From contig JAIUPD010000010.1 of assembly GCA_020161615.1 (NCBI GenBank), positions 124,001-188,000 of the forward strand: a stretch of DNA of 64,000 nucleotides, read 5' to 3'. The translations under genes were made by a program, and so were the position numbers. The DNA is from Pseudomonadota bacterium (GTDB lineage: Bacteria; Pseudomonadota; Alphaproteobacteria; Rhodobacterales; Rhodobacteraceae). The notes beneath the pieces are model-generated. The model was not told where the DNA came from. It searched no databases and was given only the letters and a program-made list of their open reading frames with translations. Positions 1 to 64,000 of the stretch are shown piece by piece (positions within the stretch are counted from its first letter, which is position 1; every line of letters starts with the position of its first letter).

Positions 1-1
1 C

Positions 2-835
2 AGATACCTCACGGCAGGAGTGCTGCCGATCAGCCATACCAACGATACGGTCGGGCCGATGGCGGTCTCGGTCGCGGATCTGGCCCTGCTCGACGCGGTG
101 CTGACCAGAGAGGACCCTGTCACCCCCGCCCCCCTGAAAGGGGTGCGCCTTGGCCTGCCCGCATGCTTCTGGGTCGATATCGACGACGAGGTTGCGCGCC
201 TTTGCCGGGCGGCGTGCGAGCACCTGACCCAGGCGGGGGCAGAGTTGATTCCGCTCAGTCTGCCCGGCCTTCGCGAGGCCTGGCGGCAGGTCTCGGCCCC
301 GGTCGTCCTGAATGAGCCGCGCGAGGATATTCCTGCCTGGCTTGCGGCGAACGGGCGGGCCGATATCACGCTTTCCGCGATCGTCGACCGGATCGCCAAC
401 CCCGATGTGCGCGCGGCTTTCGGCGTGGTCATGTCAGAAAGCACCGCAGGCAGCTACCGCCCGGCGATAGAGACTCACCGCCCCGAATTGTGCCGGATCT
501 ATGCGGCCGCCTTCCGCGAACACGGCCTTGCGGCGCTGATCTTTCCCACCGTCCCCGTTCCGGCACCCCAGGTCCAGCCTGCCGATGCCTTCGGCCGGGT
601 AAGCATCAATGGTCGCGATCACGCGGTTTTCGAGACACTCATCCGCAACACGGATCCCGGGGCAAACGCCGGATTGCCCGGCCTGAGCTTGCCGGTCGGC
701 TTTACCCGCGATGGCTTGCCGGTCGGCCTGGAGATGGACGGGCACGTCGGCTCGGATCGCGATCTGCTGCGCCTTGGCATGACGATCGAGATGATCCTCT
801 CGGAAGTCGGGCGCCATGGCGCCCTCAGCCGCTGA
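2..835 (+). CDS. Amidase signature family hydrolase, C-terminal part (5' end outside window)
   Basis: The reading frame is open from the first bases (R-Y-L-T-A-G-V-L-P-I-S-H-T-N-D-T), so this is the 3' part of a longer gene and the GTG at 20 is internal. The segment ISHTNDTVGPMAVSVADLALLD is typical of amidase-signature enzymes just after the Ser-cisSer-Lys core, and the end (NTDPGANAGLPGLSLPVGF, then DGLPVGLEMDG) is the family's usual C-terminus, closest in style to indoleacetamide/mandelamide hydrolases. Such enzymes hydrolyse carboxamides to acids and ammonia in the cytosol. The catalytic triad lies upstream of the window and cannot be checked. Substrate is unknown; the neighbouring aromatic-degradation genes suggest an aryl amide (inference). 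Confidence 0.85.
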   Translation, partial: RYLTAGVLPISHTNDTVGPMAVSVADLALLDAVLTREDPVTPAPLKGVRLGLPACFWVDIDDEVARLCRAACEHLTQAGAELIPLSLPGLREAWRQVSAPVVLNEPREDIPAWLAANGRADITLSAIVDRIANPDVRAAFGVVMSESTAGSYRPAIETHRPELCRIYAAAFREHGLAALIFPTVPVPAPQVQPADAFGRVSINGRDHAVFETLIRNTDPGANAGLPGLSLPVGFTRDGLPVGLEMDGHVGSDRDLLRLGMTIEMILSEVGRHGALSR

Positions 836-1041
836 CATCGAAACCGGCGCGGTCGCGGCAGACGGTATGGCAGCGGGCTTGTTGCCGCTGACCTCTGCCC
901 CGCCATCGCGTTGACCCTCGCCCCAACTTTGTGGCGCGCCGCTTGGGCCCGGGAAAGGAGCGTTGCGCCCTTCCCGCTTCCTGACCGCCTGCGCAGCCGC
1001 CGCCTGTCGCGGGCGGCCCCGGACAGGCCAGGACATCAGGC

Positions 1042-1070
1042 TTGACCGAAGCCGGACATTTGCGCATAAT
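1042..1070 (+). promoter_or_regulatory. Sigma-70-like promoter of the FAD monooxygenase gene
   Basis: TTGACC (1042-1047) and CATAAT (1065-1070) are separated by exactly 17 bases, in an AT-rich patch 40 bases before the monooxygenase start. The same arrangement recurs before the large operon at 3224-3252. Confidence 0.6.
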
Positions 1071-1078
1071 TGAATAAA

Positions 1079-1090
1079 CTGTTCATTATT
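1079..1090 (-). promoter_or_regulatory. Operator-like motif AATAATGAACAG (minus strand), shared with 3247-3258
   Basis: The plus strand reads CTGTTCATTATT. Its reverse complement, AATAATGAACAG, is found exactly at 3247-3258. Here it lies just downstream of the -10 hexamer. It is partly dyad-symmetric (AATAA at 1073-1077 against TTATT at 1086-1090). The IclR-type regulator encoded between the two sites is the obvious candidate to bind both (inference). Confidence 0.5.
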
Positions 1091-1110
1091 GCACAAATGG
1101 GAGAAGGCCG

Positions 1111-2232
1111 ATGCTGGATATCGCGATCTGTGGCGGGGGTGTGGGCGGGCTTTGTGCCGCTATCGCCCTGCGCAGCATGGGTCATACCGTCACCGTCTAC
1201 GAACAGGCCCGACAATTCGGGCGGGTCGGCGCGGATATCAACCTGACGCCGAACGCCGTGCATGCGCTGGACCGCCTCGGCGCCAGCGAGGACTTGCGCC
1301 GGAACGCCGCGCGCCCGACCCATCGCATCAGCCGGACCTGGGACAGCGGCGAGGAAACCTCGCGCCTGCCGATGTCCGAGGCCGCCGAAGCCCGCTATGG
1401 CGCCCCGCAGCTCACTGTTCACCGCGCCGATCTGCTGGCGGCGCTGGAGGCCCTGCTGCCCGAGGGAACGCTGCGCTTCGGCGCCACGGTGAAAACGGTC
1501 GGCCAGGACGACACGGGCGCCTGGGCCGAGCTGTCCGACGGCGAGACGATCCGCGCCGATGTGGTGATCGGCGCCGATGGCATCCATTCGCCCGTGCGCG
1601 AGGCCGTCTTCGGCCCGGACCATCCGCACTTCACCGGCCTGGTCTCGTGGCGCGCGGTCTTTCCCCGGGAAAAGGGCGGCGCCCTGCCCGACCTCGACGC
1701 CTTCACCAAATGGTGGGGACCCACGGCCGACCGGCAGATCGTCACCTTCCCGCTGACCCGGGGGGAAGAGGTCTTCGTCTTCGCCACCCACAAGCAGGAG
1801 GGTTGGGCCGAGGAAGGCTGGACCCTGCCCGGCGACATCACGGAACTGCGCGGCCATTACGCCGATTTCCACCCCCATGCCCGTGCGCTGCTCGATGCCT
1901 GCGAGACGGTCACGCGTTCGGCGCTGCATGTGCGCGAACCGATGGCGCATTGGTCACAGGGGCGGATCACGCTGCTGGGCGATGCCGCGCATCCGATGGT
2001 GCCCTTCATGGCGCAGGGCGCCTGCATGGCGATCGAGGATGCCGTGGTGCTGGCCCGCGCGCTGGAAGGGGCCACGCCCGGAACGGCCGCCGAAGCCCTG
2101 ACCCGCTACGGGGAAGCGCGTATCCCGCGCACCGCCGAAATCCAGCGCTCGTCCCTCGCGAATGAATGGTTGAAGACCCAGGGCAATGCCGATTGGGTCT
2201 ATGGCTATCAGGCCTGGGCGACCCCTGTCTGA
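1111..2232 (+). CDS. FAD-dependent aromatic monooxygenase (salicylate hydroxylase-like)
   Basis: A 373-residue class A flavoprotein hydroxylase. The Rossmann GxGxxG motif is at residues 8-13 (GGGVGG), the middle DG motif is in VVIGADGIHSPVR near residue 155, and the GD motif is at about 290-291 in GDAAHPMVPFMAQGACMAIEDA. These are the three FAD/NAD(P)H signatures of the para-hydroxybenzoate/salicylate hydroxylase family. Length matches single-component cytosolic enzymes that hydroxylate phenolic acids with NAD(P)H and O2. The gene has its own promoter, which shares an operator motif with the Rieske/extradiol operon downstream, so it probably acts in the same pathway. Exact substrate is unknown; 6-hydroxynicotinate 3-monooxygenase-like activity is an alternative. 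Confidence 0.88.
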   Translation: MLDIAICGGGVGGLCAAIALRSMGHTVTVYEQARQFGRVGADINLTPNAVHALDRLGASEDLRRNAARPTHRISRTWDSGEETSRLPMSEAAEARYGAPQLTVHRADLLAALEALLPEGTLRFGATVKTVGQDDTGAWAELSDGETIRADVVIGADGIHSPVREAVFGPDHPHFTGLVSWRAVFPREKGGALPDLDAFTKWWGPTADRQIVTFPLTRGEEVFVFATHKQEGWAEEGWTLPGDITELRGHYADFHPHARALLDACETVTRSALHVREPMAHWSQGRITLLGDAAHPMVPFMAQGACMAIEDAVVLARALEGATPGTAAEALTRYGEARIPRTAEIQRSSLANEWLKTQGNADWVYGYQAWATPV

Positions 2233-2251
2233 CCCCCGCCCGCGCAGGACA

Positions 2252-2274
2252 GGCCGGCCCGTGACGGGCCGGCC
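2252..2274. terminator. GC-rich hairpin between convergent genes
   Basis: GGCCGGCCCG (2252-2261) and CGGGCCGGCC (2265-2274) form a perfect 10-bp stem with a TGA loop, between the ends of the monooxygenase and the IclR gene. There is no U-run on either strand, so it may act as a bidirectional roadblock or mRNA-end stabiliser rather than a classic intrinsic terminator. Confidence 0.55.
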
Positions 2275-2293
2275 GGCCGCCAGATGGTCGGCG

Positions 2294-3088
2294 TCAGCCG
2301 CTGTATCCCAGCGCGGTCGAGACCTCGGCCGCGGCCTTGCGCACCGCCGCCTCGATCTGGGCGGCCAGAGGCGTCTCGGGCTGGAACTGGCCCTCGGGGC
2401 CCGTCACGTTCAGACCCGCCACCGCCCGCCCCTGGTGATCATAGATCGCCGCCGCGCAGGAGCCGATGCCGCGCTCGAAATTACCCGAACTCCAGGCGAC
2501 GCCCCGCGCCGCGTCGGCGGCGATCTGCGCCGTCAGCGCGTCCAGCGAGGTCGCCGTCTTGTCGGTGAAGGTGGACAGATCCGACCCGCCGTAGCGGCGT
2601 TCCAGCTCTCCCGCAGGCAGGGCACCCAGCAGGATGCGGCCAATCGTCGTGGCATGGGCAGGCAGGCGCGAGCCCTCGCGGACATTGCTCACCAGATGCG
2701 AATTCGGCGTCTCGCGCAGGAGATAGATGATCTCGGTCCCCTCGAGGATGCCCATATGCGCGGAGAGGCCCAGCTGCGTCACCAGCCGCGCCATCACCGG
2801 CTGCGCCACCCGCACCACATCCCGCGATTTCAGCGCATCGGCGGCGAGCGCGATCATGCCGGGGCCAAGCTGCCAGCTCAGGCCCTCGTCCTGCGTCTCG
2901 ATCATGCGCTCGGCCTCCAGCGTGTGCAGCAGGCGGATGAGGGTCGTGCGATTGATGCCCAGTTCGCGCGCGGTGGCGCTGGCATTGGAACAGCGCGCGC
3001 CGCCTGCGATATGGCGCAGAAGGCGAAAGGCCCGGTGCACGGGCGGGACGGAATAGCTGGTTCCCTCGGTATCGGTTTCGTCACTCAC
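2294..3088 (-). CDS. IclR family transcriptional regulator
   Basis: A 264-residue protein with an N-terminal IclR winged helix (PPVHRAFRLLRHIAGG, then ARELGINRTTLIRLLHTLEAERMIE) and a C-terminal ligand-binding domain (LGPGMIALAADALKSRDVVRVAQPVMARL, then GRAVAGLNVTGP). I chose the GTG at 3088-3086 because GGAGGA (plus-strand 3101-3096) stands 7 bases before it. The ATG at 3118 and TTG at 3142 lack comparable sites. It lies between two promoters that share the AATAATGAACAG motif, so it probably controls the monooxygenase gene and the Rieske/extradiol operon, and perhaps itself. Effector unknown. Confidence 0.88.
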   Translation of the reverse strand: MSDETDTEGTSYSVPPVHRAFRLLRHIAGGARCSNASATARELGINRTTLIRLLHTLEAERMIETQDEGLSWQLGPGMIALAADALKSRDVVRVAQPVMARLVTQLGLSAHMGILEGTEIIYLLRETPNSHLVSNVREGSRLPAHATTIGRILLGALPAGELERRYGGSDLSTFTDKTATSLDALTAQIAADAARGVAWSSGNFERGIGSCAAAIYDHQGRAVAGLNVTGPEGQFQPETPLAAQIEAAVRKAAAEVSTALGYSG

Positions 3089-3223
3089 GCGCGCATCCTC
3101 CGAATTCTCCCTGTGCATACGGTCCGCGCCCTCGTGCCGCAATCACGCCCTGCTGCTTTCGCGGGCCCCCTGCCCGATCAGGGGGCGCAAACGGCTCTCG
3201 CAGGGGGTGAGGCAAGATTCTTC

Positions 3224-3252
3224 TTGACCGAATCTTTGTCTGCTCCAATAAT
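3224..3252 (+). promoter_or_regulatory. Sigma-70-like promoter of the Rieske/extradiol operon
   Basis: TTGACC (3224-3229) and AATAAT (3247-3252) are spaced 17 bases apart, in an AT-rich island about 90 bases before the first operon gene. The -10 overlaps the shared motif at 3247-3258. Confidence 0.6.
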
Positions 3253-3258
3253 GAACAG
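3247..3258 (+). promoter_or_regulatory. Operator-like motif AATAATGAACAG, second copy
   Basis: Exact 12-of-12 match, in the opposite orientation, to 1079-1090. It runs into a second dyad, GAACAGCATGTTC (3253-3265, 5-bp arms with a 3-nt centre), and then TATGAAC. The motif covers the -10, so a bound protein would block polymerase. Confidence 0.5.
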
Positions 3259-3339
3259 CATGTTCTAATATGAACGATTTCGCAAGGCCAAAAAGATCGC
3301 GACGGCAAGGCGGAACGGAAGCCAGCACAGGAGACGCCG

Positions 3340-3642
3340 ATGGACGCTTTCAAGGATCGACTCTCGCAGCGCGCCCGCGACACCTCGCGCCCTGCGCTGG
3401 CGCATCAGTCGCTGGGCCGCCCGCTGACCGAGGCCGAACAGACCCTTGCCGCCGCGCTGATGGAGATCATGGGCACTCGCCAGCATGACTTCGCCGCCGT
3501 CGCCGCCGGGCTGAAGGCCAAGGGCGTGACCGCGCCGGTCTCGGGCCGGACCGACTGGGATCTGGCGCTGCTGGAGAGCGAGTTGAAGGCGATCAACGCC
3601 GATCTGGACGCGGCCTATGCGGAAAATGGCTATGGCGCTTGA
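3340..3642 (+). CDS. Small protein with HTH-like (recombinase-like) C-terminus, first gene of the operon
   Basis: A 100-residue soluble, largely helical protein starting at an ATG with AGGAGA 6 bases upstream. The stretch TLAAALMEIMGTRQHDFAAVAAGLKAKGVTAPVSG.TDWDLALLESELKAIN resembles the small recombinase-type helix-turn-helix proteins that sometimes accompany oxygenase and NitT/TauT clusters. This is resemblance from memory, not a firm family call. It overlaps the ABC ATPase start by 11 bases, so the two are translationally coupled. No catalytic motif is visible. It may be a regulator or a small accessory protein. Confidence 0.6.
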   Translation: MDAFKDRLSQRARDTSRPALAHQSLGRPLTEAEQTLAAALMEIMGTRQHDFAAVAAGLKAKGVTAPVSGRTDWDLALLESELKAINADLDAAYAENGYGA

Positions 3643-4402
3643 GTTCGATCACGTCACCAAGACCTTCGCCCTGCCCACCGGGCAGGAGCTGACCGCCGTC
3701 AGCGACATCAACTTCAAGGTCGAAAAGGGAGAATTCGTCGCGGTCGTGGGGCCTTCGGGTTGCGGCAAATCGACGATCCTGTCGATGACCGCGGGCCTCT
3801 ACCAGCCGACCAGCGGCATCGTCCGGGTCTCGGGCGAGGTGGTGACGAAACCCAACCCGCATGTCGGCTTCATGCTGCAGAAGGACCTGCTGCTGCCCTG
3901 GCGGACCATCATCAAGAATGTCGAATTCGGACTGGAATCGCGGGGCGTGTCGAAGAACGAACGCCGCGACCGTGCCATGGCCGAGCTGGAACGCTGCCAT
4001 CTGAAGGGATTCGAGAACCACTATCCCTATCAGCTGTCGGGCGGGATGCGGCAGCGGGCGGCGCTGGCCCGGACGCTGGCCATCGACCCCGACATCATCC
4101 TGCTGGACGAGCCCTTCTCGGCGCTGGACGCGCAGACCAAGCTCCTGATCCAGGACAGCTTTGCCGAGACGATCAAGGAGGCCGGCATCACCACGCTGCT
4201 GATCACCCATGATCTGGCCGAATCGGTGATCATGTCCGACCGCGTGCTGGTCCTGTCCGAACGTCCCGGCACCGTCCAGCGCGAGATCGAAATCGGCCTT
4301 CCCAACCGCGAGCATCCGCTGGCCCGCCGGCAGATGAAGGAAATCCACGATTACGCCAACGAGATCTTCACCCTGCTGAAGCTCGACCGGCGCGCCGCCT
4401 GA
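3632..4402 (+). CDS. ABC transporter ATP-binding protein, NitT/TauT (SsuB/TauB) type
   Basis: A cytoplasmic ATPase of about 256 residues. Walker A is GPSGCGKST (residues ~43-51), the Q-loop region reads QKDLLLPW, the signature is LSGGMRQR, Walker B is IILLDEPFSALD, and the switch His is in LLITHDLAES. QKDxLLPW and ALDAQTK are typical of the nitrate/sulfonate/taurine subfamily. Three in-frame ATGs (3617, 3626, 3632) exist; 3632 gives the usual MALEFDHVTKTF start and a GGAA 9 bases upstream. It works with the binding protein and permease that follow. Subfamily transporters also import aromatic acids, which suits this operon (inference). Confidence 0.92.
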   Translation: MALEFDHVTKTFALPTGQELTAVSDINFKVEKGEFVAVVGPSGCGKSTILSMTAGLYQPTSGIVRVSGEVVTKPNPHVGFMLQKDLLLPWRTIIKNVEFGLESRGVSKNERRDRAMAELERCHLKGFENHYPYQLSGGMRQRAALARTLAIDPDIILLDEPFSALDAQTKLLIQDSFAETIKEAGITTLLITHDLAESVIMSDRVLVLSERPGTVQREIEIGLPNREHPLARRQMKEIHDYANEIFTLLKLDRRAA

Positions 4403-4436
4403 CCGACAAAGACAAGACCCAACAGGAGAACGACCC

Positions 4437-5414
4437 ATGAAGAATACCTTCCTCGGCTTCGGCCTCGCCGCCGCTCTCGCGGTTTCGGGTGCCGCCGCTT
4501 CGGCCCAGACCGCGGTGACCTATCTCTTCCCTGCCCCCGACTTCCTGCCCGCCTTCGCGCCGTTCCAGCTGGCGCTCGGCAAGGGGTATTATGAGGAAGC
4601 CGGTCTCGACGTGACCTTCCGCATCGGTCAGGGCGGCGCCGATGTGGCCGCACAGGTGGCCGTGGGCAACGCCGATCTCGGCGGCGGCATGGGCGATACC
4701 TCGATGATCGTGCGGGCGAACGGCCTGCCGATCCAGGGCGTCGCCGTGCTGGGCGGCCAGGGCCTTACCCATATCGCCTGGCGCAACGACAGCGGCATCA
4801 CCGGCCCGGCCGATTTCGGCGGCCAGTCGATCGGCGTGATCGGCTTCCAGGACACCGCCTATTACAACCTGCTCGCCGTGCTGGCCGCGAATGGCATGAG
4901 CCGCTCGGATGCCGATATCCAGGGCCTCGGCTCGGGCGGCCTGATCCAGAACATGATCGCCGGTTCGGTCTCGGTCATGTCGGGCGTGCCGGAATGGATC
5001 GTCGCGGTCGAGGATGCGGGCGTTCCGCTCACCGTCATGCCGGCGCGGGACGTCTTCCCGGCGCAGGCGCAGGCCATTCTGGCCTCGGACGCGATGATCG
5101 CCGAAAACCCCGAGGCCGTGCGCGGCTTCGTGCAGGCCACCATCCGCGCCATCGAGGACATCATCGCCGACCCGCATCAGGCGGCGGCGGATTATGTCCA
5201 GATCGTTGATCGCCATGCCGAGAATGTCGAGCAGATCGAACGCATCATGCGCTTCTACGTCGAGAGCGTCTACGCCCCGGCCGAAGGCCGTCCGCTCGGC
5301 GCCTTCGACGAAGCGCAGCTGCAGGAAATCCAGGACTTCTACATGGAGAACGAGATCATCGCGACCGCCGTGCCGATCTCTGAAGTCTACACCAACGATT
5401 TCGTCTCCGAGTAA
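4437..5414 (+). CDS. ABC transporter substrate-binding protein, NitT/TauT (SsuA-like)
   Basis: A 325-residue periplasmic protein with a classical signal peptide (KNTFLGFGLAAALAVSGAAASA, cleavage before QT). The mature part has the SsuA/THI5-like fold signatures: FLPAFAPFQLALGKGYYEEAGLDVTF near the start, and GGADVAAQVAVGNADLGGGMGDTS for the ligand loop. It has an AGGAGA ribosome-binding site. It lies between the ATPase and the permease and is followed by a strong hairpin that probably protects its mRNA, in keeping with binding proteins being made in excess. Ligand unknown; the operon predicts an aromatic acid or amide. Confidence 0.92.
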   Translation: MKNTFLGFGLAAALAVSGAAASAQTAVTYLFPAPDFLPAFAPFQLALGKGYYEEAGLDVTFRIGQGGADVAAQVAVGNADLGGGMGDTSMIVRANGLPIQGVAVLGGQGLTHIAWRNDSGITGPADFGGQSIGVIGFQDTAYYNLLAVLAANGMSRSDADIQGLGSGGLIQNMIAGSVSVMSGVPEWIVAVEDAGVPLTVMPARDVFPAQAQAILASDAMIAENPEAVRGFVQATIRAIEDIIADPHQAAADYVQIVDRHAENVEQIERIMRFYVESVYAPAEGRPLGAFDEAQLQEIQDFYMENEIIATAVPISEVYTNDFVSE

Positions 5415-5423
5415 GCACTCCTC

Positions 5424-5472
5424 TCTCTCCCCGCCACGCAAGCGTCGCCCCAAAGGCGGCGGCGGGGAGAGA
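5424..5472 (+). promoter_or_regulatory. Intercistronic hairpin after the binding-protein gene
   Basis: A 12-bp perfect stem (5424-5435 TCTCTCCCCGCC with 5461-5472 GGCGGGGAGAGA) encloses a 25-base loop between the binding protein and permease. No U-run follows. It is likely an mRNA stabiliser or attenuator that sets the ratio of the two proteins. Confidence 0.55.
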
Positions 5473-5504
5473 CTTGCCCCAACACCCAGCCAGCCGAGGC
5501 CCAC

Positions 5505-6272
5505 ATGTCGCAAGCCACCACGCAAAAGCTCGTCGCGCTGACGATCCTGGCCCTTGTGCTGCTGGTCTGGCAGTTCCTGCCGCCCGCCCTTGGCGTGCCG
5601 AAATTCATCATCCCCACCGTCACCGACATGATCGGCGAGCTGGGCCGGATGTATCGCCGCGAGGATCTGATCGCGAACACGCTGTCCACCGCCTGGTACA
5701 CGCTTCTGGGCTTTGCCATCGGCTCGGCCCTCGGTGCCGCCATCGGCTACCTGCTGGGCCTGTCGGAATTCTGGGAGCGCGTGCTCTCGCCCTATATCCT
5801 CGCCCTGCAGATCGCGCCCAAGGTCGCCTTCGCGCCGCTCTTCATCATGTGGTTCGGCTACAACGCCACGCCGAAACTGCTGGTCACCGTGCTGATCGTC
5901 TTCTTCCCGGTGCTGGTCAATGTGCTGGCCGCCATGAAGACCGTCGACCGTGACATGGTGAACCTGGCCCGTGCCTATTCGATGACCCGCTGGCAGATCT
6001 TCAAGAAGGTCGAGTTCCCCTCGACCCTGCCGAACCTGATGGCGGGCCTGCGCATCGCCTCGACGCTGGCCGTGATCGGCGTGACGGTGGGCGAGCTGGT
6101 CGGCGGCAATACCGGGCTTGGCTTCCTGATCAGCTATGGCGGCGGGCAGGCCAATGCGGCGATGGTCTTCAACGCCATCGTGCTGCTGACCGTGATCGGC
6201 ATCCTGCTCTATTCGGTCCTCGTCTGTGCGGAAGAGCGGCTGCTGCATTACCTGCCGAAGAAAGAACACTAA
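5505..6272 (+). CDS. ABC transporter permease, NitT/TauT (SsuC-like)
   Basis: A 255-residue integral membrane protein with about six hydrophobic segments (for example LVALTILALVLLVWQFLPPA at the N-terminus). The EAA-type cytoplasmic loop MVNLARAYSMTRWQIFKKVEFPSTLPNLMAGLRI contacts the ATPase. This matches the BPD inner-membrane component family for nitrate/sulfonate/taurine-type importers. It completes the importer with the two preceding genes. Its own ribosome-binding site is weak, and it follows a hairpin, so expression below that of the binding protein is expected. Confidence 0.92.
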   Translation: MSQATTQKLVALTILALVLLVWQFLPPALGVPKFIIPTVTDMIGELGRMYRREDLIANTLSTAWYTLLGFAIGSALGAAIGYLLGLSEFWERVLSPYILALQIAPKVAFAPLFIMWFGYNATPKLLVTVLIVFFPVLVNVLAAMKTVDRDMVNLARAYSMTRWQIFKKVEFPSTLPNLMAGLRIASTLAVIGVTVGELVGGNTGLGFLISYGGGQANAAMVFNAIVLLTVIGILLYSVLVCAEERLLHYLPKKEH

Positions 6273-6330
6273 CCCACGGCCAGCCCCCTTCGCCCGCCGT
6301 CCCTCTCCATAGAAGCAACAGGAGACCTCC

Positions 6331-6903
6331 ATGAGCACCGCTCCGAAGAAATTCCCCTCGATCGAACCCGATGACGTTGTCATCCCCGAGGGCATGACGC
6401 TGGAAAGCTGGATCACCAGCCGCACCGCCACCTATGCGACCCGCACGCTGGACTGGGACGCGCTGAAATTCCAGGCCGATTACGACCCGATCTATCGCCG
6501 CGCGCAGATGCGCTATGTCGGCACCGGCGCGACCGGGGTGGATGCGGATGAAAACGTCGTGCCGGCCGAGAATTTCACCTTCTCGACCATGGTGCTGCCC
6601 GCCGGCTGCGAAGGCCCGCTGCATATCCACCGCGACGCCGAGGAGATCTTCTTCATCCTCAAGGGCCACAAGATCCGCTTCTTCATCGAGCACAAGGGCG
6701 AGATGGTCGAGACGGTGCTGACCGAGCGCGACCTGATCTCGTGCCCGCCGGGCGTCTATCGCGGGCTGCGCAACGAAGGCATCGAAGAGGCGCTGATGTG
6801 CGTGCTGATCGGCAACCCCAAGCCGGTGACGCCGACCTATCCGCCCGAGCACCCGGTCGCCAAGATCCCGCGTCCCGCCAAGGGCGCCAAGGCCGCCGGC
6901 TGA
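6331..6903 (+). CDS. Cupin-domain protein
   Basis: A 190-residue protein with a single cupin barrel: the first cupin motif is in LPAGCEGPLHIHRDAEEIFFILKG (residues ~87-110) with the His-x-His...Glu metal ligands, and the second is near LISCPPGVYRGLRNEG. ATG preceded by ACAGGAGA. Its position directly before the Rieske oxygenase suggests a role in the same oxidation pathway, for example a small dioxygenase, an isomerase/hydrolase on a ring intermediate, or a sensor. The sequence alone does not separate these. The C-terminal tail is Lys/Ala/Pro-rich and probably disordered. Confidence 0.82.
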   Translation: MSTAPKKFPSIEPDDVVIPEGMTLESWITSRTATYATRTLDWDALKFQADYDPIYRRAQMRYVGTGATGVDADENVVPAENFTFSTMVLPAGCEGPLHIHRDAEEIFFILKGHKIRFFIEHKGEMVETVLTERDLISCPPGVYRGLRNEGIEEALMCVLIGNPKPVTPTYPPEHPVAKIPRPAKGAKAAG

Positions 6904-6914
6904 ACCGACGCCGG

Positions 6915-6934
6915 GGTGGGGCATCGGCCCCACC
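6915..6934 (+). promoter_or_regulatory. Intercistronic hairpin between cupin and Rieske genes
   Basis: GGTGGGGC (6915-6922) pairs perfectly with GCCCCACC (6927-6934) around an ATCG loop. No U-run. Probably an mRNA processing or stability element. Confidence 0.45.
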
Positions 6935-6968
6935 TCCCCCTCCCCAGGAATCCGCCCAGGAGCCCGCC

Positions 6969-8003
6969 ATGAGCATCGACAAGAAAGCCCTGATCGAGGA
7001 ACGCGTGAACACCGGCCTGCTGGGCCAGTGGTACCCGGTCGCCAAATCCGTCGAGGTCAAGACCACCAAGCCCCATGGCGTGAAGCTGCTGGGCCAGAAG
7101 CTGGTCCTGTGGCGCAAGCCCGACGGCTCGATCAATTGCGTCGAGGATTTCTGCCCCCACCGCGGCGCGCCGCTGTCCTACGGCGAGATCCATGAGGGCA
7201 ATATCGGCTGCCGCTATCACGGGGTGATCGTCAACGGCGAGGGCGTCGTGGTCCGCGTCCCCGCCATGCCCGAATGCGCCATGGAAGGCCGTAAGGCGCT
7301 GAATAACTTCCATGTCACCGAGCATTCGGATGCGGTCTTCGTCTATATCCCCTCGCTCACCCAGCCCGAACCGCCCGAGCTGGTGATGCCGCCGGAACTG
7401 GTGGGCGATGAATGGACCGGGTTCCTTTGCACCTCGGTCTGGGAAACCAACTATCGCTACGCGCTCGATAACCTCGCCGACCCGATGCACGGCTGCTACC
7501 TGCATTCCGAAAGCTTCACGCTGGCCTATGGTTCGAAGCAGGACCTGATGAAGCTGGATAAGACCGAGAACGGCTTCCACGTCACCCGCGTGGGCCAGGT
7601 CGGCGACAATTTCGACTGGGCCGAATTCGCCGTCTTCCCCGGCAACATGTACTGCTTCCTCGATATCCCCTATCCGCCCGCCGCAGGGCCCGGCGGCAAT
7701 ATGCGGATCGTCGGCTTCACCACGCCGGTGGACGAGACGACCTGCAAGGTCTTCTTCTGGCGCCTGCGCAAGGTCGAGGGCATCGCCCGCGACTCGTGGC
7801 GCTTCCTCTACCGCGCGCAGCTGGAAGAACGGCACTGGAACGTGCTGGAGCAGGACCGCGTGATGCTGGAAGGCATGCCCGATGACGCCCGCAAGCGCGA
7901 GATGCTGTATCAGCACGACCTCGGCGTGTCGCGCATCCGCCAGATCCTGACCCGCGCGGCCAAGGAACAGATCGAGGCCGAACTGGCCGTGGCGGCCGAG
8001 TGA
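6969..8003 (+). CDS. Rieske non-haem iron oxygenase, oxygenase component
   Basis: A 344-residue protein. The Rieske [2Fe-2S] ligands are C62-x-H64 and C81-x2-H84 (FCPHRGAP and CRYHG), and the mononuclear iron site is D171-x2-H174-x4-H179 (DNLADPMHGCYLH). This is the architecture of aromatic-ring hydroxylating or O-demethylating oxygenase alpha subunits. Start chosen at the ATG behind CCCAGGAGCC, since the open frame upstream has no such site. No beta subunit or [2Fe-2S] reductase is nearby; the reductase and flavodoxin at 15216-16846 in the same operon are the likely electron donors (inference). It overlaps the next gene (TGATG). Confidence 0.93.
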   Translation: MSIDKKALIEERVNTGLLGQWYPVAKSVEVKTTKPHGVKLLGQKLVLWRKPDGSINCVEDFCPHRGAPLSYGEIHEGNIGCRYHGVIVNGEGVVVRVPAMPECAMEGRKALNNFHVTEHSDAVFVYIPSLTQPEPPELVMPPELVGDEWTGFLCTSVWETNYRYALDNLADPMHGCYLHSESFTLAYGSKQDLMKLDKTENGFHVTRVGQVGDNFDWAEFAVFPGNMYCFLDIPYPPAAGPGGNMRIVGFTTPVDETTCKVFFWRLRKVEGIARDSWRFLYRAQLEERHWNVLEQDRVMLEGMPDDARKREMLYQHDLGVSRIRQILTRAAKEQIEAELAVAAE

Positions 8004-8740
8004 TGCTGACGGGGCGCACGATCCTTGTCACCGGCGCAGCGCGCGGCCTCGGTCGCGCCATCGCCGGGGCCTGCGCCGCGCAGGGCGCGCGGCTGGTGCT
8101 GGCCGATATCGACAGCAAAGGCGTCGAGGCTGCGGCGGCTGACCTGGATGCGCGCGCGGTCACGGTGGATCTGGGCGAGCCCGCCAGCATTGCCGCTCTG
8201 GCCGAGGATATCGCCGCGCATGAGGGCGAACTCCACGGGCTGTGCAACAACGGCGCCGTCGCCACCAATGTCGGCGGCATGGGTTTCGAGGATATCGAGC
8301 TGGAGCTGTGGGACCGTGTGCAGCGCGTGAATGTGCGCGGCACCTGGCTGATGACGCGGGCCTGCTCGGCGATGCTCAGGGCCTCGGGCTCGGGCCGGGT
8401 GGTGAACGTGGCCTCGGACACCGCCCTCTGGGGCGCGCCGCGCCTTCTTGCCTATACGGCGTCCAAGGGCGCGGTGATGGCGATGACGCGCTCGCTGGCC
8501 CGCGAAATGGGGCCGGACCGGGTGGGCGTGACCTGCATCGCGCCGGGCATCCTGACGACCGAGAGCACCGAATACGTCCCCGCCGCGCGCCATGCGCTCT
8601 ATGGCGACGGTCGCGCGGTGCCCGGCCCGCAATCGGCCGAGGAAGTCACCGGCGCCGTCGCGTTCCTTTTGTCCGACGCCGCCCTCACCCTCACCGGCCA
8701 GACCCTGCCGGTGAACAACGGCTACGTCTTCGTCACATGA
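8003..8740 (+). CDS. Short-chain dehydrogenase/reductase
   Basis: A 245-residue classical SDR. The cofactor motif is TGAARGLG near residue 10, D in LADID suggests NAD(H), the catalytic Ser is in VVNVASD, and Tyr-x3-Lys is YTASK. The usual NNAG reads NNGA (CNNGAVATN), a variant in the structural motif. Translationally coupled at both ends (TGATG and ATGA overlaps). Directly after the Rieske oxygenase it could be the cis-dihydrodiol or alcohol dehydrogenase step that rearomatises or oxidises the product (inference). Confidence 0.9.
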   Translation: MLTGRTILVTGAARGLGRAIAGACAAQGARLVLADIDSKGVEAAAADLDARAVTVDLGEPASIAALAEDIAAHEGELHGLCNNGAVATNVGGMGFEDIELELWDRVQRVNVRGTWLMTRACSAMLRASGSGRVVNVASDTALWGAPRLLAYTASKGAVMAMTRSLAREMGPDRVGVTCIAPGILTTESTEYVPAARHALYGDGRAVPGPQSAEEVTGAVAFLLSDAALTLTGQTLPVNNGYVFVT

Positions 8741-9546
8741 GCGCGCAGGACCATATCGCCGCCGGGATCGGCTGGCGCGAGCATGCCGGGGACGGCCCGG
8801 TGCTGGTGGCGCTGCACGGCATCGGTTCCGAGGCGCGCGCCTTCGACGCGCTGGCCGCCGCGCTGCCCGGCTGGCATGTGCTGGCTTGGGAGGCGCCCGG
8901 CTATGGTCCCAGCGAGGCGCTGGCGGTCGAGTGGCCCTCGGCTGCGGATTACGCGGTGGTGCTGCAAGCCTTCCTCGATGCCCGCGGCCTGACCCGCGTC
9001 CATCTGCTCGGGCATTCGCTGGGCACGCTGATCGGCGCTGCCTTCGCCAAGGCCTGCCCTGAGCGGGTCGAGAGCCTGACGCTGGCCTCCTGCGCGCAGG
9101 GCGGCGGTGCGGCGCCCGGTCACCTGCCCGAGAAACAGGCCGCGCGGCTGGGCGACCTTCAGCGCCTCGGCGCGCCCGAATTCGCCCGCACCCGCGCCCC
9201 CCGGCTGGTGTTCCAGCCCGAAACCCACCCGGATCTGGTGGCGAATGTCACCGCCGGCATGGCGAAGATCCGGCTGCCCGGCTACGCGCAGGCGGTGCGC
9301 ATGCTCGCCTCGGGCGACCTGGCCGCCGATTGCGCCGCGCTCAAAATCCCCACCGCCGTCGTTGTCGGGGCCGAGGATGTCGTGACGCCCCCTGCCCAGT
9401 CGCAGGCCGTCCATGCCGCCATTCCCGTCGCCCATCGCGGCGCGCTGACCCTCATCCCCGGCGCGGGCCATGCCCTGCACCAGCAGGCGCCCCAGGCCCT
9501 TGCCGCCGCCCTCGAGTCCCACGCCGCCAAAGGAGTGACACCATGA
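8737..9546 (+). CDS. Alpha/beta hydrolase (possible meta-cleavage-product hydrolase)
   Basis: A 269-residue alpha/beta-hydrolase fold enzyme. The oxyanion region is LVALHGIGSEARAFD, the nucleophile elbow is GHSLG (LLGHSLGTLIG), the acid is in VVGAEDVVTP and the His in GAGHALHQQ, so the catalytic triad is complete. ATGA overlaps with both the SDR before and the extradiol dioxygenase after it. A hydrolase next to an extradiol dioxygenase usually hydrolyses the ring-cleavage product across a C-C bond; an esterase role is the alternative. Confidence 0.88.
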   Translation: MSAQDHIAAGIGWREHAGDGPVLVALHGIGSEARAFDALAAALPGWHVLAWEAPGYGPSEALAVEWPSAADYAVVLQAFLDARGLTRVHLLGHSLGTLIGAAFAKACPERVESLTLASCAQGGGAAPGHLPEKQAARLGDLQRLGAPEFARTRAPRLVFQPETHPDLVANVTAGMAKIRLPGYAQAVRMLASGDLAADCAALKIPTAVVVGAEDVVTPPAQSQAVHAAIPVAHRGALTLIPGAGHALHQQAPQALAAALESHAAKGVTP

Positions 9547-10457
9547 CCGATTCCGTTCGCGTCGGCAGCCTGCGCGGCCTCGTGATGCGCGCCCCCGGCA
9601 TCACCGCCACCAAGAATTTCTACCTCGACAATTGGGGCCTGACGCTGGCGCATGAAGGCGAGGGTGAGGTCTATCTCCGGGGCACCGGGTCCGAGGCCTT
9701 CATCTACGGGCTGAAGGACGGCCCGGTCTATGGCATCGAATATGTCCATTTCGCCATGCCCGACCGCGAATCGACCGATGCGCTTCACGAATGGCTTGTC
9801 GTCCGGGACGAGGCCGTCCTCGGTGCGCCCGCCGAGTTCGAGGATTTCGTCGGCGGCTACGGGTTCGAAATGCTCGACCCCGATAATCGCCGCCTGCGTT
9901 TCCGCGCAGGTGGGCTGAAGCAGGAACCGCTCGATCAGTTCGCCAAGCCGCGCAAGGTCAGCCATGTGGTGCTCAATTCGGGCGATATGGAGGGCGTCGC
10001 GGATTGGTATTGCAAGACGCTGGGCTTCCGCGTCTCGGATTATTCCGCCGACCAGATGATCTTCCTGCGCTGCGCCTCGGACCACCATTCCATCGCGCTG
10101 GTGCGCGGGCATTACCCCTCCGTCAATCACGTCGCCTTCGAGCTGCCCTCGATCAACGAATTCATGCGCTCGATCGGGCGGATGAAACAGGTGGGCGTGG
10201 TGCCGACCTGGGGTCCGGGGCGGCACGGGCCGGGCGACAATCCCTTCGCCTATTACGTCTCGCCCTCGGGTTTCGTGATCGAGTTCACCGCCGAGATCCA
10301 GCAGATCGACGAGGCCACGCATGAAGCCCAGGTCTGGCCCCGCGACGATCCCGAGAAGATGGACCAATGGATGACCGCCGGAGCGCCCACCGCCGCCCAA
10401 CGCGCGGTCATGCAGGGCCGCCCCGATCCCGGTTTCCCCGAGCTGAGGGAGAAGTGA
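9543..10457 (+). CDS. Type I extradiol ring-cleavage dioxygenase (VOC superfamily)
   Basis: A 304-residue, two-module vicinal-oxygen-chelate protein. Expected Fe(II)/Mn(II) ligands are H141 (VSHVVLN), H196 (VNHVAFE) and E247 (FVIEFTAE). The segment GRHGPGDNPFAYYVSPSGFVIEF matches the active-site end of catechol 2,3-dioxygenases. The N-terminal module has lost the ligands, as in the family. It would open a catechol-like ring next to the hydroxyls. Coupled to the preceding hydrolase by ATGA. Substrate likely the catechol or related diol made by the Rieske oxygenase and SDR. Confidence 0.9.
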   Translation: MTDSVRVGSLRGLVMRAPGITATKNFYLDNWGLTLAHEGEGEVYLRGTGSEAFIYGLKDGPVYGIEYVHFAMPDRESTDALHEWLVVRDEAVLGAPAEFEDFVGGYGFEMLDPDNRRLRFRAGGLKQEPLDQFAKPRKVSHVVLNSGDMEGVADWYCKTLGFRVSDYSADQMIFLRCASDHHSIALVRGHYPSVNHVAFELPSINEFMRSIGRMKQVGVVPTWGPGRHGPGDNPFAYYVSPSGFVIEFTAEIQQIDEATHEAQVWPRDDPEKMDQWMTAGAPTAAQRAVMQGRPDPGFPELREK

Positions 10458-10458
10458 G

Positions 10459-11247
10459 ATGAGCCTTCCCTATGACAAACAGGTCGCGGTCGTCACCGGC
10501 GGCTCGTCCGGCATCGGCCTGGCCACCGTGCGGCTGCTGCTGGAACAGGGCGCCTCGGTCGCCTTCTGCGCAAGGGGCGAAAGCCGGCTGAACGATGTCG
10601 CCGCCGTGCTGGCCCGCGACTTCGGCGCAAGCCGGATCCTGTGGAAGGCCTTCTCGGTGCTGGAACCCGAGGCGGTCAACGCCTTCGCGGCCGAGGTCGA
10701 GGCGCGCTTCGGCAAGGTCGATCTGCTGGTGAACAACGCGGGCCAAGGCCGGGTCAGCACCTTCGCCAATACCTCGGACGCGGATTGGCGCGCGGAATAC
10801 GAGCTGAAGCTTTTCAGCCAGATCCATCCAATCCGTGCCTTCCAGCCGATGCTGATGGCCTCGAAAGGCGCCATTGTCGCGGTCAATTCGCTGCTGGCCT
10901 ATCAGCCGGAAAAGCACATGGTCTGCACCGCCTCGGCCCGCGCCGGGGTGCAGAACCTGCTGAAATCGCTCAGCATCGAACTGGCACCGGCGGTGCGGGT
11001 CAATTCCGTGCTGCTGGGCCTCATCGGCTCGGGCCAGTGGAGCCGGCGCTTCGCCGAACGCCCCGACCAGTCGGTCAGCCGCGAGACCTGGTACGCCAAC
11101 CTCGCCCGCGAGAAGGGCATCCCGCTGGGCCGCCTGGGCGACGCGGCCGAGGCCGCCGCCGCCATCGCTTTCCTCGGCTCTCGGGCCGCCAGCTATATCA
11201 CCGGTGCCCAGCTCGACGTCTCGGGCGGCCTGTCCCGCCATATCTGA
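10459..11247 (+). CDS. SDR-fold protein without the Tyr-x3-Lys catalytic pair
   Basis: A 262-residue protein with a full SDR scaffold: TGGSSGIG cofactor motif, NNAG (LVNNAGQG), and catalytic-type Ser in AVNSLLA. Where YxxxK is expected, residues 156-162 read CTASARA, so Tyr is replaced by Thr (157) and Lys by Arg (161). The subunit may be a non-classical dehydrogenase or a non-redox enzyme. The start lies 1 base after the dioxygenase stop. Its place between the dioxygenase and the ThDP enzyme makes a role on a ring-cleavage product likely, but the reaction cannot be named. Confidence 0.85.
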   Translation: MSLPYDKQVAVVTGGSSGIGLATVRLLLEQGASVAFCARGESRLNDVAAVLARDFGASRILWKAFSVLEPEAVNAFAAEVEARFGKVDLLVNNAGQGRVSTFANTSDADWRAEYELKLFSQIHPIRAFQPMLMASKGAIVAVNSLLAYQPEKHMVCTASARAGVQNLLKSLSIELAPAVRVNSVLLGLIGSGQWSRRFAERPDQSVSRETWYANLAREKGIPLGRLGDAAEAAAAIAFLGSRAASYITGAQLDVSGGLSRHI

Positions 11248-11257
11248 GGTGTCCGCC

Positions 11258-12931
11258 ATGAAACACGATCCCATCGCCCAGACCGAAACCGTTGGCGAGT
11301 TCATCGCCCGCTATCTGGCCGAAATCGGCGTCACCACGATCTTCGGCGTGATCTCGATCCACAACATGCCGATCCTCGATGCCGTGGCGCGCCAAGGCCG
11401 CATCCGCTTCGTGCCCGCGCGGGGCGAGGCCGGGGCGATGAACATGGCGGATGCCTGGGCACGCGTCTCCGGCCAGATGGGGGTCGTGCTGACCTCGACG
11501 GGAACCGCAGCCGGCAATGCCGCCGGTGCGCAGGTCGAGGCGCTGACCGCCGGCACGCCGCTTCTGCACATCACCTCGACAGTGGATCTGGGCTTTGCCG
11601 ACCGCGACCGCGCGCCAATCCACGACGTGCCGCGCCAGCCCGAGATGCTGAAAGGCATCTCCAAGGCCTATTTCCGCCTCTGGAGCGCGGAATCGGCCAT
11701 CGGCACCCTGACCGCCGCCGTCTCGGCCGCGATCAGCGCGCCCACCGGCCCCGTGGCGCTGGAGATCCCGGTGGACGTGCAGCGTTCGGCCACTGTGGTC
11801 CCGACCCGCATCATCACGCCCGAGGCGCAGAAGCCCCGCGCCTCGGACCATGCCATCGAGGCGCTGGCCGAGATGCTGCGCGAGGCAAAGCGCCCGATGC
11901 TCTGGCTGGGCGGCGGCGCGCGCGGCGCGCAGGCCGAGGCTGCCGAGCTGGTGAAGCGGGGCGTCGCGGTCGTCACCTCGACCAACGGCCGGGCAGTGGT
12001 CAGCGAGGACAACCCGGCCAACCTCGGCGCCTATAACATGGTGCCCGAGGCACAGGCGCTCTATGCCAGTTGCGATTTCATGCTGGTGGTGGGCTCGCGC
12101 CTGCGCGGCAACGAGACGCTGAACAACGCCATGCGCCTGCCCCGGCCGCTGGCCCAGATCGACGCCGAGGCCAGCCAGGGCGGCCGCAACTATCCGGTGG
12201 AATTGTTCGTGCACGGCGATGCCGCCGACACGCTGCGCCGCCTGCTGGCCCTGCTGCCCGAGAAACTGGATGTCGATCCGCAACTGACCTTTGAGGTGGC
12301 CACCGCGCGGGCGACCGCCGAAGGACGGCTCCGGGCGCAGATGGGCCCGTATCAGGTGCTGGCCGACGCGCTGGTCGAGCGGGTCGCGGCGGGGGGACAT
12401 CCTTGGGTGCGCGACGTGACGATCTCGAACTCGACCTTCGGCAACCGCTACGTCACCTTCGCCGATCCCCGCCACGGCGTGCACGCGCTGGGAGGCGGCA
12501 TCGGTCAGGGTGTGGCGATGGGCGTGGGCGCCGCGCTGGCCTCGGAAGGGCCGAAGGCGATCACGCTGATCGGCGACGGCGGCACGCAGCTCGGCATCGC
12601 CGAGATGATCACCGCGGTGCAGGAGCGCGCGCCCCTCGTCTATGTGCTGATGAACGACAAGGCCTATGGCGTGATCAAGAACATCCAGACCGCGCAATAC
12701 GACAGCCGCTATCATTACTCGGCGCTGCAAACCCCCGATTTCGCCGCGCATTGCGCTTCCATCGGCCTGCCGCATGTGCGGGTCGACGATGTGGAGGCCT
12801 TCGGCGCCACGCTGGACGAAGCCCTGGCCGCGGAGGGTCCCCGCCTGATCGAGGTTGACATGATCGCCATCGGCCCCTTCGGCGAGACCTTCTCGGGCCC
12901 GCCTGCCGGTGCCGCCGGCAACAAGGTCTGA
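11258..12931 (+). CDS. Thiamine-diphosphate-dependent enzyme (acetolactate synthase/benzoylformate decarboxylase superfamily)
   Basis: A 557-residue three-domain ThDP enzyme. The catalytic Glu is E57 in ARGEAGAMNMADAWAR, and the ThDP/Mg motif starts at GDG (439-441) and ends at N466 (YVLMND). N-terminal PYR, central Rossmann-like and C-terminal PP domains are all present. The family decarboxylates or ligates 2-keto acids. With an amino-acid-dehydrogenase-like gene and an aldehyde dehydrogenase directly downstream, 2-keto acid to aldehyde decarboxylation is a reasonable proposal. Not an obvious biosynthetic acetolactate synthase: there is no small subunit gene and the context is catabolic. Confidence 0.87.
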   Translation: MKHDPIAQTETVGEFIARYLAEIGVTTIFGVISIHNMPILDAVARQGRIRFVPARGEAGAMNMADAWARVSGQMGVVLTSTGTAAGNAAGAQVEALTAGTPLLHITSTVDLGFADRDRAPIHDVPRQPEMLKGISKAYFRLWSAESAIGTLTAAVSAAISAPTGPVALEIPVDVQRSATVVPTRIITPEAQKPRASDHAIEALAEMLREAKRPMLWLGGGARGAQAEAAELVKRGVAVVTSTNGRAVVSEDNPANLGAYNMVPEAQALYASCDFMLVVGSRLRGNETLNNAMRLPRPLAQIDAEASQGGRNYPVELFVHGDAADTLRRLLALLPEKLDVDPQLTFEVATARATAEGRLRAQMGPYQVLADALVERVAAGGHPWVRDVTISNSTFGNRYVTFADPRHGVHALGGGIGQGVAMGVGAALASEGPKAITLIGDGGTQLGIAEMITAVQERAPLVYVLMNDKAYGVIKNIQTAQYDSRYHYSALQTPDFAAHCASIGLPHVRVDDVEAFGATLDEALAAEGPRLIEVDMIAIGPFGETFSGPPAGAAGNKV

Positions 12932-12935
12932 CGCC

Positions 12936-13727
12936 ATGCATCTGGGCGTGATCGGTTACGGCAACATCACCCGGGCGCTGCTGGGCGTGCTGGCCCGCGA
13001 GGGGAAGATGCCCGCTCGCGTGACCCTGCTGGTGCGCCCCTCGCAGGCCGGGGCTGCGGCGGAATCGGGGGCCTCGGTGGTGACCGAAGCGACTGCGCTG
13101 ATGGCCGCCGGGCCGGACCTGATCGTCGAATGCGCTGGCCATTCGGCGGTGGCCGAGGCAGTGGTTCCGGCACTGGGGGCGGGGATCGAATGCGTCGTCG
13201 TCTCCATCGGCGCGCTGGCCGATGCCGCACTGCATGCCGACGTCACTGCTGCCGCTAAGAAGGGCGGTAGCCGCGTGGTCCTGCCTGCGGGCGCCATCGG
13301 CGGGGTCGATTTGCTGGCCGCGCTGAAACCCTCGGGGATCGAGGCCGTCACCTATGTCTCGCGCAAGCCGCCGCTGGCGTGGCGCGGCACCCCGGCGGAG
13401 GCGCTGCTGGACCTGCCCGCGCTGACCGAACCCACGACCTTCTTCACCGGCAATGCCCGCGAGGCGGCTTTGGCCTATCCCAAGAATGCCAATGTCGCGG
13501 CGACGCTGGCGCTGGCGGGGCTGGGTTTCGAGGCCACCCGGGTCGAGATGGTCGCCGACCCCGGCGTCAGCCAGAACATCCACGAATACCGGGTCACCTC
13601 GGGCGCTGCGGATTACGCCATGCGCATCGAGGGCAAGCCCTCGCCCGATAACCCCAAGACCTCGCTCGCCACAGTCTATTCGGTGGCCCGCGAGGTGATG
13701 AACCGCATGACCGAGGTGGCGATATGA
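12936..13727 (+). CDS. L-aspartate dehydrogenase-like protein (NadX/DUF108 family)
   Basis: A 263-residue NAD(P)-binding protein with an N-terminal GYGNI Rossmann motif, IECAGHSAVAE, then LPAGAIGGVDLLAALK, and the C-terminal DPGVSQNIHEYRV signature shared by aspartate dehydrogenases. Those enzymes interconvert L-aspartate and oxaloacetate/iminoaspartate with NAD(P). No NAD-biosynthesis genes (nadA, nadC) are close, so a catabolic role is more likely: oxidative deamination of an amino-acid-like intermediate whose keto acid would feed the preceding ThDP enzyme (inference). Overlaps the aldehyde dehydrogenase by ATGA. Confidence 0.85.
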   Translation: MHLGVIGYGNITRALLGVLAREGKMPARVTLLVRPSQAGAAAESGASVVTEATALMAAGPDLIVECAGHSAVAEAVVPALGAGIECVVVSIGALADAALHADVTAAAKKGGSRVVLPAGAIGGVDLLAALKPSGIEAVTYVSRKPPLAWRGTPAEALLDLPALTEPTTFFTGNAREAALAYPKNANVAATLALAGLGFEATRVEMVADPGVSQNIHEYRVTSGAADYAMRIEGKPSPDNPKTSLATVYSVAREVMNRMTEVAI

Positions 13728-15214
13728 TCCATGATTTGCCTGACGGGCGCCTGTTCATCGGTGGCGAATGGGAACCGGGCACCGGCGCCGAGATCACCTC
13801 GATCTATCCGGCCGACGGTTCCATCAACCGCGTGCTCAAGGGCGCGAGCCGCGCGGATGGAGAGCGGGCCATCGCCCGCGCGCTGAAGGCGCAGGCCGAT
13901 CCGGCGTGGCGGGGGCTGAAGCCGCATGAACGCGCGCGCTACCTCGCCCGCATCGCCGACGGGATCGAGGCGAATGCGGCGCGCATCGCCTTCATCCAGA
14001 CCCGCGACACTGGCAAGACCCTACGGGAAACCGGCGCGCTGGTCGCCTCGGCCGCTGCGACCTTCCGCTACTTCGCCGCCGCGCTGGAAACGCTCGACGA
14101 CGAGATGACCACCCAGCGCGGTGATTACCTGACGCTTTCGGTGCACGAACCGCTGGGGCTGGTTGCCGCGATCACGCCCTGGAATTCGCCCATCGCCTCC
14201 GATGCGCAGAAGGTCGCGCCCGCCTTGGCCGCCGGCAATGCGGTGCTGCTGAAACCGGCCAGCTGGTCGCCGCTGGTGTCCTTGGAACTGGCGCGGATCG
14301 TGGAGGAAGCGGGCCTGCCGAAGGGTCTGTTCTCCGTCCTGCCCGGCGCCGGGCGCGAGATCGGCAACCTGCTGGTCGAGCATCCCGCCATCAAGCGCGT
14401 CAGCTTCACCGGCGGCACCTCGACCGGCCGGACGCTGGCGAAACAGGCGGCGGAAAAGCTGATGCCCGTCTCGCTGGAACTGGGCGGCAAGTCGCCCACC
14501 ATCGTCTTCAAGGATACCGATCAGGATCTGGCCATTGCCGGGATCCTGTTCGGCATGTTCTCGTCCTCGGGCCAGAGCTGCATCGCGGGGTCTCGGCTGT
14601 TTGTCGAACGCGCGATCTACGACCAGTTTGTCCCCCGTCTCGTCGCCGCGACGAAGGCGCTCGTCGTCGGCGATCCGATGGACCCGGACACGCAGGTCGC
14701 GCCGCTGGTGCATCCCGACCACCGCGCCGCCGTCGCCGGGCATGTCTCGCGCGCGGTGGCCGATGGCGCGACGGTGCTCTGCGGCGGCGCTGCGCCCGAG
14801 GGCGGGATCTTTGACAGCGGCTTCTATTACCTGCCGACGATCCTGTCGGATGTGCGCAATTCCGACCGCATCTGCCGCGAGGAAGTCTTCGGTCCGGTGC
14901 TGGTGGTCATGCCCTTCGACACCGAAGAGGAGGTGATCGCCCTGGGCAACGACAACGATTATGGCCTCGCCTGCGGGATCTGGACCCGCGATTTCCCGCG
15001 CGCCTGGCGCGTGGGCCGGGCGATCACCACCGGCACGGTCTGGATCAACACCTACAAGCAATTCTCCATCTCCACCCCCTTCGGCGGCGAGAAGGATGCG
15101 GGCACCGGTCGCGAAAAGGGCCGCCAGGGCATCCGCGCCTATCAGGCGCAAAAATCGCTCTACGTCGATCTCACCGGACGCCCCCATCCCTGGGCCCGTT
15201 TGCAGGAGGCCTGA
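13724..15214 (+). CDS. NAD(P)-dependent aldehyde dehydrogenase
   Basis: A 496-residue ALDH-superfamily enzyme with general base E252 (LELGGKSP) and nucleophile C286 (GQSCIAGS). ITPWNSPI marks the cofactor site and SFTGGTSTGR the nucleotide-binding turn. Length and motifs fit betaine-aldehyde/hydroxymuconic-semialdehyde-type dehydrogenases. Coupled by ATGA to the preceding gene. It probably oxidises an aldehyde made by ring cleavage or by the ThDP enzyme to the acid. Confidence 0.92.
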   Translation: MIHDLPDGRLFIGGEWEPGTGAEITSIYPADGSINRVLKGASRADGERAIARALKAQADPAWRGLKPHERARYLARIADGIEANAARIAFIQTRDTGKTLRETGALVASAAATFRYFAAALETLDDEMTTQRGDYLTLSVHEPLGLVAAITPWNSPIASDAQKVAPALAAGNAVLLKPASWSPLVSLELARIVEEAGLPKGLFSVLPGAGREIGNLLVEHPAIKRVSFTGGTSTGRTLAKQAAEKLMPVSLELGGKSPTIVFKDTDQDLAIAGILFGMFSSSGQSCIAGSRLFVERAIYDQFVPRLVAATKALVVGDPMDPDTQVAPLVHPDHRAAVAGHVSRAVADGATVLCGGAAPEGGIFDSGFYYLPTILSDVRNSDRICREEVFGPVLVVMPFDTEEEVIALGNDNDYGLACGIWTRDFPRAWRVGRAITTGTVWINTYKQFSISTPFGGEKDAGTGREKGRQGIRAYQAQKSLYVDLTGRPHPWARLQEA

Positions 15215-15215
15215 C

Positions 15216-16400
15216 ATGCCCCAGATCGCGATCGTCGGCGCCGGCCCCTCTGGCTGCTTCACCGCCCAGGCGCTGGCCAAGCTCTTGCCCGAGGCGCGGA
15301 TCGACATTTTGGACGCGCTGCCCGTACCCTACGGCCTGATCCGCTATGGCGTGGCCCCCGATCATCAGGGCACCAAGACGGTGATCCGGCAGTTCGAGCG
15401 CCTGTTTGAACGGCAGGGCGTGGGCTTTTTCGGCGATGTGCGGCTGGGCGAGACGGTGACGCTGGACGCGCTGCAGGGCCTCTATGACGCGGTGGTACTG
15501 GCGACGGGGCTTTCGGCCGACCGCCGGCTCGGCGTGAAAGGCGACGATCTGCCCGGGGTGCTGGGCTCGGGCGCGGTGACGCGGGCCTTCAACGATTACC
15601 CCGACACGGCGCCGGTTTCGATAGGGGAACAGGTGGTGATCGTCGGCAATGGCAATGTCGCGGTCGATCTCGTGCGGCTTCTGGCCAAGGGCGCGGGGGA
15701 ATTCCACGGTTCGGACCTGTCCGAGGCCGCGGCCGGCCAATGCGGCAGGGTGCGGCGGATCGACGTGGTGGGCCGCTCGCCCTCGGATCAGGCCAAGTTC
15801 GACCCGGTGATGATCCGCGAGCTGGGGCGGCTGGAGCAGGCGGCCATCCATGTCCACGGCCTGAGCGGCGAGGGCAAGGTGGTCGAGGCACTGGAGCATC
15901 TGCAAGGCCACGCCCCCGACGGCGCCACGCGCGAAATCCATTTCCACTTCGGCTGGACGCCCGAGGAGATCGAGGGTCAGGCGCATGTCACCGCCGCCCG
16001 CTTCCGGCAGGGCGATGCGCGGCTGGTACTGCCCTGCGACACGGTGCTGACCGCCATCGGTTTCGAGGGCACGACGCCCGGCGCCGATGCCGAAGGCAAT
16101 ATCGGCCCCGGCCTCTATGCGACGGGCTGGCTGAAACGCGGTCCGCGCGGCACGATCCCGGAAAACCGTGCCGACGCGCAGGCGGTCGCGGCCCGCATCG
16201 CCGCCGATCTTGCGACCGTCCCAGCCGGGAAACCCGGACGCGACGGCCTGCTGGACCTCGTGCCGCAGGCCGTGCACTACGCCCAATGGCAGAACATTGA
16301 CGCCGCCGAACGCGCGGATTGCCCCGAGGGGCGCGTCCGCCAGAAGATCGCAACGAAAGCGCGGATGCTGGCCATCGCGCAGCAGACCGGAGAGAGCTGA
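15216..16400 (+). CDS. Ferredoxin/flavodoxin-NADP+ reductase, adrenodoxin-reductase type
   Basis: A 394-residue flavoprotein. The FAD motif GAGPSG is at residues 8-13, followed by LPVPYGLIRYGVAPDHQGTK, a hallmark of adrenodoxin reductase/FprA. A second Rossmann motif, GNGNVAVD, binds NADPH, and RSPSDQAKF and GTIPENRADAQ follow the family pattern. Slightly shorter than the roughly 450-residue mycobacterial FprA. GGAGG lies 8 bases before the ATG. It overlaps the flavodoxin gene by one base (TGATG), which argues that it reduces that flavodoxin. Together they are the best candidates to power the Rieske oxygenase of this operon (inference). Confidence 0.88.
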   Translation: MPQIAIVGAGPSGCFTAQALAKLLPEARIDILDALPVPYGLIRYGVAPDHQGTKTVIRQFERLFERQGVGFFGDVRLGETVTLDALQGLYDAVVLATGLSADRRLGVKGDDLPGVLGSGAVTRAFNDYPDTAPVSIGEQVVIVGNGNVAVDLVRLLAKGAGEFHGSDLSEAAAGQCGRVRRIDVVGRSPSDQAKFDPVMIRELGRLEQAAIHVHGLSGEGKVVEALEHLQGHAPDGATREIHFHFGWTPEEIEGQAHVTAARFRQGDARLVLPCDTVLTAIGFEGTTPGADAEGNIGPGLYATGWLKRGPRGTIPENRADAQAVAARIAADLATVPAGKPGRDGLLDLVPQAVHYAQWQNIDAAERADCPEGRVRQKIATKARMLAIAQQTGES

Positions 16401-16846
16401 TGCAGATCGCCGTCCTTTATGGCACCGAAACCGGCAATGCCGAGATGTTGGCCGAAGACATTGCCAGCCACCTGTCGGACCACGACACCAGCGTCACCAA
16501 CCTGTCGGATTTCGACCCGGCCGCTTTCGACCGCGAGACCTTCTACATCGTCGTCACCTCGACCTATGGCGACGGCGAGCTGCCGGCCTCGGCCCAGCCC
16601 TTCGCCGCGGCGATGGACAAGGCCCGGCCGAACCTGTCCGGCGTGCGCTTCGCGATCTTCGGCATGGGCGACAGCGAATACCCCGAGACGTTCAATTTCG
16701 GCGGCAAGCGGCTGGAGGAAATCCTCACCGGCGCCGGTGCCGAGCGGGTCGGCGAGCGCGTCACGCATGACGCCTCGGGCGGGGATATGGCCGACGACCT
16801 GGCCCTGCCCTGGATCGACGCGATCCTGTCGACGGTCGACGCATGA
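16400..16846 (+). CDS. Short-chain flavodoxin (MioC/sulfite-reductase flavodoxin-domain like)
   Basis: A 148-residue cytosolic FMN protein. The phosphate loop is GTETGNAE (8-15); the two isoalloxazine loops are STYGDGELP and FGMGDSEYPETFN. A single flavodoxin-like domain with no reductase fusion. Start chosen at ATG 16400, overlapping the reductase stop, since it is preceded by GGAGAG. It likely shuttles electrons from the preceding reductase to the Rieske oxygenase. The pentapeptide gene starts inside its stop codon (ATGA). Confidence 0.9.
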   Translation: MQIAVLYGTETGNAEMLAEDIASHLSDHDTSVTNLSDFDPAAFDRETFYIVVTSTYGDGELPASAQPFAAAMDKARPNLSGVRFAIFGMGDSEYPETFNFGGKRLEEILTGAGAERVGERVTHDASGGDMADDLALPWIDAILSTVDA

Positions 16847-17439
16847 CCCCCGCCGAGATCCGCGCGCGACTGACGCGGCCCTGGCGCCATGGCGAGGCCG
16901 AGGATCTGGCCGGGGTCACCGTCGACGGGTTGCTTGACCTGACGGACCTTGCGCTTTGCGGCGTGGATTTCCGGGGCGCGACCTTCCAGGGCGGGCTCAG
17001 CGCGCGCGGCGCGCGCTTTGACGGCCTCAGCTGGTTCCACGATGCGCATTTCGAGGGACCGGTGGACCTGTCGGGCGCCCTCTTCGCCAATGACGCCCGT
17101 TTCGACACCGCCCGCTTCGAGTCGGTGAACCTGTCGGGCGCCGAGTTTCGCGGCACCGCCACCTTCCGTGCCTGCCGTTTCGACGGCGCGGCCGACCTGA
17201 GCCGCCTCACCTGTTACGGCAATCTCGACCTCGCCGAGACGCGCTTCGCTGCGGGCCTCAGCCTTGCGGGATCCGAGTTCCTTGGCGGGCTCTGGGCGCA
17301 GGCGGCGGACTTTCCTGCCGAAGCGGACTTCTCGGACACGCAGGTCCACGGCCGCCTCTGGCTGCGCGCGGCGCGGCAGGGAAACATGCCCGTCGATGAC
17401 CGCGCCTTCGGGCTGTCCTTCGGTTATACCTACCGCTGA
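16843..17439 (+). CDS. Pentapeptide-repeat protein, last gene of the operon
   Basis: A 198-residue protein. From about residue 25 to 170 it has the A(D/N)LXX-like five-residue periodicity (GVDFRGATFQGGLSARGARF, then VDLSGALFANDARFDTARF, then VNLSGAEF) with F/L at each central position, which folds as a right-handed quadrilateral beta helix. No signal peptide or membrane segment. ATGA overlap with the flavodoxin puts it firmly in the operon. Pentapeptide proteins have varied roles (scaffolds, gyrase mimics) and no function is assignable here; being the terminal gene of an electron-transfer pair is unusual. Confidence 0.85.
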   Translation: MTPAEIRARLTRPWRHGEAEDLAGVTVDGLLDLTDLALCGVDFRGATFQGGLSARGARFDGLSWFHDAHFEGPVDLSGALFANDARFDTARFESVNLSGAEFRGTATFRACRFDGAADLSRLTCYGNLDLAETRFAAGLSLAGSEFLGGLWAQAADFPAEADFSDTQVHGRLWLRAARQGNMPVDDRAFGLSFGYTYR

Positions 17440-17514
17440 CGTGGCGTAGCGGCGCGCCGCGCGTCTCTGCCCCATCGCCGGATCGTGACGGGCCCACAGG
17501 GGGCACGACCCTGG

Positions 17515-18705
17515 CTATCGCTGCCTGTTCCGCGCCGTCGACCGAGCCAGGGCCGACAGCATGTCCGTTCTGGTGACGATGCCGACGATCCGATCTTCCT
17601 CCATCACCGGGACGGCCTCGGCGCCGCCATCGGACAGCAACGGCAGGACCGAGGCGACAAGCGTGCCTCGCGTCACCGTCGGCAGAGCGGTGGTCATGAC
17701 CTCGGCAGCCCGCAGGGTGCCGGGCGAAGGATCGCCTCCGAGGGCCGCCATCGCCCCGCTGAAACGGCGCCGTTTGCGCAGCGCATCGCGCCTCGCCCGG
17801 CGGATCAGGTCCAATTGAAAGATCACGCCCAGCATCGCACCCTTCCCGTCCACCACCGGGATCGAGGTGAACCCATGCTGGCGAAACAGATCCGCGACGG
17901 TGGCGCTGCGCGCCTCGGGGCGCACCGTCACCAGGTCGCGTGACATGATGTCATCGCAGGTCATCGCCCCCAGGGCATGACCCGCCGCGACCTGTTCGGC
18001 CGCGGCGATCAGGCGCGACAGATCCTCGACGCCCAGGTTGGCCGATTGGCGGTAGTCGGCGAGGATCCGCGCCAGCTCTTCGGGGGCAAGACCCAGCCGC
18101 TGCTCTGCCGCCTTGTCGGCGGTGGCATGCGGCCCGGCCTCATGCGGTTGGCGGAACGGATAGATTCGTCCGGTCAGCCGGTGCCAGGCCATCGCCATGA
18201 TCACCAGCGAGACGGTTCCCAACAGGACCGGCATCAGGACAAACCGCAGGCCCATCGCCTCCAGCATCGCGGGATTCATGGCCGCGGTCAGCGCGACCGC
18301 GCCTCCGGGCGGATGCAGGGACCGGGTCAGGAACATCACCAGAAGGGCCAGACCGGCCGAGGCCCCGATCGCCAGCGCCGGATCCAGAGCCAAGCGATGA
18401 ACCCCGAGCGCCGCCAGCCCCGAGAGGCTGTTGCCGACAATCGCGGACCAGGGCTGGGCGAGCGGGCTGTTCGGCAAGGCAAACAGGATCACCGCGCTGG
18501 CGCCCATCGGCGCGATCAGGAAGGCGCCCGTGGCGACATCGACCCGGGCGCCCAGCAGCAGGGCGGCACAGACCAGCAATGCCAACCCGGCCCCGAGTGC
18601 TGCCGCCGCCACCTCGCGCGGCCCGGTCGGGCCGATGACCGGCCCGAAGGGGCGCAGCCGGGCAAGCAGTGCCGTTTCCCCGCGCCGAGGGCGTTGCCCG
18701 CCCAT
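17515..18705 (-). CDS. HPP family membrane protein with two CBS domains
   Basis: A 396-residue protein. Residues ~25-180 hold four or five hydrophobic segments (EVAAAALGAGLALLVCAALL, then VATGAFLIAPMGASAVILF) with the family signature HPPGGAVAL. After a linker come two CBS repeats (DDIMSRDLVTVRPEARSATVADLF, then AAEVMTTALPTVTRGTLVASVLPLL). HPP proteins have been linked to nitrite transport in chloroplasts and cyanobacteria; CBS pairs usually sense adenylates. It starts 3 bases after the glutamate dehydrogenase stop and is probably cotranscribed with it, which would fit a nitrogen-related role (inference). Confidence 0.85.
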   Translation of the reverse strand: MGGQRPRRGETALLARLRPFGPVIGPTGPREVAAAALGAGLALLVCAALLLGARVDVATGAFLIAPMGASAVILFALPNSPLAQPWSAIVGNSLSGLAALGVHRLALDPALAIGASAGLALLVMFLTRSLHPPGGAVALTAAMNPAMLEAMGLRFVLMPVLLGTVSLVIMAMAWHRLTGRIYPFRQPHEAGPHATADKAAEQRLGLAPEELARILADYRQSANLGVEDLSRLIAAAEQVAAGHALGAMTCDDIMSRDLVTVRPEARSATVADLFRQHGFTSIPVVDGKGAMLGVIFQLDLIRRARRDALRKRRRFSGAMAALGGDPSPGTLRAAEVMTTALPTVTRGTLVASVLPLLSDGGAEAVPVMEEDRIVGIVTRTDMLSALARSTARNRQR

Positions 18706-18708
18706 CGC

Positions 18709-20470
<1,762 letters not shown>

Positions 20471-21394
20471 ATGGTCAGCGTCACTCATTCCCCCCTGTCG
20501 GCGGCGGCGCCCCGAACCCCGCGCCGCGAGTTGCGGCATATCCCGGTCAACCTGCCGTCGGCGGATTACCGGGCCCTGCTGGAGCATCTGCAGGCCTGCG
20601 AGGGCGGACAGGGCACCGGCTCGAAACTGCTGGCCTATGTGCTGGCAAGCAAGCTGATGAACACCCGCCCTGCGGATGACGTGCATGACACCGATCTGGT
20701 GGTCGGCGGGGTACGGGTCAGTTTCACCATCGACGGCAGCGCCCCCCGATCCGGCCTGCTGCTGCATCATCCGGGCGACGAGCCGCCGGCGGATGCAATC
20801 CCCGTCGCCTCGCTTCTGGGGGCCACGCTGATCGGCCTGCGCGCCGGACGCAGGGCGCCGCTGCTTTTTGAGGATGGCCGCATCGGCAGGCTTTGCGTCA
20901 CCGGCGTAAGCGGGCTGCCGCGCCGTCCCCCGCCATTACCCGTGAACACAAGGAAGATTACCATGTCCACCACCGCCCAGGCCGTGAAGAACCCGACCAA
21001 GAAGAACCCCCGCATCGTGATCAGCGAAGAGAGCCTCGCCCATCTGGAGGGGCTGGCCGACGGCATGCTGCGCCGCCACCCGGCGCTGGCCGACCGTCTT
21101 TATGAAGAGCTTGGCCGCGCGCGCATCGTTGCCGCCGACAAGATGCCGCCGAATGTGGTGGGCATGGGCAGCACGGTGGTCTTCCGCGACGAGAATACAG
21201 GGCAGGAAAAGACCGTGACGCTGGTCTATCCCGAAGAGGCCGACATCGCCCGGATGCGGGTTTCAGTGACGACCCCGATCGGGGTCGCTCTGCTGGGCCT
21301 TGCCGAAGGCGCGAGCTTCTATTGGGACACGCGCGAGAACGAGCGGCGAATGCTGACCGTCCTCAGCGTCGCGCCGCCAGAGGCGGAGGACTGA
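20471..21394 (+). CDS. Tandem Rnk/GreA-C-like protein (two modules in one frame, internal start at 20963)
   Basis: A 307-codon frame with two related halves. Residues ~20-130 have a helical start (HIPVNLPSADYRALLEHLQ) and a GreA-C/FKBP-like end (DAIPVASLLGATLIGLRAGRRAPLLFEDGR). Residues 165-307 look like a full Rnk (nucleoside diphosphate kinase regulator) protein: RIVISEESLAHLEGLADGM, VVGMGSTVVFRDENTGQEKTV..., TPIGVALLGLAEGASFYWDTR. Such proteins bind in the RNA polymerase secondary channel. The first ATG follows GAGGAGGAC. A second ATG at 20963 has AAGGAAG 6 bases before it, so two products, a long and a short one, are possible. A lost stop codon or a base error between two genes is the alternative. 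Confidence 0.75.
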   Translation: MVSVTHSPLSAAAPRTPRRELRHIPVNLPSADYRALLEHLQACEGGQGTGSKLLAYVLASKLMNTRPADDVHDTDLVVGGVRVSFTIDGSAPRSGLLLHHPGDEPPADAIPVASLLGATLIGLRAGRRAPLLFEDGRIGRLCVTGVSGLPRRPPPLPVNTRKITMSTTAQAVKNPTKKNPRIVISEESLAHLEGLADGMLRRHPALADRLYEELGRARIVAADKMPPNVVGMGSTVVFRDENTGQEKTVTLVYPEEADIARMRVSVTTPIGVALLGLAEGASFYWDTRENERRMLTVLSVAPPEAED

Positions 21395-21439
21395 GGCGGC
21401 CCGCCGGCCCCGGGGGTTTTCCACCGCCGGGCCGGCCTC

Positions 21440-22120
21440 TCAGCCGCTGCCCAGCATATCGGCGCGGATGGTTTCCAGATGCGCTGTCATGCAGGCGGCG
21501 GCGGCCTCGGGGTCGCCGGACTCGACGGCATCGACGATCCGCGCGTGCTGATCGCTGTGCAGCGTCTGGAAGGCCTGGGTGCCGATCCGGCGATAGGTCC
21601 GCTCCCATTCCCGTTGCCAGGCGATGCGGCGCCGGATCCCCGACAGATAGCCCAGAAAGCCTGACAGGATCGGATTGCCGGAGATCTGCCCAAGCGCCCG
21701 GTGAAAGGCGTCATCGGCCTGTTCGCAGGCAGCCCGGTCGCGCGCCTTGCGCCCCGCCGCGACCCTTCCCCGCAACAGCGCCACATCCTCGGCGTCCGCC
21801 AGCCGCGCCGCCGTGACCGCGACCATCGGCTCCAGCAACAGACGGGCCTGCATCACATCGGGCGGCGTTGCGCCCTCGATCAACAGCGTGTCGCGAACCG
21901 GCAGATGGCGCGGCCGCGAGCCGCTGAATGTCCCCTGGCCGACATGGCGCCAGATCCTGCCGTCCTGCTCCAGTCTCGACAGGCACGCCCTCAGCGTCTG
22001 GCGCGAACAGCCGAAACGTTCTGCCAGCTCGCGCTCGGACGGCAGGCGCTCGCCCGGCGTCAGCACCGCCAGCAGGGCCAGCATATCGGGCTGGATGTCC
22101 GTTGCGGATCGTCTGGGCAT
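21440..22120 (-). CDS. GntR family transcriptional regulator (FadR/FCD subfamily)
   Basis: A 226-residue regulator with an N-terminal winged helix (LTPGERLPSERELAERFGCSRQTLRACLSRLEQDGRIWRHVGQGTF) and a C-terminal helical FCD ligand domain (VMQARLLLEPMVAVTAARLADAEDVALL, then DDAFHRALGQISGNPILSGFL). ATG chosen because AAAGGAGG stands 5 bases before it; the frame upstream is not needed. It is divergent from the TSUP exporter, with tandem TTTGCAGACCAA repeats between them that overlap its own ribosome-binding site. It probably represses itself and the transporter (inference). Confidence 0.88.
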   Translation of the reverse strand: MPRRSATDIQPDMLALLAVLTPGERLPSERELAERFGCSRQTLRACLSRLEQDGRIWRHVGQGTFSGSRPRHLPVRDTLLIEGATPPDVMQARLLLEPMVAVTAARLADAEDVALLRGRVAAGRKARDRAACEQADDAFHRALGQISGNPILSGFLGYLSGIRRRIAWQREWERTYRRIGTQAFQTLHSDQHARIVDAVESGDPEAAAACMTAHLETIRADMLGSG

Positions 22121-22130
22121 GGGCGCCTCC

Positions 22131-22154
22131 TTTGCAGACCAATTTGCAGACCAA
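22131..22154. repeat. Two perfect tandem copies of TTTGCAGACCAA (operator candidate)
   Basis: Copies at 22131-22142 and 22143-22154 abut without a gap, and a partial third (TTGC) follows. They lie between the divergent GntR and TSUP genes and overlap the GntR gene's Shine-Dalgarno region. Confidence 0.6.
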
Positions 22155-22193
22155 TTGCCGACGGCGCAAGGAGGGGGCGGAACCTTGCCGGAG

Positions 22194-22955
22194 ATGGAGG
22201 AAACATTGACCGACCTGCTTCTGCTTTGCCTTGCCGGGGGTGCGGCGGGCCTGCTCAACGCCGTGGCGGGCGGCGGCACTTTCCTGAGCCTGCCGGCGCT
22301 GATCTACGTGGGCGTGCCGCCGGTCGCGGCGAATGCCACGGCGACGCTGAGCGCGCTGCCCGGTTATCTGAGCAGCGCCTGGGCGTTCCGGGGCGACATG
22401 AAGACCGAAGGCGCGCTGGGGCTGCGCGCCATCCTCGGCCTTGCGGCGCTCGGCAGCATCCTAGGGGCGCTTCTGCTGATCGTGACGCCGGGCGAGACCT
22501 TCCTGTGGATCGTGCCCTGGCTGCTGCTGCTGGCGACCCTGCTCTTCGCCTGCGGTCCGTTTCTGCTGAAAGCCCTGCGCCAACGCGGGGGCGGCGCGGC
22601 GGGGCCGGTCGTCTCGGCCACCGCGATCCTCGCCGTGTCGATCTATGGCGGGTATTTCAACGGCGGGCTCGGGATCATGCTGCTCGCGGCCTTCAGCCTG
22701 CTGGGCCACACCGACCTGCACGGCATGAACGGGCTGAAGAACCTGCTGTCGGCCGTCCTGTCGCTGATCTCGGCCGGGGCCTTTGTCTGGGCCGGGCTGA
22801 TCGCCTGGGAGCAGGCCGTGATCCTGGCGGTCAGCGCGACGGCGGGCGGCTATGCCGGGGCACGGCTGAGCCGCCGGATCGTGCGAACGGACCTTCTGCG
22901 CTGGTTCATCACCCTGGTCGGCGCGGCGATGACCATCGCCTTCTTCGTCCTCTGA
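22194..22955 (+). CDS. TSUP family membrane transporter (TauE/SafE type)
   Basis: A 253-residue, highly hydrophobic protein with about seven to eight membrane segments, starting LLLLCLAGGAAGLLNAVAGGGTFLSLPAL. The glycine-rich AGGGTF and second-half repeat YGGYFNGGLGIMLLAAF are hallmarks of the TauE/SafE (DUF81) family, which moves sulfite, sulfonates or organic anions. A TTG at 22185, 10 bases after AAGGAGG, is a plausible earlier start adding three residues. Control by the divergent GntR protein is likely. Substrate unknown. Confidence 0.88.
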   Translation: MEETLTDLLLLCLAGGAAGLLNAVAGGGTFLSLPALIYVGVPPVAANATATLSALPGYLSSAWAFRGDMKTEGALGLRAILGLAALGSILGALLLIVTPGETFLWIVPWLLLLATLLFACGPFLLKALRQRGGGAAGPVVSATAILAVSIYGGYFNGGLGIMLLAAFSLLGHTDLHGMNGLKNLLSAVLSLISAGAFVWAGLIAWEQAVILAVSATAGGYAGARLSRRIVRTDLLRWFITLVGAAMTIAFFVL

Positions 22956-22957
22956 CC

Positions 22958-23752
22958 CTATCGGCGATAGAGGACCGGGAACCAATCCTCGCGCAGCCTC
23001 TGGCCGGGCTTCATGTCATGCCCGGGATAGGGGGGCGAGGTCCGGCCCGGACGCTCGACATAGCGCGCGTCATCGCCCACCAGCCGCAGCGAGAAGGCCC
23101 GCCGGCGGCTTTGCGTGGTGTTGCCGCGCGCGCCATGCAGGATGCCATAGTTGAAGGCCACGGCATCGCCCGGCTCCATCTCCCATTCGCGGATGTCCAT
23201 CCCCTCGGCATCGGGATCGGGCACCGGCATATAGGCGTCGTCCTCGGGGTAGAAACTGGTCTCGGCCAGCCAGCGCGTCGGCAGGACCGGCTTCGGCCAG
23301 GCATGGCTTCCCGCCACGCAGCGCAGGCTCGCCTCGCGCACCGGATCCATCGGCGACCAGAAGCTGACGGTCTGCTTGCCCTCGACGAAATAATAAGGGC
23401 CGTCCTGGTGCCAGGGCGTCGGTTTCGAGGTGCCGGGCTCCTTCACCAGCACATGATCGTGGAACATCTGGACCTGCTGCGATTGCATGAGATCCGCGGC
23501 AACCTCGGCGGCGGGCGAGTGGCGGATGGCGTGTTCGAACTCGGGGATGCGGGTCCAGTTGCAGTAATCGTCGAAAAACCGCCCGCCCTCGCCCGCCTTC
23601 AGGTTCTCGGCCGCATAGGGGCCGGGCTCGGCCATGTTGCGCTCGATCCCCTCGCGGATCTGCTCCACATGGTCCTTGAACAGCCCCTTGATCAGAACGA
23701 CCCCGTCGCGCTGGAAGGCGTCGATATCCGCTTTGGTCACCAGGTCATGCAT
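22958..23752 (-). CDS. Phytanoyl-CoA dioxygenase (PhyH) family protein
   Basis: A 264-residue Fe(II)/2-oxoglutarate-dependent oxygenase. The iron ligands are H115-x-D117 (PWHQDGPYYF) and H206 (GILHGARGN), and R218 (SRRRAFSLR) should bind 2-oxoglutarate. The double-stranded beta-helix layout matches the bacterial PhyH/ectoine hydroxylase group. AGGAG lies 8 bases before the ATG. It is divergent from a LysR gene across 81 AT-rich bases, so the LysR protein probably regulates it. Substrate unknown; family members hydroxylate acyl-CoAs, amino acids and natural products. Confidence 0.88.
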   Translation of the reverse strand: MHDLVTKADIDAFQRDGVVLIKGLFKDHVEQIREGIERNMAEPGPYAAENLKAGEGGRFFDDYCNWTRIPEFEHAIRHSPAAEVAADLMQSQQVQMFHDHVLVKEPGTSKPTPWHQDGPYYFVEGKQTVSFWSPMDPVREASLRCVAGSHAWPKPVLPTRWLAETSFYPEDDAYMPVPDPDAEGMDIREWEMEPGDAVAFNYGILHGARGNTTQSRRRAFSLRLVGDDARYVERPGRTSPPYPGHDMKPGQRLREDWFPVLYRR

Positions 23753-23833
23753 CGCGTGTCTCCTTTGTCAGGGCAAGGTAGACGCGTCATAATTTAGTTT
23801 CCAATCATATATTTTCATAGAATAAATAGTTCC

Positions 23834-24712
23834 ATGCTATCCATTACCCTGCGCCAATACGAATATGTCGTGGCCGTCGCCGAGGAACGCAGTGTCACCG
23901 CCGCCGCCGCGCGGCTGCATGTCTCGCAGCCCTCGCTGTCGGTGGCGATCACCCGGGTCGAGGAGATTCTGGGCGAACGGATCTTCCTGCGCCGCAAGGG
24001 GTCCGTGATCGTCGTCACCCCCTTCGGGCATCGTCTGGTGGAGCGGGCCCGGCATCTGCTCGACATGGCGCGCGAGATCGAGACCATCGCCGAAGCCGCC
24101 CGTCCCGTGGTCATCGGCTGTTTCGAGGATATCGCGCCATGGTATCTTGCGCCCATCCTCGAGCTTTTGCAGCGGCAGGTTCCGGCACAGAGGTTCCAAG
24201 GGCAGGAAGGACGCTTCGCCAGCCTGGCCCGCGACCTGGCCGAGGGAAAGGTCGATGTCGCCCTCTGCTACGATATCGGCTTCGATGCCGGGTTCGAGCG
24301 GCACAAGCTGCGGACCGTGGCGCCGGTGGCCTTCCTGCCCCAGGCGCATCCGCTCGCCGGTCAACCGTCGCTGACGTTGGAGCAGATCGCCGGACATCCG
24401 CTCATCCTGTCCAGCGAGGGGCTTTCGGTCGACTACATCCAGTCGCTGTTCGAAGCCCTGGGCCTCGTGCCGCGCATCGCGCATCGGGCCTCGTCGCTGG
24501 AGCTGATGCGGTCCTTCGCAGCGCATGGCATGGGCATCGGCATCAGCTATTCCAATCCGCCCGGCAGTATCAGCTATGATGGCGGGGCGCTGGTCACGCG
24601 GCCCATTTCCTCCCCCAGCGCCGCCGCGGACCTGTTTCTGTTCTGGTCCGGCCTGCGCGGGGAAAGCCCGGATCTGCGGCCGGTCGTCCAGGCGATTGCC
24701 GGCTTCTTCTGA
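23834..24712 (+). CDS. LysR family transcriptional regulator
   Basis: A 292-residue LysR protein. The N-terminal HTH is LRQYEYVVAVAEERSVTAAAARLHVSQPSLSVAITRVEEILGERIFLR, and the effector domain follows from about residue 90 (VVIGCFEDIAPWYLAPILELL). It is similar in layout to OxyR/CysB-type activators but no diagnostic cysteine pair is seen. Divergent from the PhyH gene. The intergenic stretch 23790-23833 is strongly AT-rich and would hold the LysR boxes; no T-N11-A site could be singled out. No clear Shine-Dalgarno sequence. Confidence 0.9.
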   Translation: MLSITLRQYEYVVAVAEERSVTAAAARLHVSQPSLSVAITRVEEILGERIFLRRKGSVIVVTPFGHRLVERARHLLDMAREIETIAEAARPVVIGCFEDIAPWYLAPILELLQRQVPAQRFQGQEGRFASLARDLAEGKVDVALCYDIGFDAGFERHKLRTVAPVAFLPQAHPLAGQPSLTLEQIAGHPLILSSEGLSVDYIQSLFEALGLVPRIAHRASSLELMRSFAAHGMGIGISYSNPPGSISYDGGALVTRPISSPSAAADLFLFWSGLRGESPDLRPVVQAIAGFF

Positions 24713-24823
24713 CGCGCGGCCGAGGCCCCGGGACCCGAGGCCGGACCGAAGCCCTTCCCATTGCCGCCGCCGTCTGCAACCTTGGCGCCATGCGGTCGCC
24801 ACGACCCCCGGACGAAAGCGAAG

Positions 24824-25918
24824 ATGGCAACATCGACACTGAAAGGGATCTGCCGGAATGTGCTGGGCGGCGCCGAAGGCTCGCTCGTGCAGGTCTTCGA
24901 GACGCTGAGCCGCCCGGGCTCGCCGTTCCTGCGGCAGGACGATGCCTTCCTGAACGCGGCCCAATGGTGGGTCCCCCTGCCCGAGGACGAGGGCGAGGGC
25001 GGCTGGCGGCTGATCCGGCTGGGTCCCTCGATGCAGGCCATCGTGACGGAATGCGTCTATGCCGCGCCGCGCTCTGGTTCCGTCCCGCCCGAGGGCATGG
25101 TCGGCCTTCACTTCCTGCTTGATGGCCCGGTGGAACTGACCGGCACCGGCCCGGGCGCAAAGGCCTTGCCGCCGGTGACCATGCTGGCCTCGCATCAGGC
25201 GCCGGGGGTGCGGTTTGCGGTCTTCCAGCCGGCGGGTGTGGCCCGGATGCTGACGCTCTGCGTCGCGCCCGAGGTGCTGGTGCAGAGCTTCGGGCTCGAC
25301 CCGCGCGCCTCGCGCGTGGCCAGCCGCCTGATGGCACCCGAGCCGGGCACGGTGTCGATTGTCGAGGCGGTGATGCTCGATAGCTGCCGCGCGCTGCTGG
25401 AGGCCCTGCTGGCCGAGCATGTCGGGCGCCCCGGGTCATTGGCCGCCTCGGTCGGGTTGCTGCTCAGGATCGTCGGGCTGGCCGTGGAAACGCTGGTCGG
25501 GGATGCGGAAGAGACCAGCGCCGGCAGCTACAGCCTGAAGGACCTGAGCCTGCTGGAAAACACCCGCCAGGCCCTGGCCGAGGATCTGGCCGAGAACCTG
25601 TCCCTGGGCGATATCGCCCGACGGCTGGGCACCAACCAGACCAAGCTCAAGGCCGGGCTCAGGGCGGTCTATGGCATCACCGCCTCAGGCTACCGCCGGC
25701 AATGCCGGATGGAGCGGGCCATGGAATTGCTGGCCACCGAGCAATTGCCCGCTTCGGTGGTGGCCGGCATGGTCGGCTACAGCGCCCATGCCAGCTTTAC
25801 CGTGGCCTTCCAGGCCTATCACGGCATCACCCCGCGCGCGGCGCGGCAGCGGGGCGGGGCGCTGTTCAGGCCGACAGACCGGCCAGACCCTGACGCACCA
25901 CCTCAAGCCCGCGCGTGA
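24824..25918 (+). CDS. AraC family transcriptional regulator (PchR-like HTH)
   Basis: A 364-residue regulator. The C-terminal double HTH runs from about residue 250 (ALAEDLAENLSLGDIARRLGTNQTKLKAGLRAVYGITASGYRRQCRMERAMELL, then VAGMVGYSAHASFTVAFQAYHGITPRAAR). The LGTNQTKLKAGLRAVYG pattern recalls PchR-type regulators. The N-terminal 240 residues are a sensor of unknown ligand. ATG at 24824 is preferred over an in-frame TTG at 24761. The last 17 codons overlap, on the opposite strand, the end of the DUF2817 gene by 53 bases. Target genes are not evident. Confidence 0.85.
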   Translation: MATSTLKGICRNVLGGAEGSLVQVFETLSRPGSPFLRQDDAFLNAAQWWVPLPEDEGEGGWRLIRLGPSMQAIVTECVYAAPRSGSVPPEGMVGLHFLLDGPVELTGTGPGAKALPPVTMLASHQAPGVRFAVFQPAGVARMLTLCVAPEVLVQSFGLDPRASRVASRLMAPEPGTVSIVEAVMLDSCRALLEALLAEHVGRPGSLAASVGLLLRIVGLAVETLVGDAEETSAGSYSLKDLSLLENTRQALAEDLAENLSLGDIARRLGTNQTKLKAGLRAVYGITASGYRRQCRMERAMELLATEQLPASVVAGMVGYSAHASFTVAFQAYHGITPRAARQRGGALFRPTDRPDPDAPPQARA

Positions 25919-26936
25919 CCACCGCCTGCTGCCAGGCGGGATCGGCGGGATTGTAGGCCGCGCTCATCCCCGCCTTGACCTGATCCCAAGCCGAATTGTC
26001 GCGCCCGCCGTTCGCATGCAGCCAGCCGTCGACACGGACCGCATCGCGCACCGCGTCGGGATCGAGCGTGCCGAATTCCAGCCCGATCGGGGTAAGCGTC
26101 AGCCACGGCGCCGCACGGCGCCAGCCGTCGAGGATCGAGGCCTTGGACCCGGCATAGCCCGTCTCGGGCGCCTTGGTATGGGCGACCGCGCCGTACCAGG
26201 CGGCGGCGCGGCGGCCCTCATCGCTGGTGGGCGTCTCGCCGCTCAGGCATTCGCCGAAGCCATAGGGCCCGAGGCCGGTGTGGATGTCGATCAGCCCGGC
26301 CCGTCTGGCCTGGCCCAGATGCTCGCGCGCCAGCGTCTCGACCAGACGCGAGGACCAGGACGGCCCGGCGCCGCCGAAATAGAGCCCGTCGGGGTGGCGA
26401 TACTGGCCGAGCTTCAGCGCGCTTTTCAGTGCCGCCTCGCCCTTCTCGGCGCGGAATGCGTCAAGCACGGCGTTCGAGCGCGCCATCGACGCGGCATCGG
26501 GACCCTCGGGAATCACGGCATCGGCAATCGCATCATAGCCCTCGTTCGACAGGTCGCCCGGCGCGTCCCAATCGACGAAATGGCGGTTGAGGTCGATGTT
26601 GTCCTCGTTGAAGCGCCGGTTCCAGGCAAAACCCCAGGGATTGATCGCATGCACGATCACCAAAGCCACGCCGGGCGGCGGCGTCAGAATCTGCAAAGCG
26701 GCCACCTGAACCGCCGAACCGGCCGGCCCCTCGGCCCCGTGCAGGCCCGATTCCACGACCAGAACCGCCTCGGCCCCCGGGTCGCCCAGGGTCAGGACAT
26801 CGCAGAAAAGCGGCTCTCCCGCGGGTCCCGGCAGAGGGTGGGGAATAGCCCGGTGATGCGCCAAAGCCGCCGAGCCAGAATCTACAATCTTACGCCTGCA
26901 TTCGATATAAGACGAGCCGAACGCCCCGATGTTCAT
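25866..26936 (-). CDS. DUF2817 family M14-like metallohydrolase
   Basis: A 356-residue protein. Zn-site-like motifs are ESGLHGAEGPAG (H-x2-E), NPWGFAWNRRFNEDNIDLNRHFVDWD and DIHTGLGPYG, the set typical of DUF2817 proteins, which share the M14 carboxypeptidase/aspartoacylase fold. No signal peptide, so cytosolic. ATG chosen for AAGGAG 8 bases upstream. It is divergent from a Dpp-type peptide importer across 102 bases, suggesting that it processes the imported peptide or N-acyl amino acid (inference). Its 3' end overlaps the convergent AraC gene. Confidence 0.85.
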   Translation of the reverse strand: MNIGAFGSSYIECRRKIVDSGSAALAHHRAIPHPLPGPAGEPLFCDVLTLGDPGAEAVLVVESGLHGAEGPAGSAVQVAALQILTPPPGVALVIVHAINPWGFAWNRRFNEDNIDLNRHFVDWDAPGDLSNEGYDAIADAVIPEGPDAASMARSNAVLDAFRAEKGEAALKSALKLGQYRHPDGLYFGGAGPSWSSRLVETLAREHLGQARRAGLIDIHTGLGPYGFGECLSGETPTSDEGRRAAAWYGAVAHTKAPETGYAGSKASILDGWRRAAPWLTLTPIGLEFGTLDPDAVRDAVRVDGWLHANGGRDNSAWDQVKAGMSAAYNPADPAWQQAVVTRGLEVVRQGLAGLSA

Positions 26937-27038
26937 GTTGCCGCACTCCTTTTCACTGATATTCTGGATACAGGAAACACCATTTCGGACAACTGTTCCG
27001 CGGACATCCGCAGCAAACACGTCCACAGGGGAAAATCC

Positions 27039-28562
27039 ATGAACCAGATTCTAAAGAACCTCTCGGTCCTGGCACTCTGCACGGGCCTGCCGATGGGGGC
27101 ATGGGCCGATGCCTCGGACGATACGCTGCATGTGGCCGTGGCGCGTGAGACGGATTTCATCGACCCGATCCACACCTCCAGCGCGGATGGCGACCTGTTC
27201 GCGACGATCCTGTACGACACGCTGATCTACGTTGACCGCGCCACGCGAGAGTTCAAACCGGCGCTGGCGGAAAGCTGGAGCTGGCTGGACGACACCACCG
27301 TCGAATTCCGCCTGCGCGAAGGGATCACCTTCCACAATGGCGAGGCCTTCAACGCCGATGACGTGGTCTATACCTTCGGCCTGCTGATGGACATGAACAA
27401 CGGCTTCCGCCAGCAACAGCAGGATTTCGGCAATATCGCCGAGGTCACGAAAGTGGACGATTGGACCGTCCGCGTGCGCCTGTCCCAGCCGCAACCGACC
27501 TTCGAGAACCTGCTGGCCTCGCGCATCGCCATCTGGCCGGACGACTATACCAGCGCGAACGGCCACATGATCCACGCCACCGCCCCGGTCGGCACCGGAC
27601 CCTACCGGCTGGACTCGCTGCAGGCCGGCAGCGTCTACACGCTGAGCGCCAATGCCGACTATGCCGCCCACGCCCGCCCGGCGCCGACCATCGGCCATAT
27701 CGAAGTCCGCGTGATCCCCGAGATCCAGACCCAGATCGCCGAGGTGATGGCGGGCCAGCTGGACCTCGCGCTCAGCTTCTCGCCGGGCGATGCGCAGATG
27801 CTGGAGGGGATGCCCGGCGTCAGCGTGCAATACGGGCCGGCGACGCGGATGTATTTCCTCTCGATGGATGCGGCGGGCGAGGGCGAGAACCCGCTGGCCG
27901 ACCGCCGGGTGCGGCAGGCGATCACCTGGGCCATCAACCGGCCCGAAATGACCGCGGCCCTGATCAGCCCCAGCGCCCCCGCGCTGACCAGCCAGTGCAA
28001 CCCGGCGCAGAATTTCTGCCTGACCGACATCGAGCCCGCCAACGGCTATGACCTGGAAGCCGCGCGCGCCGCGCTGGCCGAGGCGGGCCATGCCGAGGGG
28101 CTGGACCTGCGCCTGATGGCCGAGGCGAGCCTGCGTCCGGTGGCCGAGGCGATCCAGGGCTACCTGTCGCAGATCGGCATCCGGCTGGCGATCGACACCA
28201 TGCCCCTGCCCGCCTGGCGCACCGCCTATATCAACGGCGAATCGCAGATGAGCATCGTCGGCTGGGGCTCGGGCGTGACCTCGGCCGATGTGTCGAACAC
28301 GCTGGGGATCTTCTTCAACGGCTCGTCCACGGATTACGTGCAGGACCCCGACCTGATCGCCTGGACCGCCGAGGCACGTCAGAGCATGGACCCCGCTCGC
28401 CGGACCGAGCTTTACCGCCAAGTCTATACCCGCATCAACGAAGAGGCCTATGTAGTGCCGCTCTATGGTGTCGTGGCGACCTATGTGACCTCGGAGGACG
28501 TGGATTTCCCGGTGCCGGTCATGGACTTCCCCGACCTGTCGCTGGTCCGCTGGGCCGAGTGA
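27039..28562 (+). CDS. Peptide-type ABC transporter substrate-binding protein (DppA-like)
   Basis: A 507-residue extracytoplasmic solute-binding protein of family 5. The signal peptide ends about AWA-DA at residue 23. Family landmarks are DTLIYVDRATREFKPALAESW, VEFRLREGITFHNGEAFNADDVVYTF and APVGTGPYRLDSL. ATG chosen for CAGGGGAA upstream; the longer open frame ahead is antisense to the DUF2817 gene. First gene of a complete five-gene importer with ATGA couplings downstream. Ligand may be a peptide, opine or other amino acid conjugate. Confidence 0.92.
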   Translation: MNQILKNLSVLALCTGLPMGAWADASDDTLHVAVARETDFIDPIHTSSADGDLFATILYDTLIYVDRATREFKPALAESWSWLDDTTVEFRLREGITFHNGEAFNADDVVYTFGLLMDMNNGFRQQQQDFGNIAEVTKVDDWTVRVRLSQPQPTFENLLASRIAIWPDDYTSANGHMIHATAPVGTGPYRLDSLQAGSVYTLSANADYAAHARPAPTIGHIEVRVIPEIQTQIAEVMAGQLDLALSFSPGDAQMLEGMPGVSVQYGPATRMYFLSMDAAGEGENPLADRRVRQAITWAINRPEMTAALISPSAPALTSQCNPAQNFCLTDIEPANGYDLEAARAALAEAGHAEGLDLRLMAEASLRPVAEAIQGYLSQIGIRLAIDTMPLPAWRTAYINGESQMSIVGWGSGVTSADVSNTLGIFFNGSSTDYVQDPDLIAWTAEARQSMDPARRTELYRQVYTRINEEAYVVPLYGVVATYVTSEDVDFPVPVMDFPDLSLVRWAE

Positions 28563-28578
28563 AGGGATCGACGGCACG

Positions 28579-29496
28579 ATGCTGATCTACCTGCGCGACA
28601 AGCTGGCGCTCTCGGTGCTGGTGTTGCTGACGGTGTCGCTGATCGGCTTCGCGCTGTTGCGCCTGTCGGGGGATCTGGCCGCGAGCCTCGCCGGCGAGAA
28701 TGCCTCGCTGGAGGAGATCGCGGCGCTCCGGCATTCGCTGGGCCTCGACCGCAGCCTGATCGTGCAATACGGCGCCTGGCTGGCCGATGCGCTGCGGGGC
28801 GATCTCGGAGCCTCGTTCTTCACGCATGAGCCGGTCAGCCGGCTGTTCCTCGACCGGATCGGCGTCACGGCGACGATGGCGGGGCTGGCGCTTGTCGTGG
28901 CGCTGGCGCTCAGCCTGCCGCTGGGGGTCATCGCGGCGCTGCGTCCCAATACCTGGATCGACCGGGCGATCAGCGCCTTGGCCCTCAGCGGGCAGGCGAT
29001 GCCGGGCTTCTGGCTGGGGCTGATGCTGATCTCGTTCTTCGGCGTTACCCTGCGCTGGCTGCCGATCTCGGGCTCCTCCACCCCCGCGCATTTCGTCCTG
29101 CCGGTGGCGGTGCTGGCGCTTGGCGCGGTGCCGGCGCTGACCCGGCTGATGCGCTCGGGCATGCTGGACGTGCTGGAACAGGATTACATCCGCACCGCGC
29201 GCTCCAAGGGCCTGCCCGTCACGCTGATCATGCTGCGCCATGCCATGCGCAACGCACTCCTGCCGGTCGTCTCGCTCTCGGCGGTGCAGCTTGGGGCCTT
29301 GCTCGGCGGGTCGGTCATCGTCGAGACGGTCTTCGCCATCGAGGGGATCGGCCTGCTGACCTATCGCTCGATCCAGCGCAACGATTTCCCGGTGGTGCAG
29401 GCGATGCTGGTCTTCGTCTCGGTCTGCTATGTCGCGCTGACGCTGCTGGCCGATCTGCTCAACGCTTGGCTCGACCCAAGGCTGCGCGAGGCATGA
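28579..29496 (+). CDS. Peptide-type ABC transporter permease (DppB-like)
   Basis: A 305-residue inner-membrane protein with about six segments (KLALSVLVLLTVSLIGFALL first) and the EAA loop DYIRTARSKGLPVTLIMLRHAMRNALLPVVS. Features FWLGLMLISFFGV and IVETVFAIEGIGLLTYRSI match the DppB/OppB family. It overlaps the second permease by ATGA. Confidence 0.93.
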   Translation: MLIYLRDKLALSVLVLLTVSLIGFALLRLSGDLAASLAGENASLEEIAALRHSLGLDRSLIVQYGAWLADALRGDLGASFFTHEPVSRLFLDRIGVTATMAGLALVVALALSLPLGVIAALRPNTWIDRAISALALSGQAMPGFWLGLMLISFFGVTLRWLPISGSSTPAHFVLPVAVLALGAVPALTRLMRSGMLDVLEQDYIRTARSKGLPVTLIMLRHAMRNALLPVVSLSAVQLGALLGGSVIVETVFAIEGIGLLTYRSIQRNDFPVVQAMLVFVSVCYVALTLLADLLNAWLDPRLREA

Positions 29497-30368
29497 GCGA
29501 CATCGCCCTCCCCGATCCCCGCCGCGCCGCCCTGCGCCGCGCGCTGCGCCACGGTGGCCTGATCGCCGGGCTTGCCGTGGTGGCGGCGGTGGTCCTGCTG
29601 GCCGTCTTCGCGCCGCTGATCGCGCCGCATGACCCCGCCGCCCAGAACCTCACCCTGCGGCTGATACCGCCGGCGTGGCAGGAGGGGGGAAATCCCGCCT
29701 ATCTGCTGGGCACCGACCACCTGGGCCGCGATTACCTCAGCCGGCTGATCTTCGGCGCGCGGGTGTCGCTGGCGGTGGGGCTGTCGGTGATGGTTCTGTC
29801 CGGCCTGATCGGCGCGACGCTGGGGTTCCTGGGCGGGTATTTCGGCGGCCGGATCGACGATCTGGTGATGTATGTCATCACCGTACGCCTCAGCATGCCC
29901 GGGCTGCTGGTGGCGCTGGCTGTCATGTCGCTGCTGGGCGGGTCGCTTGTTACCATGATCACCGTGCTGAGCCTGCTGTTCTGGGACCGCTATGCCGTCG
30001 TCACCCGTACCGCCGTGCGGCAACTGCGCCAGGCGGATTTCGTGACCGCGGCCAGGGTGGCCGGGGCCTCGCACCGCTGGATTCTCTGGCACGAGGTCCG
30101 GCCCAATGTCATGCCGCAGATCCTGGTCGTCGCGACGCTGGAAATGGCCATGGCGATCCTGAGCGAGGCCTCGCTCAGCTTCCTCGGCCTCGGCATCCAG
30201 CCGCCAACGCCCTCCTGGGGCATCATGATCGCCGAGGCGCGCAGTTTCCTCTTCGCCAAGCCATATCTGGTCTGGATGCCGGGCCTTGCCATCTTCGCGC
30301 TGGTGCTGGCGATCAACCTGCTGGGCGATGGCCTGCGCGATGTCTCGCAACCCGAGGGGCGGCGATGA
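29493..30368 (+). CDS. Peptide-type ABC transporter permease (DppC-like)
   Basis: A 291-residue inner-membrane protein. The N-terminal segment (HGGLIAGLAVVAAVVLLAVF) is followed by the family's LLGTDHLGRDYLSRLIFGARVSL, and the EAA loop is DFVTAARVAGASHRWILWHEVRPNVMPQ. The end has EASLSFLGLGIQPPTPSWG. It pairs with the preceding DppB-like subunit. Start at the ATG inside the upstream stop codon; ATGA overlap with the ATPase that follows. Confidence 0.93.
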   Translation: MSDIALPDPRRAALRRALRHGGLIAGLAVVAAVVLLAVFAPLIAPHDPAAQNLTLRLIPPAWQEGGNPAYLLGTDHLGRDYLSRLIFGARVSLAVGLSVMVLSGLIGATLGFLGGYFGGRIDDLVMYVITVRLSMPGLLVALAVMSLLGGSLVTMITVLSLLFWDRYAVVTRTAVRQLRQADFVTAARVAGASHRWILWHEVRPNVMPQILVVATLEMAMAILSEASLSFLGLGIQPPTPSWGIMIAEARSFLFAKPYLVWMPGLAIFALVLAINLLGDGLRDVSQPEGRR

Positions 30369-31330
30369 ACCCTCTGCTCCGGATCGAGGATCTGCATGTC
30401 GACATTCCCGGCGCGGCCGGGGTGCTGCGGGCCCTGCGCGGCGTGTCGCTGACGGTGAACGAGGGCGAGACCTTCGCGTTGGTCGGCGAATCCGGCTGCG
30501 GCAAGTCGCTGACCGCGATGGCGGCCCTGGGCCTTCTGCCGCGCGCGGCGCGGATGCGGGCCGGCCGGCTCGCGCTGGACGGGCAGGATCTGACCCGGTT
30601 TTCGCAGCGACGCTGGAACGCCCTGCGCGCGACGCAGGTGGCCGCCATTTTTCAAGAGCCGATGACCGCCCTGAACCCCGTACTGACCATCGGCCGGCAG
30701 ATGACCGAGGCCTATGTCCAGCATGGGCTCGGCTCGGAAACCGAGGCGAGGAGGCGGGCCTCGGAACTGCTGGAGCGGGTGGGTGTGCTGCCGGTCGGGC
30801 GGCGCCTTGCCCAATACCCGCACCAGATGTCCGGCGGTCTGCGCCAACGGGTGATGATCGCCATGGCCCTCATGTGCCGCCCACGGCTGATGATCGCCGA
30901 CGAGCCCACGACCGCGCTGGACGTCACGACCCAGGTCGAGATCCTGCGCCTGCTGCAGGAATTGCAGCGCGATACCGGGATGGCGCTGCTGCTCATCACC
31001 CATGATCTTGGCGTCGTGGCCCATGTGGCCGAACGGATGGCGGTGATGTACGCGGGCGAGGTGGTCGAGACCGGCCCAGTCGCGCAGGTCGTGACGCAGC
31101 CCGCCCATCCCTATACCGCCGCGCTGCTGCGCTGCCTGCCGGTCCAAGCCACCCGCGACCGGCCGCTGGTGCCGATCCCGGGTGTGGTGCCTGCCCTCTT
31201 CGGACCGCTTGAGGGCTGTGCCTTCCGCAACCGCTGCGCACTGGCCGGAGAGGATTGTGCGGGCAGCATTCCCTGGCGCGAGCGGGCGGGACAAGGCTAT
31301 CGCTGCCTGCGGGACGAGGTTCCAGCATGA
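30365..31330 (+). CDS. Peptide-type ABC transporter ATPase (DppD-like)
   Basis: A 321-residue ATPase: Walker [10 protein letters not shown]-loop [10 protein letters not shown], signature MSGGLRQR, Walker [13 protein letters not shown], switch His in LLITHDLG. The C-terminal oligopeptide-transporter extension ([15 protein letters not shown]) is present, with the cysteines that form the family's C-terminal cluster or fold. Coupled by ATGA to both neighbours. Confidence 0.93.
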
Positions 31331-32148
31331 ACCCGCTGCTGGAGGTCCGCAACGCCAACCTCTCTTTCCCGACCCGCCGCGGCCTCTTCGGGCGGGGCAC
31401 CGCGGTGCCGGTGCTGCGCGACGTGTCGCTCCGTCTCGAGACCGGGCAGGTACTGGGGATCGTGGGCGAATCCGGCTCGGGAAAATCGACGCTGGCGCGG
31501 CTGGTGCTGCGGCTGCTCAAGGCTGACAGCGGCGCGGTGCTGATCGACGGGCAGGACCATCGGGATCTGTCGCCGCGTGCCTTTGCCGCCGCCGTTCAGC
31601 CGGTCTTCCAGGACCCCTATTCCTCGCTCAATCCCAAGCGGACGCTGGCCCAGATCCTCGAGATGCCGCTGGTGCTGGCGGGCGATTTCGTCGCCGAGGA
31701 GCGCCGCACCCGCGTGCGCGCGATGCTGGACCGCGTGGGCCTGCCGCAGCGCCTGCTGCACAGCTATCCGGCGCAGCTTTCGGGCGGGCAGCGGCAGCGC
31801 GTGGCCATTGCCCGGGCGCTGATGGTGCGCCCGCGGCTGCTGATCTGCGACGAGCCGACCTCGGCGCTGGATGTCTCGGTCCAGGCGCAGATCCTTCAGC
31901 TTTTTGACGAGCTGCGGCGGGACTTCGGCCTGACCTGCCTCTTCATCAGCCACAACCTGGCGGTCATCGAACGGATCGCCGACCGGGTGGGCGTGATGTA
32001 CCGCGGCCAGATCGTCGAGGACGGAGAGGGACGTACCTTCTTCGCCGGGCCGCAGCACGCCTATTCCAGGCTGCTGCTGTCCAGCACCCTGCCCCCGATC
32101 CCCGGCCGCCCTCTGCCGGATGTTGCGCGCCCCTGGGATGCAAACTGA
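31327..32148 (+). CDS. Peptide-type ABC transporter ATPase (DppF-like)
   Basis: A 273-residue ATPase with Walker A GESGSGKST, Q-loop FQDPYSSLNP, signature LSGGQRQR, Walker B LLICDEPTSALD and switch His in LFISHNLA. It ends soon after HAYSRLLLSSTLP, without the long Cys-rich C-terminal tail of its DppD partner, so it is on the short side for a DppF. Last gene of the importer; the next gene is convergent, 9 bases beyond. Confidence 0.92.
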   Translation: MNPLLEVRNANLSFPTRRGLFGRGTAVPVLRDVSLRLETGQVLGIVGESGSGKSTLARLVLRLLKADSGAVLIDGQDHRDLSPRAFAAAVQPVFQDPYSSLNPKRTLAQILEMPLVLAGDFVAEERRTRVRAMLDRVGLPQRLLHSYPAQLSGGQRQRVAIARALMVRPRLLICDEPTSALDVSVQAQILQLFDELRRDFGLTCLFISHNLAVIERIADRVGVMYRGQIVEDGEGRTFFAGPQHAYSRLLLSSTLPPIPGRPLPDVARPWDAN

Positions 32149-32157
32149 CCGCGCGCC

Positions 32158-32862
32158 TCAGCGACCACCGACCGCCCCGGAACCAAGCCAATCGGCAATC
32201 ACCCTGGCCAGGGCCTGCGGCTGTTCGGCGGGCAGCATATGCCCCGCCTCGGGGATGACGCAGAAGCGGGCGCCCAAACGTTCGGCCATCCCCGCCTGCG
32301 CCTCGGTCGCGATCACCGCATCCTGATCCGCAGCAACCACCAGCACCGGTTTTCCGCTGTCCCGCAGCAATGCGGTGCGGTCGGGCCGCTGGGCGCACGC
32401 GCGGCTGTGGGCGGCAAAGCGCGCCGGGCCATAGTCCCGCACGGATTGCGCGCGCTCAGCCTGCAAGGCGGGATTGGCGGCGTTTCGGGGGTGATAGGCC
32501 CGCGCCGAGGCTGCCTCGACCAGGGCGGCATACCCCCCCGCTTCGGCCTGCCGGGCGCGGTCTTCACGGGCGGCGGCCGCGGCCGGGCTGTCGGCACCGG
32601 TGGCAGAGTTGATCAGGATCACGCCATCGACACGCTCGGCCGCCTGGGCCAGCACGGCCAGCGCCACATACCCGCCGAAGGAATGCCCCGCGACCACGAA
32701 GCGCGGCGGGGCCTGAGCCAGGATGCTGCGCGCAATCGCGTCGACATCGGGCAGCGCGGGACACTCCAGCGCAAGGCAGGCAACGCCCTCGGGCATCGCG
32801 GCGATCATCGGGGCAAAGGTCGCCGGGGTGTTGTTGATGCCGGGGATGAGAAGGAGGGTCAT
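32158..32862 (-). CDS. Alpha/beta hydrolase
   Basis: A 234-residue enzyme with LLLIPGINNTPATF at the oxyanion site, nucleophile elbow GHSFGG, acid in VVAADQDAV and His in EAGHMLP. ATG at 32862 is preferred because it gives the typical short MTLLLIPG start with GAGG upstream; an in-frame ATG at 32901 is possible. It lies head-to-head with the first PadR gene. No substrate can be named. Confidence 0.85.
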   Translation of the reverse strand: MTLLLIPGINNTPATFAPMIAAMPEGVACLALECPALPDVDAIARSILAQAPPRFVVAGHSFGGYVALAVLAQAAERVDGVILINSATGADSPAAAAAREDRARQAEAGGYAALVEAASARAYHPRNAANPALQAERAQSVRDYGPARFAAHSRACAQRPDRTALLRDSGKPVLVVAADQDAVIATEAQAGMAERLGARFCVIPEAGHMLPAEQPQALARVIADWLGSGAVGGR

Positions 32863-33102
32863 GGCGGCCTCGGTCGCTGGAGAAGGGAACGCGCGTGTCA
32901 TTAGATAACTAGTTACACATTCCCGGCTGACGGACAAGCGCAGGGCCCCTGCGGACAGCCCAGGCCGGGGGACCACCGGATTTTCCCGCGCCCGAACCCG
33001 ACATGCCGTGACATGGCAGAGGCCGGATACTATCCTGCCGCCGAGCCGACCTTCTGACGCCGCCGCGCATCAGGTAACTTATGCAACACGGAGCTTCTGG
33101 CC

Positions 33103-33681
33103 ATGAAAGACCCTGCCCGGCATGAGGCGCTCAACAATCTGGGCTACCAGATTCTGGGTGTCGTGACGCGGGTGCCGCGATCGGGCTATGATATCGTGAA
33201 GCAGCTGGAACATTTCCGTCCGGCCAAGACCTCGCAGGTTTACCCCACGCTGTCCAAACTCGAAGCGGCCGGTCTGGTCGTCGCCGAGGATGTCGAACAG
33301 GAAGGGCGCCCCAACAAGAAAGTCTATTCGGCGACGCCCGAGGGCCGGCAAGCCCTCACCGACTGGATCGGCACGGAACCCGAAATTCCCTATTCCCGCG
33401 ATGATTTCCTGACCATGATCTATTCGGCCTGGCTGAAAGATCCCGCGGACACCCGGCGCATGGTCGAGGCCCGGATCGAGCGTATCGACCGCCAGGTGGC
33501 GCAGGTGCAATCCGACCTTGCGCGGCTGATCGCGGACCATCCGGTCGAGATGCGCGACCCCAGCCGCTGGCGTTTCTACCGTCACAGCCTGCAAAGCCGC
33601 CGCCTGATGCTGGCACAGGCCGAGCGGGTCTGGTGCCTGAGCCTGCTCTATCAATTGTCGGGCGCCCCCATCGACGATTGA
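33103..33681 (+). CDS. PadR family transcriptional regulator (first copy)
   Basis: A 192-residue PadR protein: winged helix GYQILGVVTRVPRSGYDIVKQLEHFRPAKTSQVYPTLSKLEAAGLV with the wing QEGRPNKKVYSATPEGRQAL, then a C-terminal helical dimerisation domain (Vir_act_alpha_C type). PadR members often respond to phenolic acids. It is transcribed alone and closed by a strong intrinsic terminator. It is clearly paralogous to the PadR at 39195. A palindrome in the next promoter (33876-33896) is a likely target. Confidence 0.9.
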   Translation: MKDPARHEALNNLGYQILGVVTRVPRSGYDIVKQLEHFRPAKTSQVYPTLSKLEAAGLVVAEDVEQEGRPNKKVYSATPEGRQALTDWIGTEPEIPYSRDDFLTMIYSAWLKDPADTRRMVEARIERIDRQVAQVQSDLARLIADHPVEMRDPSRWRFYRHSLQSRRLMLAQAERVWCLSLLYQLSGAPIDD

Positions 33682-33744
33682 CTCCCCGAGGGCATTCATC
33701 CCGCCCCCACCCGCTGCAAAGAGCCCAAGAATTGACATATCGGC

Positions 33745-33771
33745 ACGCAGGGCGACGACCCTGCGTTTTTT
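33745..33771 (+). terminator. Rho-independent terminator after the first PadR gene
   Basis: ACGCAGGG (33745-33752) and CCCTGCGT (33759-33766) form an 8-bp perfect stem around CGACGA, followed by a run of six T (33766-33771). Confidence 0.9.
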
Positions 33772-33874
33772 CTTGGCCGCCGTTGCCCGTGCTATCTTTC
33801 TGAAAAGCCAAAGCCTTTGCCGCCGCGGTGTCGCGGCGGCATCCGCGCGGCACGCGCGCCTAGCATGATACTCT

Positions 33875-33902
33875 TTGACATATATAATTTATGTCATATG
33901 AA
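33875..33902 (+). promoter_or_regulatory. Promoter with embedded PadR-type operator
   Basis: TTGACA (33875-33880) and TATGAA (33897-33902) are 16 bases apart. Between and overlapping them, 33876-33896 is a 21-base dyad: arms TGACATA and TATGTCA are perfect, and 18 of 20 non-central positions are symmetric. The ATGT/ACAT arms resemble known PadR sites. It drives the ALDH-SDR-TctCBA operon. Confidence 0.7.
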
Positions 33903-33958
33903 TCTTCTCGTCACACGAATCGGCCACCATCCGATCCCGCCCGCGACAGGAGAGCAAC

Positions 33959-35401
33959 TTGACCCTAACGGCGCCCCAGACGGACGCATTTCGTGCCCGC
34001 AATCCTCGCGATGGCCAGCCTTCCGCCCCCATCCCGGCAACGCCGCTGGCCCAGCTGGAGGGCATCGTCGCCCGAGCCCGCGCCGCGCAGAAGGCATGGG
34101 CAGCCCGGGGCGTCGAAGGCCGCATCGCCGTCCTCGCCCGCTGGCGGGATGTCATCGAGGCGATCCAGGATTCGCTGGTCGAAGCCGTGTCGCAGGACAC
34201 CGGCCGCGTGCTGGAATCGCGCCGCGAGGCGGCGAATATCGGAAAATGGATCGACCGCTGGTCAGCCATCGCCCCCAAGGCGCTGGCGCCGGGCGGGGGC
34301 CCGACCTCGATCCCCAGCTTCACCTGTGCCTCGGAAACCGCCGCGATCCCGGTGCTGGGGGTGATCAGCCCCTGGAACTTTCCGATGTCGCTGTCGCTGA
34401 TGGATGCGATCCCGGCCCTGTTGGCGGGCTGTGCGGTCATCATCAAGCCCAGCGAAGTTACCCCGCATTTCATCGCGCCGTTGGAGCGCAGCATCGCCCG
34501 GATCCCCGAGTTGGAGGGTGTCCTGACCTATATTCGCGGTGCCGGGGATCTGGGCGCCGCGCTGATCGAGCATGTCGACGGCATCTGCTTCACCGGCTCC
34601 ACCGCCACCGGCCGCAAAGTCGCCGCACGGGCCGGGGCGTGGCTGATCCCCTGCTTTGTCGAACTGGGTGGCAAGGATCCCGCCATCGTGCTGGAAGGCG
34701 CCGATCTGGAGCGGGCGGCGCGCGCCATCGTCACCGGAGCGACGTTGGGGACCGGTCAGCAATGCTATTCCATCGAACGCATCTATGTCGCGCGGCCCCT
34801 GCACGACGCTTTCCTGGCGCTGCTGACCGAGAAGGCGCGCAAGCTGAAACTGGCCTTTCCGCAGCCGACCGACGGCCAGATCGGCCCGCTGATCTTTGCC
34901 CCGCAGGCGCAGATCATCGCCGCCCATCTGCAAGACGCCCGGGACAAGGGTGCCGTCGTCCATTGCGGTGGCGAGATCGAACAGCATGGTGGCGGGCTCT
35001 GGGTGGCACCGACCGTGCTGTCGCAGGTGACGCACGCCATGGATGTGATGCGAGACGAGACCTTCGGGCCGCTGATGCCGGTCATGGCCTTCGACTCAGA
35101 AGACGAGGCCGTCCGGCTGGCCAATGAGTCGAGCTACGGGCTCTCGGCCGCGGTCTTCGGCCCGCAGGAAAGGGCGATGGCGGTCGCCCGGCAGCTCAAT
35201 GCCGGCGGCATCAACGTCAACGACGCGGGGGCCACGCCCTTCTTCATCGGCGACCCCTCCGTCACGCCGAAGGAACCCTTCGGCGCCAGTGGTCTGGGCG
35301 GCTCGCGCACCGGGCCGGATTCGATCCTGCGGTTCGTCCGGCACAAGATGATCGTCACCAACGTGACGAACGAACCCTCAGCATGGTGGTACGATGTTTG
35401 A
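33959..35401 (+). CDS. NAD(P)-dependent aldehyde dehydrogenase
   Basis: A 480-residue ALDH with general base in FVELGGKDPAIVLE, nucleophile Cys in GTGQQCYSIERIY, ISPWNFP at the cofactor site and FTGSTATGRK in the nucleotide turn. Translation most likely starts at TTG 33959 because CAGGAGA lies 5 bases before it and no ATG is suitably placed. It is first in an operon that ends with a carotenoid/stilbene cleavage oxygenase, so an aryl aldehyde from that cleavage is the likely substrate (inference). The SDR gene overlaps its last 8 bases. Confidence 0.92.
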   Translation: MTLTAPQTDAFRARNPRDGQPSAPIPATPLAQLEGIVARARAAQKAWAARGVEGRIAVLARWRDVIEAIQDSLVEAVSQDTGRVLESRREAANIGKWIDRWSAIAPKALAPGGGPTSIPSFTCASETAAIPVLGVISPWNFPMSLSLMDAIPALLAGCAVIIKPSEVTPHFIAPLERSIARIPELEGVLTYIRGAGDLGAALIEHVDGICFTGSTATGRKVAARAGAWLIPCFVELGGKDPAIVLEGADLERAARAIVTGATLGTGQQCYSIERIYVARPLHDAFLALLTEKARKLKLAFPQPTDGQIGPLIFAPQAQIIAAHLQDARDKGAVVHCGGEIEQHGGGLWVAPTVLSQVTHAMDVMRDETFGPLMPVMAFDSEDEAVRLANESSYGLSAAVFGPQERAMAVARQLNAGGINVNDAGATPFFIGDPSVTPKEPFGASGLGGSRTGPDSILRFVRHKMIVTNVTNEPSAWWYDV

Positions 35402-36152
35402 TTTCACGGGAGATATCGTCTGGGTCACGGGCAGCGCCTCGGGCATCGGACGGGCAACCGCGCTGCTGTTCGCCGAGCATGGCGCGGATGTCGTGGTGCA
35501 TGGGCTGAACCAGCGCAATGCCTCGCGGCAGGTGGCCGACAGCATCGCGGCGATGGGGCGGCGCGTGCAGGTGGTGGACGGCGACCTGACCTCAACCGAG
35601 AGCGTCGACGCCATGGCGGCCGACATCGCCGCGCAGATGGGCGGGCTGAGCGTGCTGGTCAATTGCGCCGGTGGCGCCCCGACCCTGCGGGCGCCGATCT
35701 GGGAGCTGGACGACACTACCTGGCTGGCCACGCTCGACCGAAATCTGGGCAGCGTCTTTCGCACCCAGCGCGCCTGTTTCGCGATGCTCAAGGCCAGCGG
35801 CAAGGGCCGCATCGTCAATGTCTCGTCGATGACCGAGCGCAGCGGCGGCATCGTCGGCTCGTCCGCCTATACCGCGGCCAAGGGAGGGGTGAACGCCTTC
35901 ACCCGGGCGCTGGCCAAGGAAATGGCGCCGCATGGCATCCGGGTCAACGCGGCCTCCCCCGGCCTGGTGAACTCGCCCTTCCACGACCAGGACGCCACCG
36001 TCCTTTACAAGGATCTCGTCAACCGCATCCCGCTGGGGCGCATCGGCCAGCCCGAGGATCTTGCCGGTCCGATCCTGTTCCTGGCCTCGGACCATGCCGG
36101 CTACATGACCGGCGAGGTGATCGAGGCCAGCGGCGGCATGCGGGTGCGCTGA
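35394..36152 (+). CDS. Short-chain dehydrogenase/reductase
   Basis: A 252-residue classical SDR with TGSASGIG, NCAGG (NNAG variant), Ser in VNVSSMTER and Tyr-x3-Lys in SAYTAAKGG. It overlaps the aldehyde dehydrogenase gene by 8 bases. Probably oxidises or reduces an alcohol/ketone intermediate of the same pathway. Confidence 0.92.
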   Translation: MFDFTGDIVWVTGSASGIGRATALLFAEHGADVVVHGLNQRNASRQVADSIAAMGRRVQVVDGDLTSTESVDAMAADIAAQMGGLSVLVNCAGGAPTLRAPIWELDDTTWLATLDRNLGSVFRTQRACFAMLKASGKGRIVNVSSMTERSGGIVGSSAYTAAKGGVNAFTRALAKEMAPHGIRVNAASPGLVNSPFHDQDATVLYKDLVNRIPLGRIGQPEDLAGPILFLASDHAGYMTGEVIEASGGMRVR

Positions 36153-36191
36153 TCCCCTTTTCCGTCAATGCGTTCATATCAGGAGGAAATC

Positions 36192-37157
36192 ATGAACTCA
36201 TCCAAGGCCCTTTCCTGGGCGTCGGCGCTGCTGGCGCTGAGCGGCACCAGCGCCATCGCCGACAGCTTTCCCGAACACGCGATCGAGATTGTCGTGCCCT
36301 ATGCGGCGGGCGGCGCCACCGATGTCTTCGCGCGGAGCCTGGCGCGGGCCATGAGCGCCGCCCTTCCGAACACGCCCGATGTGGTGGTGGTGAACGCCCC
36401 GGGCGGCGCCGGGACCATCGGGCTGACGCAGGTCGCCAATGCCGAGGCCGACGGCTATACCATCGTCTTCACCACCAGCTCGCCCATCGCGCTTCAGCCG
36501 CTCTATGGCCGCACCCCGTTCACGGTCGAGGATTTCGCTCCCCTGGCCCAGGTCAGCGTGATCCCCGCCGCGTTCAACGTGCATATGGATTCCGACATCC
36601 GCAGCGTCGATGACCTCGTGGCCTGGGCGACGGCGAATCCCGGCGCCTTCACCTATGCCTCGACCGGCGGCAACGGCAGCGGAACCCATATCGTTTCCGA
36701 GCAATTCGCAGCGGCACTGGGAATCCAGATGCGCCACATCCCCTTCGAGGGCACCGCCCCGCTGACCGCGGCCCTGATGGGCGGGCAGGTCATGGGCACG
36801 ATGCAGATGCCGGACATGCATACCGGCGGCGAGGTTCGGCCCATCGTCTTCCTGACACCGATGCGGCCCAGCGATCCGGTCTATGCCGATATCCCCACCT
36901 CGACCGAGCTGGGCATCCCGGCGGTGGCGAATTTCTTCACCGCTTTCCTGGCCCCGGCAGGAACGCCTGCCGACCGGCTGGAGGTCCTGAGCACCGCCAT
37001 CGCAACGGCGCTGGAGGATCCGGGCGTGCAGGACCTGTTCGAAAACGCCAATTACCCGATCTCCTATGCCGGTCCCGAGGCCTTCGGCCAGATCCTGACC
37101 GAGACCGTCGCCTCGAATCGGGCCGAGCTGCTTCGCATGGGCCTCATCAGCCAGTGA
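36192..37157 (+). CDS. tctC: Tripartite tricarboxylate transporter binding protein (TctC/Bug family)
   Basis: A 321-residue periplasmic protein. The signal peptide ends near SAIADS, and the mature start FPEHAIEIVVPYAAGGATDVFARSLA is the Bug-family ligand loop; STGGNGSGTHIVSEQFAAALGI follows. AGGAGG 5 bases before the ATG. It delivers a carboxylate or aromatic acid to the TctBA membrane pair encoded next, after a strong hairpin. Confidence 0.93.
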   Translation: MNSSKALSWASALLALSGTSAIADSFPEHAIEIVVPYAAGGATDVFARSLARAMSAALPNTPDVVVVNAPGGAGTIGLTQVANAEADGYTIVFTTSSPIALQPLYGRTPFTVEDFAPLAQVSVIPAAFNVHMDSDIRSVDDLVAWATANPGAFTYASTGGNGSGTHIVSEQFAAALGIQMRHIPFEGTAPLTAALMGGQVMGTMQMPDMHTGGEVRPIVFLTPMRPSDPVYADIPTSTELGIPAVANFFTAFLAPAGTPADRLEVLSTAIATALEDPGVQDLFENANYPISYAGPEAFGQILTETVASNRAELLRMGLISQ

Positions 37158-37165
37158 GCCGGTGA

Positions 37166-37199
37166 CGGCCGTTCCCGCGCCCCGCTGCGGGAACGGCCG
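37166..37199 (+). promoter_or_regulatory. Intercistronic hairpin after tctC
   Basis: CGGCCGTTCCCGC (37166-37178) pairs perfectly with GCGGGAACGGCCG (37187-37199): 13 bp with an 8-base loop and no U-run. Likely protects the binding-protein mRNA from 3' decay. Confidence 0.6.
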
Positions 37200-37238
37200 G
37201 CGCCGCCCTTCTCCCGACGAAAGGAAAGGCCTCGGACC

Positions 37239-37688
37239 ATGCCTTCGAAAACCGCTGACCTGCTCATGTACGCGGTGCTGGCCGCGCTGGCCGGGATCGT
37301 CATCTGGCAGACCCACGCCCTGCCCAATCCCTTCGGAGGCACCATCGGCTCGGGCGGTTTCCCCACGCTGATGGCCGGGCTCGCCATCCTGCTCTGTGCC
37401 ATCGGAGCCCTGCGCACCCTGCGGGCCGCGGCCGGTCCCAAGCTCGAGTTTCCCGGCGCGGCAAAAGGCGCCGTGACGCTGGGGGCGATGATCCTGCTTT
37501 TCGGCCTGTGGCAGGCCATCGGACATTTCTTCCTGCTGGCCTTCGTCTTTCTGGCCGGGCTGCTGTGCTTCTATGCCGCGGACGAGCGGCTGAGCTGGCG
37601 GCTTGTGGCCCTGAACCTGGCCGGTTCCGCCGTGGTGATCGGGCTGATCAAGGCCTTCTTCACCTACGTTCTTTTCGTTCGCTTCTGA
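37239..37688 (+). CDS. tctB: Tripartite tricarboxylate transporter small membrane subunit (TctB)
   Basis: A 149-residue protein with four hydrophobic segments (MYAVLAALAGIVIWQT, LMAGLAILLCAIGALRTL, GAMILLFGLWQAIGHFFLLAFVFLAGLL, LAGSAVVIGLIKAFFTYVLF) and the IGSGGFPTLMA motif common near the start of TctB proteins. AAGGAAAGG upstream. Forms the membrane complex with TctA. Confidence 0.9.
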   Translation: MPSKTADLLMYAVLAALAGIVIWQTHALPNPFGGTIGSGGFPTLMAGLAILLCAIGALRTLRAAAGPKLEFPGAAKGAVTLGAMILLFGLWQAIGHFFLLAFVFLAGLLCFYAADERLSWRLVALNLAGSAVVIGLIKAFFTYVLFVRF

Positions 37689-37700
37689 GGGTCGCGTGTG

Positions 37701-39191
37701 ATGGATCTGCTTGCTCACCTCGATCTGGCGATGCTGCTGTCGGCCGCCGGCAGCATCGTGCTGGGGCTTTTCGTCGGGATGCTGTTCGGCGCGTTGCCCG
37801 GGCTCGGGCTGACGATCGCCATCACGCTGCTCTTGCCGCTCACCTATACGATGGAGCCGCTGAACGCGATCCTGATGCTGCTGGCGGTCTATCAGGCCGC
37901 GGAATACGGCGGCTCGATCTCGGCCATCGCCCTGGGCATTCCGGGCACGGTGATGGCCGCCCCCATCGTCAAGGACGGCCGGGCCATGGCGCAGGAAAGC
38001 TCGCCAGGCCGAGCGCTCGGCTTCTCGCTCTATGGCTCGACGCTGGGCGGTCTGGTCGGAGGGCTGGTGCTGATCCTCTTCGCGCAGCCGCTGGCGCGGT
38101 TCGCGCTGCGCCTCGGCGATGCGGAATTCTTCCTCCTCGGGCTGATGGGACTGGTTGCCGTGACCGCCTTTGCCGAGCGTGATCCGATCAAGGTGGCGAT
38201 CTCGATCTGCTTCGGCATGATCGCCGGGACCATCGGCCTTGATGTCTTCACCGGCATGCCGCGGCTGACCTTCGATGTGCCGCAACTCTATGAGGGGCTG
38301 AACCTGATCGCCCTGGTGGTGGGCCTGTTCGCCTTTTCCGAAGCCTTCTTCATGATGGCCGGCAACATGCGGCACCGCTTCATGTTCGATGCCCGACAGA
38401 TGAAGATCACCCTGACCCTGCGCGAGATGCTGGGCGGCCTGAAGGCGGGGATGATCGGGGGTGTGATCGGCACGCTGCTGGGCATCCTGCCCGGGGTCGG
38501 GTCCACCGTGGCCGGTTGGCTGTCCTATTCGGCGGCGAAATCGGCGTCGCGCCATCCCGAGAAATTCGGCAGGGGCAGCGGCGAGGGGATCGCCGCGCCC
38601 GACAGCGCCAACAACGCCGTGGTCGGGGGCGCGCTGCTGCCCTTCCTGACGCTGGGCATTCCCGGGACCGCTGGCATAGCGATCATCGCCGGGGCCTTCA
38701 TCATCCACGGCATCACGCCGGGCCCGCAGATGATCCGCGACCATCCCGACCTGATCAACGGGATCTTTGTGGGCTTCATCGTCACCACCTTCGGCATGTT
38801 CCTGATGGGCAAGTTCCTCAGCCGCGGCTTTGCCCGGGCGCTGGTGACGCCGAATTTCGTGCTGGTCCCCGGTGTGCTGATCCTGTCCATCGTCGGGGTC
38901 TATACCTCGCGCGCGCAGATCTTCGACCTGTGGCTGGCGCTGGCCATCGGGGCCGGGGCCTATCTGATGCGGCGGCTGGATTATTCCGTCGCGGGATTCG
39001 TGCTGGCCTTCGTGCTGTCGCCGATCATCGAGGTCAGCTTCCGCCGAGCCCTGCTGATCTCGGGCGACGATTACACTGTCTTCGTGACCCGGCCGATCTC
39101 GGCCGTGCTGGTGGCCGTCGTCGCAGCCATGCTGGGCTACACGGTGCTGAAAGCCCTGCGCCGTCGCCCCCCCGCCAGACACGAGGCCTGA
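37701..39191 (+). CDS. tctA: Tripartite tricarboxylate transporter large membrane subunit (TctA)
   Basis: A 496-residue protein with 10-12 membrane segments. Conserved family stretches include GLFVGMLFGALPGLG, GGSISAIALGIPGT and ILPGVGSTVAGWLSYSAAKSASRHPEKFGRGSGEGIAAPDSANNA. An in-frame GTG directly before the ATG is possible as start. It is the transport channel of the TctCBA system and is followed after 3 bases by the second PadR gene. Confidence 0.94.
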   Translation: MDLLAHLDLAMLLSAAGSIVLGLFVGMLFGALPGLGLTIAITLLLPLTYTMEPLNAILMLLAVYQAAEYGGSISAIALGIPGTVMAAPIVKDGRAMAQESSPGRALGFSLYGSTLGGLVGGLVLILFAQPLARFALRLGDAEFFLLGLMGLVAVTAFAERDPIKVAISICFGMIAGTIGLDVFTGMPRLTFDVPQLYEGLNLIALVVGLFAFSEAFFMMAGNMRHRFMFDARQMKITLTLREMLGGLKAGMIGGVIGTLLGILPGVGSTVAGWLSYSAAKSASRHPEKFGRGSGEGIAAPDSANNAVVGGALLPFLTLGIPGTAGIAIIAGAFIIHGITPGPQMIRDHPDLINGIFVGFIVTTFGMFLMGKFLSRGFARALVTPNFVLVPGVLILSIVGVYTSRAQIFDLWLALAIGAGAYLMRRLDYSVAGFVLAFVLSPIIEVSFRRALLISGDDYTVFVTRPISAVLVAVVAAMLGYTVLKALRRRPPARHEA

Positions 39192-39194
39192 GGG

Positions 39195-39785
39195 ATGCAG
39201 GATAACCCCCAGCCGACCGATGCCGGGCTCAAGCTGAACCCGCTGGCCTATCAGATCCTCGGCCTCATCGCCCGCGATCCGACGACCGGCTACGACATCG
39301 TCAAGGCGCTGCACCGCTTCCGCCCGGTCAAGCTGAGCCAGGTCTATCAGGCGCTCTCGATCATGGAGGCCGCCGGGTTGGTCGAGGTCAACGAGGTGAC
39401 GCAGCAGGGCAAGCCGAACAAGCGTCTGCACCGGATCCTTCCCCGGGGCGCCGTGATCCTGAACGGCTGGATCGAGAGGCCGACCCACCACCCCGCCAAG
39501 AACGACGAATTCGTGCGCAAGGTCTATTCGCTCTGGCACGCCCCGGCCGGGCAGCGCCGCGCCCTGATGGCCGAGCGGATGGACTGGCTCAAGGGCGAGA
39601 TCGCCTATTTCGAGGCGATGCGCGACGCGCTGGCGGATGCGGCGCCCGACCGGCTGGCCGATCCCGATTGCTGGGAATTCTCGCGCCGGATCCTGGTCAT
39701 GCGCCGCCTCGCCCTGTGTCGTGAGGAAATGCGCTGGTGCGAGACCGTTCTCGGCCTGCTGGCCGACCCCCCTGACGAACCCTGA
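39195..39785 (+). CDS. PadR family transcriptional regulator (second copy)
   Basis: A 196-residue PadR protein: AYQILGLIARDPTTGYDIVKALHRFRPVKLSQVYQALSIMEAAGLVEV, wing QQGKPNKRLHRILPRG, then a helical C-terminal domain. It is close to the PadR at 33103 over the HTH (both have the FRP.K.SQVY pattern), so the two are paralogues in one locus. It sits inside the operon between tctA and the cleavage oxygenase, which suggests feedback control of the operon. Confidence 0.9.
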   Translation: MQDNPQPTDAGLKLNPLAYQILGLIARDPTTGYDIVKALHRFRPVKLSQVYQALSIMEAAGLVEVNEVTQQGKPNKRLHRILPRGAVILNGWIERPTHHPAKNDEFVRKVYSLWHAPAGQRRALMAERMDWLKGEIAYFEAMRDALADAAPDRLADPDCWEFSRRILVMRRLALCREEMRWCETVLGLLADPPDEP

Positions 39786-39811
39786 CAGAACTTCCAAAGC
39801 AAGGACCCGAG

Positions 39812-41326
39812 ATGAAAGAGATCGTTCGCAGCGTGCGCAGCACGGTTCCCGCGGATACGGACAACCCGTTCCTGAAAGGCCCCTTCGCGCCCAATATCAA
39901 CGAATACAACGCCGATACCGGAACGCTGAAAGTGCGGGGCGAGATCCCCAGGGACCTGCACGGCATCTATGTGCGCAACACCCATAACCAGGTGCACGAT
40001 TCCATCGGCATCTATCACCCGTTCGACGGCGACGGGATGCTGCATGCGGTGCATTTCCAGGATGGCAAGGCGCGCTACCGCAACCGCTTCATCGAGACCA
40101 CCGGCTGGTGGGCAGAACAGGCGGCGGGCAAGTCGCTGTGGCCGGGGATCCTGACGCCGCAGAAATACACGCGCCGGGGCTGGGGGGCCATCGGCGCGAT
40201 GAAGGACAATGCCGGCACCGATGTGCATTGCCACGCCGGCAAGCTGATCGCAGTGATGAGCCAGGGCTCCGAGCCCTGGCGGCTGGATCCCGTCACGCTG
40301 GAAAACCTAGGGCCGGACGCGGCCTGGGCACATGAGGTGATGCCGATCGGCGTCTCGGCCCATTACAAGGTCGATGTCTACACGGGCGAGATGATGTTCT
40401 TCAACTTCTCGAACCAGTATCCTTACATGAGCTACGGCGTGGTGAACGCCGAGAACAAGCTCATCCATTACACCCCCATCGAGCTGGACGGCCCGCGCTG
40501 GCCGCACGACCTGGGGGTCACGCAGAATTACTCGATCCTGCACGACCTGCCGTTCTTCTTCGACAAGGAAGCCCTGAAGCGCGGCGAGCGCAAGCTGACC
40601 TTCCATCGCGACGTGCCCGCGCGCTTCGGCGTGATCCCCCGGCATGGCACGAATGCGGACGTGAAATGGTTTGAGGCCACGCCCTGCTACATCCTGCATC
40701 TGTCGAACTGCTACGAAGAGGGCGACTGGGTCATCATGGACGGCTGCATCTCGGTCGATCCGGCCAAGCCGCCGATCGGCAAGATCGACAATGTCTATGA
40801 CAAGATCCTCGACCATCTGGACAAGCACCGCACCAAGACCCGGCTGCATCGCTGGAAATTCAATCTGAAGACCGGCGAAACGCGCGAGGAATTCCTGGAC
40901 GACGAGGTGACGGAATTCCCCTTCTTCGCCAATTCGGTCTGCGGCTATCCCTATCGCTACAGCTATGGCACGCTGTTCAAGCCGGGCGACTGGCTGTTCA
41001 CCGGGATCAAGAAATACGACCTGCTGACCGGCACCCAGACCCGCTTCGAATACGGGCCCGAACGCTATGGCAGCGAGCCGCATGTCGCGCTCAGGCCCAA
41101 CGCCAAGGCCGAGGATGACGGCTATATCATCACCATCGTCACCGACATGATCCGCAACATGTCGGAAACCCTGATCTTCGACGCCGCCGATATCGCCGCC
41201 GGGCCGATTGCCGCCATCGAGATGCCCGAGCGCATCTGCCAGGGCACCCATGCCTGCTGGGTCGAGGGGCATCGCATCCAGGGGGAAACCGGCTCGGTCC
41301 CCGGACCGGCGACGATGGAAGCCTGA
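39812..41326 (+). CDS. Carotenoid/stilbene cleavage oxygenase
   Basis: A 504-residue seven-bladed-propeller non-haem iron oxygenase. The four His ligands are H184 (SAHYKVD), H232 (PHDLGVTQNY), H296 (ILHLSNCYE) and H480 (GTHACW). The family splits C=C bonds of carotenoids, lignostilbenes or isoeugenol to aldehydes. With PadR regulators (often phenolic-responsive), an aldehyde dehydrogenase and a Tct importer in the locus, a stilbene or phenylpropanoid substrate is more likely than a carotenoid (inference). AAGGA precedes the ATG. Confidence 0.9.
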   Translation: MKEIVRSVRSTVPADTDNPFLKGPFAPNINEYNADTGTLKVRGEIPRDLHGIYVRNTHNQVHDSIGIYHPFDGDGMLHAVHFQDGKARYRNRFIETTGWWAEQAAGKSLWPGILTPQKYTRRGWGAIGAMKDNAGTDVHCHAGKLIAVMSQGSEPWRLDPVTLENLGPDAAWAHEVMPIGVSAHYKVDVYTGEMMFFNFSNQYPYMSYGVVNAENKLIHYTPIELDGPRWPHDLGVTQNYSILHDLPFFFDKEALKRGERKLTFHRDVPARFGVIPRHGTNADVKWFEATPCYILHLSNCYEEGDWVIMDGCISVDPAKPPIGKIDNVYDKILDHLDKHRTKTRLHRWKFNLKTGETREEFLDDEVTEFPFFANSVCGYPYRYSYGTLFKPGDWLFTGIKKYDLLTGTQTRFEYGPERYGSEPHVALRPNAKAEDDGYIITIVTDMIRNMSETLIFDAADIAAGPIAAIEMPERICQGTHACWVEGHRIQGETGSVPGPATMEA

Positions 41327-41348
41327 GCTCCGAACGAAAGGAAACCCC

Positions 41349-42158
41349 ATGACCAGCCTTCCCGTCTACCGGACCCGCGGGTCCGGCCCCACCACGGTTT
41401 TCCTGCTGCACGGCGCCTATGGCGACGGACGCTATTTTGACGATCTCGCCAACAGCCTTGCGGTGGCGGGCTATCGCGTCGTCGATTGGGACGCGCCCGG
41501 CTACGGCGACAGCCCGCGGGTCGAGCCCGCCACCATCGAGGCCTTCGCCGATGCGGCGCAAGCGATGATCCGCGCGGAAGCCAGCGCAACCAACGTTGTT
41601 CTGGGTCATTCCATGGGCGCGCTGATCGGCCCGCGGCTGACCAACATGGAGGATCGGGTGAACGGCCTGATCCTCTCGGCCGGCTCGATGGGCATTCCCA
41701 ACCGCTCGCCCGAGGACCGGGCCCGGTTCCTGGAAGAACGCCTGACGCCGCTTGAGCGCGGCATGAGCGTGCAGGATTACGCGCGGCCGCTGATCACCCA
41801 CATGATGGCACCCGGGGCCAGCGGCCCGCTGGTCGAGCGGGTGTTCGAGGTGGTGCTGTCGATGCGGACCGAGACCTTCCGCACCTCGCTGAACGCGCTG
41901 ACCCTCTATGACGGGCGGGCGGCGCTGGAAGCCCTGACCAAACCCACGCTGATGATCGCCGGCGAGCATGACCCGGCCTGTCCGGCCGAGGGGATGCGCC
42001 TGATGCACGAGGCCGCGCCGCATAGCGAGTTCGAGATCCTGCCGGGGGTCGGGCATTACGGCTTCGCCGAACGGCCCGAGGCCTACAAGGCGCTGGTCCT
42101 CGGCTGGTTGGCCCGAACCTTTCCGAGCCAGGCCCGACAGGACCAGGACCGGTCCTGA
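41349..42158 (+). CDS. Alpha/beta hydrolase
   Basis: A 269-residue enzyme with FLLHGAYGDGRYFD, nucleophile elbow GHSMG (VVLGHSMGALIG), acid in IAGEHDPACP and His in GVGHYGF. AAAGGAAA upstream of the ATG. It follows the cleavage oxygenase after 22 bases and is probably the last gene of that operon, acting as an esterase or C-C hydrolase. It resembles the hydrolase at 8737 in overall layout. Confidence 0.88.
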   Translation: MTSLPVYRTRGSGPTTVFLLHGAYGDGRYFDDLANSLAVAGYRVVDWDAPGYGDSPRVEPATIEAFADAAQAMIRAEASATNVVLGHSMGALIGPRLTNMEDRVNGLILSAGSMGIPNRSPEDRARFLEERLTPLERGMSVQDYARPLITHMMAPGASGPLVERVFEVVLSMRTETFRTSLNALTLYDGRAALEALTKPTLMIAGEHDPACPAEGMRLMHEAAPHSEFEILPGVGHYGFAERPEAYKALVLGWLARTFPSQARQDQDRS

Positions 42159-42166
42159 CCCGGGCT

Positions 42167-42199
42167 GCGGGCCGCGCCGCGTCGTCCGGCGTGGCCCGC
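42167..42199. terminator. Hairpin between convergent hydrolase and TetR genes
   Basis: GCGGGCCGCGCC (42167-42178) pairs with GGCGTGGCCCGC (42188-42199): 12 positions with one G-U wobble, 9-base loop. It sits exactly between two convergent stop codons. No long U-run. Confidence 0.6.
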
Positions 42200-42200
42200 G

Positions 42201-42902
42201 CTAGGATTTCCAGTCCAGCAGGGCGGGCGAGGCGATGGAGAGTGCCTTGTCCGACGGCTCCAACCCGCGCAGCATGACTTCGATCTGCGCAAACAGACGC
42301 CGCATGGCGCCCCGGATGTCGGGAATGTCAGCCCAGATGTAGTTGCGATAGGATTCGATGATCAACGCCTGCGCCATCGACGCCATCGACTCCGGGTCGA
42401 AACTTGCCCGCAGCTCGCCCGTCTCGCCTGCTTGCCTGAAGCGCTGCGCGATCGCGCCCGTTGTCCCGGAATAGATCTCGCGGAACCGGGTCGATTGCTC
42501 GGATCGGTCATAATTGTTCAGATGGCCCAAGGCCGCGCGCGCGATCACGAGGTCATCGGTCAGCCGGACCAGATGGTCCAGCGCGATGTTCATCAGATAC
42601 TCCATGATCGAGATATCGGCCTCGGCCAGTTCCTGCACGTCGCGGGTCGCGTCCTCCAACACGTCGTTGAACAGCATGAACAGCAGGTCCCGCTTCGAAT
42701 TGGCGAACAGGAACAGCGTGCCTTGGGCGACATCGGCCATATGGGCGATCTCGCGTACGGTGGTTTCCTCGAACCCCTTGGACATGAAGAGCGCGCGCGA
42801 GGCCTCGCGGATGCGACGCTGGCGATCCAGCTTGGCCTTTCCCGGACGCGCGGGTTCGGCGGCGGACCGCGACGAGGAACGATTGCGGGGCGTCTTGCTC
42901 AC
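42201..42902 (-). CDS. TetR family transcriptional regulator
   Basis: A 233-residue regulator. An Arg/Ser-rich tail of about 28 residues precedes the TetR HTH (RQRRIREASRALFMSKGFEETTVREIAHMADVAQGTLFLFANSKRDLL). The C-terminal domain is helical and of unknown ligand. GTG start. It lies 70 bases beyond the ABC ATPase on the same strand, so it is likely cotranscribed with the sugar importer. It is the best candidate to bind the TGAGC palindromes at 47214-47227 and 47328-47345, although TetR genes more often border their targets directly. Confidence 0.88.
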   Translation of the reverse strand: MSKTPRNRSSSRSAAEPARPGKAKLDRQRRIREASRALFMSKGFEETTVREIAHMADVAQGTLFLFANSKRDLLFMLFNDVLEDATRDVQELAEADISIMEYLMNIALDHLVRLTDDLVIARAALGHLNNYDRSEQSTRFREIYSGTTGAIAQRFRQAGETGELRASFDPESMASMAQALIIESYRNYIWADIPDIRGAMRRLFAQIEVMLRGLEPSDKALSIASPALLDWKS

Positions 42903-42972
42903 GGCGTCATCCGTCTTGAAGTCGTCAGGATGATCTAAGCGAATTCACCCGACAACGGAATAGCGTCGGTTC

Positions 42973-44148
42973 TCAGCGCAGGGCGGCACCATCGGATGCC
43001 CTGAAAAAATGCAGGCGGCGGGGATCGAGATGCAGCGCCACACCGGGGCCGTCGGGCACCGCGGTATCGATGCCCAGCCGGGCGATCAGGGGCGCGCGAT
43101 GGGCGGCCGCCACCATGCCGAGGTCGGTCAGGAAATCCGCATCCACCGGCTGCCCGCCGCCGGTCATTGGCGTGTCGGCGCCGATGGTCATGTGGACCAG
43201 TTTCTCGGGCGGCAGTTCTTCGATCATGCGCATCTCTGCCGCCAGGCCGGGCGTGCCGGGCGGCGCGAAGGACAGGTGCTCGGGCCGGATCCCGACCACG
43301 ATGCGGTGGCCGGACTCCGCCCGAAGGGCGGCGGGAAGCGGGGCGCCGGGATCGAGCCGCAGGACGGCGCCATCGGTCAGCAACTCGGGCCCGGTCTCGG
43401 TAAGCCGGAACTCGGCGCGGAACAGGTTCATCGCCGGCGAGCCGACGAAGGCCGCAACGAACAGGTTGGTCGGCTGTTCGTAAAGCTCGCGCGGTGTGCC
43501 GACCTGCTGCAGCAACCCGCCGCGAAGGATGGCGATGCGATGCCCCATCGTCATCGCCTCGGTCTGATCGTGGGTGACATAGAGCGTGGTCACGCCCTGC
43601 TGCTTCTGCAGGCCAATGATTTCGGCCCGCATCTGGTTGCGCAGCTTGGCGTCGAGGTTCGACAGCGGTTCGTCCATCAGGAAGATCTGCGGATCGCGGA
43701 CCAGCGCCCGGCCCATGGCCACCCGCTGCCGCTGCCCGCCGGACAGCGCCTTGGGCCGGCGATCCAGATATTCCGTCAGCCCCAGGGTCTGCGCGGCCGC
43801 GGCGACACGCCGCGCGATCTCGTCCTTCGAGGCGCCGCGGCTGGCGAGGGGGAAGGCGATGTTCTCGGCTACGGTCATATGCGGATAGAGCGCATAGTTC
43901 TGGAACACCATCGCCACGTCGCGGTCACGGGCAGAGAGGCCATTGACGACCTTGCCGCCGATACGCAATTCCCCCTCGGTGATCGGCTCCAGACCGGCGG
44001 TCATGCGCAGCGCCGTGCTCTTGCCGCAGCCCGAGGGGCCGACGACGACCATGAACTCGCCATCCTCGATGGTGAAACTGAGGTCGCGCACGGCGTAAGC
44101 GCCGTTACCATAGCGTTTGCCGACGCCGTCGAACTGAATGGTGGACAT
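42973..44148 (-). CDS. Sugar ABC transporter ATPase (UgpC/MsmK type)
   Basis: A 391-residue ATPase: Walker A GPSGCGKST, Q-loop FQNYALYPHMTVAENIAFPL, signature LSGGQRQR, Walker B IFLMDEPLSNLD, switch His in LYVTHDQTEAMTM. A C-terminal TOBE/OB regulatory domain (GIRPEHLSF near residue 290) is present, as in carbohydrate importers. Start chosen at the ATG giving MSTIQFDGVGKRYG. Works with the binding protein and two permeases upstream. Confidence 0.93.
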   Translation of the reverse strand: MSTIQFDGVGKRYGNGAYAVRDLSFTIEDGEFMVVVGPSGCGKSTALRMTAGLEPITEGELRIGGKVVNGLSARDRDVAMVFQNYALYPHMTVAENIAFPLASRGASKDEIARRVAAAAQTLGLTEYLDRRPKALSGGQRQRVAMGRALVRDPQIFLMDEPLSNLDAKLRNQMRAEIIGLQKQQGVTTLYVTHDQTEAMTMGHRIAILRGGLLQQVGTPRELYEQPTNLFVAAFVGSPAMNLFRAEFRLTETGPELLTDGAVLRLDPGAPLPAALRAESGHRIVVGIRPEHLSFAPPGTPGLAAEMRMIEELPPEKLVHMTIGADTPMTGGGQPVDADFLTDLGMVAAAHRAPLIARLGIDTAVPDGPGVALHLDPRRLHFFRASDGAALR

Positions 44149-44161
44149 GGTTCTGGTCGCT

Positions 44162-44995
44162 TTACTTGATGCCGCCCGTGAAGCCCTTGATGAGCTGTTT
44201 CTGGGCGAGGAGATAGAAGGCAAGGATCGGCACGACAGAGACGAAGACCGCCGCGAAGACGAGGTTCCAGCGGGCCGAGAATTCGCCGACGAAGCCATAG
44301 ACGGCGACGGGCAAGGTCTGGGCCGGGCTACCGGACAGAAAGATCAGCTGGATGAAGAAATCGTTCCACACGACCATGCCGACCATGACGGCAACGGTGC
44401 CGGTGACCGGGGCCAGCAACGGGAAGATCACCTTGAGGAAGATCCGGCCCCGGCTGGCGCCGTCGACTTCGGCGGCTTCCTCGTAATCGGCAGGCAGGGT
44501 GCGCACGAAGCCGGAGTACAGAAACACCGACATCGGCGTCATCAGCCCCGAATAAAGGACGATCAGGCCCAGTTGATTTCCGACAAGGCCGATCTGCCGC
44601 ATCACCGAATAGAGCGGCACGACCGACAGCTGGTGGGGCAGGATGATGCCGATGACGAAGAAGAAGAACAGAAGCGTCCCCATGCGCCGGCCGTTGCGGG
44701 CGATCACATAGGCGCTGGCCGAGCCGAGGGCGATCACCGCCACGACCGACCCTATGGTCACGATCAGGCTGTTGAGCATGGCCTGGCCCAGGCTCACCCC
44801 CATCGTGCCGCGCCAAGCCTCGGCATAATTGGCAAAGGCCAATTGGTCGGGAAAGCCCACGGGATCGGCAAAGATCTCGGACATGGGCTTCAGCGAGACG
44901 ATGGCGAGGTAATAGAAGGGTACACACCACAGCAGCGCCAGAGCGAGGGCGCCGAGTTCGCGGCCGAACGTGTTCAGGGCGGAGGGGCGGTTCAT
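44162..44995 (-). CDS. Sugar ABC transporter permease (MalG type)
   Basis: A 277-residue membrane protein with six segments and the EAA loop DYEEAAEVDGASRGRIFLKVIFPLLAPV. It ends AQKQLIKGFTGGIK, the typical end of MalG-like carbohydrate permeases. ATGA overlap with the preceding permease supports the start. Confidence 0.92.
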   Translation of the reverse strand: MNRPSALNTFGRELGALALALLWCVPFYYLAIVSLKPMSEIFADPVGFPDQLAFANYAEAWRGTMGVSLGQAMLNSLIVTIGSVVAVIALGSASAYVIARNGRRMGTLLFFFFVIGIILPHQLSVVPLYSVMRQIGLVGNQLGLIVLYSGLMTPMSVFLYSGFVRTLPADYEEAAEVDGASRGRIFLKVIFPLLAPVTGTVAVMVGMVVWNDFFIQLIFLSGSPAQTLPVAVYGFVGEFSARWNLVFAAVFVSVVPILAFYLLAQKQLIKGFTGGIK

Positions 44996-45867
44996 ATCCG
45001 GTCCTCCCGGGCACGCAGGACAAGCAGCTGGATCACCGAGACGACCAGCACCAGCGCGGTCAGCACCAGCGCGAAGGCGGCGCCATAACCGAAGCGGCCA
45101 AAGGCGAAGGTCTGTTTGAAGATCTGCGTGGCCAGGGTTTCGGTCGCGTAGCCGGGACCGCCGAAGGTCAGGGCGATCACCTGATCGAAGGTGCGCAAGC
45201 CGAAGATCGTCGGCAGGGCGATGGACACCGTCGCGGCGGGCGCCAGCAACGGGAAGGTGATCTTGCGAAAACGCCGCCAGGGCGAGGCCCCGTCGATCTC
45301 GGCAGCCTCGATCAGGTCGGTGGGGATACCCTGCAGCCCGGCAAGGTAGAAGGCCATGCACAGCCCCGAGAATTGCCAGACCATGACCACCAGGACCGAC
45401 CACAGGGCGGTGTCGGGATCGCCCAGCCAGACCCGGGTCGCGCCCTCGAGCCCCAAGGCCTCGAGCCCGGCATTCAGCGGACCGTTCACCGAGAAGATGA
45501 ACTTCCAGACATACGAGACGGCAAGCGGGCTCATCACCACCGGCGCGAAAAAGACCATGCGCAGGATGTTCTGGGCCCGCAGCGCGCCATTCAGCATCAG
45601 TGCCAGGCCAAGACCGATCAGATTGGACAGGGTGACATAGAAGAAGGTCAGCAGCAGCGTGTTGGTCAGCGCGGCCCGGGCCTCGGCACTGGTCAGCACC
45701 TGCCGGAAATTGGCCAGCCCCACGAAATTCGGCGTGCTCAGCCCGTCCCAATCGGTGAAGGCGTACCAGCCTCCGGCGACGAAAGCCCCGTAATGGAACA
45801 GCAGCATGATGACGATGGCGGGGGCCGCCCAGGCGAGCGGCGCACGGGCCGCGGTCGGAGAGTACAT
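44992..45867 (-). CDS. Sugar ABC transporter permease (MalF type)
   Basis: A 291-residue membrane protein with about six segments (LAWAAPAIVIMLLFHYGAFVAGGWYAFTDWDGL first) and the EAA loop DLIEAAEIDGASPWRRFRKITFPLLAPA. Start at the ATG giving MYSPTAARAPLAW; the open frame upstream runs into the binding-protein gene antiframe and is not needed. It pairs with the MalG-type subunit. Confidence 0.9.
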   Translation of the reverse strand: MYSPTAARAPLAWAAPAIVIMLLFHYGAFVAGGWYAFTDWDGLSTPNFVGLANFRQVLTSAEARAALTNTLLLTFFYVTLSNLIGLGLALMLNGALRAQNILRMVFFAPVVMSPLAVSYVWKFIFSVNGPLNAGLEALGLEGATRVWLGDPDTALWSVLVVMVWQFSGLCMAFYLAGLQGIPTDLIEAAEIDGASPWRRFRKITFPLLAPAATVSIALPTIFGLRTFDQVIALTFGGPGYATETLATQIFKQTFAFGRFGYGAAFALVLTALVLVVSVIQLLVLRAREDRI

Positions 45868-45893
45868 CAGCGGATCTTTCGGCTGCCGACAGG

Positions 45894-45945
45894 GCGCGGC
45901 GCCCACCGGACCGGTCCCAGGCCGGGGCCGGGGCGAGCGCCGCGC
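45894..45945 (-). promoter_or_regulatory. Intercistronic hairpin between binding protein and permease genes
   Basis: GCGCGGCGC (45894-45902) and GCGCCGCGC (45937-45945) are perfect 9-bp complements around a 34-base GC-rich loop in the 82-base gap after the binding-protein stop. Confidence 0.45.
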
Positions 45946-45949
45946 AGGA

Positions 45950-47191
45950 TCATTCCCCGGCGTCCCAGGCGGCATCGAGCGCCGCCAGAACCTCGTCGAT
46001 CGTGGCCTGCCCGGTGACGATCTGGGTGGCGCCGCGGCTGAGGGTATCCAGGACTTCCAGCCGCGTCCACCCGGTGTGGGGCAGTCCGACGATTTCGCCC
46101 GCGCTGTAATAGGGCGCAAGGCGCTCGATCATCGCGGGAAAGGTGCCCTCGGCGACATCGGCCCGCGCGGTTCCGCCGGCGATGGCGGTGAAGGCGCGCT
46201 GCTGCTCGGGCTCGGCCAGCCAGTCGATAAAGCCGAGCGCCGCGTCGAGATTGGGCGATCCCGCCGCGACCGACAGGGCGTCATTGTAGAACCCCAGCGC
46301 CACGGTGTTCTCGCCCGAGGGCCAGGGGCCGACGGCCAGCGACAGGGTCGGGTTCATCCGCAGCACGGCACCGGCGAGCGTGACCGGACCCACGTTGGTC
46401 GCCCCCTGTTCACCGGCCATCGCGGCGAAAAGGTCGGGCACGCTGGCCGCTTCGAAACCGCGCTGGAAGCAGCCCTCCTCGGCCATGCGGGCAAAGGTGG
46501 CGAAGGTCTCGGCCCAGCCCGGGGTCGTGGCGAAACTGACCTCGCCTGCGCGGCGGCGGGCGTTCCAGTCCGGCGTCTCGGCATAGACCTTCGCGGCGGC
46601 GATGGTCTCAACGATGTAATAGGGGAAGGCCCCCGAGGCCGACGAGAAGCTGACGCCCTGCCCGGCCGCAGTGGCGCAGGCGGCGAAGAAGTCCTCTTCG
46701 GTTTCGGGATAGGCGATGCCCAGCCGTTCCATCATCGCGGTGTTGTGGATCAGCCCGACCGAGGTCAGCGACAGCGGCAAGCCATAGAGCGCTTCGCCGT
46801 CATAATAGACGTCGCGCGCGCTCTCGGGGAAGTCGGCCACCCAGGCACCGGCGGACAGGTCGGCAAGATGCCCCGCCTGCGCCAGCGGCATCAGCGATTC
46901 CAGCCGTCCGTAACCCGCGTTGGTATAGATCAGGTCGGGGGCCGCGCCGGACTGGATCTGCGTGACCACCGCCTGCCCATAGCTGTCGCCCGAGGGGAAT
47001 TTCTGCACCGTGAAGGTCACGCCTCCGGTTTCGGCGGCATAGGTCTGGGCCAGCTGTTCCAGTGCGTCGCCCACGGCGCTGGCGGGCGCCACAAGCCGCA
47101 GGGTCACATCCTGCGCGAGGGCGGGCAGCGCTGTCGAGGCGATCAGAAGGGCCGCGCCGGAAAGGCGCAGGGCAAGGCTGTCGGAACGCAT
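45950..47191 (-). CDS. Sugar ABC transporter substrate-binding protein
   Basis: A 413-residue family 1 extracellular binding protein. Signal peptide RSDSLALRLSGAALLIASTALPALA is cleaved before QD. Later landmarks are SGAAPDLIYTNAGYG, YDGEALYGLPLSLTSVGLIHN and GPWPSGENTVALGFYNDALSVAAGSPN. The ATG at 47191 is chosen because AGAGAGG is 7 bases upstream and the longer frame would translate through the promoter and operator. Head of the importer operon. The adjacent deglycosylation genes suggest a glycoside ligand. Confidence 0.92.
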   Translation of the reverse strand: MRSDSLALRLSGAALLIASTALPALAQDVTLRLVAPASAVGDALEQLAQTYAAETGGVTFTVQKFPSGDSYGQAVVTQIQSGAAPDLIYTNAGYGRLESLMPLAQAGHLADLSAGAWVADFPESARDVYYDGEALYGLPLSLTSVGLIHNTAMMERLGIAYPETEEDFFAACATAAGQGVSFSSASGAFPYYIVETIAAAKVYAETPDWNARRRAGEVSFATTPGWAETFATFARMAEEGCFQRGFEAASVPDLFAAMAGEQGATNVGPVTLAGAVLRMNPTLSLAVGPWPSGENTVALGFYNDALSVAAGSPNLDAALGFIDWLAEPEQQRAFTAIAGGTARADVAEGTFPAMIERLAPYYSAGEIVGLPHTGWTRLEVLDTLSRGATQIVTGQATIDEVLAALDAAWDAGE

Positions 47192-47213
47192 GGAGGAACC
47201 TCTCTGTTCATAT

Positions 47214-47227
47214 ATGAGCGTACTCAT
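47214..47227. promoter_or_regulatory. Operator-like dyad ATGAGCGTACTCAT before the importer operon
   Basis: Arms ATGAG and CTCAT are perfect. It lies about 23 bases before the binding-protein start and just after the predicted minus-strand transcription start. Related to the palindrome at 47328-47345. Confidence 0.55.
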
Positions 47228-47240
47228 TTTTTGTGATTCC

Positions 47241-47270
47241 ATGCTAGAGACATTCCAATCTTTCTGTCAA
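47241..47270 (-). promoter_or_regulatory. Sigma-70-like promoter of the sugar importer operon
   Basis: Reading the minus strand, TTGACA (47270-47265) and TAGCAT (47246-47241) are 18 bases apart. The operator at 47214-47227 would fall at about +7 to +20. Confidence 0.55.
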
Positions 47271-47327
47271 TCATGAAGAAAGGCCAGAAATATATGTTGT
47301 AGACCGCCTGCCCTCCAGCGTCACATT

Positions 47328-47345
47328 AAATGAGCATGCTCATTT
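47328..47345. promoter_or_regulatory. Perfect 18-bp palindrome AAATGAGCATGCTCATTT
   Basis: All 18 positions are symmetric. It lies 7 bases upstream of a TTGACA box for the plus-strand deglycosidase genes and shares TGAGC/CTCA arms with 47214-47227. Confidence 0.65.
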
Positions 47346-47352
47346 ATGACCG

Positions 47353-47381
47353 TTGACAGGCGGCAGCATGGAAAATATTGA
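47353..47381 (+). promoter_or_regulatory. Promoter of the DUF6379/TIM-barrel/GMC operon
   Basis: TTGACA (47353-47358) is followed after 17 bases by TATTGA (47376-47381). The -10 match is only three of six, so an activator or a shifted -10 is possible. Confidence 0.45.
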
Positions 47382-47435
47382 ACTTTGCTCAGGGGATGCG
47401 TCGCATCCCTCGCCGCTGCCAGGGAATTGTGCCTC

Positions 47436-47813
47436 ATGTTGTCGGACCTGCTGATCGAGCCAGACTCGCTTGTGGCCACGACCACCGGGCTCTCCCTGGG
47501 CCTCCGCCTGCCGTGGTACCAATCCCTCCCGCTGTCGACGGTGCGACTCAGCGAGGTCGCTGTTGATGGCACCCCACTCTCGCCGGCCGGGCTGTCCTTC
47601 ACGCTGAACGGCCAGACACGCCCCCTGACCGTGATGCCCGGTCTGACGGGCGAATACTGGTTCGTGACGGATACCCTGCACCTGCATCTGCCGCTCTCCG
47701 GGCCAAGGCGGGGCACCGACTATCTGTGCCGCCTGCGCCTTCAGCTGTTTCCGCCCTATGCCGAAACGCTGCGCCGCGACAATGTCGGCGCGCTGAGGAT
47801 GCGCGCCCGATGA
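47436..47813 (+). CDS. DUF6379 protein, C-glycoside deglycosidase beta-subunit-like
   Basis: A 125-residue beta-rich protein: VRLSEVAVDGTPLSPAGLSFTLNGQ, then YWFVTDTLHLHLPLSG, then YLCRLRLQLFPPYAE. This pattern fits the small DUF6379 family, whose characterised members are the small subunit of C-glycoside deglycosidases (CarB/DgpB type), recalled from the literature. ATG at 47436 preferred over an upstream TTG because it gives the family's usual length; AGGGAA lies 11 bases before it. It overlaps the TIM-barrel gene by ATGA, the expected partner subunit. Confidence 0.75.
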   Translation: MLSDLLIEPDSLVATTTGLSLGLRLPWYQSLPLSTVRLSEVAVDGTPLSPAGLSFTLNGQTRPLTVMPGLTGEYWFVTDTLHLHLPLSGPRRGTDYLCRLRLQLFPPYAETLRRDNVGALRMRAR

Positions 47814-48832
47814 GCGGGGGGCACGCCATCCGGCTGGGCGTCTCGCTCTACAGCTTCACCAACGAATTTCTTGGCCGCAGCCACGACCTGCCGGCCCTGC
47901 TGCGCGAAACCGCAGCGCGCGGTCTGGGGCCGGGGGTCGAGGCCGTGGGGTTCCAGAGCTTTCGCAGTTTCCCCGATGTCACCGAGGCCGAGGCCGGCGC
48001 CTTTCGCGATGCCCTGGCCGAAGCCGGGCTGCGGCCGACCTGTCTGGGGATCACGGCCGATCGCTTCCTTCAGCCGGGGCAAGCGATTGCGGATTCCGAG
48101 CTGATCGAGTTCCACGCCCGGCAGATGCGTTCGGCCCACCGGCTGGGCTTTCCACTTGTCCGCTTTCAACATGCCGCGACCCCGGCCGTCATCCGCGCGC
48201 TGGTGCCGCTGGCTGAATCGTTGGAGCTTCGGATGGGACTGGAAGTGCATGCGCCGCTGTTCCTCGACCATCCGGTGATCCTGGCCTACCGCGAGATGTT
48301 CGAGGCCGTCGGCAGCCCGTTGCTGGGGTTCATCCCCGATTTCGGTGCCGCGGCCCGTGCGGTGCCCGAGGTTCAGACCGCCTATTTCCGCGACGTATTG
48401 GGCGCGCCCTCACGCGCCGTCGATCGGGCCCTTTTCCTGTGGCATGACGACAACTTGCAGCCGCTCGACCGGTTGACCGACTTCGCCGCGTTCTGCGCCG
48501 CCGAGGGCATCGACGACCGCTTTCGGGACGAGATCGCCTTGATCTTCGGCATCATCGGCCGCGGCGATCCCGCCCGCTGGTCCGAGATCATGCCGCAGGT
48601 CTTCCACCTGCATGCGAAATTCTACGACTGCGATCCGCAAGACGGGTCCGATCCGGCCATCGATACCGCGGCCAATCTGGCGCCCTTCCTGGCGGCAGGA
48701 TGGCAGGGCGACCTGTCCAGCGAATGGGAGGGGCATGTGACCTCCCGCGGGGACGGGTTTGCGATGGTCGAGGCACAGCAACGATACCTTGCTACTCTTT
48801 TGAACCCCCCGGCCCGCAAGGCAGAGGTCTGA
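47810..48832 (+). CDS. Xylose-isomerase-like TIM-barrel protein, likely C-glycoside deglycosidase alpha subunit
   Basis: A 340-residue protein of the sugar phosphate isomerase/epimerase fold. It begins IRLGVSLYSFTNEF, with candidate metal ligands in GLEVHAP (Glu), GFIPDFG (Asp), HLHAKFYD (His) and SSEWEG (Glu). The order Glu-Asp-His-Glu is that of the metal site in this fold. Coupling to the DUF6379 gene by ATGA supports the two-subunit deglycosidase model, in which a 3-keto-C-glycoside is split to aglycone and keto sugar. If that model is wrong, it is a keto-sugar isomerase. Confidence 0.78.
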   Translation: MSGGHAIRLGVSLYSFTNEFLGRSHDLPALLRETAARGLGPGVEAVGFQSFRSFPDVTEAEAGAFRDALAEAGLRPTCLGITADRFLQPGQAIADSELIEFHARQMRSAHRLGFPLVRFQHAATPAVIRALVPLAESLELRMGLEVHAPLFLDHPVILAYREMFEAVGSPLLGFIPDFGAAARAVPEVQTAYFRDVLGAPSRAVDRALFLWHDDNLQPLDRLTDFAAFCAAEGIDDRFRDEIALIFGIIGRGDPARWSEIMPQVFHLHAKFYDCDPQDGSDPAIDTAANLAPFLAAGWQGDLSSEWEGHVTSRGDGFAMVEAQQRYLATLLNPPARKAEV

Positions 48833-48833
48833 C

Positions 48834-50450
48834 ATGACCGAATTCGACTACATCATCGTCGGCGCAGGCTCATCGGGCTGCGTTCTGGCCAACAGATTGA
48901 GCGAGGATCCCCGCCTGCGTGTGCTTCTGCTGGAAGCGGGCGGGGCAAACCGGCACCCGTTCATCGCCATGCCGGCAGGTTTCATGAAGCTCGCCGGCGA
49001 TCCGCGCTATTACTGGAAGTTCCCGGTTCGCGACCAGCTCGACCGCGGGCCCGAGACGTGGACCTATGGACGCGGCCTTGGCGGGTCCAGCGCGGTGAAC
49101 GGCATGTGGTATCTTCGGGGGATGCCGCGCGACTACGATGGCTGGCAGGCGATGGGGCTTGCGGAATGGAGCTGGGCCAGCATGGCCCCCCATTTCACCT
49201 GGATGGAAAGCTACCTCGAACCCGGGGCGGACCCGAGCCGGGGACGCACGGGCCCCTTGCAGATCACGCGCTCACGCTATCGCTCACCGGTCACGGCCGC
49301 CACCATCGAGGCCGCCAGGGACCTGGGCCTGCCCGAGCTTGAGGACATCAATACCCCGAACGCCGAGGGCATCGGCTGGACCCAACACACGATTGACCGC
49401 AAGGGTCGCCGGGCCTCGGCCCACGCTGCCTTCATCAAGCCACTCAGGCGTCCCAACCTGGTGGTGCGCACCGGCGCGCCGGTTGCCCGCATCCTGATGC
49501 GCGACGGCCGGGCGACGAGCGTCGAAATCGTCACGCCGCAGGGCCGCGAGACGATCTCTGCGCGGGGCGAGGTGATCCTGTCGGCCGGCGTCTATCAGTC
49601 GCCGAAGCTCTTGCAGCTTTCGGGGATCGGCCCCGCCGCGCTGCTGACCCGCCACGGTATCGAAGTGCGTCGCGATCTGCCCGCCGTCGGCCAGAACCTG
49701 AGCGATCACCAGATGGTCGCGCTGACCTATGATCTGAAGAACGACCCCGGCCTCAACCGCGAATACACCGGCTGGCGCCTCTATCGGAACGCGCTGACCT
49801 ACTTTGCCGGACAGCAAGGTTTGCTGGCGCGGGTCGGGGTGCCGCTGACCGTCCTACAATCCTCGGACGGCGAAAGCGACTGGCCCGACATGCAGCTGGG
49901 GATCGGGCCGTTCGCCATGCGCTCGACCCGCGAACGCAAGCTGGAGCCGGGGCGCGGCCCGATCACCGCCGATCCAGGGATCATGTTTGCGGGCTTTCAC
50001 CTGCGGCCGCGCAGCCGGGGCTCTGTGGCCATCGCCTCGGCCGATCCGATGGCGATGCCCGAGGTTGATGCCGGTTGGTGGCGCGACGAATTCGACCGGC
50101 GGAAGGCGGTCGAACTGGTCCGGCTGCTGCGCCGCTTCGCCGCTGCCCCGGCGCTGTCCCGCTACGTCGGGAACGAGCGGATTCCGGGTTCCGGCGTGCA
50201 GACCGACGCGGCCATCATCGACGAGCTGACGTGGATGATGAGCCCCGGCTTGCACGGCACCGGCACCTGCGCCATGGGCACCGATCCCGCGACCTCGGTT
50301 ACCGATGGGCGCTGCCGGGTGCACGGGGTGACGGGCCTGCGCGTCGTGGATTGTTCCGCCATGCCGACGACCGTCTCGGGGAATACCAATGGCCCCGCGA
50401 TGGCCTTCGGCGCACGCGCGGCCGACCTGATCCTCGCGGATCGCCAATAG
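48834..50450 (+). CDS. GMC family FAD-dependent oxidoreductase
   Basis: A 538-residue flavoprotein with FAD motif GAGSSG (10-15), EAGG, GRGLGGSSAVNGMWYLRG near residue 77-95, and the C-terminal catalytic region LHGTGTCAMG (His) and SGNTNGPAMAFG (Asn). It is choline-dehydrogenase-like in layout rather than clearly pyranose-oxidase-like. One base separates it from the deglycosidase gene. In C-glycoside breakdown a FAD enzyme first oxidises the sugar to a keto form, and this gene is well placed for that step (inference). Confidence 0.9.
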   Translation: MTEFDYIIVGAGSSGCVLANRLSEDPRLRVLLLEAGGANRHPFIAMPAGFMKLAGDPRYYWKFPVRDQLDRGPETWTYGRGLGGSSAVNGMWYLRGMPRDYDGWQAMGLAEWSWASMAPHFTWMESYLEPGADPSRGRTGPLQITRSRYRSPVTAATIEAARDLGLPELEDINTPNAEGIGWTQHTIDRKGRRASAHAAFIKPLRRPNLVVRTGAPVARILMRDGRATSVEIVTPQGRETISARGEVILSAGVYQSPKLLQLSGIGPAALLTRHGIEVRRDLPAVGQNLSDHQMVALTYDLKNDPGLNREYTGWRLYRNALTYFAGQQGLLARVGVPLTVLQSSDGESDWPDMQLGIGPFAMRSTRERKLEPGRGPITADPGIMFAGFHLRPRSRGSVAIASADPMAMPEVDAGWWRDEFDRRKAVELVRLLRRFAAAPALSRYVGNERIPGSGVQTDAAIIDELTWMMSPGLHGTGTCAMGTDPATSVTDGRCRVHGVTGLRVVDCSAMPTTVSGNTNGPAMAFGARAADLILADRQ

Positions 50451-50504
50451 TCGGGACGGCGGCAGACCAAACCGAGGCACCGGGCACATGGCGCCAACCG
50501 GAAA

Positions 50505-51257
50505 TCAGAGCGCCGTTACGCGACGGACCTGTTCCAGGGTCTGGCGCAATTCGGCCTCGACAGTATCGCGCATCTGCAGGAAGCGGGGCGTCGGCACGGG
50601 AACGGAAATCGCGTGGATCTCGCCGTTCCGGTCGCGGAAGGCCCCGCCAAGGGCCGAAATGCCGTTCGTGTGCTCGTTGGCATCCTCGGCGATGCCTCGC
50701 TCGCGCACCTTGCCCAGCATCGCGGCGAAGGCGGACCAGTCGCCGGGCTGGCGCGCCCGTTTCCACTCTGCCTCGACCAGGGCGCGGGCCTCGGCTTCTG
50801 GCAGAAGTGCCAGCGCGGCGCGGCCATTCGCGCTGGTGGTCAGGGGAAAGACATCGCCCACGGCCGAGACGGTCCTGAGCCGGTGCGTTCCCGGGACCTG
50901 ATCGAGGAAGATCATCCCTGCCCCGCGCAGCACTGACAGATCCGCCGTCTCGCCCAGGCGCCGGGACAGTTCCGACAGATGCAGACGGCATTCCTCGACC
51001 ACGTTGTAGCGCGTGGCCTCGGAAAGCGCCGTGATCTCGGGGCCAAGGCGGATGGATCCACCGGACGAGGTGGCAATGACCAGCCGCTCGGCCTGAAGGG
51101 CGCCCACGATGCGCTGGACCGTCGAGCGGGGCAGGTCAACGCGTTCGGCAATCTGGCCGAGGCTCATCCCCTCGGTATTGTCGCGCAGGACGCGCAGGAT
51201 GGCAGCCGCGCGCGCGATCACCTGAATGCCCGAGCGCCCCTCGTCCTTGTCCACCAT
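50505..51257 (-). CDS. IclR family transcriptional regulator
   Basis: A 250-residue protein: HTH VIARAAAILRVLRDNTEGMSLGQIAERVDLPRSTVQRIVGALQAERLV and effector domain LSELSRRLGETADLSVLRGAGMIFLDQV... to the C-terminal GAFRDRNGEIHAISVPVP. The second of two close ATGs (51257) is chosen because GAGGGG is 6 bases before it. Divergent from the cyclase-headed operon across 180 bases and therefore its likely regulator. An ACAAG/CTTGT dyad at 51321-51341 is a weak operator candidate. Confidence 0.9.
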   Translation of the reverse strand: MVDKDEGRSGIQVIARAAAILRVLRDNTEGMSLGQIAERVDLPRSTVQRIVGALQAERLVIATSSGGSIRLGPEITALSEATRYNVVEECRLHLSELSRRLGETADLSVLRGAGMIFLDQVPGTHRLRTVSAVGDVFPLTTSANGRAALALLPEAEARALVEAEWKRARQPGDWSAFAAMLGKVRERGIAEDANEHTNGISALGGAFRDRNGEIHAISVPVPTPRFLQMRDTVEAELRQTLEQVRRVTAL

Positions 51258-51437
51258 GCCCATCCCCTCGTCTCTGCCCGCCCAGCAATACAGCAGAAAC
51301 TAGATGATCTGCAATGCGATACAAGTGTCCCAGAATCTTGTTGACGCGGCGCGACTCGCATGTGTACCGTAATTCGAACCGAACGCACCATATTGCGGTG
51401 CAGCATCGGCGACACGCATCGGGAGGGAGGAGCCGAG

Positions 51438-52274
51438 ATGGTCAAGGTTCGCGGCATCGAGTTCGAGGGGAACCTCGACAACAGCATGGGTCTGGAATTC
51501 TACAACCTGAGCCACCGCTTCGGTTTCCAGAACCCGAACTGGCCGTATTTCGAGGATACGAAGATCGAGCGTATCCATTACATGGCGAAGTCGGGCGTGC
51601 TGTCGCAGCGCATCACCACGACGATGCACGCCACCACCCATATCGACGCGCCGGCGCATGTGGTGCAGGGCACGCCCTTCATCGACGAAGTGCCTCTGCC
51701 GCATTTCTTCGGCTCGGGCATCGTCGTGTCGATGCCGAAGAAGAAATGGGAGCCGATCACCTATGACGATCTGGAGGCCGCCTGCGGCAAGTCGATCCGC
51801 AAGGGCGACGTGCTGATCATCAACACCGGCTGGCACAAGCGCTACGAGGACGGCGATTATTTCGCCTATTGCCCGGGCTTCGTGAAATCGGCCGGCGAAT
51901 GGATGGTCGAGAAAGGGGTGAAGGTGGTGGGCCATGACACGCAGGCCAACGACCACCCGCTGGCGACCGCGATCGGGCCGCAGCGCAATGGCCCGCTGCT
52001 GCCGCACCTCGCCGAGGAATACAAGGAATGGTCCGGCGGCGTGGACTGGAAAGACGCCTTCCCGGAATGGGAGCCGGTGCACAACATCCTGTTCAGGAAC
52101 GGGATCATGGGCATCGAGAATGTCGGCGGCGATCTGGATGCCGTGACCGGCAAACGCTGCACCTTCGCCTTCTTCCCGTGGAACTGGGATCGCGGTGACG
52201 GCTGCATCGTCCGCCTCGTGGCGATGATCGACAAGAGCCAGAACTTCCGCATCGAGCGCGGCGACGCGATCTGA
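51438..52274 (+). CDS. Cyclase family (kynurenine-formamidase-like) metal-dependent hydrolase
   Basis: A 278-residue protein with the metal motif H-A-T-T-H-I-D-A-P-A-H (TTMHATTHIDAPAHV), the family's HxxxHxDxPxH. Further landmarks are DVLIINTGWHKRY, GVKVVGHDTQANDHP and NVGGDL. The family hydrolyses amides, lactones or cyclic ketones (formamidase, isatin hydrolase and relatives). GGGAGGAGC before the ATG. First gene of the operon that later encodes a PhlG-like hydrolase and a beta-keto acid cleavage enzyme, so it may open a cyclic intermediate (inference). Confidence 0.88.
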   Translation: MVKVRGIEFEGNLDNSMGLEFYNLSHRFGFQNPNWPYFEDTKIERIHYMAKSGVLSQRITTTMHATTHIDAPAHVVQGTPFIDEVPLPHFFGSGIVVSMPKKKWEPITYDDLEAACGKSIRKGDVLIINTGWHKRYEDGDYFAYCPGFVKSAGEWMVEKGVKVVGHDTQANDHPLATAIGPQRNGPLLPHLAEEYKEWSGGVDWKDAFPEWEPVHNILFRNGIMGIENVGGDLDAVTGKRCTFAFFPWNWDRGDGCIVRLVAMIDKSQNFRIERGDAI

Positions 52275-52282
52275 TCCGGGAA

Positions 52283-52329
52283 CCGGGGGCTTCGCGCCCC
52301 CCGGACCCCCTGCGGCGTATTTTCCGCAG
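52283..52329 (+). promoter_or_regulatory. Double intercistronic hairpin, Rhodobacterales-like style
   Basis: CCGGGGG (52283-52289) pairs with CCCCCGG (52298-52304), and CTGCGG (52310-52315) pairs with CCGCAG (52324-52329) around CGTATTTT. Such paired GC hairpins with a GTATTTT loop are, from memory, common between Rhodobacterales genes. Confidence 0.5.
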
Positions 52330-52362
52330 AATGAAACACAGCCGGAAGGGGAGGTCTGGCCG

Positions 52363-52716
52363 ATGTTGATCAAGCGTTTTCAGGAGGCCCGGCCCTATGA
52401 GGCGCCCAACCATTGGGGCGTCTCGGGCCTGCGCCTGCAGGGCTTCGAGGAGGGCGGGCCGACAAACCAGTGGATCGGCTACAGCCAGTTCCTGCCGGGG
52501 GGGGGCGCGGGGCCGGATTCGACGCCCTTCGAGAAGGTCTATGTCGTGCTGGCCGGGGAAATGACGCTGGAATGGGACGGCAACACCGCCGTCCTCGGCC
52601 CCTTGGACAGCTGCACCATCCCCCCGGGACAGGATCGGCGCATCGAGAACCGCTCGAACCATGTCTGCAAGATGCTGGTCGTCATCCCCTATCCGCCCAA
52701 GCCGAAAAGCGAGTGA
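52363..52716 (+). CDS. Small cupin protein
   Basis: A 117-residue single-cupin protein: TPFEKVYVVLAGEMTLEWDGNTAVLGPLDSCTIPPGQDRRIENRSNHVCKMLVVIPYP. The first motif lacks the usual HxH (it reads GAGPDSTPFEKVY), so a metal site is doubtful. GGAAGGGGAGG upstream. It lies between the cyclase and SDR genes and may bind or isomerise a pathway intermediate. Confidence 0.8.
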   Translation: MLIKRFQEARPYEAPNHWGVSGLRLQGFEEGGPTNQWIGYSQFLPGGGAGPDSTPFEKVYVVLAGEMTLEWDGNTAVLGPLDSCTIPPGQDRRIENRSNHVCKMLVVIPYPPKPKSE

Positions 52717-52720
52717 GGCC

Positions 52721-53515
52721 ATGAGCCTGATGAATCCCCTGTCGATGTTCGACGTGAAGGGCAAGGTCGCGGTGATCACCGGCGCCTCGGGCGCCTTCGG
52801 CATGGTCGCGGCGCGCGTGCTGGCGGGCGCCGGCTGCCGGCTGGTGCTGGCGGCGGGCAATGCGCGCGCGCTGACCGAGATCGCCGGGGAATGCCGCGCC
52901 GGCGGCGCCGCGGTGCATGAGGCGAATGTCCGCCCGGATACCGAAGCGGCCTGCGAGGGGCTTATCGCCTCGGCGGTTGAGGCCTTCGGGTCCTGCGACA
53001 TCCTCGTCGTCGCCTCGGGCATGAACAAGGTCGCCAAGATCGACGAAATGGCGCCCGACACCTTCCTGTCGGTGATGGACGCCAATGTCACGCAAAGCTG
53101 GCTGATGGCCCGCGCCGCCACGAAGCAGATGAAAGCGCAGGGCACGGGCGGCAAGATCGTGCTGGTGTCTTCCGCCCGGGGGCTTCTGGGCCATCCGGCG
53201 GGGTACACCGCCTATTGCGCCTCGAAAGCGGCAGTCGACGGGATCACCAAGGCTCTGGGCTGCGAGCTGGGCCCGACCGGGATTACGGTGAATGCCATCG
53301 CGCCCACCGTCTTCCGCTCGCCCCTCACCGCTTGGATGTTCGGGGACGACGACAACGCCAAGGCCGTTCGCGGCGGGTTCCTCGCCCGGGTGCCGAAGGG
53401 CCGGTTGGGCGAACCCGAGGATCTGGCGGGGCCGCTGCTGTTCCTGTCGTCGAAGGCGTCGGATTTCTATACCGGGCATATCCTCTATGCCGACGGCGGC
53501 TACACGGCGGGCTGA
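52721..53515 (+). CDS. Short-chain dehydrogenase/reductase
   Basis: A 264-residue SDR with cofactor motif TGASGAFG, Ser in VLVSSARG and Tyr-x3-Lys in AYCASKAA. The NNAG position reads VASG (LVVASGMNK), an atypical structural motif. Four bases after the cupin stop. It probably interconverts a hydroxyl and a ketone in the beta-diketone-like pathway proposed for this operon. Confidence 0.9.
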   Translation: MSLMNPLSMFDVKGKVAVITGASGAFGMVAARVLAGAGCRLVLAAGNARALTEIAGECRAGGAAVHEANVRPDTEAACEGLIASAVEAFGSCDILVVASGMNKVAKIDEMAPDTFLSVMDANVTQSWLMARAATKQMKAQGTGGKIVLVSSARGLLGHPAGYTAYCASKAAVDGITKALGCELGPTGITVNAIAPTVFRSPLTAWMFGDDDNAKAVRGGFLARVPKGRLGEPEDLAGPLLFLSSKASDFYTGHILYADGGYTAG

Positions 53516-53518
53516 TCC

Positions 53519-54445
53519 ATGACGCAGGACCGTCTCATCGGGGTGATCGGCGCGGGGCTCATGGGTCACGGCATCGCCCTGGTCATGGCGCGCGCCGGGC
53601 TGCGCGTCGCCATCACCGATCCCATGGCCGAGGCGCGGGCCGCTCTGCCCGCCCGCGTGCGCGAGTCGATGGTCCTCATGGGCCACGATGACGCCGCCAT
53701 TGCCGCCACCCTGTCGCGGATCGCGGTGCATGAGACGCTGGCCGCGACCGTCGCGCAAGCGCATGCGGTCTTCGAGGCCGCGCCCGAGAAGATGGCGCTG
53801 AAACAGGCGATCTTCGCCGAGATCGAGGCCGCCGCACCGCACGACTGCATCCTTGCCTCGAACACTTCGGTCATGCCGATCACCGAGATTATGCAGGGGC
53901 TTACACACAAGGATCGCGCGCTGGGGACCCATTGGTGGAACCCGCCGCACATGATTCCGCTGGTCGAGGTCATCCGCACCCAATGGACCGCCGAGCCCGC
54001 GGTGGCCGCGATGATGGCGCTGCTGGCCGAGGCCGGGAAGACGCCCGTCCGCGTCGACAAGGACGTGCCGGGCTTCATCGGCAACCGCTTGCAACATGCG
54101 CTCTGGCGCGAGGCGATCAGTCTGGTCGAGCGCGGGATCTGCGACGCGGAATCCGTGGATACCGTGGTGAAATCCTGCTTCGGGCGCCGGCTGTCGGTGC
54201 TGGGTCCTTTGGAAAACGCCGATCTGGTGGGCACCGACCTCACGCTCGCCATCCATGAGACGGTCATTGCCGACCTCGAGAACCGCCCGGGCCCCTCGCC
54301 TTATCTTCAGCAACTGGTCGCCGACGGCAAGCTCGGCATGAAGGCGGGCGCGGGGTTCCGCACCTGGACTGCGGAAGAGGCCGCCAAGGTCCGCAATCGG
54401 GTCACCACGCATCTGAGGAAACTGGACACGATTCTGGACGACTGA
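53519..54445 (+). CDS. 3-hydroxyacyl-CoA dehydrogenase family protein (possible beta-hydroxy acid dehydrogenase)
   Basis: A 308-residue protein with NAD motif GAGLMG (11-16), SNTS, the catalytic-type His in GTHWWNPPHMIPLVEV and VPGFIGNRLQHALWREA. The length fits the short members of the family, which include carnitine dehydrogenase and lambda-crystallin/gulonate dehydrogenase that act on free beta-hydroxy acids. With a beta-keto acid cleavage enzyme in the same operon, oxidation of a free beta-hydroxy acid to a beta-keto acid is a good guess. No enoyl-CoA hydratase is nearby. Confidence 0.9.
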   Translation: MTQDRLIGVIGAGLMGHGIALVMARAGLRVAITDPMAEARAALPARVRESMVLMGHDDAAIAATLSRIAVHETLAATVAQAHAVFEAAPEKMALKQAIFAEIEAAAPHDCILASNTSVMPITEIMQGLTHKDRALGTHWWNPPHMIPLVEVIRTQWTAEPAVAAMMALLAEAGKTPVRVDKDVPGFIGNRLQHALWREAISLVERGICDAESVDTVVKSCFGRRLSVLGPLENADLVGTDLTLAIHETVIADLENRPGPSPYLQQLVADGKLGMKAGAGFRTWTAEEAAKVRNRVTTHLRKLDTILDD

Positions 54446-54478
54446 GGCTTTCGACAACTCGCATGGGGAGGACGAGAC

Positions 54479-55729
54479 GTGAAGAGACTGAACCGCCGAA
54501 GATTCCTGGGAACCACCGGCGCGGCGCTGGCTGTTCCGGCCCTGTTGCCGCGCGGGTTGAAGGCCGCCGAAGGCCCGATCCGCGTCGGGCTGGTGACGCC
54601 CACGACCGGGCCGCTTGCCTTCTTCGCCGCGCCCGACGACTTCGTGCTGGCGCAATTCGCCGAGGTGCTGGCACAGGGCGCGAACGGCCGCCCGATCGAG
54701 ATCATCGTCAAGGACAGCCAATCCTCGGCCAACCGCGCGGCCGAGGTGGCGTCCGAGCTGATCCTGCGCGACGAAGTTGCGCTGATCCTGTCGGCTGGCG
54801 GACCGGACACCGTGAACCCGGTGGCCGATCAATGCGAACTCAATGGCGTGCCGAGCCTGTCCACCGCCTGCCCGTGGCAGCCCTTCGTGATGGGGCGCGG
54901 GTCCAATCCGGCGCAGGGTTTCGAGATGACCTACCTCTTCGCCTTCGGGCTTGAGGACGTGATCGGCGCCTATCTGAAGCTCTGGGAAGGGGTCGAGACG
55001 AACCGCAAGGTCGGGCTGCTCTTGGCCAATGACGCCGACGGCAACGCCTGGGGCGACGCGCAATTCGGCTTCCCGCCGGCGCTGGCCCAAGCGGGCTACG
55101 AGGTCGTCGATCCCGGCCGCTACACCCCGATGAGCGACGATTTCAGCGCGATCATCGGCCAGTTCCAATCGGCCGGCGTCGATATCGTGATGGGCACAAT
55201 GATCCCGCCCGAATTCCTGACCTACTGGACGCAATCTCACCAGCAGGGGCTGCAGCCCAAGGTCACGACCATCGGCAAGAGCCTGCTCCTGCCCAATGTC
55301 CTGGAAGCCGCCGGTGCCAGCGGCGAGGGGCTGTCGTGCGAATTGGGCTGGCATCCAGCCTTCCCCTTCACCTCGGCCTCGACCGGGCAGAGTGCGGCGC
55401 AGATCGCCGAGGCCTGTCAGGCGGCGACCGGCCGGCCCTGGGTGCAGACGCTGGGGCTGAAACATGCGTTGCTGGATCTCGCCGTCGATGTGCTGAAACG
55501 CGCGTCGGACCCCGAGGATGCTGACAGTATCCTCGCCGCGATCCGCGAGACGCAGTGCGAGACCACACTGGGTGTCGCGGACTGGAGCGCGTCGCCGATT
55601 GCCAATGTCGCCAAGTCGGCAATGATGGGCGGCCAGTGGCACCTTGGCCCTGACGGCTGGACCATCGACATCGCCGCCAACCCGACCGATTTGCCGGTGC
55701 CTGTCACCCGTCCGATGGAAGCGATGTGA
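54479..55729 (+). CDS. Branched-chain-amino-acid-type ABC binding protein, Tat-exported (copy A)
   Basis: A 416-residue periplasmic protein. The N-terminus LNRRRFLGTTGAALAVPALLP carries a twin-arginine signal. The body starts IRVGLVTPTTGPLAFF and contains DSQSSANRAAEVASELIL, typical of LivJ/amide-binding-like proteins. Start is GTG, with GGGGAGGACGAGAC before it, almost identical to the leader of copy B at 56433. About half the residues appear shared with copy B, so the two arose by duplication. Confidence 0.9.
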   Translation: MKRLNRRRFLGTTGAALAVPALLPRGLKAAEGPIRVGLVTPTTGPLAFFAAPDDFVLAQFAEVLAQGANGRPIEIIVKDSQSSANRAAEVASELILRDEVALILSAGGPDTVNPVADQCELNGVPSLSTACPWQPFVMGRGSNPAQGFEMTYLFAFGLEDVIGAYLKLWEGVETNRKVGLLLANDADGNAWGDAQFGFPPALAQAGYEVVDPGRYTPMSDDFSAIIGQFQSAGVDIVMGTMIPPEFLTYWTQSHQQGLQPKVTTIGKSLLLPNVLEAAGASGEGLSCELGWHPAFPFTSASTGQSAAQIAEACQAATGRPWVQTLGLKHALLDLAVDVLKRASDPEDADSILAAIRETQCETTLGVADWSASPIANVAKSAMMGGQWHLGPDGWTIDIAANPTDLPVPVTRPMEAM

Positions 55730-55741
55730 GGGAGATCGCCG

Positions 55742-56404
55742 ATGCGCTTTGAAGACCGTAACGAGATGCTCAAACCCGGCTATCTGCCGCTGGAATCGGG
55801 CATCATCCGCTATGACGACGGCTCGGTGACCATCGCGGCCCTGACCCGGATGCCGCATTGCCGCGCCAAGATGGTGCATTGGTGGTTCGGCTGGCTGGGT
55901 GGCACCGACCAGTACAAGCTGTGGCACCCCGTCGACCATATTTTCAGCGACTGGGAAGACCGGGGCAACGCCGGCAATTATTACGGCGCGAAGCATCTGG
56001 TCCATGAGACGCTGGGCGGCGGTGGCGCGGTGCACAAGCTCCGCATCCATTTCCGCGACCCGCACGAGGTATTCGACGCCGCCCGCTACGATCAGGTCGA
56101 CGGCCATGCGATCTGCGCCCGTCCGGGCAGCCTGGAGCGTCCGATCAACCTGGGGCACATGACGCATTTCGTGCGCAACACCGATTATGGTTGCGAGATG
56201 CGCACAAGGTTCTGGCTGGGCGATGTGCACCATCAGGACCTGGCGACCAAGTTGCCCGACGAGGTGGTGCAGGGGATCCGCCGCGAGGCGCTGACCGATG
56301 ATTTCTGCACCCGGCTGCACCGCCATGCCATCGAAGAAATGGGCTATCTGGCCGATCTCCTGCCGGTTCTGTACCGGCAGGTCACGCAGGACGCGAGCTT
56401 CTGA
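55742..56404 (+). CDS. PhlG-like (DAPG hydrolase family) C-C bond hydrolase
   Basis: A 220-residue protein with the family block MVHWWFGWLGG (44-54) and YKLWHPVDH (58-66), E89 in HETL, and H195-x3-E199 near the C-terminus. The last pair matches the H-x3-E zinc ligands of 2,4-diacetylphloroglucinol hydrolase PhlG. PhlG splits an acyl group from an acylphloroglucinol by retro-Claisen hydrolysis. It is shorter than PhlG (about 290 residues), lacking mainly N-terminal sequence. Located between two paralogous binding-protein genes, it likely acts on the imported compound. Confidence 0.82.
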   Translation: MRFEDRNEMLKPGYLPLESGIIRYDDGSVTIAALTRMPHCRAKMVHWWFGWLGGTDQYKLWHPVDHIFSDWEDRGNAGNYYGAKHLVHETLGGGGAVHKLRIHFRDPHEVFDAARYDQVDGHAICARPGSLERPINLGHMTHFVRNTDYGCEMRTRFWLGDVHHQDLATKLPDEVVQGIRREALTDDFCTRLHRHAIEEMGYLADLLPVLYRQVTQDASF

Positions 56405-56432
56405 ACATTCTCGAACTGGGGAGGACGAGACG

Positions 56433-57701
56433 ATGAAGACCCTGAACAGACGCCATTTCCTGACCGGAACCTCGGCGCTGCTGGCGGCCCCCGCGATCCT
56501 GCGGGCGACCCGCGCCCATGCGCAGACGCCCACGATCAAGGTGGGGCATGTGAGCCCCCGCACCGGCCCGCTCGCCGGTTTCGCGGAAGCCGATGATTAT
56601 ATCCTGCAGGCGATCACCCAGCGTTTTGGGGCTGGCATCGACAACAACGGGCGCGCCTGGCAGATCGAGGTCATCTCGAAGGACAGCCAGTCGAACCCGA
56701 ACCGCGCGGCGGAAGTCGCCAGCGAGCTGATCCTGTCCGACGAGGTCGACATCATCGTCGCCGCCTCGACCCCCGACACGGTCAACCCGGTCTCGGATCA
56801 GGCCGAGATCAACGAGGTGCCCTGCATCACCACCGACTGCCCGTGGCAGCCGTATTTCTTCGGTCGCGGCGGCAATCCGGCGCAGGGTTTCGCCAGCACC
56901 TACCATTTCTTCTGGGGCCTCGAGGACGTGATCGGCGCCTTCCTCGCCATGTGGGATGGCTCGGGCGTCGCGAAGAAAGTTGGCGGCCTCTTCCCGAACG
57001 ACGCCGACGGCAACGCCTGGGGCGATCCCCAGCGGGGCCTGCCGACGCCCTTGGCCGCCGCGGGATACGATCTGGTCGATCCCGGACACTATCAGCCGAT
57101 GACCGACGATTTCTCGAACTACATCAACGCCTTCAAGGAAGCGGGTTGCGAGATCGTCACCGGCAACATGATCCCGCCCGATTTCGGCACCTTCTGGAGC
57201 CAGGCCGCACAGCAGGGCTTCAACCCGAAGATCGTCACCATCGGCAAGGCGCTCTTGTTCCCCTCGGTCATCCAGGGGCTTGGCGACCGCGGCATCGGGC
57301 TCTCGTCCGAGGTCTGGTGGTCACCGTCCCATCCGTTTTCGTCGTCGCTGACCGGCGCCTCGGCGGGCGATCTGGCGGGCGGATACACGCAGGCGACCGG
57401 CCGTCCCTGGACCCAGCCCATCGGCTTCAAGCATGCGCTGTTCGAGGTGGTAGCCGATGTCATCGGCCGCGCCGAGGATCTGGAGGACAGCGAGGCGATC
57501 ATCGCCGCCATCGCCGCCACCAACATGAACACCATCGTCGGCCCGGTGAACTGGGCGAACGGGCCGGTGCCGAATGTCACCAAGACCCCTTTGGTCGCCG
57601 GCCAGTGGCAGCGCGAGGGCGACGGCATCGACCTGAAGATCGTCGCCAACGCCACCGCGCCGAATATCCCCACGACCGGCGAGCTGATGCTGCTAGCATG
57701 A
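56433..57701 (+). CDS. Branched-chain-amino-acid-type ABC binding protein, Tat-exported (copy B)
   Basis: A 422-residue periplasmic protein with twin-arginine signal LNRRHFLTGTSALLAAPAIL, then IKVGHVSPRTGPLAGF and DSQSNPNRAAEVASELIL. It aligns with copy A through most of its length (PDTVNPV.DQ.E.N.VP, CPWQP, NDADGNAWGD). Start chosen at the ATG after GGGGAGGACGAGACG, the same leader as copy A. A 10-bp hairpin follows, ahead of the Liv-type membrane and ATPase genes. Confidence 0.92.
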   Translation: MKTLNRRHFLTGTSALLAAPAILRATRAHAQTPTIKVGHVSPRTGPLAGFAEADDYILQAITQRFGAGIDNNGRAWQIEVISKDSQSNPNRAAEVASELILSDEVDIIVAASTPDTVNPVSDQAEINEVPCITTDCPWQPYFFGRGGNPAQGFASTYHFFWGLEDVIGAFLAMWDGSGVAKKVGGLFPNDADGNAWGDPQRGLPTPLAAAGYDLVDPGHYQPMTDDFSNYINAFKEAGCEIVTGNMIPPDFGTFWSQAAQQGFNPKIVTIGKALLFPSVIQGLGDRGIGLSSEVWWSPSHPFSSSLTGASAGDLAGGYTQATGRPWTQPIGFKHALFEVVADVIGRAEDLEDSEAIIAAIAATNMNTIVGPVNWANGPVPNVTKTPLVAGQWQREGDGIDLKIVANATAPNIPTTGELMLLA

Positions 57702-57709
57702 ACGTGAGG

Positions 57710-57734
57710 GGGGCCGTCGACTGGCGACGGCCCC
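57710..57734 (+). promoter_or_regulatory. Intercistronic hairpin after binding protein B
   Basis: GGGGCCGTCG (57710-57719) pairs perfectly with CGACGGCCCC (57725-57734) around ACTGG. No U-run. Confidence 0.55.
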
Positions 57735-57752
57735 GAACCTGCGGGAGAGACC

Positions 57753-58481
57753 ATGCCTCCGATCCTTGAACTTCAGGGCGTGAAGAAGGCTTTCGGCGCC
57801 GTCGTGGTGGCGGACGACCAAACGTGGTCGCTTGCCCCCGGCGAGGCGTTGGGGGTGCTGGGTCCGAACGGCGCCGGCAAGACCTCGATGTTCAACCTCG
57901 TGACCGGCACCTTGTCGGCGGATGCGGGGTCCATCCGTCTGGACGGGCAGGACATCACCGGCTGGTCGGCGGCGAAGCGGTGCCGCGCTGGGATCGCCCG
58001 CAGCTTTCAGGTGCCGCAGCCCTTCGCGCATATGACGGTGTTCGAGAACGCCTATGTCGCCGCGACGCAGGGCGCGAGTCTTTCCGGTCGCGCCGCCGAG
58101 GCCCTGTGCCTCGATGTACTCGATCGCACCGGGCTCGTCGCCAAGTCGAACGCGCAGGCGGGCGGGCTGACGCTTCTGGAACGCAAGCGGCTGGAGCTGA
58201 GCCGTGCGCTCTGCGCAAAACCGCGCGTGATCCTGCTCGATGAAATCGCCGGCGGCCTCACGGAACACGAATGCCAGTCGCTGATCCAGACCATCCGCGA
58301 CGTGCATGCGACCGGCGTGTCGATCGTCTGGATCGAGCATGTCGTCCACGCGCTTCTGGCCGTGGTCAGCCGGCTGATGGTCATCGATTTCGGCCGCAAG
58401 ATCGCCGAGGGCGAGCCCCAGGCGATCATGCAATCGCGCGAGGTGAAGGAAATCTATCTGGGGATCGAAGCCGATGCCTGA
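57753..58481 (+). CDS. Branched-chain-amino-acid-type ABC ATPase (LivG-like)
   Basis: A 242-residue ATPase: Walker A GPNGAGKTS, VPQPFAHMTVFENAYVAA in the Q-loop region, a degenerate signature LTLLERKRLELSRAL as usual in LivG proteins, Walker B VILLDEIAGGL, and switch His in IVWIEHVVHAL. It pairs with the LivF-like ATPase, which overlaps its end by 8 bases. Confidence 0.92.
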   Translation: MPPILELQGVKKAFGAVVVADDQTWSLAPGEALGVLGPNGAGKTSMFNLVTGTLSADAGSIRLDGQDITGWSAAKRCRAGIARSFQVPQPFAHMTVFENAYVAATQGASLSGRAAEALCLDVLDRTGLVAKSNAQAGGLTLLERKRLELSRALCAKPRVILLDEIAGGLTEHECQSLIQTIRDVHATGVSIVWIEHVVHALLAVVSRLMVIDFGRKIAEGEPQAIMQSREVKEIYLGIEADA

Positions 58482-59178
58482 CGCCCTTATGAGCCTTCAG
58501 GCGCTGAACGCACACTACGGGGATTTTCAGGCGCTCTATGGCGTCAACCTGACGGTCGAACCCGGCGAGGTCGTGGCGGTGATCGGCGCGAATGGCGCGG
58601 GGAAGACCACCATGTTGCGCTCTATCGCCGGGCTGTTGCGCAACGCCCCCGAGGCGATCCGCTGGAAGGGCCAGCCCATCGGCGCGCTGCGGGCCGATCA
58701 GGTCGCGGCCCTCGGGATCGCGCTGGTGCCCGAGGGGCGGCTTCTGTTCCCCTCGCTCAGCGTCGAAGAGAACCTCGTCATCGGCGGGCAGCTTGGCCGC
58801 AAGGGGCCGTGGTCGCTGCAGCGCGTCTACGACCTGTTCCCGATCCTCAAGGAACGCCGCAATCAGCAATCAACCTCGCTCTCCGGGGGCCAGCAGCAGA
58901 TGGTCGCCATCGGCCGCGCACTGATGGCGAACCCGGAGCTGGTGCTGATGGACGAGATCAGCCTCGGCCTCGCCCCCGTGATTATCCGCCAGATCTACGA
59001 GGCCCTGCCCGGCATCGTGGGCGAAGGGCTGACGGCGGTGATCGTCGAGCAGGACATCGCCAAGGCGCTCTCGGTCTCGCAGCGTGTCTATTGCCTGCAG
59101 GAGGGCCGGGTCTCGCTGGAAGGCCAATCGCAAACCGTCCCGCGCGAGGAGATCACTCGCGCCTATTTCGGAGTCTGA
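58474..59178 (+). CDS. Branched-chain-amino-acid-type ABC ATPase (LivF-like)
   Basis: A 234-residue ATPase: Walker A GANGAGKTT, VPEGRLLFPSLSVEENL, signature SLSGGQQQM, Walker B LVLMDEISLGLAP, and VIVEQDIAKAL at the switch (His replaced by Gln, as is normal in LivF). In operon order LivG-LivF-LivH-LivM. Confidence 0.93.
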   Translation: MPDALMSLQALNAHYGDFQALYGVNLTVEPGEVVAVIGANGAGKTTMLRSIAGLLRNAPEAIRWKGQPIGALRADQVAALGIALVPEGRLLFPSLSVEENLVIGGQLGRKGPWSLQRVYDLFPILKERRNQQSTSLSGGQQQMVAIGRALMANPELVLMDEISLGLAPVIIRQIYEALPGIVGEGLTAVIVEQDIAKALSVSQRVYCLQEGRVSLEGQSQTVPREEITRAYFGV

Positions 59179-59181
59179 CGC

Positions 59182-60045
59182 ATGGATTGGCTCAATGCCT
59201 TGCTCCAGGGGACGCTGCTGGGCGGGCTCTATGCCCTCTTCGCGGCCGGATTGTCGCTGATCTTCGGGGTGATGCGGCTGGTCAACATCGCCCATGGCGA
59301 CCTGATCGTGCTCTCGGCCTATATCGCCCTCAGTTTCGGCGTCAGTCTTGGCCTGAACCCCCTGGCCGCGCTGCTGCTGGTGGTGCCGACCATGGCGCTG
59401 ATCGGCTATGCCCTGCAGCGGCTGATCCTGAACCGGACAATGGGTGAGGACATCCTGCCGCCGCTCCTGGTGACATTCGGGCTGTCGGTGATCCTGCAGA
59501 ACGCCCTGCTCATGGGCTATTCCGCCGATCCGCAGAACCTGCAGGCCGGGGCCATCGAGACGGCTTCGGTCAACCTGGGCCCATTGGCGGTGGGGGTGAT
59601 GCCGGTCATGGTCTTTGTTACCGCAATCGGGGTGATCGCCGCGCTGCAATGGATGTTCTACCACACTGCCTTGGGCCGCGCCTTCCGGGCGACCTCGGAC
59701 CGTCAGGACGTGGCGCAACTGATGGGCCTCAACCGGGCGCATGTCTTCGGGCTGGCGATGGCCCTGTCGCTGGCGGTCACCGCGCTGGCCGGGGTTTTCC
59801 TCGGCATCCGCACGGCCTTTGACCCGGCGGCGGGCGGGGCGCGGCTGATCTTCGGCTTCGAGGCGGTGATCATCGGCGGCCTCGGCAACCTATGGGGCAC
59901 ATTGGCGGGCGGGGTGATCCTCGGCGTCGCCCAGACCCTGGGCGCCAAGATCGACCCGGGCTATCAGATCCTCGCCGGTCACATCGTCTTCCTGATCATT
60001 CTGGCCCTGCGTCCGCGCGGCCTGTTCCCGAGGATCGACGGATGA
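59182..60045 (+). CDS. Branched-chain-amino-acid-type ABC permease (LivH-like)
   Basis: A 287-residue membrane protein with about eight segments, starting LLQGTLLGGLYALFAAGLSLIFGVMRLVNIAHGDLIVLSAY, the classic LivH opening. GLGNLWGTLAGGVILGVAQTL near the end is also conserved. ATGA overlap with the LivM-like gene. Confidence 0.93.
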   Translation: MDWLNALLQGTLLGGLYALFAAGLSLIFGVMRLVNIAHGDLIVLSAYIALSFGVSLGLNPLAALLLVVPTMALIGYALQRLILNRTMGEDILPPLLVTFGLSVILQNALLMGYSADPQNLQAGAIETASVNLGPLAVGVMPVMVFVTAIGVIAALQWMFYHTALGRAFRATSDRQDVAQLMGLNRAHVFGLAMALSLAVTALAGVFLGIRTAFDPAAGGARLIFGFEAVIIGGLGNLWGTLAGGVILGVAQTLGAKIDPGYQILAGHIVFLIILALRPRGLFPRIDG

Positions 60046-61058
60046 CCCTGACCGTCACACGCCGCACCCGCCTCTCGACCGCCTGGCTGATCCTGCTGGT
60101 GCCGATCGTGCTTCTGCTGATCGCCGCGCCCTGGTGGGCGGGCAGGGCCGACCTGCGGCTGATGGGCGAGATCGCGCTCTACATGTCGCTCGCCGTGCTG
60201 TGGAACCTGCTTGCGGGCTATGCCGGCCTCGTGTCGGTCGGCCAGCAGGCCTATGTCGGCTTCGGCGGCTACCTGTTCTTTGCTCTGACCATGCTGGCGG
60301 GCCTGCATCCCTATGCCGCGCTGCCCCTGGTGGTGCTGGCGGGCGCCGTCATCTCGGCCCCGGTCGCGGTGCTGATCTTCCGCCTGCGCGGTGCCTATTT
60401 CGCCATCGGCACCTGGGTCGTGGCCGAGGTCTTCCGGCTGTCCTTCGCCCAGATCTCCAGCCTAGGCGGCGGCTCGGGCACCTCGCTGTCGCCCGATATC
60501 GTCCGCTCGCTGGCCGATGGCCGCGACGCGCGCGAGGCCGTGGCCTGGTGGCTGGCGCTTGGCGCAGCGGCGCTGGTGATCGGCGCGGTCGTCTGGCTGC
60601 TGCGGTCCCGGCAGGGCGTGGCTTTGACGGCGATCCGTGACAACGAGCTGGCGGCGCGGTCCCTCGGCATAGACATCTGGCGCACCAAGTTCACCGTCTA
60701 TGTCGTGGTCTCGGGCCTGACGGCGCTGATCGGCGCGCTGATCTTCCTGCAGAAGCTGCGCATCTCGCCCGATGCGGCCTTCAGCGCCAATGACTGGACC
60801 GCTTTCGTCATCTTCATCGTCGTGATCGGCGGGATCGGCACGCTGGAGGGCCCGATCCTGGGAACGCTGGTGTTCTTCGCCCTGCGCGAGACGCTGGCCG
60901 ACCTCGGCACATTTTACCTGATCGCGCTCGGCGCGGTTGCCATTATCATCATGCTCTTCGCCCCGCGCGGCCTCTGGGGGTTCCTGCGCGACCGCTGGGG
61001 CCTTGAACTCTTCCCGCTCAGCCGTCGGGTGAGCGGCCTTGCCAAGAAGGAGGCCTGA
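60042..61058 (+). CDS. Branched-chain-amino-acid-type ABC permease (LivM-like)
   Basis: A 338-residue membrane protein with about nine segments. Typical LivM stretches are NLLAGYAGLVSVGQQAYVGFGGYLFF, RLRGAYFAIGTWVVAEVFRL, IRDNELAARSLGIDIWRTKFTVYVVV and GGIGTLEGPILG. Start at the ATG in the LivH stop codon. Followed after one base by the beta-keto acid cleavage gene. Confidence 0.92.
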   Translation: MTLTVTRRTRLSTAWLILLVPIVLLLIAAPWWAGRADLRLMGEIALYMSLAVLWNLLAGYAGLVSVGQQAYVGFGGYLFFALTMLAGLHPYAALPLVVLAGAVISAPVAVLIFRLRGAYFAIGTWVVAEVFRLSFAQISSLGGGSGTSLSPDIVRSLADGRDAREAVAWWLALGAAALVIGAVVWLLRSRQGVALTAIRDNELAARSLGIDIWRTKFTVYVVVSGLTALIGALIFLQKLRISPDAAFSANDWTAFVIFIVVIGGIGTLEGPILGTLVFFALRETLADLGTFYLIALGAVAIIIMLFAPRGLWGFLRDRWGLELFPLSRRVSGLAKKEA

Positions 61059-61059
61059 A

Positions 61060-61992
61060 TTGGCCCGCAAGCCCAAGACCATCATCACCTGCGCCGTCAC
61101 CGGGGCGATCCACACGCCCACCATGTCAGAGGCGCTGCCCTGGACCTATGACCAGATCGCCGAGCAGGCGATCGCGGCGGCCGAGGCCGGGGCCTCGATC
61201 CTGCATCTGCATGCCAGGAACCCCGAAACCGGCGCGCCCTCGATCAACCCGGACGATTTCGCGCCTTTCCTGCAGCGCATCAAGCAGGCGACGGATGCGG
61301 TGGTGAACATTTCGACCGGCGGCTCGCTGACCGCCTCGATCCAGCAGCGCATCGCGCCGGCCAAGACCTTCTCGCCGGAGATGTGCTCGATGAACATGGG
61401 GTCGCTGAACTTCAGCTTCCACGGGCTCGCAGGCCGCTACAAGGACTGGAAATTCGACTGGGAGAAGGAGTATGTCGCAGGCTCCGAGGGCAACATTTTC
61501 CGCAATACCTTCAAGGACATCAAGGAAGCGGCCGAGACGCTGGCCCCGCACCGGATCAAGTTCGAGCACGAGATCTATGATGTAGGCCACCTCTACAATC
61601 TGAAATTCATGCTGGATCAGGGCCAGTTCCAGGCGCCGATCTTCCTGCAATTCGTGCTGGGGATCCTGGGCGGGATCGGCGCGGATGTGGAGAACCTCGT
61701 GTTCATGAAGCGCACCGCCGACAAGCTCTTCGGCGATCAATACCGCTGGTCGGTGCTGGCCGCCGGGGCGGCCCAGATCCCGATGGCGGTGACGGCCAGC
61801 CAGATGGGCGGGCATGTGCGGGTCGGGCTGGAGGACAGCCTGTTCATCAGCCGGGGCGAACTGGCCGAGTCGAACGCGCAGCAGGTGGCGAAGGTGCGGC
61901 GGATCATCGAGGATCTGGGCAACGCGGTCGCCACCCCCGCCGAGACACGCGAGATCCTGGCGCTGAAGGGCGGCGACCAGGTCGCGTTCTGA
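61060..61992 (+). CDS. Beta-keto acid cleavage enzyme (BKACE/DUF849 family)
   Basis: A 310-residue TIM-barrel Zn enzyme. The metal ligands are H49-x-H51 (ILHLHARNP) and E258 (GGHVRVGLEDS); CSMNMGSLNFS and FEHEIYD are also conserved. BKACEs convert a beta-keto acid plus acetyl-CoA to acetoacetate and an acyl-CoA. Translation most likely starts at TTG 61060, with AAGGAGG 7 bases before it. Last gene of the operon, and a logical final step after the dehydrogenases and the PhlG-like hydrolase. Confidence 0.92.
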   Translation: MARKPKTIITCAVTGAIHTPTMSEALPWTYDQIAEQAIAAAEAGASILHLHARNPETGAPSINPDDFAPFLQRIKQATDAVVNISTGGSLTASIQQRIAPAKTFSPEMCSMNMGSLNFSFHGLAGRYKDWKFDWEKEYVAGSEGNIFRNTFKDIKEAAETLAPHRIKFEHEIYDVGHLYNLKFMLDQGQFQAPIFLQFVLGILGGIGADVENLVFMKRTADKLFGDQYRWSVLAAGAAQIPMAVTASQMGGHVRVGLEDSLFISRGELAESNAQQVAKVRRIIEDLGNAVATPAETREILALKGGDQVAF

Positions 61993-62058
61993 CCGGCCTC
62001 ACGCCCCAGAGGATAAGTGCGAGGCGGCGCCCTGCCCCTTCGCAAGGAGCAGCCGACA

Positions 62059-63750
62059 TCACGCCCGGATTGCGTCCGGGCGCGCTTCGGTGCCGGTCTT
62101 AAGGCCCAGCTTGCGCAACCGGTAATCAAGCTGCGCCCTGCTGAGACCGAGATCGCGCGCCGCGGCCGAGACATTGCCCTTGGCCGCCGCCAGCGCGCTG
62201 GTATAGGCGTCGATCTCCATCTGCTGCAGGGTGCGCCCCTCGACCTTGCCGTCCGACGTGCTGCGCACGATGCTGCCGCTGGCATGCGCGCGCTCGATGA
62301 ACTCGGGCAGTTCTTCCAGCCCGGAAAACAGATGCGAGATTTCCAGCTCGCCCGCCGGCTCGGCAAAGATTACCCCGCGTTCCAGCATGTTCGACAATTC
62401 CCGAACATTGCCGGGATAATCGTAGCGCAGCAGCAGGTCCATCGCGGCCCCGCTGATCTTGCGCAGGGGGCGGCCGTGGCGGCGGGCGTGGCGCTGTAGG
62501 AAATGCTCGATCAGCATGGGCAGATCGTCGCGCCGCTCGCGCAGGGGCGGCAGGGCGACGGGCAAGAGCGAGAGACGGTAGAAGAGATCGGCGCGGAAGG
62601 CGCCCGACTTCACCGCCTCGCGCGGCTGGCCCGAACAGGCCGAGACGATGCGGAAACCAGCCCGTGCCCCCTCGCGCGCCTGCAGACGCAGCGCCAGATG
62701 CCCCTGCAGCGGGCGCGAGAGCGAAAGCACGTCATTGAGAAACAGCGTCCCGCCCGCGGCACGGTCGATCTGCGCATCGAGCCGGGCGATGGCCGCCGGC
62801 GCGTCGTCATTGTCGAACATCGAGCAATTGACCGCGATGAAGGGCCCGCCCGGATGCCGCCCGATCTCGTGCAGGCGGCGGGCAAACAGCTCCTTGCCTG
62901 TGCCCGGCTCGCCCAGCAACATCACCGGCTCGTCCGAGCCACTGACCCGCTCGATCAGCCGCCGCGCCCGCATGATCGCGGCCGAGCGCCCCTGGATCAT
63001 CGACACCCCGTCCTCGACCGGTTTCGGCAGCTCGACCGGCGGTGTCCAGGGCTTGCCCTTCACCCGTGGCTCGGTCAGGCCGAATTCCTCCAGTTCGGGC
63101 ACGTCGTCGCCCCAGGCCTCGGCATTGCGCCCGATGATCACGCAGCGCTCGGCCCCCATGCCAGTGCATTCCATCTCGCGGAAGATCACCGGATAGCCGA
63201 AAAGCCGCGTGGTATAGCCCGAGGGCACGCCGATCAGCATCCAGCAGACCGGGCAGTCGCACACCCCGAAATGCGTCAGATGCTCGACCGCTTCGGTGCT
63301 GTCATGCCAGTAGAATTCGCCATGGTAATGGTTGCGCGAGACGTCGAATTCGAAGCGCCGCGTCGTGACCTTGACGAAACCCTCCATCGTGTGGATGCGC
63401 GGCCCTGCGGCCAAAGCGGCGGTCAGGTCCTGCTGCTGGAAGCGCTTGGCGATGACATCGGCCAGATGGATGCCCTGATACCAGCCCACGCAGCGAAAGA
63501 TGCGGCGGGTCTGGTCGATGCCCATCGCCTCGATCATTTCCCGGCGCAACTGACCCAGCGAAGAGGTCTGCAGCAGGACCATCCGGTCCTCGTTCAGCCA
63601 GATCCGCCCGTCGCCAAGCGCGAATTGCAACGCGCCCGCGAGGTCAGACAGGGTTGGTGGCGCGCCCTCGTCCAGCAGCTTTGAATCGCCCCGCGACAAC
63701 AAGCGCGGCGCCCGGCGCGAGGCTTCGGTGAGCGAGATTCTCTTGGCCAT
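62059..63750 (-). CDS. XylR/DmpR-type aromatic-responsive regulator lacking the GAFTGA loop
   Basis: A 563-residue protein in three parts. Residues ~25-240 are a XylR_N/V4R sensor: C169, E192, C195 and C203 have the spacing of the MopR zinc site, and H120 and W148 match its phenol-binding His and Trp. Residues ~250-480 form an AAA+ domain with Walker A GEPGTGKE (280-287), but between NCS (308) and GGTLFL (333) only 24 residues remain and GAFTGA is absent; Walker B reads LFLND instead of LFLDE. The C-terminus has a Fis-type HTH (NVSAAARDLGLSRAQLDYRLRKLGL). It should not drive sigma-54 promoters. Divergent from the gene at 63955. Confidence 0.88.
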   Translation of the reverse strand: MAKRISLTEASRRAPRLLSRGDSKLLDEGAPPTLSDLAGALQFALGDGRIWLNEDRMVLLQTSSLGQLRREMIEAMGIDQTRRIFRCVGWYQGIHLADVIAKRFQQQDLTAALAAGPRIHTMEGFVKVTTRRFEFDVSRNHYHGEFYWHDSTEAVEHLTHFGVCDCPVCWMLIGVPSGYTTRLFGYPVIFREMECTGMGAERCVIIGRNAEAWGDDVPELEEFGLTEPRVKGKPWTPPVELPKPVEDGVSMIQGRSAAIMRARRLIERVSGSDEPVMLLGEPGTGKELFARRLHEIGRHPGGPFIAVNCSMFDNDDAPAAIARLDAQIDRAAGGTLFLNDVLSLSRPLQGHLALRLQAREGARAGFRIVSACSGQPREAVKSGAFRADLFYRLSLLPVALPPLRERRDDLPMLIEHFLQRHARRHGRPLRKISGAAMDLLLRYDYPGNVRELSNMLERGVIFAEPAGELEISHLFSGLEELPEFIERAHASGSIVRSTSDGKVEGRTLQQMEIDAYTSALAAAKGNVSAAARDLGLSRAQLDYRLRKLGLKTGTEARPDAIRA

Positions 63751-63954
63751 TGCGCAATTGATGCATGATGAAGACGGGCTTCACCAAATCATGAAATTTC
63801 TGCGCGTGCAATGAACTGAAAATAGACGATTAAAAACAGATCTTTGCATGATTTTCATTTCCATGGAGACTTTTTCCTTGAGCGAGACTTCACCAGATCG
63901 CCCAACTCCCCGCATCGCGGCGCCAAAGGAGGCGCTGCCAAGGGAGGAACGGAT
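63751..63954. promoter_or_regulatory. Divergent control region of the XylR-like gene and the next operon
   Basis: AT-rich from about 63765 to 63880. It holds TGAAG/CTTCA (63799-… region around 63777-63782) nested in a CATGA...TCATG dyad near 63764-63795, and CAATTG near the regulator start. No TGGC-N9-TTGCA sigma-54 promoter was found on either strand. Individual sites could not be assigned with confidence. Confidence 0.35.
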
Positions 63955-64000
63955 ATGGACGGGACAACAAGGGCTTTCCTGGACGAAAGCCAGTGGAGCG
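63955..64000 (+). CDS. Start of an unidentified gene (truncated by window end)
   Basis: ATG at 63955 is preceded by AAGGGAGGA 6 bases upstream, a strong ribosome-binding site. Only the first 15 residues are visible (MDGTTRAFLDESQWS), too few for a family call. Its divergence from the XylR-like gene suggests it opens an aromatic-degradation operon. Confidence 0.5.
   Translation, partial: MDGTTRAFLDESQWS

Follow-up and report, generated by a model that had tools for sequence, protein, structure and literature searches.

C-glycosides are resistant to hydrolysis, and to our knowledge few enzymes have been described for the first step of their breakdown. The closest systems couple an oxidation of the sugar to an elimination by an α-β deglycosidase (CGD). 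In soil Actinomycetota (CarA with CarBC, PurA with PurBC) and in Deinococcus (a CarA-type enzyme with CGD), the oxidant is an FAD enzyme of the GMC superfamily that belongs to the pyranose oxidase/C-glycoside oxidase group; the β (small) subunit of the Car CGD is named CarC and the α (large) one CarB (excerpt of PMC8563793). DgpA and DgpBC of gut Bacillota follow the same two-step logic with a homologous α-β CGD, but DgpA is an NAD-dependent Gfo/Idh/MocA protein (excerpts of PMC11239390 and PMC12724307). The Agrobacterium system (GlycDH, AtOGE, AtHYD and a Gfo protein) employs an FAD-dependent GMC enzyme that oxidizes both O- and C-glucosides at C3 (excerpt of PMC10628242), while its cleaving enzyme AtOGE shows no sequence relationship to CGD. 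Expression of the GIN611 enzyme included a small subunit, putatively a TAT protein (excerpt of PMC4650693).

The locus studied here lies in a 64,000-nucleotide stretch of rhodobacterial DNA, referred to in its entirety as the window, and contains the following features.

42973..44148, minus strand: importer ATPase of the MalK/UgpC type, 391 aa (PF00005 and PF17912; predicted start)
44162..44995, minus strand: importer permease 2, 277 aa (PF00528; predicted start)
44992..45867, minus strand: importer permease 1, 291 aa (PF00528; predicted start)
45950..47191, minus strand: solute-binding protein of the sugar ABC importer (PF01547; start predicted at 47191; signal-like N-terminal stretch)
47214..47227, plus strand: dyad ATGAG-N4-CTCAT in the divergent promoter region, candidate operator
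47330..47343, plus strand: second copy of the dyad, a perfect palindrome, candidate operator
47436..47813, plus strand: CGD β subunit (DUF6379/PF19906), 125 aa (Pfam, PDB match, AlphaFold model)
47810..48832, plus strand: CGD α subunit, TIM barrel, 340 aa (PDB match, residue check)
48834..50450, plus strand: GMC flavoprotein of the CGD-linked lineage with the pair H474/N517, 538 aa (Pfam, NCBIfam, tree, context)

The initial annotation described a small DUF6379 protein overlapping a TIM-barrel protein by ATGA, with a GMC protein one base further on, and direct reading of positions 47436-50450 bears this out: the β frame runs from its ATG at 47436 to a stop ending at 47813, the α ATG at 47810 lies within that stop, and the α stop codon TGA (48830-48832) is separated by a single base from the GMC ATG at 48834, whose frame is closed by a stop at 50450. 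The third-position GC content of these three frames (0.79-0.84) is comparable to that of the adjacent long frames. The sugar ABC importer noted beside them proved to be a complete set of binding protein, two permeases and ATPase, divergently oriented with respect to the cassette; its ATPase scores 428.7 bits against NCBIfam NF008653, just below the cut-off of 432. At E ≤ 1e-25, the binding protein has two homologues in 72,556 plasmid records, both situated in CGD clusters whose GMC is of the CarA type; a Deinococcus and an Arthrobacter CGD cluster have such a binding protein. Among loci with the GMC of the window, a linked importer is limited to the window, Mesobacterium (locus L019) and Neorhizobium (locus L020); since importer and β-α-GMC order recur in the latter two, the arrangement is not a product of chance. 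The locus is probably a compact gene set for importing a sugar-aromatic compound, oxidizing its sugar and splitting the two moieties.

The enzyme that cuts the bond, a CGD, belongs to a known type. The β subunit matches PF19906 (CGDB) with 39.7 bits (cut-off 27.6), and its best PDB match is AgCarC2 (7dnm_B; phmmer, E 2.3e-8). Its AlphaFold model (pLDDT 88) retrieved 17 PDB matches at E ≤ 0.001, each of the 17 being a CGD chain, so that the protein has both the family and the fold of a CGD β subunit. The expectation that the small protein would fold like its characterized counterparts, given as DgpB/CarB, was upheld in substance, but the name CarB was loosely chosen, as it denotes the large subunit. 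The best PDB match of α is AgCarB2 (7dnm_A; phmmer, E 1.8e-53); an NCBIfam search returned zero matches for either subunit. All seven metal-binding and catalytic residues of AgCGD2 are conserved in α: E145, D177, H268, K270 and E305 correspond to the AgCGD2 metal residues E147, D179, H269, K271 and E305, and H147 and E307 to the catalytic His149 and Glu307 (excerpt of PMC8563793). We assign to the α-β complex a putative activity on 3-keto-C-glycosides. The subunit identities, these residues and the modeled β fold support the putative C-glycoside catabolic cassette envisaged from the outset.

The third protein, with PF00732 and PF05199 both above cut-off, is a GMC flavoprotein of a separate lineage, distinct from CarA, PurA and G3Ox. 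It shares 23% identity with the CarA-type GMC of the Deinococcus aetherius CGD cluster, and 55% with the CGD-side GMC of Novosphingobium aromaticivorans. In strain DSM 12444 of that species, the GMC, β and α genes are SARO_RS18765, RS18760 and RS18755. It scores 33 bits against TIGR02462 (cut-off 544.9), and no pyranose oxidase or G3Ox entry occurs among the 60 listed of its 68 PDB matches or among the 50 fold matches listed. The initial annotation had regarded the oxidase as choline-dehydrogenase-like and not clearly a member of the known C-glycoside oxidase group, suspected that the first step may use a different lineage, and had proposed to place it in a family tree. In a tree of 41 hand-picked GMC proteins (over-long frames trimmed at the N-terminus), it falls into a clade of 23 rows (support 97/93) outside the CarA-type group; branches of 1.1-2.2 changes per column separate this clade from the CarA-type and G3DH-like groups. 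BLAST, the PDB search and the tree hence agree with that suspicion, and membership of the pyranose oxidase group was ruled out. A G3DH-like homologue is matched with 29 bits (phmmer), and the protein lies outside the G3DH-like clade, a comparison from which GlycDH itself is absent; a Gluconate_2-dh3 gene was not found in the cassette. As the linked oxidoreductase is a flavoprotein, it is not a DgpA-type enzyme either. The host genome lacks a CarA-type GMC, a search for one yielding just three isolated matches, none above 23 bits.

Several seeds of the pyranose/C-glycoside oxidase group carry the annotation choline dehydrogenase (excerpt of PMC10807413); gene names are therefore no guide to lineage here. 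The window protein belongs to the same broad GMC group as the choline dehydrogenase BetA, but an identity with BetA was rejected: its score against TIGR01810 (366.5 bits) is half of the cut-off (732.1), and a true BetA (782.2 bits) is encoded elsewhere in the host. Against NF002550 it reaches 445 bits (cut-off 605). The pair H474/N517, which corresponds to H440/N484 of PsG3Ox and is shared with the CarA/PurA-type systems, is invariant in 19 of 19 rows; these rows include BetA and other paralogues, so that the pair is not diagnostic of a C-glycoside 3-oxidase. The assignment to the CGD-linked lineage also draws on a motif count, its motif pair having been derived from members of the set in which it was counted. 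Our literature search found no paper on a choline-dehydrogenase-like GMC acting with a CGD outside the pyranose oxidase group, nor any paper with the term DUF6379. We propose, from sequence and gene context, that this protein acts as a glycoside C3-oxidoreductase.

Members of the GMC clade are nearly always accompanied by CGD genes. In the host's own family, the lineage (counted at E ≤ 1e-120) and CGD β each occur in two of 295 genomes, and these are the same two. In a second family (f51), five of 82 genomes carry the lineage (at least 53% identity), all five together with CGD α, which is present in 11 of the 82 overall (one-sided Fisher test, 1.7e-5, calculated on genomes that are not independent). 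Among 72,556 plasmid records, nine contain the lineage (at least 54% identity), each with CGD α 0.5-5.6 kb away; these records are not independent, most carriers being sphingomonads. Within a collection of 78 CGD loci retrieved with query set A2, 40 carry this GMC, a proportion biased upward by the five query sequences, all of which adjoin the lineage; the three preceding counts were made without this query set. In 23 of the 78 loci, the examined flanks, some of which end at contig ends, contain none of the four oxidant types. A branch of the clade without a linked CGD (L123 and L124) has in its flank a homologue of the 2-hydroxy-3-keto-glucal hydratase, which follows the CGD step in the pathway; five outgroup GMC loci (L118-L121 and L125) gave no CGD, hydratase or Gfo matches. 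The hydratase tracks CGD loci generally (27 of the 78; among the 40 carriers of this GMC, 18).

The best reading of these data is that a related importer and deglycosidase operate here with a GMC of different lineage for the first oxidation. We consider it fairly likely that the cassette serves, from import to aglycone release, an oxidation and β-elimination route without hydrolysis. The linked importer would take up an aryl glycoside, probably C-linked, whose sugar 3-OH the GMC would convert to the 3-keto-glycoside, with H474 as the base and N517 assisting, as judged from homology. In the CGD complex, a divalent metal would be bound by E145, D177, H268, K270 and E305, and H147 would abstract the C2 proton, so that the aglycone is eliminated and 2-hydroxy-3-keto-glucal is left, a mechanism adopted from AgCGD2 and PuCGD. 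A hydratase homologue outside the cassette, on host contig C3 (537.9 bits to the solved hydratase 8ro4, which by its name is presumably of the AtHYD kind), and a Gfo/Idh/MocA reductase encoded on that contig could regenerate glucose; hydratase homologues both here and near this GMC lineage recall the Agrobacterium system. What the analysis establishes is which genes these are, how they are arranged, the residues retained, the β fold, and a GMC clade of its own that is strongly associated with CGD genes; the C3 position, the electron acceptor, the substrate class (C- or O-glycoside) and the use of this hydratase are those parts of the scheme that we infer.

The evidence is evenly poised on a wider proposal, according to which alphaproteobacterial CGD pathways have their dedicated glycoside C3-oxidoreductase in this lineage, which is distinct from the CarA/PurA-type and G3DH-like enzymes and shows no relationship to DgpA. 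In importer-linked cassettes it would have replaced the CarA-type oxidase, with the importer and the deglycosidase remaining homologous; of its three main branches, one would serve a 3-keto-glycoside route with hydratase and without a linked CGD. If so, C3 oxidation gains another GMC lineage, which widens the set of catalysts, and a clade GMC beside DUF6379 becomes a marker for such pathways, suggesting a route by which many sphingomonads, along with some rhodobacteria and rhizobia, could use C-glycosides; it also becomes directly testable whether an exchange of the oxidant left the importer and the deglycosidase in place.

The natural substrate might instead be an aryl O-glucoside, alone or in addition to C-glycosides, an alternative that we regard as rather unlikely and that leaves the chemistry unchanged. 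PuCGE cleaves the O-glycoside derivative 3-keto-phlorizin with a specific activity comparable to that for the C-glycoside derivative 3-keto-nothofagin (excerpt of PMC10628242), and GH1 or GH43 hydrolases lie beside CGD and this GMC in some related clusters; the cassette itself, however, has no hydrolase, and AgCGD2, the closest solved relative of α, accepted a C8-glycoside (excerpt of PMC8563793).

Less probable still is that the GMC acts on the aglycone or another alcohol and that an unlinked enzyme oxidizes C3. Its nearest solved relatives among the matches listed are indeed alcohol and choline oxidases and a chloramphenicol-inactivating oxidoreductase, and the host encodes an unlinked three-subunit dehydrogenase on contig C6 (Gluconate_2-dh3, GMC and cytochrome c). 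It also has five Gfo/Idh/MocA proteins above cut-off. Moreover, in 23 of the 40 loci with this GMC, a Gfo/Idh/MocA protein (at least 300 bits) or a G3DH-like GMC is also found in the examined flank, so that in those loci the 3-keto sugar could come from a different enzyme. Against this, the cassettes of the window, L019 and L020 contain no oxidoreductase other than the GMC; the nearest ones outside are an aldehyde dehydrogenase directly after it in L020 and, in the window, an SDR located 2.2 kb beyond it. The hydratase homologues beside clade members without linked CGD are likewise not predicted for an aglycone enzyme. A sugar isomerase/epimerase operon with no part in deglycosylation is highly improbable, as the α subunit's weak match to the xylose-isomerase-like domain PF01261 (AP_endonuc_2; 24.7 bits, cut-off 31.1) is opposed by the β identity and fold, the fully conserved active site and the CGD chains that are the best PDB matches of both subunits.

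Returning to the oxidation and β-elimination cassette, three neighboring elements were considered as further conserved parts of it and not retained as such. A phloretin-hydrolase-like gene (55742-56404) was attractive because phloretin is the aglycone of nothofagin (excerpt of PMC10628242), but it is absent from all other loci examined. A cyclase-family gene (51360-52274) was set aside as a conserved aglycone module because its product matches those of nine loci with 25-53 bits (that of L055 not at all), whereas nine of the ten other-locus proteins reach 181-211 bits against the one from D. aetherius. For the dyad, taken as a conserved operator, L019 and L020 gave no match even with one mismatch allowed; in the whole host genome it occurs at five sites, two of which lie at the cassette.

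The genes for the two predicted subunits of a C-glycoside deglycosidase (CGD) and for a GMC flavoprotein lie head to tail on the plus strand, with the beta and alpha frames overlapping by ATGA and a single base separating the alpha frame from that of the GMC protein, just as the initial annotation had described them. A sugar-type ABC importer is encoded divergently, and regulatory genes follow both the importer and the GMC gene:

42201-42902, minus strand, TetR-type regulator, after the importer
42973-47191, minus strand, divergent sugar-type ABC importer (gene starts inferred)
47436-47813, plus strand, CGD beta subunit (read from sequence)
47810-48832, plus strand, CGD alpha subunit P0002 (read from sequence)
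48834-50450, plus strand, GMC flavoprotein P0003 (read from sequence)
50505-51263, minus strand, IclR-type regulator, after the GMC gene

The divergent promoter region contains two ATGAG-N4-CTCAT dyads (47214-47227 and 47330-47343; start-to-start distance 116 bases), which are two of the five such sites in the host genome; no match with at most one mismatch was found in the Mesobacterium (L019) or Neorhizobium (L020) locus.

Both its sequence and its predicted structure identify the small protein as the beta subunit of a CGD. It scores 39.7 bits against PF19906 (cut-off 27.6), and in a sequence search of PDB it matches AgCarC2 (7dnm_B; E 2.3e-8). A comparison of its fold with known deglycosidases had been proposed earlier, and the predicted fold is indeed of the CGD type: an AlphaFold model built from 18 aligned sequences (pLDDT 88.3, pTM 0.82) has 17 PDB fold matches at E<=0.001 (query TM 0.70-0.84), every one of them a CGD chain: 15 are beta chains, and the other two belong to the 435-amino-acid Microbacterium testaceum CGD. 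The TIM barrel P0002 is closest to AgCarB2 (7dnm_A; E 1.8e-53). The metal ligands of AgCGD2 are E147, D179, H269, K271 and E305, and mutation of the equivalents of its residues H149 and E307 in PuCGD and MiCGD lowers activity (PMC8563793). Their counterparts in P0002 are E145, D177, H268, K270 and E305 for the ligands, and H147 and E307 for the latter pair; all seven residues are thus kept, and they are invariant across nine aligned alpha subunits. A single 492-amino-acid frame of Arthrobacter sp. StoSoilB13 (L012 11515-12993) matches both subunits and is likely a natural beta-alpha fusion; 8qrz, a solved CGD chain of 435 amino acids, likewise matches both. At least two alpha frames (at least 200 bits each) are present in 26 of 78 genome-contig loci (e.g., L021, L024, L029 and L042), often a few kb apart and with beta frames alongside, and the several alpha subunits of a locus perhaps serve different glycosides.

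The suspicion that the oxidase belongs to a lineage other than that of the known C-glycoside oxidases is borne out by the PDB search, by pairwise identity and by phylogeny. The best PDB match of P0003 is a chloramphenicol-inactivating oxidoreductase (318 bits), and neither pyranose oxidase nor G3Ox occurs among the best 60 of its 68 PDB matches. The nearest folds of its predicted model (pLDDT 85.4) are alcohol and choline oxidases, with no pyranose oxidase among the 50 fold matches listed. The GMC protein of the Deinococcus aetherius CGD cluster, which scores 1018, 447 and 441 bits against 8qve, 7dve and 7qf8, respectively, is 23% identical to P0003; the one adjoining the CGD genes of Novosphingobium aromaticivorans is 55% identical. 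In a tree of 41 rows, the CGD-side lineage (23 rows) forms a single clade (support 97/93) separate from five host paralogues, five outgroup GMC proteins and the CarA-type and G3DH-like groups; the order of its three main branches is unsettled. A sixth host paralogue (L103) is fructose-dehydrogenase-like. Two short motifs mark the lineage, both occurring in 50 of 57 frames and one in the remaining seven, and both are absent from 39/39 other GMC frames, counts in which one gene can enter more than once in either set. The active-site pair H474/N517 is conserved in 19/19 aligned GMC proteins, and the same His/Asn pair is essential in PsG3Ox (PMC10646112). P0003 groups with choline-dehydrogenase-like proteins in NCBIfam, yet scores below the cut-offs of those models; its assignment as the host BetA was rejected on this score and on the presence of the true BetA elsewhere (L097).

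The lineage is rare and keeps company with CGD genes. Within the host's own family it occurs in 2 of 295 genomes (E<=1e-120), the same pair (the host, G000, and G153) that carries PF19906 (2/295). Both carriers in a sample of the class (2 of 385 genomes; E<=1e-150) possess CGD alpha, which is found in 3/385. In another bacterial family (f51), six GMC places at 53-56% identity, the next match down being at 46%, lie in 5 of 82 genomes, and CGD alpha is present in 11 of the 82, including 5/5 carriers (Fisher 1.7e-5). Among 72,556 plasmid records, 11 have the lineage at E<=1e-120; CGD alpha lies 0.5-5.6 kb off in 9/9 of those at 54% identity or more, and none is close by in the remaining two (49% and 46%). 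In the 78 genome-contig loci, a set biased by its query, the P0003 lineage was found in 40, a G3DH-like GMC in 17, a Gfo/Idh/MocA (Gfo) protein of at least 300 bits in 26 and a CarA-type GMC in none. It is the sole one of these four oxidant types in the examined flank in 17 of the 40; a second oxidant candidate occurs in the flanks of 23/40 relatives, and the host has one at an unlinked site.

The strongest argument that the P0003-type GMC would take the place of CarA comes from homology of the importer and the CGD. Only two proteins encoded in the 72,556 plasmid records are homologous to the window binding protein at E<=1e-25, those of D. aetherius (L014; 34%) and StoSoilB13 (31%), both within CGD clusters with a CarA-type GMC; in the Mesobacterium and Neorhizobium cassettes, binding proteins homologous to it (713 and 323 bits) occur together with a P0003-type GMC. 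Importer and deglycosidase therefore remain homologous while the GMC lineage differs. Since no binding-protein homologue was found in the sphingomonad loci with a P0003-lineage GMC, the argument covers just part of the clade.

A TIM barrel adjoins a Gfo protein in many of the CGD loci. In Novosphingobium sp. P6W (L127) this barrel aligns over its full length, at 606.9 bits, with 8ro4, a solved 2-hydroxy-3-keto-glucal hydratase. An enzyme of this activity, for which preliminary evidence exists in the case of AtHYD (PMC10628242), would take the CGD product as its substrate. Homologues of at least 300 bits occur in 27/78 loci; the 40 loci with the P0003 lineage account for 18 of these, so the hydratase accompanies CGD loci generally. 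In the branch of the GMC clade represented by L123 and L124, the flank holds no CGD; both loci contain a hydratase homologue, L123 additionally a Gfo protein, and CGD alpha lies on a different contig of the L123 genome and on another plasmid of N. resinovorum, the source of L124. Five outgroup GMC loci have no matches to CGD, hydratase or Gfo genes. Because L123 and L124 keep the hydratase without a linked CGD and the outgroup loci are without these genes, the two loci, few as they are, point to oxidation of the sugar rather than the aglycone by this lineage. The host hydratase lies on contig C3 (537.9 bits to 8ro4) beside a Gfo protein, in a run that also holds LacI-type regulators and an ABC ATPase and permease; PF06439 has no match in the host genome. 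Contig C6 (L115 14445-18326) encodes consecutively a Gluconate_2-dh3 subunit, a fructose-dehydrogenase-like GMC and a cytochrome c, by sequence a three-subunit sugar-type dehydrogenase of unassigned substrate; a Gfo/Idh/MocA pair lies about 8 kb away.

Because a 3-keto-O-glucoside is likewise a substrate of PuCGE (PMC10628242), C- and O-glycoside substrates are indistinguishable here. CGD pairs were already known to be widespread (PMC8563793), and published counts of PurABC and DgpABC homologues for individual phyla include Pseudomonadota (PMC12724307); in the open-access papers searched, we found no link of CGD to any GMC other than those of the pyranose oxidase and GlycDH groups.

Several neighbouring genes deserve mention. 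The product of 55742-56404, a PF18089 DAPG-hydrolase/phloretin-hydrolase family protein (C-C hydrolase) encoded within a run holding a branched-chain-type ABC importer, scores 63 bits against the solved phloretin hydrolase and 45 against PhlG; the gene is absent from all other loci examined. Nothofagin, a C-glucoside, has phloretin as its aglycone (PMC10628242). Upstream of the importer lies an RPE65/carotenoid-oxygenase-family gene (39812-41326); N. aromaticivorans has a member of this family near its CGD-side GMC (L010 7711-9165), matching that of the window with 136 bits only. The downstream run (51360-63750) encodes a cyclase-family protein, a cupin, an SDR, a 3-hydroxyacyl-CoA dehydrogenase, two periplasmic binding proteins, an ABC importer and a BKACE enzyme, and then, on the opposite strand, a XylR/DmpR-like sigma-54 activator; it looks like separate aromatic-acid catabolism.
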